Source of the DNA: a virus
Reading direction: 5' to 3' (one strand)
IMG/VR virus record: IMGVR_UViG_3300047202_000087
Coordinates: 1-24,665 of that record
DNA: 24,665 nt
Positions 1-24,665 of the stretch are shown here, piece after piece (position 1 is the stretch's first letter; each line of letters starts with the position of its first letter). The translations under genes and the position numbers were made by a program. The notes under the pieces were generated by a model that was not told the origin of the DNA, did not search any database, and saw only the letters and a program-made list of their open reading frames with translations.

Positions 1-2451
1 CCCATAAATTGAATAAGTCATATAATCTACTGTTCCCGTGATAGTTCCAATTTCTATACTCTGAACTCCGCCAGATGAATAAACGGGATTGGTTGTTATG
101 TCTGTATCACTTGCCCCAGCCGTAGTGCAAGTAATTGTTTCCGAATCTGTAGTGCCTGCCAGATTTGAAAAGTTAATCACTACCGAAGTCCCGCCATCAA
201 CCATACAATGTATTTCTCTCACCACAAATCCATCTCTCTGCATTGTGGTCGGTATTCTGCCTCCGGAAACAAAATCGGGTGAAGTTGAAGCAATTCCTCC
301 GCCAGAAAGTTTAATCATTGTTGGAATTACTGCGGGTGAATTTGCGGTTGTGGTTGCGATTAAAAATTGCATATCAGTTGTATCAAAACCTATTTGTCCT
401 ATTGCATTAAAAGTTGGATTACCATTCACTATCTCAAAAGAAGTCGCTCCTCCTGCATCTATTGTTCCCAAAAGTGTCGCTAAATTAGCCCATCCAGAAT
501 TAGTAATGTTAGTTGTTGAGGCGTTGGTAACAGTTAAAATAGAAGTGGCAGTGGTGAAGTAAAGAGCCGAAGAAGTGGCAAAAGCATTAGTGCCTGCTCC
601 AAAAGGAATGTAGGCAGTTTTTAATCCGCCTGCACCCAATCCAGTTCCTCCGTAAGCAGGAAGAATTGATGTGCCGTTCCAGACTCCTGTAGTAATCGTT
701 CCAATAGAAACCAGAGAGGAAAGAGTTGTAACGGCAGGCACAACATAGTCAGTTCCCGAAACCGCAGTGGCTACCGCACCTGTTCCGGCTCCTTTTAAGA
801 TGCCAGATAAAGTTGTTGAGCCCGTGCCTCCCCAAGCCGTTAATAATGTGCTGGAAGCTATATCCCATTTGTTATTAAAAGTGTTCCAATTGGCAGCAGT
901 CAGACAACCAAAAGTTGTTCCATTGGCAGTATCGCAGTCCAAATCATCATCAGTCAGAGTAATACCATCTCCTGCGGTCAGGGTCGTGTAGTCTGAAATA
1001 TCAATATCTGTTCCGTGCCAAACACCTGTGGTTATTGTGCCAAGAGTAATGAGGGAAGAAGCTCCGGCCCAAGTGGTAGAGGCGACATCTTCTGCTGTGA
1101 GAATGGCATTAAGTTCGGCGATTGTATTTATGTCGGCATTCACAACAAAATCAGCCCCTTCTATGCCATCAAGAGTTCCTGTCCAGTCACCAGTGGCATC
1201 TAAAACTATATCTTCTCCAGAACAATTTATTCCTGTTCCTTCCGCATCGGAACAATCAAAAATTAGGATATTTGAAACAACCGCCAAACCCTCGCCTTGA
1301 AAATCGTTAATTTCGTCTCCCGAGATATAAATTTTATCAGTGGTCAATTCGGTGGTGGTGGCATTGGTCAAATTAAGCAATTCAATAATACTGTATGGAG
1401 AAGTTGTGGCGGTAGTTAAAAAGATTCCCGATTCGTTGGGAAAAGTGAAAGTTTTGTCGGAGGCGGTGAGTAAAGAAGTATCAAAGATGGCATTTCCACC
1501 ACCAACTCCATTCAAAGTAACGGAATAAGGTATATTCCACATCAAAATACTATCACCACCAGTATCAGCCAAATACCTATTATTAAAATCTATTGAAATA
1601 CCGTCGGAAGTATCAAGTATATTAGATACACTTAAATCTATTCCACCCGTTGATGCTCCCGTTGCATATAATTTAGTTGCTTTCAAATTATATGCCCCCA
1701 AATCCACATCTCCAGTCGCTCCTGTGTAAAGAACATAGTTTGGCAAGGTGGCGTATAAATTCCCATCTATGTAAGAATTGGTTGAAGAAGCGTATAAATT
1801 TCCTTGTATCCACAAAGGAGAAGAAGTGGCGGCGGAAAGTTCTCCATAAGTAGTGTCAAAAGTAAAATCAGAACCTCCGCCACCTGTGTTGTAATCCGTC
1901 CCGCAAGCAAAAACCCCGTTCGTCCAAGTAAGTTTTCCAGTAGTTGAGTTGCAAGTCTGCAATCCTCCGCCATACCAGAGAGTTGAAGAGGCGTAATTAG
2001 CCGATAAGAGGGTGGTGGAAGCGTAAGTGACATATAGGTTTGTCCCCCAGCTAGTAGTATAAGTAAATAGGCTTGATGAAGCATTTGCGAATTGTTGCAA
2101 GGCTGTCCAGGTATTAGCTGTAGTTGTTCCAAAAGCAATGCCAAAAGCCGAACCAGTAAGAGTTATGGGATAGGTGACGGTGTAGGCGGTGCCGGTGGGC
2201 CAAGTTGTTCGGCAAGTGTCGCCAGTGAGACAAAGAATATCGGTGTTTATTCTCAACCAAGCCTTTGTAGAAGTTCCAAGTTCGTATAAAGAATCGGTTT
2301 CTGGTAAAATGTTTCTTTCATATCTTATACTTTGAGTTGGTGCGCCGAAAATCTGAACAGGAGAATTATTCCAGTTATCAAAAAATCCAGCATAAGTTGT
2401 AGTTGCGATGAATAGAAGTGGTAAGATGTAAATTAGTTTTTTATAATTCAT
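1..2451 (-). CDS. Secreted fibre-like protein, partial (runs off the left edge)
   Basis: Open for 817 codons from an ATG at 2451 to the window edge without a stop, so the C-terminus is missing. Residues 1-21 look like a Sec signal peptide: two lysines, a hydrophobic core (LIYILPLLFIATT) and a TYA cleavage site before GFFDNW. Next comes a fibre-type motif (ILPETDSLYELGTSTKAW), then long Ser/Thr/Ala/Gly-rich sequence. Two copies of a stalk motif (GTITTGVWHGT near 1010-1062 and GTITTGVWNGT near 650-720) are followed by GGTG elements; the same motif recurs in the genes at 10211-11551 and 11553-12638. Fibre or adhesin function is inferred from composition and repeats. A Sec signal on a phage fibre is unusual: the protein may be displayed on the host cell rather than packed in the virion. 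No Shine-Dalgarno is visible before the start. Confidence 0.8.
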   Translation of the reverse strand, partial: MNYKKLIYILPLLFIATTTYAGFFDNWNNSPVQIFGAPTQSIRYERNILPETDSLYELGTSTKAWLRINTDILCLTGDTCRTTWPTGTAYTVTYPITLTGSAFGIAFGTTTANTWTALQQFANASSSLFTYTTSWGTNLYVTYASTTLLSANYASSTLWYGGGLQTCNSTTGKLTWTNGVFACGTDYNTGGGGSDFTFDTTYGELSAATSSPLWIQGNLYASSTNSYIDGNLYATLPNYVLYTGATGDVDLGAYNLKATKLYATGASTGGIDLSVSNILDTSDGISIDFNNRYLADTGGDSILMWNIPYSVTLNGVGGGNAIFDTSLLTASDKTFTFPNESGIFLTTATTSPYSIIELLNLTNATTTELTTDKIYISGDEINDFQGEGLAVVSNILIFDCSDAEGTGINCSGEDIVLDATGDWTGTLDGIEGADFVVNADINTIAELNAILTAEDVASTTWAGASSLITLGTITTGVWHGTDIDISDYTTLTAGDGITLTDDDLDCDTANGTTFGCLTAANWNTFNNKWDIASSTLLTAWGGTGSTTLSGILKGAGTGAVATAVSGTDYVVPAVTTLSSLVSIGTITTGVWNGTSILPAYGGTGLGAGGLKTAYIPFGAGTNAFATSSALYFTTATSILTVTNASTTNITNSGWANLATLLGTIDAGGATSFEIVNGNPTFNAIGQIGFDTTDMQFLIATTTANSPAVIPTMIKLSGGGIASTSPDFVSGGRIPTTMQRDGFVVREIHCMVDGGTSVVINFSNLAGTTDSETITCTTAGASDTDITTNPVYSSGGVQSIEIGTITGTVDYMTYSIYG

Positions 2452-2463
2452 AATTATATTTTA

Positions 2464-2898
2464 TCACTTTATGTATTGAAAAATGAGTGTTGCTCCCAAT
2501 GATGGAGCACCAACTTCCGAAGTTAATGTTAATGTCAAATTGGCAGTAGTGTAATCTGTTGTCGGTCGGTAAATAATTGGAAAATCCGTTCCAGTAAGAA
2601 TGACTGCTTTGCGATGACGGGGAACAGTGAATGTTTTGTTTGAACCATCGCATTGGGCGGAAAGGTCAGCGTATCTTGTAGTATTTACCAAGCCGCCAAA
2701 AGAAAATCCTCCACCCGTTGCTCTTATTTTTCTTAATTCTTCAAGTTTTTCCTGAAGTTCATCAATAGCGTCAATTCTTAATCTTTCTTTTCCTTTAAGA
2801 ATTTCTAATTGGTCTCTTGTTTTTTCTGGTGTTATTGGAATAACTGGCGGAATTTTTGCCAAGACATCTTTGATTAAATTTATTTTTTTCCAACTCAT
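2464..2898 (-). CDS. Small virion-type protein, coiled-coil plus beta domain
   Basis: A 144-residue protein. Residues about 20-65 are charged and predicted helical (EKLEELRKIR), followed by a Gly-rich hinge (GGGFSFGG). The C-terminal half has the pattern DGSNKTFTVP ... GTDFPIIYRP ... LTLTLTSEVGAPSLGATL, which resembles a small beta domain I associate with structural or fibre-associated proteins of metagenomic phages; that match is from memory. It starts inside the stop of the HNH gene (ATGA overlap) and ends with TGA-TAA just before the long fibre at 2451, so the three are probably co-transcribed. The exact role is unknown; a tail or fibre accessory protein is most likely. Confidence 0.75.
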   Translation of the reverse strand: MSWKKINLIKDVLAKIPPVIPITPEKTRDQLEILKGKERLRIDAIDELQEKLEELRKIRATGGGFSFGGLVNTTRYADLSAQCDGSNKTFTVPRHRKAVILTGTDFPIIYRPTTDYTTANLTLTLTSEVGAPSLGATLIFQYIK

Positions 2899-3590
2899 AT
2901 ATTTATAAATTCCTCTAATTGCTCTTTTGTGTTATTATATTTCCCATAGATTTTGTGAAATTCCCAATGGCATTCATCACAAAAAGTAATTCCATTATCT
3001 ATTGCAAAACGAAGTTCAGGGAATTGTGCGAAATTTAAAATATGATGTGGATGTAAGTAAATTTTATAACCACAACCAGATTCTATTCCACATTTTTTAC
3101 AAGCAAAATTATCTCTTGTAAAAACTGATTCTCGCCAAAGACGGAATTCAAATCCATGTCTTATTCTTTTATTTTCTAGTGATATACCACCTTTCCAAAG
3201 ATAAGATTTATTTCCTTTTTGTTTTTCACTCATCTTTTTAATTACTTCTATACGAGTTTCTTTTTTATTTTTATTCCAAGGAGTAAAACCCCTTTTAAAA
3301 AGAACTCCATTTTTGGGAATAAACTTTGGCATTTTCCCTTTATGTGTTTCACTCAATTTCTTTTTGGTTTCTTCTGATAACTTTTTTCCCATACTTCCCT
3401 TACTTATATTTTTTTTCCATTCTTCTGAAAATGGGGGTCGTTTTCTTCCTCGTAATGGCGCAATTCTTTTTTCAATTAATTCAAAAGATTGTTTTTCCCC
3501 TTTGTTCCAGGCGGGTTTCCCCCTCCTTGCACTATTCTTACTTATCTTTTGTCGTATTTCTTCGGAATGTTTATGTCCTTTTTTAAACAT
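2895..3590 (-). CDS. HNH homing endonuclease with NUMOD3 repeats
   Basis: Counting from the ATG at 3590 (231 residues), the N-terminal half carries NUMOD3-type DNA-binding repeats (KGHKHSEEIRQKIS, KLSEETKKKLSETHKG) and GxxPWNK elements. The C-terminal part is an HNH nuclease: CKKCG at 164-168, HPHH at 180-183, N199 in DNGITFC, then CDEC and H208/H212, which together form a zinc-stabilised beta-beta-alpha-metal site. Such free-standing enzymes cut DNA in related genomes lacking the gene and spread by repair. The frame is open upstream to an ATG at 3629, but that would overlap the previous gene by 35 bases; the ATG at 3590 lies 4 bases after that gene's stop and opens directly with MFKKGHKHSEE. 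It sits as an insert-like unit between two virion-type genes. Nuclease identity is firm; current mobility is inferred. Confidence 0.92.
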   Translation of the reverse strand: MFKKGHKHSEEIRQKISKNSARRGKPAWNKGEKQSFELIEKRIAPLRGRKRPPFSEEWKKNISKGSMGKKLSEETKKKLSETHKGKMPKFIPKNGVLFKRGFTPWNKNKKETRIEVIKKMSEKQKGNKSYLWKGGISLENKRIRHGFEFRLWRESVFTRDNFACKKCGIESGCGYKIYLHPHHILNFAQFPELRFAIDNGITFCDECHWEFHKIYGKYNNTKEQLEEFINI

Positions 3591-3594
3591 ATTT

Positions 3595-4080
3595 TTATTC
3601 GTAAATATAAATTTCTCCAGTATCTTCAACCACCATCATATCCCCAATTATAACATTTTTGGGTGCATTATTAAAGGTATTTACACTATAAATTTTATTG
3701 CCGTCTTTGACTTCCGCCATTTTTTTATCAACTTCCGCCATCTTGGCATTACTCTTATCAACAATCTCGGCAAATCTTTCGGCGATTCTGTTCTTTGTGA
3801 AAATAGTTCCCACCTGTTGAATAGCCCACTTTTTTATATTTGAAAGAGACGAAGTGTTTTCTTCTTCTATTTTTTTAATTACCTCCTTGTGAAGATTCTG
3901 AAGTTCAGCAAGAGTGTTAGTGGCTTGCTGGGTTTTGGCGTCGATTTTTCCTATAAGTTTTTTCTCAATTTCAAGTATTTGTTTTATTGCCGCCTGAAAA
4001 GCGTCAAGAAAGTCCTTTTTGCTTAAAGATTCATTCATTAACTCTAAAAACTGCTTTAATTTTTTATCCACTTCTTGCAT
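3595..4080 (-). CDS. Coiled-coil protein, probable virion accessory
   Basis: 161 residues. Residues 1-130 are largely charged heptad-like helix (QEVDKKLKQFLELMNE, LEIEKKLIGKIDAK, NLHKEVIKKIEEE, KMAEVDKKMAEVKDG). The last 30 residues become beta-like (KNVIIGDMMVVEDTGEIYIYE). No catalytic motif is seen. It lies between the large ejection-type protein and the HNH gene, and its sequence pattern (helical stalk ending in a short beta tip) fits a tail or fibre-attachment component, but that is inference. A 121-base gap (4081-4201) separates it from the upstream gene, and no Shine-Dalgarno precedes the start. Confidence 0.7.
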   Translation of the reverse strand: MQEVDKKLKQFLELMNESLSKKDFLDAFQAAIKQILEIEKKLIGKIDAKTQQATNTLAELQNLHKEVIKKIEEENTSSLSNIKKWAIQQVGTIFTKNRIAERFAEIVDKSNAKMAEVDKKMAEVKDGNKIYSVNTFNNAPKNVIIGDMMVVEDTGEIYIYE

Positions 4081-4201
4081 TGATTTAATTATTGATTATT
4101 GGTAGGGTTAAGGGGTATGATAACTTGGGACTTAATAATAATGATTGTTCTGCTTGGATTCTATTTTTTTGACCATACCACTTATAATGATGTTCACTAA
4201 T

Positions 4202-7126
4202 TCACCGCAACTCCAAATATTTATTAAAAACTTCTCTGGTCATTAAACCCGAACTTTTCAGTTCTGATAATTTTACTTTTAATTCTTCGCCTTGTAATCC
4301 TTCAGTCAAACCGATAACCATTCCTACTCTCGCATTAGTTTTTGATTTATCCACGAAGTTATCAATATATTTTGCTTTTTCGTCATCGGGGAGTTTTTGA
4401 TATTCTGGACTCTTTATAAGATTTGAAAGTTTTGAATTTATAATCTCACCAGCCTTTTTCCAAAGTTGAGTGTTTTGTTCAGAGGTCAGCGAGACATATC
4501 CCCTTTTATCTCCCAACAGGGTGGGTGAAACCTGAAACCCCGCGTCCCACAGTCTGCGAAACTCCTGAACAAGAGGAGTAGACTGTGCTGGGGATGGCCT
4601 TGTGGGATCTGCCATTATTTCTAATGGATTACCAACGGTTTCTTTTTCTTCTCCCAGAACAGTTACTTGTGGTTCAAGTGTTTCCCTTACGCCAGGAATT
4701 CTTGCCTGAAACTTTTCAAATATCTCATTTGCTCTTCTTTCTGTCGTGTCAGTTGCCCTTCCTATATCGGCAATAATTGTTGGAATAGATGAAGCTAAAG
4801 TGCTTCCAGCCACACTTTGAGCAGAACGAGCAGGGTCGGATATAGTATCTATAAAATTGCTCACTCCAGTTAAAAATGTTTGTTGCGAGAATGACTGTGA
4901 AGCACCGGCAAGGGTTTTAGTTATCGCTTCGGTAGGACTTCCAGATTCAGAAAAGTTCTTTTGGATATATCCTCCTATAAGTAAGACATTTCCTACCGGT
5001 CCCGCAATCTGAACTTGCCGCCATTTTTTAGAAATCGGGTCATAAATTGCATTGGGAATCTTGCCCTCTAATTCCCAAAGTTTTTGTTCTTTTTCTCCAG
5101 TTGGCCGGGCCAAAGTCATCATCCCTTCGTTAAAAAGATAAGCACCCAAACCAAGTGCCGCAGTTCCGGTCAAAGCCCTGCCTATTCCTTGAGAAAAAAG
5201 TCGTTGGTCAAATCTACCCTTACCGATATTTTCGGCAATGGTTTTTACTATTCCCACCGGAGAGTAATTTATTATCTGCATCGCCACTGAAGATGGAGTT
5301 CTTCCAAATGGAACAACTACCTCTCCAAGTCCTCCACCTAATTTTTGGATTGACCTTGCTGCCGCCCCCAATGCTGTTTTATTCTGAAATACTGCCGTCT
5401 CTGCATCCATAGAAGCATATTTAATTATTTCTTCAGTTGGATTTTGAATAAGTTCATCTATAAACTTTTGGGCTTCTACGCCTTTCAATCCTTTATTTAT
5501 TGCCGCAACTTTTGCCTGTTCATACATAGAACGAAGTTTTGCGGCATAATAAAAAGGCTGGTCTTCAGTTCCCATTATGTGAAAAATAGTATCGGTATAT
5601 GTTTGAAGGCCTTGAGCCAATTTTCCTTTGCCAAAATTTATTCTTTTGTAATCCAATTTTGTCCCTATATTTCTTTCATCAAATCCAGTAGTAAGATATT
5701 GCCAACCCTTTTCCACTCCTCCTTTTGCTCCGCCAAATAATCCTCTTAAACTAAATGCCTTTGTTCTTTTGCCTGTAAATATAGAAAAGACTTTATCAAC
5801 TATTGTGGCAGGGATGTCTTTGGCGATTTCAGTTCCTGCGTGAGAAACATTGGCAAGAATATTTAATCCACTTGTTTTTATTCCCGTAAGAAGTCCTGCT
5901 TTCCAAACAGCAATAATTTTTTTGAACAAAGGAGTAGGAACTAAATCAGAAATGTGGTTCTGAAGTTTTTGGAATCGCATTGCTTTTTCTGTTCCCTCGG
6001 CCATCTCATTGATTGTTTTCATTTCATTTTCAATGTATTTTACTTGTTCTCCAGTAATTTCGGGTATTTTCTTTTGAAGTCCCAAAATTCCACCTTTTGT
6101 TTTTACAATTTCTTCATTGAATTTTTGTATCTCTCTGGCGGCAAACCTAACTTGTCCTTCAGGGGTTAATCTTCCAAGAATAGAAGCCGCTTGAACAGAC
6201 CGTCCTTGTTCTGTAAGATTCCGCGCCATTGTGTTTCCGAGTTCCGCTGCTTTGTCATATAGAGCATTTTTCACCGTTTCGTCTGTGGCTTTTGCCGCTT
6301 CGTCAGAATAATGTTTTAGAAGTTCCGCACCGGTTGCCACCGCATCATCGTTAATTCCCGTCAATGCCATTTTCTCGGCGGTTTTTATATCATCTTTGAT
6401 TAAGTTCTTGGCTCTTATCGCTAATCTGTCCGTGCTTCTTGGAACATATTGTCCGGCAACTTTTAGTTCAGGCAATTCTTCTTTAATGCTTGAAATAAAT
6501 CCTCGTTCTGTCCACTTAAATCCTTTGGGTGCAACTTTTGCCGATTGTTTCAAAATCGTTTCTACTTCTTTGGGATTGGTTATTTTCACTAAAGATTTAG
6601 CTAAATCATCAATAATTTCTACAGGAATATTCTTAACATTCTTTACAATCAAATTTTTGATTGCGACTTCTGAAGTTTCTTTGGCTATTTTTTCAACAAG
6701 TTGTTTTTTGCCAAACCCGCCAGGATAAATATCTATTGCAGTCAAAGCAAGTCCTATTGGCAATCCGTATTTTTGGGCTGTTTCTTTTTCTGCTCCAAAA
6801 GCACCAAGAGTTTCTTCTCCATATTCTTTAAATCCTGTGATTGGTTTTTCCCCGAAGATAATTTTTTCCCAAGTAGTTTTTGGAGTTATTGTTACTTCCG
6901 GCTTTCCCGTAATTACTTTTCCAATTTCCATTCCTACCCTTGCTCCGCCACGAGTAAATGCCTGCGCCACATCCTTAAAAAAGTTCCCTGCTCCTATTAT
7001 TGTTTGTTTGGGAGAAACTTCCACTTGTCGTTCTTTTGTCTGTTTTGAATAATCAAAACTTCCCAAAGTCGGCATTTGGCTAACCACTCCTTTTGTTTTT
7101 TCTAATATGTCCTGGAAAAAGTTCAT
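4202..7126 (-). CDS. Large ejection-type internal virion protein (LPD38-like region)
   Basis: 974 residues, the largest complete gene in the window. The N-terminal 250 residues are mixed hydrophobic and charged, with a Gly-rich segment at about 45-60. Residues about 520-615 contain DQPFYYAAKL, AETAVFQN and VVPFGRTPSSVAMQIINYSP, a pattern I recognise from large polyvalent-protein-associated regions (LPD38 type) in big internal proteins of short-tailed phages. A hydrophobic stretch follows at about 651-666. The C-terminus is helical and acidic. No lysozyme motif or polymerase motif is visible. It overlaps the preceding coiled-coil gene by ATGA. In podoviruses such proteins leave the head with the DNA and help it cross the envelope; this role is inferred from size, position and the motif. 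A tape measure is the alternative but is less likely without tail-tube genes. Confidence 0.75.
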   Translation of the reverse strand: MNFFQDILEKTKGVVSQMPTLGSFDYSKQTKERQVEVSPKQTIIGAGNFFKDVAQAFTRGGARVGMEIGKVITGKPEVTITPKTTWEKIIFGEKPITGFKEYGEETLGAFGAEKETAQKYGLPIGLALTAIDIYPGGFGKKQLVEKIAKETSEVAIKNLIVKNVKNIPVEIIDDLAKSLVKITNPKEVETILKQSAKVAPKGFKWTERGFISSIKEELPELKVAGQYVPRSTDRLAIRAKNLIKDDIKTAEKMALTGINDDAVATGAELLKHYSDEAAKATDETVKNALYDKAAELGNTMARNLTEQGRSVQAASILGRLTPEGQVRFAAREIQKFNEEIVKTKGGILGLQKKIPEITGEQVKYIENEMKTINEMAEGTEKAMRFQKLQNHISDLVPTPLFKKIIAVWKAGLLTGIKTSGLNILANVSHAGTEIAKDIPATIVDKVFSIFTGKRTKAFSLRGLFGGAKGGVEKGWQYLTTGFDERNIGTKLDYKRINFGKGKLAQGLQTYTDTIFHIMGTEDQPFYYAAKLRSMYEQAKVAAINKGLKGVEAQKFIDELIQNPTEEIIKYASMDAETAVFQNKTALGAAARSIQKLGGGLGEVVVPFGRTPSSVAMQIINYSPVGIVKTIAENIGKGRFDQRLFSQGIGRALTGTAALGLGAYLFNEGMMTLARPTGEKEQKLWELEGKIPNAIYDPISKKWRQVQIAGPVGNVLLIGGYIQKNFSESGSPTEAITKTLAGASQSFSQQTFLTGVSNFIDTISDPARSAQSVAGSTLASSIPTIIADIGRATDTTERRANEIFEKFQARIPGVRETLEPQVTVLGEEKETVGNPLEIMADPTRPSPAQSTPLVQEFRRLWDAGFQVSPTLLGDKRGYVSLTSEQNTQLWKKAGEIINSKLSNLIKSPEYQKLPDDEKAKYIDNFVDKSKTNARVGMVIGLTEGLQGEELKVKLSELKSSGLMTREVFNKYLELR

Positions 7127-8406
7127 AAAATATCATAATCTAATTCTGGTATTGTTGTTCCGCCCCCGCCTGTTTTTTTTGTTTTATACATTTCAACCGC
7201 CTGCTTCCATAGTGTTTGAAGTTTATCTGGTAAAATATTCATTTTTAATTCGTTTTCCATTCCTTGTCTGAACCAAAGGGGTGAAATTGTTTGAGAATAA
7301 ACATCTCTTGCTTGGCTTTTGGTTAAACCGGGAATATTGGGAACATAAACTTCTTCTGGTTTTACTGGTGTAGTTGGAACAATCCCCATACCTGCCGCCT
7401 GTGATTGTGTTGTTCCATAAGGAACACCAAGTGTTTTCGCTTCTGAAACGGAAAGCACCTTTTCTTCTGCAGGTTTATTCTGCGAATACAATCTTGTTGC
7501 CTCTGCCACATCATCAAGAGTTATCTCTTTCTTATCAAGCAATCTTCTTATAGTTCCTATGGCCACAGGGTCGGCTTTTGGAACAGTGGCAAGCTCAACA
7601 TACATCTTTTGGATTGATTCGAAGAATCCCTGCTGTTCATTGACTTTCTTTTCTTCTGCTTCTTGCTTCTTTAATTGGGCTTGGGCCAGAGCTTTTTCCT
7701 GTGCCGTAGCCAAAGGAGAACCTAATAAAAGTTCAAGATTCTGCTTCTTAATACTTATTTCTTCTTTTAATGGGTCGTATTTGGCAGAAACCGCTTTGTC
7801 TATGGCATCTTGAGCTATCTGCAAGTTTCCGGTTGCAGTATTATAGGCGGCATAAGCAGTAAGAGCTTGGCTTGCCACATTTCTTTGTTTAATAGCGACT
7901 TTTCTTTGTTCAGAAGCAGTTAAAGGAGCAAGTCCACCTTTAGTAATACCCCTACCTTCCGCGCCTACCTGCATTACATCTTCCACTCCCGCATATTCAT
8001 TGGCTAGTTTTTGGGCTTCTATCTGAAGATTTTTTACAATTGTCGCCTGTTCGGTTATTATTTTAGTTAATCCTTCAATATCTTTTTCTTTTTCCGCCCT
8101 ATATGCCGTTTCTCCACCTAATTGACTTATAAGAGACTGGAGTTCTGTCGTGGATGTCTGGGCTTGCTGTTGGGATGGGGTCAGGGTCAAATTACTCACA
8201 TCAATCGGCTTGTCGGTATAAGAAAGATAGTCTTGTGGCGTGGCCGGAGCAAGAGTTTCACCTGTGATATTCAACTGTCCTGTTGTAGGATTAGTGTAAA
8301 AAGAAGTGCCTTCGGGAACTAAAGTTTTTCCCTTAATAAGTTCGGGATTGAGTTCCGGGGAACCAACCTCTATTATATTTCCGTATTGGTCTTTATAATG
8401 TGCCAT
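7123..8406 (-). CDS. Coiled-coil internal virion or ejection protein
   Basis: 427 residues. The N-terminus (MAHYKDQYGNIIEVGSPELN) is followed by a Gln/Thr-rich linker near 80-95 and a long helical, heptad-rich region from about 100 to 265 (KDIEGLTKIITEQATIVKNL, QLKKQEAEEKKVNEQQ). The C-terminal part is Pro/Gly-richer and ends in a KKTGGGGTT linker and an acidic tail. There is no enzyme motif. Its stop overlaps the start of the 974-residue protein by ATGA, so the two are probably translated together. Alanine/glutamine-rich helical proteins directly before the large ejection protein are common in short-tailed phages, where they form the trans-envelope tunnel; that assignment is inferred here. 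Confidence 0.7.
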   Translation of the reverse strand: MAHYKDQYGNIIEVGSPELNPELIKGKTLVPEGTSFYTNPTTGQLNITGETLAPATPQDYLSYTDKPIDVSNLTLTPSQQQAQTSTTELQSLISQLGGETAYRAEKEKDIEGLTKIITEQATIVKNLQIEAQKLANEYAGVEDVMQVGAEGRGITKGGLAPLTASEQRKVAIKQRNVASQALTAYAAYNTATGNLQIAQDAIDKAVSAKYDPLKEEISIKKQNLELLLGSPLATAQEKALAQAQLKKQEAEEKKVNEQQGFFESIQKMYVELATVPKADPVAIGTIRRLLDKKEITLDDVAEATRLYSQNKPAEEKVLSVSEAKTLGVPYGTTQSQAAGMGIVPTTPVKPEEVYVPNIPGLTKSQARDVYSQTISPLWFRQGMENELKMNILPDKLQTLWKQAVEMYKTKKTGGGGTTIPELDYDIL

Positions 8407-8410
8407 AAAA

Positions 8411-8731
8411 TTACGCTGTTAAACCTAAATTAATAAAAGCTGTTCTTATTGCATCTACGGCAGTTTTCATTGATTGTGCGTCAGCTTGCAGATAAGTTGA
8501 ACCCGGTGCACTTGGAGTGGAAATCGCCGAAACCTGAACTATCGGAGTTTTCCCGAAGAAACCGAGTTTCTGTGTGGTTTCTGTAGCAATTTTAGTCCCC
8601 ACTCCTTTTCCCACTACAATATTCCTCCCATCCATAATTTGAATCAGCTTGGAAAAAATATATTTGTCGTTTCCAAAATGCGCCTGCAATTCTTCTTTCA
8701 CTATTTTTCTTATTTGTTCTTCATTTGGCAT
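8411..8731 (-). CDS. Small virion-type protein with TTQKLGFFG motif
   Basis: The central segment GTKIATETTQKLGFFGKTPIVQ is a conserved pattern in many small phage structural proteins of unknown function; it is followed by a helical C-terminus (MKTAVDAIRTAFINLGL). The ATG at 8731 gives 106 residues (MPNEEQIRKIVKEEL). It lies one base after the upstream TGA (8733-8735) with AAGGA about 11 bases ahead. An in-frame ATG at 8743 would have AAGG touching it, so it is less likely. It sits between head-type and internal proteins, which supports a virion role. Precise function is unknown. Confidence 0.75.
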   Translation of the reverse strand: MPNEEQIRKIVKEELQAHFGNDKYIFSKLIQIMDGRNIVVGKGVGTKIATETTQKLGFFGKTPIVQVSAISTPSAPGSTYLQADAQSMKTAVDAIRTAFINLGLTA

Positions 8732-8732
8732 A

Positions 8733-10214
8733 TCAATAAACATCCTTATCTAATAATTCATATCGGAACTTTAATCCTGTTATTTCTGCACCTCCTGTTG
8801 ATTCAATTCTAAATTGTATTTCCTTGAATTCTGGAAGTGTTCCACTGGAATTGTTTATCGCCGAATGAGAAATTGAATCATTCGTATCGTGGGTAAAAAT
8901 ATTCGTCCAAGTCGTTCCCTCATCCTTACGGTATTCCAAAATTATCTGTCCACTTGCCGAAAGTGGAGAAGTCATAACCGTTACCCCTATCAGTTTCTTT
9001 TTTACGGAACTGTCCCCGCCCGAATACAAAATCGTTTCTATGGCGGCTTCCTGAAATGTGCCTGTTATTAAAGTCTGTAGTGCGACCGACACCGAATGGG
9101 CAATAAACCAAAATTCGGTTACTTCATAAATTCCCTTTATTTGTTGTCCCGCCGTAACACCTGTTATATTTTGATTAACTGTTAATACAATTTGACCATT
9201 GATGACTTGCACCTTGAAAATAAAATAATAAGTAACGGCATCTTTTGTTGTTATTAGTGTCGTTGGAAAATAAAAGGCATTGTTGGCACTAACAGAATTA
9301 CTTTGTTGAATAAGGTCGGTTTGAATGCTGTTAAAATAACCACTGGTGGCATCATCGCTTATTTTTTTCTCTAAAATAGTTCCACCAGAATAATATTTCA
9401 CCACAAGAGCATTGTTATATCCCCCAAATCCTGAAATGCTATTTACAAATTGGGTAATAAATATTCCATTGTTGTCATAACCGATATGCTTTGCCTCGCC
9501 CATTCCCAAATTTATTTTCGCCGAAATTGTGGAAAGCGAACTATCTCGGTCCCACAGGAACAAAATAGTATCGGCCGTTCCCGCCTGTATGGGTGAACAC
9601 AAAATAGCAAGATAATCGCCGTAAGGTGCACCTCCGATAATTTTCAGATTACTTGGAAGAGTAAGAACACTGGCAGACCAAGTAACATTATTTAGTTTAT
9701 GCACCACATTATCCTGAAAGAAATAAGCGCAATCATCTGCGGGATGATGTATGGGTTGAGCGACATTAGTATAGGCAATTGCCTGATATTCATCAGTAAA
9801 AGTAGGAGTTGTTACCAAATCAAAAGAAGATAATTTTGTTCCTCCTTGCCAGCAATATGCAATATCTTTATAAACAAAAAACACATTTGGGGCCACAACA
9901 CCCACTGTTCCCTCTCCATTTGCAGGAGCAGTCCAATCAGTTACAGGCACGGTGCTTTTGAATATCTTTGGCTTTCCTGTGGCAGTCTGCCCGAGTCCAT
10001 AAACCGCATATCCACTTGTTTCATTTTTTGCGTAAATAAACCTTGAGATTTTTTCGCTTGCGTCAGTCAGGGTCAAATAAGTCCTTTTGGGAATGAGTTT
10101 TTTATCCGTGATGTTGAAGTGATAGGAAAGAGCGACAACATTGGCGATTTCCGCCCTGATGTTGTTAGTCATACCCCCCGAAAAATCCGTAATTTTTTGT
10201 TCAATGGTTTTCAT
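8733..10214 (-). CDS. Phage tail/head-type protein with IEQKITDFSGGM N-terminus
   Basis: 493 residues. It begins IEQKITDFSGGMTNNIR, a motif typical of tail or stopper proteins in short-tailed and some siphophages. Repeating beta-rich blocks follow (SRFIYAKNETSGYAVYGLG, NVFFVYKDIAYCWQGGTK, PYGDYLAILCSP, KHIGYDNNGIFITQF) that look like a beta-propeller or YncE-like fold, and the C-terminus is a beta domain (RFRIESTGGAEITGLKFRYEL). The first 150 residues align by eye with the N-terminus of the upstream gene at 10211-11551 (FEQKITNFSGGM ... HFNI.D ... Y.LG ... QG.T.L). ATGA overlap couples the two. The start has AGGA close by (ATAGGAAATG). It is probably a tail-nozzle or fibre-attachment protein; this is inferred from fold and position. 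Confidence 0.72.
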   Translation of the reverse strand: MKTIEQKITDFSGGMTNNIRAEIANVVALSYHFNITDKKLIPKRTYLTLTDASEKISRFIYAKNETSGYAVYGLGQTATGKPKIFKSTVPVTDWTAPANGEGTVGVVAPNVFFVYKDIAYCWQGGTKLSSFDLVTTPTFTDEYQAIAYTNVAQPIHHPADDCAYFFQDNVVHKLNNVTWSASVLTLPSNLKIIGGAPYGDYLAILCSPIQAGTADTILFLWDRDSSLSTISAKINLGMGEAKHIGYDNNGIFITQFVNSISGFGGYNNALVVKYYSGGTILEKKISDDATSGYFNSIQTDLIQQSNSVSANNAFYFPTTLITTKDAVTYYFIFKVQVINGQIVLTVNQNITGVTAGQQIKGIYEVTEFWFIAHSVSVALQTLITGTFQEAAIETILYSGGDSSVKKKLIGVTVMTSPLSASGQIILEYRKDEGTTWTNIFTHDTNDSISHSAINNSSGTLPEFKEIQFRIESTGGAEITGLKFRYELLDKDVY

Positions 10215-11551
10215 TTCCTATACAAAAGCACCTTTAATCCTTTAATGCTTTGGGCATCTCCAGCATTCGCCTCTGACATTTTAAAAGTGATGTAAAACTG
10301 GTTTGCGGTATTCACCGTTGCCGCGCCAGTGTAATAAGTCACAGTGCTCTGATATACGTGCGATTCTCCAAAATAAGTTTGCACGGAATTGGAGTCGTTG
10401 TTAAATAAATCTATTGCGAGTCTATTAAGAGGATAAATTCCCGGCAACACCGAAACCAAAGTTGTCGTGGCCGCTCCAGTTCCTATCTGCGCGTCTATGT
10501 AACCATTACCATTACCCCCGCTTTTGCTTCCTAGCATCAAAATTTCCAACGAATCATCTGTTCCCATAGTCCCTGCGGGAACAACAATTGTAACTGTTGT
10601 TGTCCCTGTGCCTGAAGTTGTGTAAACCGTTCCGTCTGCTAAAAGCACTCTCGGATTTTCGTAATTCCAAGAAAGAGAACCTGAGTTATTTGTCATCAGA
10701 CAGCTTGAACTTGCATTCTGTGCGGTGGGAAAAGTGTAAGCAACTGTGTTCAAGGTAATAGGATGCGCCGCAGTTGAAGAAGCAGTCAACCCTGCAGTAG
10801 AAGTGGTCGCCATAAAGGCTGTAGCGCTCCAGGTGTGCGTTCCTGTCCAGGCATAGTTTTCAGAAAGGCTAACCGCAGAAGTAGTCCAAGTGGAAGCCGC
10901 ACCCGCCCCTGCGGAAGTAAGAAACTGCCCATTTGTTCCCCATCCCGTAACCGTTTTAAACCCACTTGTTGTATTTCCTAATAAGACTTGGTTTATGGAA
11001 AGACTTGTGGAAGCATTGCCTCCTTTGGCCCAAGTAAGGGCTGTGCCGCTCCAAGTTCCAGAGGTTATAGTTCCCACAGTAGCCACAGTATTAGTAATTG
11101 TTCCTGCGAGTGTACATTTAGCGAGTTGAGTTGTACCTTGAAAAAACCAAAAAGAACCTTGCCATTCTATAAAAGCCCCAAGAATTCTAGCTCCGTTACC
11201 TTCTCCTTCTGCCGTTGCTATATTATTTCCAGCCGAAGAAAGCCAATTCCCAGTAGTCGGATCTGTCTTTTTAACTACTTTTGGATAACTAGTTGCCACT
11301 ACCTTGCCTAAAGCATAAAGTTTCCCATCAGAACCAAGTTGAAAATTTCTTATATCATATAGTTTTGCGTCTGTTGAAGAAACATTGGTTGCGGTATCTA
11401 CTTCAGTTGAACGATAAGGAGTTAGTTTATATGGATTATCAAATATATTAAAATGTTTAATTAAAGAACCAACATTATTAAGTGGCTGACGAGAATCATC
11501 CGACATTCCTCCTGAGAAATTAGTTATTTTTTGTTCAAATATTTGTCCCAT
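10211..11551 (-). CDS. Chimeric tail fibre: attachment head plus fibre stalk and tip
   Basis: 446 residues in three parts. Residues 1-150 resemble the N-terminus of the next gene (FEQKITNFSGGM, KHFNIFDN, YALGKV, FFQGTTQLAKC). Residues about 155-298 resemble the stalk of the gene at 11553-12638 (GTITSGTWSGTAL, NQVLLGN, TVTGWGTNGQFLTSAG, YAWTGTHTW, GLTASSTAAHPITLN). The last 150 residues form a different beta-rich tip (TTTVTIVVPAGTMGTDDSLEILMLG, ending IKGLKVLLYRK). The head probably anchors it to the tail and the tip probably contacts the host. It sits between the two genes it resembles and overlaps the downstream one by ATGA. Codons are more GC-rich than in the 11553-12638 stalk, so a recent DNA copy is unlikely. 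Fibre function is inferred. Confidence 0.75.
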   Translation of the reverse strand: MGQIFEQKITNFSGGMSDDSRQPLNNVGSLIKHFNIFDNPYKLTPYRSTEVDTATNVSSTDAKLYDIRNFQLGSDGKLYALGKVVATSYPKVVKKTDPTTGNWLSSAGNNIATAEGEGNGARILGAFIEWQGSFWFFQGTTQLAKCTLAGTITNTVATVGTITSGTWSGTALTWAKGGNASTSLSINQVLLGNTTSGFKTVTGWGTNGQFLTSAGAGAASTWTTSAVSLSENYAWTGTHTWSATAFMATTSTAGLTASSTAAHPITLNTVAYTFPTAQNASSSCLMTNNSGSLSWNYENPRVLLADGTVYTTSGTGTTTVTIVVPAGTMGTDDSLEILMLGSKSGGNGNGYIDAQIGTGAATTTLVSVLPGIYPLNRLAIDLFNNDSNSVQTYFGESHVYQSTVTYYTGAATVNTANQFYITFKMSEANAGDAQSIKGLKVLLYRK

Positions 11552-11552
11552 T

Positions 11553-12638
11553 TTATTTAACTGTAACTACACTTCCATCATAACCTCTATTTATTCTAAT
11601 TTTAAGGTTAGAAACAATTGCGTCAGCGGTAATAGATTTGGCCTTTATTTGAAGTAAATCTCCAACAACTATGCCTGAAATATTTTCAGTAAAAGTGCTT
11701 GGACTTGTTACAGTCATATAACGATAAGTTCCAACTGCTACGTTGTTTTTATATATCCCAGAAGAACAAGGATTAGCAGATCCACAAGACATAGTATAAA
11801 TAACAGTAACTGTTCCAGATCCATTCATTAATATTTCTTTTACAGTAGTTGTTGCTCCTCCTCCAGCTGAACTACTATGTTCATCTTCAGAGCTTATAAG
11901 TAAACTATCTCCAGCTGCATAAGTTAAAGCCATATAAATCGTATACCACTTTAAATTTCCAGAAGCGTCATTAATTAACGCAGTCGAACTAGCTCCTTGT
12001 GTTGATGGAGTATTAAAAGAAATTCCATTTAATGTCAAAGGAGCAGCCGCAGTCGAAGAAGCCACTAATCCCTTAGTTGTTGTAGTTGATGTGAAGTTAT
12101 GAAGTCCTGTCCAAGTATAATCAATTGCTGTATCAACTGCCGATGTCTGCCAAGTTGGAGCAGCCACTCCTCCATTAGAAGTAAGGAATTGTCCAGTAGT
12201 TCCGTAGCCACTAACTGTTTTCATTAAACTTGTTCCATTCCCTAATAAAACTTGATTAGAAGATAAAGTCGTTGATCCTGTGCCTCCGTTAGTAACCGGA
12301 ACAGCAGTTCCATTCCAAATTCCTGATGTAATTGTTCCAATAGTTGCCAAACTAGAAGCTGAGGTTAAAGCGTTTGCAGTTGTAAGTCCTGCTAATGTAG
12401 TAATTAAAGGTAATGTAGTCGTTGATATTTCTATCTTCCCAGTATTTAAAGCCGAGAAGTTATTATTTATAGTTGTCCTTGAAGAAGAAAGTGTGTCAGA
12501 ACCAGCAATAGTTATTATAGTCGTTCCAAATTTTTGTGTTGGGGTTTCCAAATATGATAAAGGAAGATATTTATAAGCCCCGACAAAAGTTAATGCCGTG
12601 ATTATAGTTGAAATTATTATATTAAAAAGAATATTCAT
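11553..12638 (-). CDS. Membrane-anchored fibre-like protein
   Basis: 361 residues. Residues 1-25 are hydrophobic (MNILFNIIISTIITALTFVGAY), an uncleaved anchor or signal peptide. Residues 40-95 carry a fibre-start pattern (GSDTLSSSRTTINNNFSALN). Residues 95-235 form the stalk (LATIGTITSGIWNGTAV, GGTGSTTLSSNQVLLGNGTS, YGTTGQFLTSNGG, GLVASSTAAAPLTLN), shared with the next gene and, in part, with the long fibre at the left edge. The C-terminal 125 residues are a unique beta-rich tip with two cysteines (CGSANPC). The start overlaps the stop of the 49-residue gene (ATGA). Codons are markedly A/T-rich compared with the neighbouring fibre gene. A surface-exposed binding protein is likely; whether it is in the virion or on the host cell is open. 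Confidence 0.75.
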   Translation of the reverse strand: MNILFNIIISTIITALTFVGAYKYLPLSYLETPTQKFGTTIITIAGSDTLSSSRTTINNNFSALNTGKIEISTTTLPLITTLAGLTTANALTSASSLATIGTITSGIWNGTAVPVTNGGTGSTTLSSNQVLLGNGTSLMKTVSGYGTTGQFLTSNGGVAAPTWQTSAVDTAIDYTWTGLHNFTSTTTTKGLVASSTAAAPLTLNGISFNTPSTQGASSTALINDASGNLKWYTIYMALTYAAGDSLLISSEDEHSSSAGGGATTTVKEILMNGSGTVTVIYTMSCGSANPCSSGIYKNNVAVGTYRYMTVTSPSTFTENISGIVVGDLLQIKAKSITADAIVSNLKIRINRGYDGSVVTVK

Positions 12639-12784
12639 GTTTTACTTTCAGGGGTTATTGTTAAAGTATTTTTAGATTCTTCTTTAATCACAAGGCCTGG
12701 CACATCCCAAGTGCCCTCAGCTTCATCCCAAGTGTAATCTGCTTCATCCCAAGTAATTCCAGATGGTTTGTCCTCGATAGACAT
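12635..12784 (-). CDS. Small protein with three TWD repeats
   Basis: 49 residues, from ATG at 12784 (one base after the upstream stop) to a TGA overlapping the next start. The core is three tandem seven-residue units, TWDEADY, TWDEAEG and TWDVPGL, followed by a KEESKNTLTITPES tail. Short Trp-Asp repeat proteins of this kind turn up beside tail and fibre genes in phages, with no established function that I know of. Its fit on both sides with stop and start codons supports a real gene. Confidence 0.7.
   Translation of the reverse strand: MSIEDKPSGITWDEADYTWDEAEGTWDVPGLVIKEESKNTLTITPESKT
12692..12754 (-). repeat. 21-bp tandem repeat, three copies, within the TWD gene
   Basis: Three consecutive 21-base units, each beginning ACTTGGGATG on the minus strand. 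Units one and two share ACTTGGGATGAAGC and differ near the end; unit three is more diverged. The unit is a multiple of three, so the reading frame is kept. Confidence 0.85.
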
Positions 12785-12785
12785 T

Positions 12786-13550
12786 TTATTGATATGACGT
12801 AGATTTCATTGTTAATTTTTTCTTGTGGTCTTTATCCCTTTGTTCATAATGGTCTAAAATTGCCTGTTTTAAATCCAGAATTATTTGTTTATAAAGAACC
12901 ACACGATCTTTTTTGTAAGACATACAAAAAGGAAGAGCCATCATATAAGCCAAAATTTCATGATGAACGGCAAAACCGGGTTCTGTTGTATCTTCGGTAG
13001 TTCCGGTTGCAACTGTAAATAAAGTAGGGTTTCTTTTAAACCAAACCCTTAAACCATTAGTAAGAGTGCAATAAGTCGCCCCAGGGGAAGGATAAAGGCG
13101 GAATGAATCATCTGTAATCAAATCATAATATTCTGGCATTCCAGTTTTAGGGGTTCCATCTGTATCTAAACCAAAATATTCATCAGGAGAATTATCGCCT
13201 AAATCTGCTTGGTCAAGTGATTTTAATTTCCTATAAGTAATACCATCCAAATCCAAAACATCCATTTCCTCTATTTGTAGATAATCTGAAGCGAAAGTAT
13301 ATATTTCTTGTCCTTCAACTAAAGTTCCCTTTCCTCTTGGTTGGTCTGTTATATTGGAATCGTCAAACTGCCAAAAGCCATCGGCATTTATAAGCCAATT
13401 GACAACTTCTTTATAAGAGATATTTGCACGCCTTGTCTTAACTTCACGGGGATAGCTTGTATTGTCAGAATCACAAAGACTATCTACCTCATCACAAATT
13501 CCTTGTTTGTAAGTCGCGTCTGTCGAAGTTGGTGAACCAAAAAATTGCAT
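12786..13550 (-). CDS. Head-tail adaptor-like protein
   Basis: 254 residues. Features seen: an N-terminal helical segment with YKEVVNWLINADGFWQFDDSN, then GTLVEGQEIYTFASDYLQIEEMDVLDLDG, RLYPSP and a C-terminal helical segment (HHEILAYMMALPFCMSYKKD ... LKQAILDHYEQRD). This order (helix, 'GQ..Y..P/ASDYLQIEEV' strand pair, long C-terminal helices) matches phage adaptor proteins that bind under the portal, such as the T7 gp11 and P22 gp4 types. Position directly after the capsid gene agrees. It would connect portal to tail and close the head exit. Family assignment is from pattern and synteny only. Confidence 0.62.
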   Translation of the reverse strand: MQFFGSPTSTDATYKQGICDEVDSLCDSDNTSYPREVKTRRANISYKEVVNWLINADGFWQFDDSNITDQPRGKGTLVEGQEIYTFASDYLQIEEMDVLDLDGITYRKLKSLDQADLGDNSPDEYFGLDTDGTPKTGMPEYYDLITDDSFRLYPSPGATYCTLTNGLRVWFKRNPTLFTVATGTTEDTTEPGFAVHHEILAYMMALPFCMSYKKDRVVLYKQIILDLKQAILDHYEQRDKDHKKKLTMKSTSYQ

Positions 13551-13552
13551 AA

Positions 13553-13718
13553 TTAAAGAGGGTTATTAAACTTATAAATTTTTTTAATATGTCCTAAAAA
13601 TTTTTCTTTTGTCATTGCTTTTTTCATATAATTACAGATTGGACAACAGGGTGCAGAATTTTCTTTAATGTTTTTGATTATATTCGTGATGATATTTTTT
13701 TGATTCTTCGTTATACAT
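13553..13718 (-). pseudogene. Frameshifted small CCPIC protein
   Basis: From ATG at 13718 the frame reads MYNEESKKYHHEYNQKH and stops. One base out of phase, a second frame then reads IKENSAPCCPICNYMKK and on to FLGHIKKIYKFNNPL, ending at 13553 two bases before the next gene's ATG. Joined, they give a natural-looking protein of about 54 residues with a Cys-x2-Cys knuckle. The break falls at a run of five A residues (minus strand); four A residues would restore one frame. Either a sequencing or assembly indel, a genuine pseudogene, or programmed frameshifting could explain it. The total length of 166 bases is one more than a multiple of three, as expected for one extra base. Confidence 0.55.
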
Positions 13719-13752
13719 AAAAATTAGTTATCTTAATTTCTAATCTTTGGGC

Positions 13753-13779
13753 TGGGGAGGAGAGATAACCTCCTCCCCA
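13753..13779 (-). terminator. Strong hairpin downstream of the capsid gene
   Basis: A perfect 10-bp stem, TGGGGAGGAG and CTCCTCCCCA on the minus strand, with a 7-base loop, 38 bases after the capsid stop. It is GC-rich in an AT-rich region. There is no T run directly after it, so it is not a classic intrinsic terminator. It may be a partial terminator or a 3' end stabiliser that raises capsid mRNA relative to downstream genes. Confidence 0.55.
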
Positions 13780-13816
13780 CTTTCGTCCGTCGAACCCATA
13801 CAAAACTTTATCCCTG

Positions 13817-14692
13817 TCAATTTACCTGGATGTCAAAAAGCAGTGTTGATTTGAAATTATACGGTGCTTTCAATCCGTAATCGATACGGGAAGCGATACC
13901 AACAGAATATAAGTTTCCTGTGGTAACAGGGAAAGGAACAATATCAACTTTTCCATAAGTGGTATTCAAGATACCAATTTTGTAAAGTTTCTTCACTCCT
14001 CCCACAATGTGTCCAGCGGTATGCTTATTTGACCTGTAGTGTTCTACTCCAAGATATCTCATTCCCACTTTTATTCCGTTAATCAGAATATCATCGGCTG
14101 TGTTGTAGCCATTGCTTCTTGCCCATGATTCAAGTTTCTCGAAGTCTGGTGCTCTCCAGATAATGAATGTTCCATTTCTGTCAGCCAAGACATCTCCGTT
14201 TGCTTCGGTAATCTCTCTCTTCATCGCTCCGACAATATCATCTATATTATCTGTGCCAACGGTGATGTTCACACTATCCGTAGCATTAGCGGTGACTACG
14301 CCATTGTCGAAGTCAGCCAAATTGGCATAATCTCCAAGAAATGCGTATTCTACTTGCTCATTGAGTTCCTGTCCGAATATATCGGCATAGGTCATTTGCT
14401 GTTCGTAAGAACATTGAGCCAAGTCAGCAAGGTCAATAGTGGTTGCTACTTTAAAGGGAGTAGCAATGTCAATATATTCATTCGTAAGAGCATTGTCACT
14501 CCAAGTGAAATAAGTATCTCTGGCAAGGGAAGCAGCAGCAGGAGTAGTGGCCATATACGGGATATTAACTCTCTTAGAATTCGTCATGACTACATCACAA
14601 ACCATTTTCCAATTCGTTTCGTAGGCAAGCCGTTCCTGCAACTTGATTTCCCACTCTTCGCGGTAAACTCCATCTCCAATTGTATTACTCAT
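13817..14692 (-). CDS. Major capsid protein
   Basis: 291 residues, directly downstream of a scaffold-like gene and followed by an adaptor-like gene, the usual place for the coat protein. Sequence features fit an HK97-fold coat: an N-terminal helical arm (EWEIKLQERLAYETNWKMV), a NIPYMATTPAAASLARD strand region, a long helix (YADIFGQELNEQVEYAFLGDYA), a domain with DNIDDIVGAMKREITEANGDVLADRNGTFIIWRAPDF shape (helix then strand, as in the A domain), and a beta-rich end (GKVDIVPFPVTTGNLYSVGIASRIDYGLKAP). The combination of 'FIIW/PDFEKLESW' and the C-terminal 'NLYSVGI..RIDYGLKAPY' is typical of such coats. No Shine-Dalgarno is visible at this highly expressed gene (CTAAAATG). It ends with TGA. Assignment rests on fold pattern and synteny. 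Confidence 0.85.
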   Translation of the reverse strand: MSNTIGDGVYREEWEIKLQERLAYETNWKMVCDVVMTNSKRVNIPYMATTPAAASLARDTYFTWSDNALTNEYIDIATPFKVATTIDLADLAQCSYEQQMTYADIFGQELNEQVEYAFLGDYANLADFDNGVVTANATDSVNITVGTDNIDDIVGAMKREITEANGDVLADRNGTFIIWRAPDFEKLESWARSNGYNTADDILINGIKVGMRYLGVEHYRSNKHTAGHIVGGVKKLYKIGILNTTYGKVDIVPFPVTTGNLYSVGIASRIDYGLKAPYNFKSTLLFDIQVN

Positions 14693-14748
14693 TTTAGAAT
14701 TTTTTCTTTAGTAACAAATCAGAGAACTCAATTACTCAACCTTAACAA

Positions 14749-15339
14749 TTAGCGGATTATGAGTTTGTCTTTTGCAATTTTGGCATTAACAACATCTTGG
14801 CGGATTTTCCTGTTTTCAGGAAGATCGGGAGGCAGTTCGCCCTTCTCCAGCCAATAACTAACTTCATCTTTGGCTGTAGGTGCTGAACGCCTTGTTCCCG
14901 AAGGAACTGCATTCTTGGCGTCTCTTGCCTCTTTTAGAACTTTTAATTTGTTTTGAACAAATTCATCTTTCAAAACATCTCTCAGTTCTTCGCCAGTCCG
15001 TTTGGCAATGCCTTTCACAAAATCAATATCCTCATCTTCCTCAATTCCTTTGGAAGTGAGAAAGGCTAAATGTCCGTAATTCAATTCATCTGATTTTTCA
15101 GGCTTGACTTCGGGTTTGACTTCAAGTTTGGGTTCTGTTTTTATCCACCGCCCGTCTTTCAGTTCAAAACCTTCAGCCTTTTTAAGTCGTGGAAAGAGAT
15201 GCCTATTAGCTTCAGTTACTTTAGAATCGTGTTCTATAAGTTTCTGAAACTTCTCTTTGACGACATCTACATCATCGATTTCATCAATTTTGTAGAGTTC
15301 TTCATTTGAAGAGGTGAAGTCCTCGTTTTCATTTTCCAT
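14749..15339 (-). CDS. Probable head scaffolding protein
   Basis: 196 residues, highly charged. The N-terminus is acidic (MENENEDFTSSNEELYKIDE), followed by a helical segment (VVKEKFQKLIEHDSKVTEANRHLFPRLKKAEG), a Pro/Lys/Glu spacer (EPKLEVKPEVKPEKSDE), a region LNYGHLAFLTSKGIEEDEDIDFVKG and a basic helical C-terminus. Scaffolding proteins are recognised by this composition and by location between portal and capsid, not by conserved residues. The pattern 'ANR.LF.R.KKAEGF' is common in phage scaffold-like proteins. It would guide coat assembly and leave the prohead. No protease domain is seen. An unusual hairpin fills the gap just upstream of the start. Confidence 0.65.
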   Translation of the reverse strand: MENENEDFTSSNEELYKIDEIDDVDVVKEKFQKLIEHDSKVTEANRHLFPRLKKAEGFELKDGRWIKTEPKLEVKPEVKPEKSDELNYGHLAFLTSKGIEEDEDIDFVKGIAKRTGEELRDVLKDEFVQNKLKVLKEARDAKNAVPSGTRRSAPTAKDEVSYWLEKGELPPDLPENRKIRQDVVNAKIAKDKLIIR

Positions 15340-15340
15340 A

Positions 15341-15370
15341 ATTGTTTAAGTGGGAATGGTTCCCACAATT
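15341..15370 (-). promoter_or_regulatory. Hairpin immediately upstream of the scaffold-capsid pair
   Basis: On the minus strand GTGGGAA-CCA-TTCCCAC makes a perfect 7-bp stem with a 3-base loop. The flanks AATTGT and ACAATT could extend or compete with it. It ends one base before the scaffold ATG, so no Shine-Dalgarno fits between. It has no T run. A role in mRNA processing, stability or translation control of scaffold and capsid is possible. Confidence 0.4.
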
Positions 15371-15389
15371 TATTTAAGAGTTTGTTTCT

Positions 15390-15944
15390 CTAATTTTTAA
15401 TAAATATCGCTTTGCAAGTTCCTATCAATACATTAGTTGTTCCTATGGCTCCGCCATATTTGAAGTTCAGATAATGCGAGGGCGAGAACACAGTCGGTGG
15501 ATCGGCTATTACACCATTCCCTGAACCACTGGAGGCTTGTGTAGTAGAAGCGATTATTGTCGCTTTCTGATTTGCCGCCAATGTTACTGTTCCGAATGAT
15601 GTCGTTGTCGCGGCCACTAAAATTGATTTGCCGATTTCAACCTGAATTGTTGTGGTTGTGCCTGTGGTAAGCGTGAGCGAAGCAAACACAAGAGTGCTGG
15701 TTGCAGAAGGAGCCTTGAATGTGCAGAGAGTGGTCGAGGCATTGTTTAATGCCGAACTGAAATAAAACTGTTCTACTCCATTAACTTTAAAAGATGGAGT
15801 AAAAAGTTCCGAACCTGGCATAGACCCTACCGGCTGTTCTATCACGTTATTCACAACCGGTGCTCTATTGGTAAACCCGATTACTCCTATAACTAAGATG
15901 GCGAAAACCAGCGCGCCGATTGTGAATTTATTTTCTTTAATCAT
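15390..15944 (-). CDS. Membrane-anchored Ser/Thr-rich protein, beta-sandwich-like
   Basis: 184 residues. Residues 8-24 are a hydrophobic segment (IGALVFAILVIGVIGF) after a short basic start, so it is an N-in signal anchor with the rest outside. The exported part begins NRAPVVNNVIEQPVG and becomes beta-rich and Thr-rich (SATSTLVFASLTLTTGTTTTIQVEIGKS, TASSGSGNG-like turn, SPSHYLNFKYGG). Two cysteines (LCTFKAP near residue 73 and GTCKAIF near the end) could pair. It resembles small secreted proteins of Patescibacteria in composition. It sits with a similar protein between portal and scaffold, where decoration or host-modifying genes are sometimes found. Function is unknown. Confidence 0.7.
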   Translation of the reverse strand: MIKENKFTIGALVFAILVIGVIGFTNRAPVVNNVIEQPVGSMPGSELFTPSFKVNGVEQFYFSSALNNASTTLCTFKAPSATSTLVFASLTLTTGTTTTIQVEIGKSILVAATTTSFGTVTLAANQKATIIASTTQASSGSGNGVIADPPTVFSPSHYLNFKYGGAIGTTNVLIGTCKAIFIKN

Positions 15945-15983
15945 TTTAATACTGGCTTATTTGCTGATAATATCGACCTTAAT

Positions 15984-16547
15984 TTAATCCTGTAGTCTGT
16001 ATTGAGACCATAGGGACGTGGAAGAAGCACTTATATTGAGTGCCAAACATTCAAGCGCCAAATCATCCAGGATTAATTCTCTAATTGTGTTTACAGACGG
16101 ATTCGTCCAGACAAGAGTTGTTATTCCATTGGCAAAAGAAGATGTCACGGCAGAATTCTTGAGGTGGGAAGCAGCATCAAACCATTGCACTTCTCCTCTC
16201 GTCAGAACATTGAGAATAGTGGAAGTGGTGGCAGTGTTGCAACCATAATCATTTGAACCCAAAATCGAGACTTGAACGTTCGCCGAGGTGGAAGCGGCAA
16301 CTACACCCAAGGAAATAACGCCAATCTTCTTTCCCCCCACATAAAAGGGATAAGTCGTAGAGGCGGCATTCTTGGTAGGAAAACTCACCGGGTCAGTAGT
16401 CGAACCGATTCTTGTCCCAACTAAGTCAGTCGCCACTTTGTTAATTGCTCCTGCTTCCGTTCTTTGCAGGTTCAGGACACATCCAAAATAAACCCCGACC
16501 AATAGGACTCCGACAATCACCAAACAGATTTTTATTTTTTTATTCAT
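15984..16547 (-). CDS. Signal-peptide or membrane-anchored protein, Ser/Thr-rich
   Basis: 187 residues. The start MNKKIKICLVIVGVLLVGVYFGC is a basic end plus hydrophobic core. The Cys at 23 follows YFG, which is not a canonical lipobox, so a membrane anchor is more likely than a lipoprotein. The exported part is Ser/Thr/Ala-rich and beta-like (STTDPVSFPTKNAASTTYPF, GVVAASTSANVQVSILGSND) and ends ISASSTSLWSQYRLQD. It overlaps the upstream gene by ATGA. It pairs with the following gene in having an N-terminal anchor and an exported beta domain, though I see no close sequence identity. Function is unknown; a surface-displayed or virion decoration protein are the main options. Confidence 0.7.
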   Translation of the reverse strand: MNKKIKICLVIVGVLLVGVYFGCVLNLQRTEAGAINKVATDLVGTRIGSTTDPVSFPTKNAASTTYPFYVGGKKIGVISLGVVAASTSANVQVSILGSNDYGCNTATTSTILNVLTRGEVQWFDAASHLKNSAVTSSFANGITTLVWTNPSVNTIRELILDDLALECLALNISASSTSLWSQYRLQD

Positions 16548-16801
16548 ATGGCATCGTTAACTTTTTTTTTTAATTCTTCGACCCTTTTAAATTTAACTAA
16601 TTCCTTAAATCCCTGCTCAATTATTCCAAGAGCCATTCTATAGGCTCTTAAACTTGCTCCCAATTGTTCATTCGTCCCCTCGTAATCAAACCCATCAAAA
16701 GGATCCTCTCTAATAAAAGAATCAAAAACCTTTCTTATCGCTGACAATAAAATTGGATTATCGTTAAGCCGTTCTAACTCTTGTTTTTCGCCTTGATTCA
16801 T
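16544..16801 (-). CDS. Small helical protein between portal and membrane proteins
   Basis: 85 residues from the ATG at 16801 (MNQGEKQELERLNDNPILLSA). It is helical and charged (AIRKVFDSFIREDPFDGFDYEGTN, LGASLRAYRMALGIIEQGFKEL, KFKRVEELKKK). The frame is open to an ATG at 16843, but that would give an 80-base overlap with the 47-residue gene, so the shorter start is preferred, with low certainty. The stop overlaps the next start (ATGA). The 'LGASLRAYRMALGIIEQGFKEL' shape is common in small uncharacterised phage head-module proteins. Confidence 0.65.
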   Translation of the reverse strand: MNQGEKQELERLNDNPILLSAIRKVFDSFIREDPFDGFDYEGTNEQLGASLRAYRMALGIIEQGFKELVKFKRVEELKKKVNDAI

Positions 16802-16907
16802 GTTTTTTAAAAATCTTATCGTAATTTTTCCTATAATCATCACTTAATAAACTTCTCCTATTCGCCAACCTTACACTTTCTTCACTTATGTTTTTTACTC
16901 TTGCCAT
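16764..16907 (-). CDS. Small basic protein after the portal gene
   Basis: 47 residues: MARVKNISEESVRLANRRSL, then a basic helical tail ending KHESRRKTRVRTA. It starts 24 bases after the portal stop and overlaps the next gene in another frame. It is rich in Arg and Lys with no Cys. The opening MARVKNISEESV and the even use of polar residues look coding, but nothing identifies a function. Confidence 0.55.
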   Translation of the reverse strand: MARVKNISEESVRLANRRSLLSDDYRKNYDKIFKKHESRRKTRVRTA

Positions 16908-16930
16908 ATTTTTTTAAATGGCATTATCTT

Positions 16931-18730
16931 TTATGCCATTGCTCCTGCTGGTAATAATTCCTGCCCCACTGGTTGCGGGGGTGGAGCGAATTGAAACTTC
17001 TCTATTCCTGAAAAATCCATAGGAGACAATCCTGAATATTCAATAATTTCATTCCATGCCTTTGCCATTCCCGGCATCTGCATAATCTGCATAAACCCCT
17101 GGGGGTTGGAAAATACAAAACGGAAAATATTGACTATCTTTTCTGTCATGGCACCTAGATTTTTCTGTTTTCCCACAATATTGATACTTATTCTTACGGG
17201 TAGACCTTTCATTTCATCCTTAAGGATTTTAATAAAGTGTTTGTTTCCTTTCTTCTTAAAATTGTCCCTGGATTGCTGTTCAAACACCTGCACCATTTCA
17301 GGAGTCGGAGCAAGGCCGTCATTATCCAAAATATAGTTTATCTTAAAATTGTTCGTTTCAATTATCGCCAAATTATCGCCAATCTTTTGCAATTCCTCCA
17401 AATCAAGCGAAGCGAGAAATTCCTGACCCTTGACAATCTCTTTGACGATATAGGGAATAATCCAATCCCGATAAATTTCCTCCACGGATTTAGCATATTT
17501 CCCCTTTCGGTATTCGTGAAGTGAAAGTCCTTGCTGAACTTGTAATTGAAGAGATGCAAACGGTGTTCCTGAAACCGGCTCTTTTCCCATAGTTGGATCA
17601 TAAGCCGAACCTGTGCTTTTAGCGTGTTCTTCCATTGCCTGTTCCCACTGCACAAAAGGAACAAGGTTTCGGGGATAAGTGTCAAGTTGCTCCACGTCTT
17701 TTCTTTCATCCACCACGAGGAACTCAAGGTTATCCATATCTTTTACTCCTGTGGGATGGCGGGCAACTATTCCCTTATCAGTAGTTTTTAAGATGATTTT
17801 AGAAGCGGCATCAAGCATTTCCTTCATCCTAATTTCGCCGTAATTCACCCAAACTTGCGGGCCAAAAAGTTCCTCTGCTCCACCCATTCCAAGTGCTCTG
17901 TTATAAAAACGATCCCTTTTGACAAACTTAATAGGAAGTTCTTTTTCTCTTTTTGCATAGAGAATCACTCCCTTGTTTCCGTTTTTTGTCCGTTTCGTAT
18001 TGTCAAGAATAATAATCTGCATTTGCAGGCTAAATTTATCATTGTCTTCGCCAAGATATCTATTGGGCAATACTCCGTGAATTTCAAAAACCTCTATGTA
18101 GTTTCCGGTAGTTCTGCTTTGCGTTCCTTGTGCATCTTTCTTCCATGCATTTGCCAAAGTAACAGCTTCTTCCAAAGTATGAGTTGCGCCATTTGCCGGT
18201 TCTCCCCATCCCTTGTCATCCATTTCCAGAAGTTCTGATGGATTATAAAAAAGTTTAATTCCTAATGGAGCGGATAAGATATCCATTTGGTCGCAAAAAG
18301 CGAGACTTTGCAAGGGAATTACTTCTAATTTCCCATTGACATTTTTGGCCAATGCTCCTCCAAAGTCTATCTTTTCTTCTTTAAGTTCATCAAAGAAAGT
18401 GTCCAAGTCGTTTTCTTTGGTAAAAACCTCATCGTGGTATTTCTTTACCAAGAACGACAGATAGTATTTATCTTTATCGTCTATGTATAAAACAATATCT
18501 TTGACATCAATATCTTCAGCTCTGTATTGCAGATTCAGTATCGGCCTTATTATGTTTTTAAAGGGCTTTTCGTCTGAGTGTTTTTTGAAGAAACGGGAAT
18601 TCTTGTAGAAAATAGTCTTCTTGATATGGTCTCGCATATTGAAATCCAAATCGTCAAGAATCGTAACAGGAAGCATATATGCAGTCTGTTCTTGCACAAC
18701 ATAATCGAAAATGTTCTGCTTTGTTTCCAT
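16931..18730 (-). CDS. Portal protein
   Basis: 599 residues. It is the ring at the head vertex through which DNA is packaged and ejected. Seen here: an N-terminal helical part (IRPILNLQYRAEDIDVKDI), an alpha/beta core with FDELKEEKIDFGGALAKNVNGKLEVIPLQSLAFCDQ (the 'G..a.k..g...v.pl..' portal signature), a ring-type helix region (YGEIRMKEMLDAASKI), SGTPFASLQLQVQQGLSLHEYRKGKYAKSVEEIYRDWI (stem and tunnel-loop helices), and a Pro-rich, disordered C-terminus (FAPPPQPVGQELLPAG). Length and order fit large portals of short-tailed phages. It lies downstream of the terminase block and upstream of scaffold and capsid. A Phe/Gln-rich C-terminal section (GFMQIMQMPGM) may be the barrel. Identification rests on the pattern and synteny. 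Confidence 0.85.
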   Translation of the reverse strand: METKQNIFDYVVQEQTAYMLPVTILDDLDFNMRDHIKKTIFYKNSRFFKKHSDEKPFKNIIRPILNLQYRAEDIDVKDIVLYIDDKDKYYLSFLVKKYHDEVFTKENDLDTFFDELKEEKIDFGGALAKNVNGKLEVIPLQSLAFCDQMDILSAPLGIKLFYNPSELLEMDDKGWGEPANGATHTLEEAVTLANAWKKDAQGTQSRTTGNYIEVFEIHGVLPNRYLGEDNDKFSLQMQIIILDNTKRTKNGNKGVILYAKREKELPIKFVKRDRFYNRALGMGGAEELFGPQVWVNYGEIRMKEMLDAASKIILKTTDKGIVARHPTGVKDMDNLEFLVVDERKDVEQLDTYPRNLVPFVQWEQAMEEHAKSTGSAYDPTMGKEPVSGTPFASLQLQVQQGLSLHEYRKGKYAKSVEEIYRDWIIPYIVKEIVKGQEFLASLDLEELQKIGDNLAIIETNNFKINYILDNDGLAPTPEMVQVFEQQSRDNFKKKGNKHFIKILKDEMKGLPVRISINIVGKQKNLGAMTEKIVNIFRFVFSNPQGFMQIMQMPGMAKAWNEIIEYSGLSPMDFSGIEKFQFAPPPQPVGQELLPAGAMA

Positions 18731-18736
18731 TAAAAA

Positions 18737-19060
18737 CTATTTAAGTAATAATGTTAAAAGCTTTGCAGTGGCTAATCTGTTTAGTTTGCTTCCTCTCGTG
18801 AATTTCCTTACCTGAAACCCGCTTAAAAACCTTTCCGCTTTCTGTTTTCCTTTCTGCAAGATTATATTTCCTTTCAGAATCTTTAATGCCTTTGGGATTT
18901 CAATTCCCTTACAGGCTTCAAAGGGAGTGTTTCCTTCACCCTTGTAATCAACGCCTCCGACACTCAAAGTCGCCAGATAATTATCTGTCGCAAGTTTGGA
19001 AACTTTTTTAGACACTTTTTTGGCTTTTAATATCTTTTTAACTTTTTTTGCTTTCGCCAT
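18737..19060 (-). CDS. Lysine-rich small protein, first gene of the portal block
   Basis: 107 residues. Residues 1-22 are strongly basic (AKAKKVKKILKAKKVSKKV). Residues 27-60 form a small beta-type unit (YLATLSVGGVDYKGEGNTPFEACKGIEIPK), and the C-terminus is basic again (GKQKAERFLSGFQVRKFTRG). I recognise the middle as a pattern of small phage proteins placed just before the portal, function unknown; a nucleic-acid-binding role is suggested by the charge only. It starts about 20 bases after the T run of the hairpin at 19079-19114, and no Shine-Dalgarno is present. Confidence 0.7.
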   Translation of the reverse strand: MAKAKKVKKILKAKKVSKKVSKLATDNYLATLSVGGVDYKGEGNTPFEACKGIEIPKALKILKGNIILQKGKQKAERFLSGFQVRKFTRGSKLNRLATAKLLTLLLK

Positions 19061-19078
19061 TGTAATAGATTTTTACTA

Positions 19079-19114
19079 ATAATAAAAACGGGCTCCCCTT
19101 TTTTGGGAGTCCGT
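19079..19114 (-). terminator. Intrinsic terminator or leader attenuator before the portal block
   Basis: On the minus strand ACGGACTCCC and GGGAGCCCGT can pair (9 of 10 positions, one A-C mismatch) around a 7-base A-rich loop, and are followed by TTTTTATTATT. That is the layout of a rho-independent terminator for the upstream transcript. The next ATG is only about 20 bases further, too close for a promoter in between, so the portal block must be made by readthrough, antitermination, or a promoter upstream of this hairpin. Confidence 0.7.
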
Positions 19115-19142
19115 ATGTTTCAATATATGGGACTTTGATTTA

Positions 19143-19175
19143 ACTATACAAAGAAAAATAAAAAATGCAAGTCAA
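19143..19175 (-). promoter_or_regulatory. Candidate promoter upstream of the portal block
   Basis: Minus-strand TTGACT (19170-19175) and TATAGT (19143-19148) resemble -35 and -10 boxes, but the 21-base spacer is too long for a housekeeping sigma factor. A TTGCAT at 19165-19170 gives a 16-base spacer but a weak -35 match. The spacer is T-rich. If used, the transcript would start near 19136 and carry the hairpin at 19079-19114 in its leader. Confidence 0.3.
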
Positions 19176-19184
19176 TGTGGATAA
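19176..19184 (-). promoter_or_regulatory. Perfect DnaA-box 9-mer
   Basis: TTATCCACA on the minus strand matches the bacterial DnaA-box consensus exactly. It abuts the stop codon of the gene at 19185 and is followed by an A/T-rich stretch. A single box is not an origin, and similar 8-of-9 matches occur inside genes here, so it could be chance. Confidence 0.3.
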
Positions 19185-19385
19185 CTATTTCTTTTCAAAT
19201 ATTTCTTCTTCAACTGTCCGCCATTCAAATTTTATATTGGGATTAAACTTTGCCCTATGAACTGACAATGAGCCGACAAACTCGTCGCTAAATAACCGTT
19301 CCCACTTATCTTCAAATTGGCACCATTTTAAAAACATTTTTACTCTTTCAGGTTCAAGGTAAATTGGTATCTTGTTATCTGGCAT
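19185..19385 (-). CDS. Small hypothetical protein, end of the terminase block
   Basis: 66 residues (MPDNKIPIYLEPERVKMFLKW ... WRTVEEEIFEKK). It is acidic and aromatic-rich with one Cys. It overlaps the previous gene by 11 bases and is the last gene before the regulatory gap. The opening 'IPIYLEPERVKMFLKW' resembles a short ribbon-like segment plus helix, but no family is recognised. Confidence 0.55.
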   Translation of the reverse strand: MPDNKIPIYLEPERVKMFLKWCQFEDKWERLFSDEFVGSLSVHRAKFNPNIKFEWRTVEEEIFEKK

Positions 19386-19581
19386 ATTTTTTTCTACAAA
19401 TCTTATGTGTCGGTTCCAAAATCATCTCTCCACTATACCTATCTTTCTTTTTCCTATAAGTTATCGCCTGTCCCTCGCTCACCCAGACTTCTTCCCCGCA
19501 AAAAGGACAGATACCGACACTTGTTCTTTCTATCACCTTGGTTCTTACATAGACTTTGCCGTCTATTATTTTAAACTTCAT
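19375..19581 (-). CDS. Small zinc-ribbon-like protein
   Basis: 68 residues. It opens with beta-type sequence (KFKIIDGKVYVRTKVIERT), then CPFCGEEVWVSEGQ, a classical Cys-x2-Cys knuckle with Gly after it, and a later Cys-Arg-Lys-Lys near the C-terminus. Only three cysteines plus a histidine (THKIC) are available, which fits a CCHC or CCCH zinc site. It overlaps the glycosyltransferase-like gene by 11 bases. A nucleic-acid-binding or protein-interaction role is inferred. Confidence 0.6.
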   Translation of the reverse strand: MKFKIIDGKVYVRTKVIERTSVGICPFCGEEVWVSEGQAITYRKKKDRYSGEMILEPTHKICRKKYAR

Positions 19582-20137
19582 AATATTTTACCATCTTTCT
19601 TATGTGGCCCAATCTTAAACTCGAATCACACCACAATTTGATTCCTGCTTCACTTAATCTCTGTCCAAAACTTATGTCTTCTCCTTGCACTATATCTCCC
19701 TCTCTGATATTACTAAAGGGATTTGAAGGAAGTTTATCATAAACTCTTTTGGATATGCCAAGGAATCCTCCTCCACAAGCCCCAATTTCATTCACTCCTT
19801 CTTTGGGCTTAACAAACTTATAATCATACTTTCCCATTTCAAAGATAGCAGGAATCATTTTCGGTTCTTTCCCTATGAGATAAATTCCTGTAACAACATC
19901 ATGGTCTTCTAAGAGTTTTTCAACCCTCGCCACTTGTTCAGGGGTAAAAACTAAATCACTGTCTATGAACAAAAGGTCTTCTGTCTTCATTCTTGCTTGC
20001 TCATAAATCCTGTTTCTGTTATCCGGTAAACTTGGCCCCTGCCAAGTAATCCATTCGTATTTGGGTAAGTTAAGAATTGATTGGACAAACTCCCAATGAA
20101 CAAAAGCATTATTATTCACAATTGTTCCTATTATCAT
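19571..20137 (-). CDS. GT-A-type glycosyltransferase-like protein
   Basis: 188 residues. It starts with a short strand (MIIGTIVNNNAF) and has RNRIYEQARMKTEDLLFIDSD: the DSD at 59-61 is the DXD motif that binds metal and nucleotide-sugar in GT-A folds. GACGGGF at 119-125 and QGEDISFGQRLSEAGIKLWCDSS (Glu-Asp at 153-154, His at 178) follow as expected for the acceptor-side loop, catalytic base and metal ligand. It is shorter than cellular GT2 enzymes, with no membrane segment, so it may be a minimal enzyme. It overlaps the TerL stop by ATGA and so is packaged with the terminase operon. Substrate is unknown: host cell-surface glycan, virion protein or DNA base are all possible. Confidence 0.75.
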   Translation of the reverse strand: MIIGTIVNNNAFVHWEFVQSILNLPKYEWITWQGPSLPDNRNRIYEQARMKTEDLLFIDSDLVFTPEQVARVEKLLEDHDVVTGIYLIGKEPKMIPAIFEMGKYDYKFVKPKEGVNEIGACGGGFLGISKRVYDKLPSNPFSNIREGDIVQGEDISFGQRLSEAGIKLWCDSSLRLGHIRKMVKYYEV

Positions 20138-21528
20138 ATTGCTGGGTTCCCCCTTGATTCTCTTCTAATTGGAAAATTATAAAATGGTTCTTTTGCTATT
20201 TGGTCTTGATACGCAGTTGCATCCAGAACATCGTCATTCTTTCCAAAGGGGAAATTAAACTCTTCTTCTTCCAATGCCGCGCACTGACCTTTAATGTGCC
20301 TTATTGAACCGCTTGCGTAACGGGGAATAATGGCTCTTATCCGTATTTCTTTATTTACTTGAAAATGTTTTAGTTCAACTATTGGCAGAAACTTATTCCT
20401 TTTCTTTTGTTCTCCATCAAGAAAAGGTTTCAGTCCATCGGTGTATGCTGTTTTTTCTATGCCTATGGAAGTATAATGTCTTTTGTTTTGCAAAGAGAAT
20501 AGTGTATCAACCAATTCATCTGCGTTTAATCTTACCCGCCAAGCCCTCAAGTTCCAAAAGTTTTCTTTATCCACTTCATTATCGCAGAATCCACAGTAAT
20601 CGGCTTGGTCTTTTTTGGAAAGAGCGGTGTCAATGGTCAGATATTTATTAGTGCTTCTTTTCTCCAATTCTTCTTCAGTGATGTATTTATACCATTCCGG
20701 CTTGAATTCCTGCTTTTCGGTTAAGATGGGCGAACCCTGATATAGTGCAGACCAATCATAAGGGCCGATTGTATTTCTTATTCCTTCAAGAACACTTAAA
20801 TCATATCTTCCGGGCCACAGTGCCTCGCCTTGGGCAGAAATAGCCGGAAAATGAATTACCTTGCACCTTTTTGAAAGTTCCTCATTTTTGAGTATTCTTC
20901 CCACTAAATCGTCAATATGCCATCTTGTTGCGATAACCACAATAACCGCATTTGGCTCAAGCCGGGTGTAAGCAGTTGAAGTAAAAAATTGCCATATTTT
21001 ATTACGATAGACTTCACTTTCTGCTTCTTCCCTGTTTTTGATTGGATCATCAAATAACAAAATGTTAGCCCCTCTTCCCGTAATGGCCCCTCCCACTCCG
21101 ACAGAAGTATAACTTCCGCCTGCTTGAGTTTTCCACTTCGCTTTAGCTTGTTCGTCTTCTTTAAGCCTAACATCAAAGATAAGTTTATATGCTTCGTCGT
21201 TTATTAAAGAACGAGCCTTGCTTCCAAAATCCTGCGCCAATTCTCCCGAATAGGAAACGGTTATTATTTCTTTGCCGGGATTTCTTCCAAGATACCAAAT
21301 AGGGAAAAGTATCGAACATTGCTCTGATTTACCGTGCCGGGGAGGAACTACAATTATTAAAACTTTATAATCCCTGTCGCCATATTTCTCAATCTTCTCC
21401 AGTTCATCGGCAATAACTTCGTGATGCCAATTCGGTTTGTAATTCGGCTCAACAATAATAGCAAAATCAAGAAGATGATATTTTCCTAATTGGAGTAGAT
21501 TTTTTTTCTCTTCGTTTGAGAAGTTCAT
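20134..21528 (-). CDS. terL: Terminase large subunit
   Basis: 464 residues; motor and nuclease that cuts and pumps DNA into the prohead. ATPase: Walker A PPRHGKSE at 62-69, Walker B ILLFDD at 156-161, and the coupling motif ATRWH at 200-204. Nuclease (RNase H fold): TIDTALS with Asp at 300, GIEKTAY with Glu at 358, and DDVLDATAY with Asp at 432, 433 and 436. All key residues are present. The N-terminal 'KPNWHHEVIADELEKIE' also fits the family. The ATG at 21528 lies 62 bases inside terS, and no later Met precedes the ATPase core. No Shine-Dalgarno is seen. The length is normal for the family. Confidence 0.97.
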   Translation of the reverse strand: MNFSNEEKKNLLQLGKYHLLDFAIIVEPNYKPNWHHEVIADELEKIEKYGDRDYKVLIIVVPPRHGKSEQCSILFPIWYLGRNPGKEIITVSYSGELAQDFGSKARSLINDEAYKLIFDVRLKEDEQAKAKWKTQAGGSYTSVGVGGAITGRGANILLFDDPIKNREEAESEVYRNKIWQFFTSTAYTRLEPNAVIVVIATRWHIDDLVGRILKNEELSKRCKVIHFPAISAQGEALWPGRYDLSVLEGIRNTIGPYDWSALYQGSPILTEKQEFKPEWYKYITEEELEKRSTNKYLTIDTALSKKDQADYCGFCDNEVDKENFWNLRAWRVRLNADELVDTLFSLQNKRHYTSIGIEKTAYTDGLKPFLDGEQKKRNKFLPIVELKHFQVNKEIRIRAIIPRYASGSIRHIKGQCAALEEEEFNFPFGKNDDVLDATAYQDQIAKEPFYNFPIRRESRGNPAI

Positions 21529-21790
21529 TTAGTTGTTCTTCTGATAATTGTTCTTCGGTTTTAACATCTGCCCTTATATCTAATGGCGGTCTTCCTTCCA
21601 GCATCTGCCAAGCCAAATCTCTATTTTCTTTGACAAAATGCTCTACAAACGCCTGCATATCTTCAGGGTGTTCTTCAAGCCATTCTCTTACCCGTTCTTT
21701 TATTGTCTTTCCTTTTGGTCTTCCTGCCGGATTTCTAATCTCTCCTTTCTTGGCTGGCCTTAGATTTTTCAAACTCTTTTTGTTAATCAT
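21467..21790 (-). CDS. terS: Terminase small subunit-like protein
   Basis: 107 residues directly before terL. RPAKKGEIRNPAGRPKGKT at the N-terminus is the 'NP.GRPKG' motif of DUF5681-type proteins, often encoded before terminase large subunits, and gives a basic DNA-contacting arm. The rest is helical (IKERVREWLEEHPEDMQAFVEHF, LAWQMLEGRPP) with an acidic middle and a basic C-terminus. It overlaps terL by 62 bases in another frame. The small subunit would recognise the packaging site and load the large subunit. The exact family is inferred from motif and position. Confidence 0.75.
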   Translation of the reverse strand: MINKKSLKNLRPAKKGEIRNPAGRPKGKTIKERVREWLEEHPEDMQAFVEHFVKENRDLAWQMLEGRPPLDIRADVKTEEQLSEEQLNELLKRREKKSTPIRKISSS

Positions 21791-21804
21791 AACTATTTCT
21801 TATC

Positions 21805-22014
21805 TTATTTTTGATTTTCCTCCAAAACTTTTAATACTAATTCCTTGCACTCTTTGCACAATATCTTCTTCTGTTCCTGCCAAACACTTTGCGGGCCTTG
21901 TTTCTTGTCTGGGGTAAAGAAAATTTTTTGTTCCGCATATTGAAGATTAACCGCTTCCTTGATGTCGGGAATTTCTTTTCCGCAATCTATTTTATCACAA
22001 TAAAACTTTATCAT
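21805..22014 (-). CDS. Small Cys-rich protein before terS
   Basis: 69 residues. It has CDKIDCGKEI near the N-terminus and CKECKEL near the C-terminus, a pair of Cys pairs that could form a zinc ribbon, with a beta-type middle (AVNLQYAEQKIFFTP). Its start may overlap the stop of the 19-residue ORF at 22011-22070 (ATGA). No family is assigned. Confidence 0.6.
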   Translation of the reverse strand: MIKFYCDKIDCGKEIPDIKEAVNLQYAEQKIFFTPDKKQGPQSVWQEQKKILCKECKELVLKVLEENQK

Positions 22015-22070
22015 ATTTCTTTTGATAATACTTCCTTTATTAAATCGTTTGGGTCTATATAATCGTCCAT
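22011..22070 (-). CDS. Possible 19-residue ORF
   Basis: MDDYIDPNDLIKEVLSKEI, acidic. It has AGGAAG about 11 bases ahead of the ATG and ends in an ATGA overlap with the next gene, which favours translation. The size is too small to be sure; it may be a leader that couples translation to the next gene. Confidence 0.4.
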   Translation of the reverse strand: MDDYIDPNDLIKEVLSKEI

Positions 22071-22090
22071 ATATTTTATCTTCCTTATTT

Positions 22091-22351
22091 TTATTTTTTT
22101 AATAATTTAAATGGTCTTTGTGAATAATCAGACAAAAATTCATCATCATCCATTTCTGTTCTAAATCCAAACATATTACAACCAAATGGTATATCAAAAT
22201 CATCTCCTGAAAAACACCTTTTGGTATGTTCTACCACAAATTCATTATATCTATCTTCATTTAATCCAACCCAATCAACCGGAGAATATTTACTAAGTGC
22301 CGCCATTTCTAAACACTTTTTACAATAAATTTGAAATCTGTTATTTGCCAT
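22091..22351 (-). CDS. Small hypothetical protein with CKKC motif
   Basis: 86 residues. CKKCLEMAAL near the N-terminus, then HTKRCFSG and FGCNMFGFRTEMDDDEF. Four cysteines and a histidine could make a zinc site. The C-terminus is basic (RPFKLLKK). No known family recognised. It lies in the cluster of small genes leading to the terminase. Confidence 0.6.
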   Translation of the reverse strand: MANNRFQIYCKKCLEMAALSKYSPVDWVGLNEDRYNEFVVEHTKRCFSGDDFDIPFGCNMFGFRTEMDDDEFLSDYSQRPFKLLKK

Positions 22352-22400
22352 ATATCACAATTCTTTGCTTAATACCTTTTTTGGATACTATCATTTTCCT

Positions 22401-22679
22401 TTAAAGAGCATATCTGATACCCGACATATAAAGATAATGTTCCATTGGTATCCAACATTTCACCTTGAAATTGTGGAAGGTTGTAGTGCTGTCCGCTTTT
22501 TCAAAAAGATGTTCTTTGACTTCGCATATTTGATTAAGGGGCAAATCAAAATTAATTCCCGTTTGTATTCTTTGGTTTCGTTCTCCTTCAATATGTCCAA
22601 TCATAAGAAAAATAAATATTACCAAAGCCCAAAAAATTGCCCACATACCACTATCTACTATTTTTATTTTCTCTTCCAT
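22401..22679 (-). CDS. Single-pass membrane protein, 92 residues
   Basis: From ATG at 22679: MEEKIKIVDSG, a hydrophobic stretch MWAIFWALVIFIFLMIG at about 12-28, then a polar domain with two cysteines (NQICEVKEHL and KVKCWIP), ending GIRYAL. The topology is probably N-in. The frame extends upstream to 22739, but that part overlaps the previous gene; the 22679 start keeps the overlap to 16 bases and gives a sensible N-terminus. The polar C-terminal part would face outside. Candidate functions include superinfection exclusion; none is shown by sequence. Confidence 0.6.
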   Translation of the reverse strand: MEEKIKIVDSGMWAIFWALVIFIFLMIGHIEGERNQRIQTGINFDLPLNQICEVKEHLFEKADSTTTFHNFKVKCWIPMEHYLYMSGIRYAL

Positions 22680-22840
22680 ACAGACTTCTCTTTTTTTTGG
22701 AGAAGTAATTCTATTTTTGAAAACCACCACTCGGCACAATCTTTAAGACTATGATGTTGCATAACACCAGTTTTTTTAGATATACTTGTAGCAAACTCTT
22801 TCCACTCCTCCTCTAACCTCTTTTTTGTTTCTGGGGTCAT
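22664..22840 (-). CDS. Small helical protein, 58 residues
   Basis: MTPETKKRLEEEWKEFATSI and KDCAEWWFSKIELLLQKKEK: charged, helical, one cysteine, two adjacent tryptophans. It overlaps the start of the next gene by 16 bases. 'TPETKKRLEEEW' and 'AEWWFSKIE' look coding. The end of this gene also contains a hairpin (ACTTCTC and GAGAAGT at 22684-22706), perhaps affecting the next start. No family recognised. Confidence 0.55.
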   Translation of the reverse strand: MTPETKKRLEEEWKEFATSISKKTGVMQHHSLKDCAEWWFSKIELLLQKKEKSVWKRK

Positions 22841-22902
22841 AGGGTTATTTGAACTCTGTATAATCTAATAATTTTAAATTTCTTAAATGTTCTCTTAACT
22901 TT

Positions 22903-23169
22903 TCATCTCTCTTCCCTTAACTCTTTCAATAACTTTTCTACCGCTTCCGAAGGCGTCCTACCAAAATAATTATACTGGCGGGAAATCTCGTCTCTGCTTT
23001 CTCCAAAAATATGCGAGGCGACCCATTCAATTCCGAATTCTTCCCTTTCCTCGCCATTCCATTTCCCATAATTAAAAGACAATTCAAACCATTCTTTTTC
23101 TTCAAAAGGTTCGGTTATTCTTATGAGTTCGGTTATTTCAAGTATTATTTTTTTAAGGTCTTTCTTCAT
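22903..23169 (-). CDS. Small acidic hypothetical protein
   Basis: 88 residues (MKKDLKKIILEITELIRITEP, WNGEEREEFGIEWVASHIFG, GRTPSEAVEKLLKELREER). It begins with a helix, has an aromatic middle and a 'TPSEAVEKLLKEL' C-terminal helix that resembles a small phage HTH-less accessory fold. It starts one base after the previous gene's stop. No function assigned. Confidence 0.6.
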   Translation of the reverse strand: MKKDLKKIILEITELIRITEPFEEKEWFELSFNYGKWNGEEREEFGIEWVASHIFGESRDEISRQYNYFGRTPSEAVEKLLKELREER

Positions 23170-23170
23170 A

Positions 23171-23632
23171 TTATTTTCTCCAAATTATCAAATCTTCATA
23201 ATTCAAATGTTCTTCAACAGAACGACTACAAATGTGTTGACCTTTCTCTGTGCATAAATCTATTTTATAAGGATAACCACGTGTAGAATGCAGACTACAA
23301 AATCCATCAGCATTATGAGAATTAGATGTATTATATAAACAAATATAACATTTTATTTCATCATCCCTAAATTTTATTTGTCTGTTCATATCAACCAATT
23401 CCCCCACCTCCCTCAAAATCTTTTCTCTTTCTTCTTTCAAGTTACTCTCAAATACAGCAATATCATATTCACAGGCACAACAATAGCCGTCTTTTGTTTT
23501 ATGGGGCTGGCGGGATTTTTCAAGAAAGGAACGAATAAAAGCTAACATTCTATCTACATCTTTTTGGTTATCAAAACTTCTCGCCCATAAAGTAGATAAC
23601 TCTTTCTCCCAATCTTCTTTTTTGTCTTTCAT
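23171..23632 (-). CDS. Cys-rich hypothetical protein
   Basis: 153 residues. N-terminal helix (EDWEKELSTLWARSF), then CCACEYD at 51-57, CYICLY at 95-100, and further Cys at 112, 127 and 135 with several His. These could bind one or two zinc ions. A helical section (NLKEEREKILREVGELVDMN) links them. AAGGA at the end of the upstream gene is well placed as its ribosome-binding site. Family not recognised. Confidence 0.6.
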   Translation of the reverse strand: MKDKKEDWEKELSTLWARSFDNQKDVDRMLAFIRSFLEKSRQPHKTKDGYCCACEYDIAVFESNLKEEREKILREVGELVDMNRQIKFRDDEIKCYICLYNTSNSHNADGFCSLHSTRGYPYKIDLCTEKGQHICSRSVEEHLNYEDLIIWRK

Positions 23633-23636
23633 AAAA

Positions 23637-23759
23637 TTATTCCTTTTTAATTATTCCTATTAACCAAGCGATTAAAATTGCCACACCGCAACTTCCCCAG
23701 ACAATAACCAGTGCCATCATCACTGCCCCAAATCCTTTTAATGTTATTTCGTCAATCAT
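23637..23759 (-). CDS. 40-residue single-pass membrane protein
   Basis: MIDEITLKGFGAVMMALVIVWG then VAILIAWLIGIIKKE: one hydrophobic helix from about 10 to 36 with a basic C-terminus. It lies 3 bases after the upstream stop (at 23763) and 4 bases before the next ATG. The length is too small for a standard holin, but a small-holin or membrane-modulator role is possible; the sequence does not decide. Confidence 0.5.
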   Translation of the reverse strand: MIDEITLKGFGAVMMALVIVWGSCGVAILIAWLIGIIKKE

Positions 23760-23762
23760 ATT

Positions 23763-23921
23763 TTATTCTCTTAACTTTTTAATTTCCTTTATAAGTGGCT
23801 TTGCAAATTCCTCATAAAATCCCTTGCTGTTCATTTCCAACACAGTAACACCACACATTGGATGTTCTTCTTTAACATAACCGCCATTTTTATATCGTCT
23901 TATCTTTGTTTTATTTTTCAT
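23763..23921 (-). CDS. 52-residue hypothetical protein
   Basis: MKNKTKIRRYKNGGYVKEEH, then MCGVTVLEMNSKGFYEEF and a helical basic end (KEIKKLRE). It is followed three bases later by the small membrane protein. No family recognised; the even residue composition and good fit between neighbours support a gene. Confidence 0.5.
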   Translation of the reverse strand: MKNKTKIRRYKNGGYVKEEHPMCGVTVLEMNSKGFYEEFAKPLIKEIKKLRE

Positions 23922-23939
23922 TATTCATACCCTATTCTC

Positions 23940-24182
23940 TTAACTTTTTAATAATTTAGAAAACCTTTTTCTAATAATTTCTTCTGCTATTGTTTGATCT
24001 TTGACTGTTAATACATTTAGAATGTGGCAATCTGTCTTTGAAATATCTTCTACCGAATCTTTTATTGCTTTCTCTATCTCGTCCAGCAGTAATTGCCGAT
24101 TTTCTGTCAAGAAGGGAAACCTTTGAAGCTCTTTGCTGTATGGGAATGCGGGGATTATCGCCCACGCTTTTATTTTTTTCAT
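23940..24182 (-). CDS. 80-residue hypothetical protein
   Basis: MKKIKAWAIIPAFPYSKELQ, then a long helix (RQLLLDEIEKAIKDSVEDIS) and KTDCHILNVLTVKDQTIAEEII with a basic end. The alpha/beta composition suggests a compact folded domain. It is 31 bases from the upstream gene. No family assigned. Confidence 0.55.
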   Translation of the reverse strand: MKKIKAWAIIPAFPYSKELQRFPFLTENRQLLLDEIEKAIKDSVEDISKTDCHILNVLTVKDQTIAEEIIRKRFSKLLKS

Positions 24183-24213
24183 ACTCTTTTATTTTTTGGC
24201 TGATAAATTACTT

Positions 24214-24477
24214 TTAAGTAATTGATGGTTTTTTTAATAGACGGACAAAAGAATAACCCAAATCATCTATACTAAATCCTTCTTTCTTTCTCCATTTCTT
24301 TGATAATTTCTGTTCTAAAAGTATTTGTTTCTTTGAAGAGCATATATTTTGCATTCCCGCATTTCCCCTTATTCCACTAGCAAAAACAACATTAGCAAAA
24401 ACAATTTGTTCTCCATCAATATATTGGGCTGGTATTCCATCAATCGTATGAATATAAAACCAATTTTCTTTCTTCAT
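24214..24477 (-). CDS. 87-residue hypothetical protein
   Basis: MKKENWFYIHTIDGIPAQYI, then GEQIVFANVVFASGIRGNAGM and a basic helix (LLEQKLSKKWRKKEG). It has a beta-rich first half. Its ATG overlaps a TGA in the frame of the partial gene at the right edge (ATGA at 24474-24477). Function unknown. Confidence 0.55.
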   Translation of the reverse strand: MKKENWFYIHTIDGIPAQYIDGEQIVFANVVFASGIRGNAGMQNICSSKKQILLEQKLSKKWRKKEGFSIDDLGYSFVRLLKKPSIT

Positions 24478-24496
24478 ATCTTTTTGGCTGATAATT

Positions 24497-24665
24497 TTAT
24501 TTTATTCGCCAGAGCCAAAGCCATCGCCATCGCCAGAGAAGGTCTCTCGCATCTTCAACCGACTTGCCCTGATATTTTTCTCCCAATTGAGCCGGAAAAG
24601 AAATATAATCGCCTTTTTGCTTGTAAAGTTCTTTCATCAGATTTTTCTTTTTTTCCGTTTCTTTC
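24497..24665 (-). CDS. Partial gene at right edge, possibly frameshifted
   Basis: The visible 3' part reads KETEKKKNLMKELYKQKGDY, SFPAQLGEKYQGKSVEDAR and then an odd RWRWLWLWRIK before a TAA at 24497. In the neighbouring frame the same bases read ERPSLAMAMALALANKIK and continue to a TGA that overlaps the next ATG (ATGA), which looks more natural. A one-base indel near 24535-24560 may have separated a single gene. The 5' end is outside the window. Function unknown. Confidence 0.45.
   Translation of the reverse strand, partial: KETEKKKNLMKELYKQKGDYISFPAQLGEKYQGKSVEDARDLLWRWRWLWLWRIK

Follow-up and report, generated by a model that had tools for sequence, protein, structure and literature searches.

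In a 24.7-kb virus contig from a short-tailed phage (hereafter the window, meaning the whole stretch of DNA that was analysed), the 446-codon gene P0002 (10211–11551, minus strand) joins the N-terminal third of a podovirus tail nozzle to the stalk of a tail fibre, followed by a tip of its own. We conclude that this fusion gene is probably the joint of a phage-phage recombination, i.e., the scar of a block of tail genes that was spliced in from another phage. The evidence comprises the homologies of the two parts, the phylogeny of the head, a step in composition at the seam, an island of divergent codon usage that ends at this seam, and the absence of the fusion from related loci.

Tail genes of the window and of its relatives

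The window contains genes for a large terminase (20134–21528), a portal (16931–18730; assigned by position and size rather than by a curated family match), and a major head protein (13817–14692), as well as a tail region on the minus strand. The latter begins with a tail adaptor (12786–13550; SU10_adaptor, PF24175, E = 1.2e-8), which is 60% identical to the adaptor of the related locus L133 and 31% identical to that of G002. The adaptor is followed by (i) a small 49-aa gene with WDEA repeats (12638–12784; MSIEDKPSGITWDEADYTWDEAEGTWD...), which had gone unmentioned in the gene set of the preliminary description and which is the counterpart of a ∼64-aa gene found between adaptor and fibre in relatives; (ii) a fibre with a hydrophobic N-terminal segment, a stalk, and its own tip (11553–12638); (iii) the fusion gene; and (iv) a tail nozzle of the P22 gp10/T7 gp12 type, with a propeller and with platform parts at both termini (8733–10214). 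The open reading frames of fibre, fusion, and nozzle are all present at these positions. The fusion starts 1 nt after the fibre, a spacing also seen in the fibre-nozzle pairs of several relatives, and its stop codon overlaps the start of the nozzle by 4 nt (ATGA), as in the fibre-nozzle overlap of L124 and, if the first start codon is used, of G002. Between the terminase and the portal lies a 188-aa protein (19571–20137), relatives of which are located between the head protein and the adaptor in L036 (two copies) and L125.

Related contigs were gathered by profile scans with the terminase, the nozzle, and the adaptor, and groups of small genomes (most of them 0.4–1.5 Mb) were also searched, which added the nozzles of G015 and G113. 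In most readable loci, the order is adaptor, usually the ∼64-aa gene, a fibre with a hydrophobic N terminus, and the nozzle; the exceptions are L036 and L152, which have no fibre between adaptor and nozzle, and L132 and L135, which have two genes between fibre and nozzle. The fusion is absent from all of the ∼20 related loci, and a second nozzle-type head occurs in the window only. Likewise, when overlapping sets of 384, 380, 297, and 4 genomes around G015 and G113 were searched for the nozzle type, these gave the two nozzles and no second fusion. One of the related terminases sits in a contig labelled Candidatus Paceibacterota, and a host among the Patescibacteria is therefore likely.

The protein at 8733–10214 had been described as a fibre, whereas its predicted structure identifies it as a podovirus tail nozzle. 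The top Foldseek matches of its AlphaFold2 model (pLDDT 83.6) were phage nozzles and tail proteins, namely those of Pa223 (E = 2e-12), GP4, P22 (gp10; E = 4e-10), and Sf6 (gp8; E = 4e-9), and VIA-align matched residues 2–491 of the model to the Pa223 nozzle (9nwi_Y) with a Z of 20.6 over 421 aligned residues. VIA-align also returned many unrelated propellers at the same Z, and we used only this full-length match to a phage nozzle. The protein thus matches the known podovirus nozzles (P22 gp10, Sf6 gp8, T7 gp12, SU10 gp17, and Pa223), with a sequence identity to solved nozzles of ∼9%; it is 64% identical to the nozzle of G002. Its gene follows downstream of the adaptor, within a cluster of portal, capsid, and adaptor genes, an order that the relatives keep. 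Pfam and PHROGs gave no family for the nozzle or the fusion; phmmer against the PDB gave no match for the nozzle and, for the fusion, chance Kelch matches only. Neither single-protein scans of viral_contigs nor tblastn against GenBank phages returned anything for the fusion or the nozzle; for the fibre, the former gave one stalk match of 30 residues (L003) and the latter one weak match of the tip.

The L036 nozzle (4781–6847) carries ∼170 extra residues in its C-terminal platform region, seemingly two domains of ∼90 aa, and a domain similar to this insert is found as a separate gene in G010 (3545–3856) and as part of a fibre in L124. An HNH-endonuclease-like protein of the window (2895–3629; recognized by eye), which is 48% identical over 111 residues to the product of a gene adjoining the L124 nozzle, is probably mobile.

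Make-up and ancestry of the fusion gene

The head of the fusion (codons 1–155; 11087–11551) is of the L124/L133 nozzle type and comprises the start of the platform and the first propeller strands; the stalk (codons 156–298; 10658–11086) is the repeat-type stalk of the fibres of this phage group; and the C-terminal tip (codons 299–446; 10211–10657) has no relative among the fetched loci. The preliminary description had likened the head to the protein at 8733–10214 and the stalk to the preceding fibre, and both parts align clearly with the respective neighbour. Fusion residues 6–155 align with nozzle residues 5–140 (∼40% identity) with a Smith-Waterman score of 157, and the first 150 residues score 150 against the nozzle, compared with a shuffle mean of 31 and a maximum of 73 in 1000 shuffles (z 21); tblastn within the genome also recovers this match (E = 1e-12). 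Fusion residues 141–342 align with fibre residues 80–287 with a score of 410, and the stalk segment (57% identity) scores 397, compared with a shuffle mean of 71 and a maximum of 111 in 1000 (z 33), which far exceeds a low-complexity background. Nozzle and fibre show no real similarity to each other (score 46). The DNA differs, as had been stated, being 51% identical over the aligned head codons and 59% identical over the stalk codons. It also holds that a head of the tail-attachment type is joined to a fibre stalk with its own tip, and that the neighbouring fibre presents the same stalk type behind a hydrophobic N terminus.

Among the group's fibres, relatives of the fusion stalk reach E = 1e-37, and the fusion thus has the repeat-type stalk common to these fibres. 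With the group's nozzles, the fusion has the first ∼155 residues in common by sequence, and a nozzle HMM matches it at positions 1–163 of 512 only; unlike a podovirus nozzle, it lacks the remainder of the propeller and the C-terminal platform.

In a tree of the heads (154 alignment columns, 20 rows), the fusion groups with the L124 and L133 nozzles (97/96), whereas the adjacent nozzle groups with that of G002 (100/98). A tree constrained to pair the fusion with the adjacent nozzle is worse by 42.6 log-likelihood units (p-AU 0.00175), and a constraint that adds G002 to this pair gives a p of 0.047 in the AU test. In the same alignment, the fusion head is 49% identical to its closest nozzle, that of L124, and 34% identical to the adjacent nozzle. 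The grouping with L124 and L133, the AU rejection, and the higher identity to L124 all indicate that the head was not copied from the adjacent nozzle, and the earlier designation of the two neighbours as parents fails on this side. L124 itself is a relative of the donor and not the donor, because the GC3 of its nozzle is 0.38, unlike that of the fusion head (0.155); the L133 nozzle, at 0.17, is as low as the fusion head.

The stalk tree is a star and gives no origin for the fusion stalk; the differing ancestry of the two parts is seen on the head side, in the rejection of sisterhood with the adjacent nozzle. Sisterhood of the fusion stalk and the neighbouring fibre stalk is neither supported nor rejected (p-AU 0.33), and the closest stalk to that of the fusion is not the one in the G002 fibre, contrary to a simple two-lineage model. 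An alignment that combined nozzle heads with stalks (A9) proved faulty and was set aside in favour of another (A10). The G002 fibre (12460–13812) has the same stalk type and a glycine-rich tip that is unlike either of the window fibres.

The seam and its proposed origin

The single best GC3 step over the fibre, the fusion, and the nozzle falls at fusion codon 156, where GC3 rises from 0.167 to 0.356 (log-likelihood ratio of 28.9, compared with a maximum of 9.2 in 500 permutations). When the fusion is taken alone, the changepoint again lies at codon 156 (0/2000 permutations), and segmentation over the entire contig also places a breakpoint here, with a low-GC3 segment that begins where the head-protein gene ends and reaches fusion codon 155. 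The step therefore falls at the head/stalk seam, as in an intragenic joint, and not at a gene boundary. In amino-acid-matched comparisons, the GC3 of the head differs from that of the stalk (z −3.7), the nozzle (z −4.5), and also the tip, but not from that of the fibre (z −0.9), whereas the stalk is close to the nozzle (z −0.2) and differs from the neighbouring fibre (z 4.7). In 16 relatives serving as a control, there is no such step between head and body of the nozzle (mean difference 0.007, sd 0.043).

Codon usage as a whole gives the same partition: adaptor, fibre, and fusion head form an island between mutually similar flanks. Their codon usage (0.097) lies beyond all 185 contiguous flank samples (maximum 0.083), whereas that of the fusion stalk and tip is near the flank mean (0.090 vs 0.088). 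The right and left flanks are 0.057 apart, as are the halves of one genome (0.03–0.10 in other genomes). The L133 fibre (9825–10988) has a significant GC3 step of its own at codon 284, beyond the stalk, which looks like a tip exchange.

Just beyond the step, fusion residues 158–164 (11060–11080) form the motif TVGTITS, which is common to the L124 nozzle and to the first strand of the fibre stalk (L124 nozzle, ITNSQGTVGTITSVAQG; fusion, ITNTVATVGTITSGTW; neighbouring fibre stalk, LATIGTITSGIW). Among 19 nozzles, an exact TVGTITS is present in L124 only, at the alignment position of the seam, and 2e-5 exact occurrences per protein are expected by chance from composition. The L133 nozzle has SATITS at this position, and the L124 codons for the motif differ from those of the fusion at most third positions.

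In the recombination that we propose, one phage would have supplied the adaptor, the small gene, the fibre, and the first ∼155 codons of a nozzle, and this incoming block would have been fused, with the frame intact, to a resident fibre at its stalk; the tip of that fibre, the resident nozzle, and the genes that lie further on would come next. The crossover may have taken place within the short TVGTITS stretch common to this nozzle type and the fibre stalk, in which case the donor nozzle would have carried the motif and the reading frame would have been preserved. An exchange between cassettes B and A, with nozzle B crossing into fibre A, would leave fibre B, a nozzle-B head on the stalk and tip of fibre A, and nozzle A; on its upstream side, the block would be delimited by another exchange, close to where the head-protein gene ends. 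A single crossover between two adaptor-fibre-nozzle cassettes would thus give the observed order of fibre, fusion, and nozzle. It also predicts that the fusion starts as a nozzle does behind a fibre (1 nt) and ends as a fibre does before a nozzle (ATGA), both of which hold. The portal, head protein, and adaptor of G002 differ from those of the window far more than those of other relatives do, so that G002 has exchanges of its own, and the discordance between the window and G002 does not by itself tell which block moved. We infer the direction of transfer as given above. Of the earlier statement that the event is old or that the pieces were acquired separately, separate acquisition is supported, whereas great age of the event is improbable, given how sharp the step in composition at the seam still is.

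The preliminary description took the order parent-chimera-parent as a sign of fibre diversification, by which a copy of the adjacent nozzle head would have been fused to a copy of the adjacent stalk and kept as a second fibre type. Both neighbours do have the relevant part, and sisterhood of the two stalks is not rejected. However, one crossover of two cassettes gives the same order, which by itself is no proof of selected fibre diversification; the AU test mostly refutes a local origin for the head, whose codon usage fits the block of fibre and adaptor and not the nozzle; and the stalk differs in codon usage from the neighbouring fibre, which together make local diversification highly improbable. 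Alternatively, the gene might not be real, the contig having been assembled by linking two phages at a short sequence common to nozzle and stalk. Such a misjoin would produce a switch of ancestry and composition at a single point on a shared motif, and the contig belongs to a metagenome-derived virus collection, with the fusion seen as one copy in one contig. We nevertheless consider it unlikely, given that both flanks are alike in codon usage with a different block in the middle, which a single misjoin of two phages would not readily give, that the shared stretch would be at most about 21–24 nt, and that the gene spacings on both sides are natural.

It is also rather improbable that the fusion is a selected fibre, in which the nozzle head piece attaches stalk and tip to the virion and which is kept for host range. 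Its open frame of 446 codons and the origin of its head in the same codon-usage block as the adaptor would suit such a role, as would the contacts of the nozzle platform with the adaptor in SU10 and T7 (PMC9509320, PMC6702177). Each platform of SU10 is in contact with two subunits of the adaptor (PMC9509320), and in T7 the platform holds the nozzle on the adaptor, with three of its nine strands coming from the N-terminal 45 residues and the others from the C-terminal part (PMC6702177). It is this C-terminal part, the bulk of the T7 platform strands, that the fusion lacks; moreover, none of the ∼20 related loci has a fusion, and AlphaFold confidence at fusion residues 1–60, in a model built from few sequences, is about 40–49, compared with 71–88 in the nozzle. 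The AlphaFold model of the fusion as a whole (mean pLDDT 43.6; no related sequences for stalk and tip) is too poor for anything beyond a weak comparison of the heads. A working adaptor-docking fibre is possible but not the simplest reading. We would likewise give little credence to a variant in which the nozzle piece docks on its own adaptor and the platform is completed by strand exchange with the resident nozzle, which would create a new fibre attachment in a single recombination step. A role as a nozzle is unlikely, most of the adaptor-binding platform being supplied by the C-terminal part, which is missing from the fusion. If the fusion is a recombination joint, as we favour, its frame may be kept open by translational coupling to the essential nozzle via the ATGA overlap, and the product may serve as a spare fibre.

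Relation to known phage mosaicism and to other fibre genes

Phage genomes are mosaics, the joints of which have usually eroded or fall between genes, and the usual exchange swaps like for like, such as a fibre tip for a fibre tip. Mosaicism within genes, through illegitimate or relaxed recombination, resembles the fusion in its sharp one-point switch of ancestry and composition with an intact frame. Here, unlike in the usual case, the partners are a nozzle gene and a fibre gene, and the hybrid is an additional gene flanked by a fibre and a nozzle that are both intact. Intragenic mosaicism being already known, a nozzle-fibre hybrid with a still sharp step in codon usage is an unusual variant of it. 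Modular tail fibres and receptor-binding proteins with exchanged modules, such as those of Klebsiella phages (PMC8262889), share with the fusion an attachment-type head, a stalk, and a variable tip, whereas the fusion head is a structurally incomplete nozzle fragment and not a known fibre anchor. No such nozzle-fibre fusion was found in a limited literature search, which is weak evidence of absence.

The significance of the seam is threefold: (i) head phylogeny, codon usage, and the shared motif place a joint between two different structural genes within a few codons; (ii) the seam shows how an extra hybrid gene can arise between two intact parent-type genes without duplication; and (iii) if the product is made and carried, a new mode of fibre attachment could originate in one step.

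The fibre between adaptor and nozzle has a hydrophobic, signal- or membrane-type N terminus in nearly all relatives, as judged by simple hydropathy (the window fibre at 11553–12638, L133, L134, L136, L137, L144–L149, L151, L153, L125, L132, and G002). Such a segment is unexpected in a virion fibre and suggests either insertion into a membrane or export to the surface of the host. A third protein of the window (1–2451; at least 817 aa, running off the contig end) likewise has a signal-like start and contains two stalk-type motifs, and its counterpart in G002 (21030–23174) ends in an apparent S74-type chaperone domain, recognized by eye.
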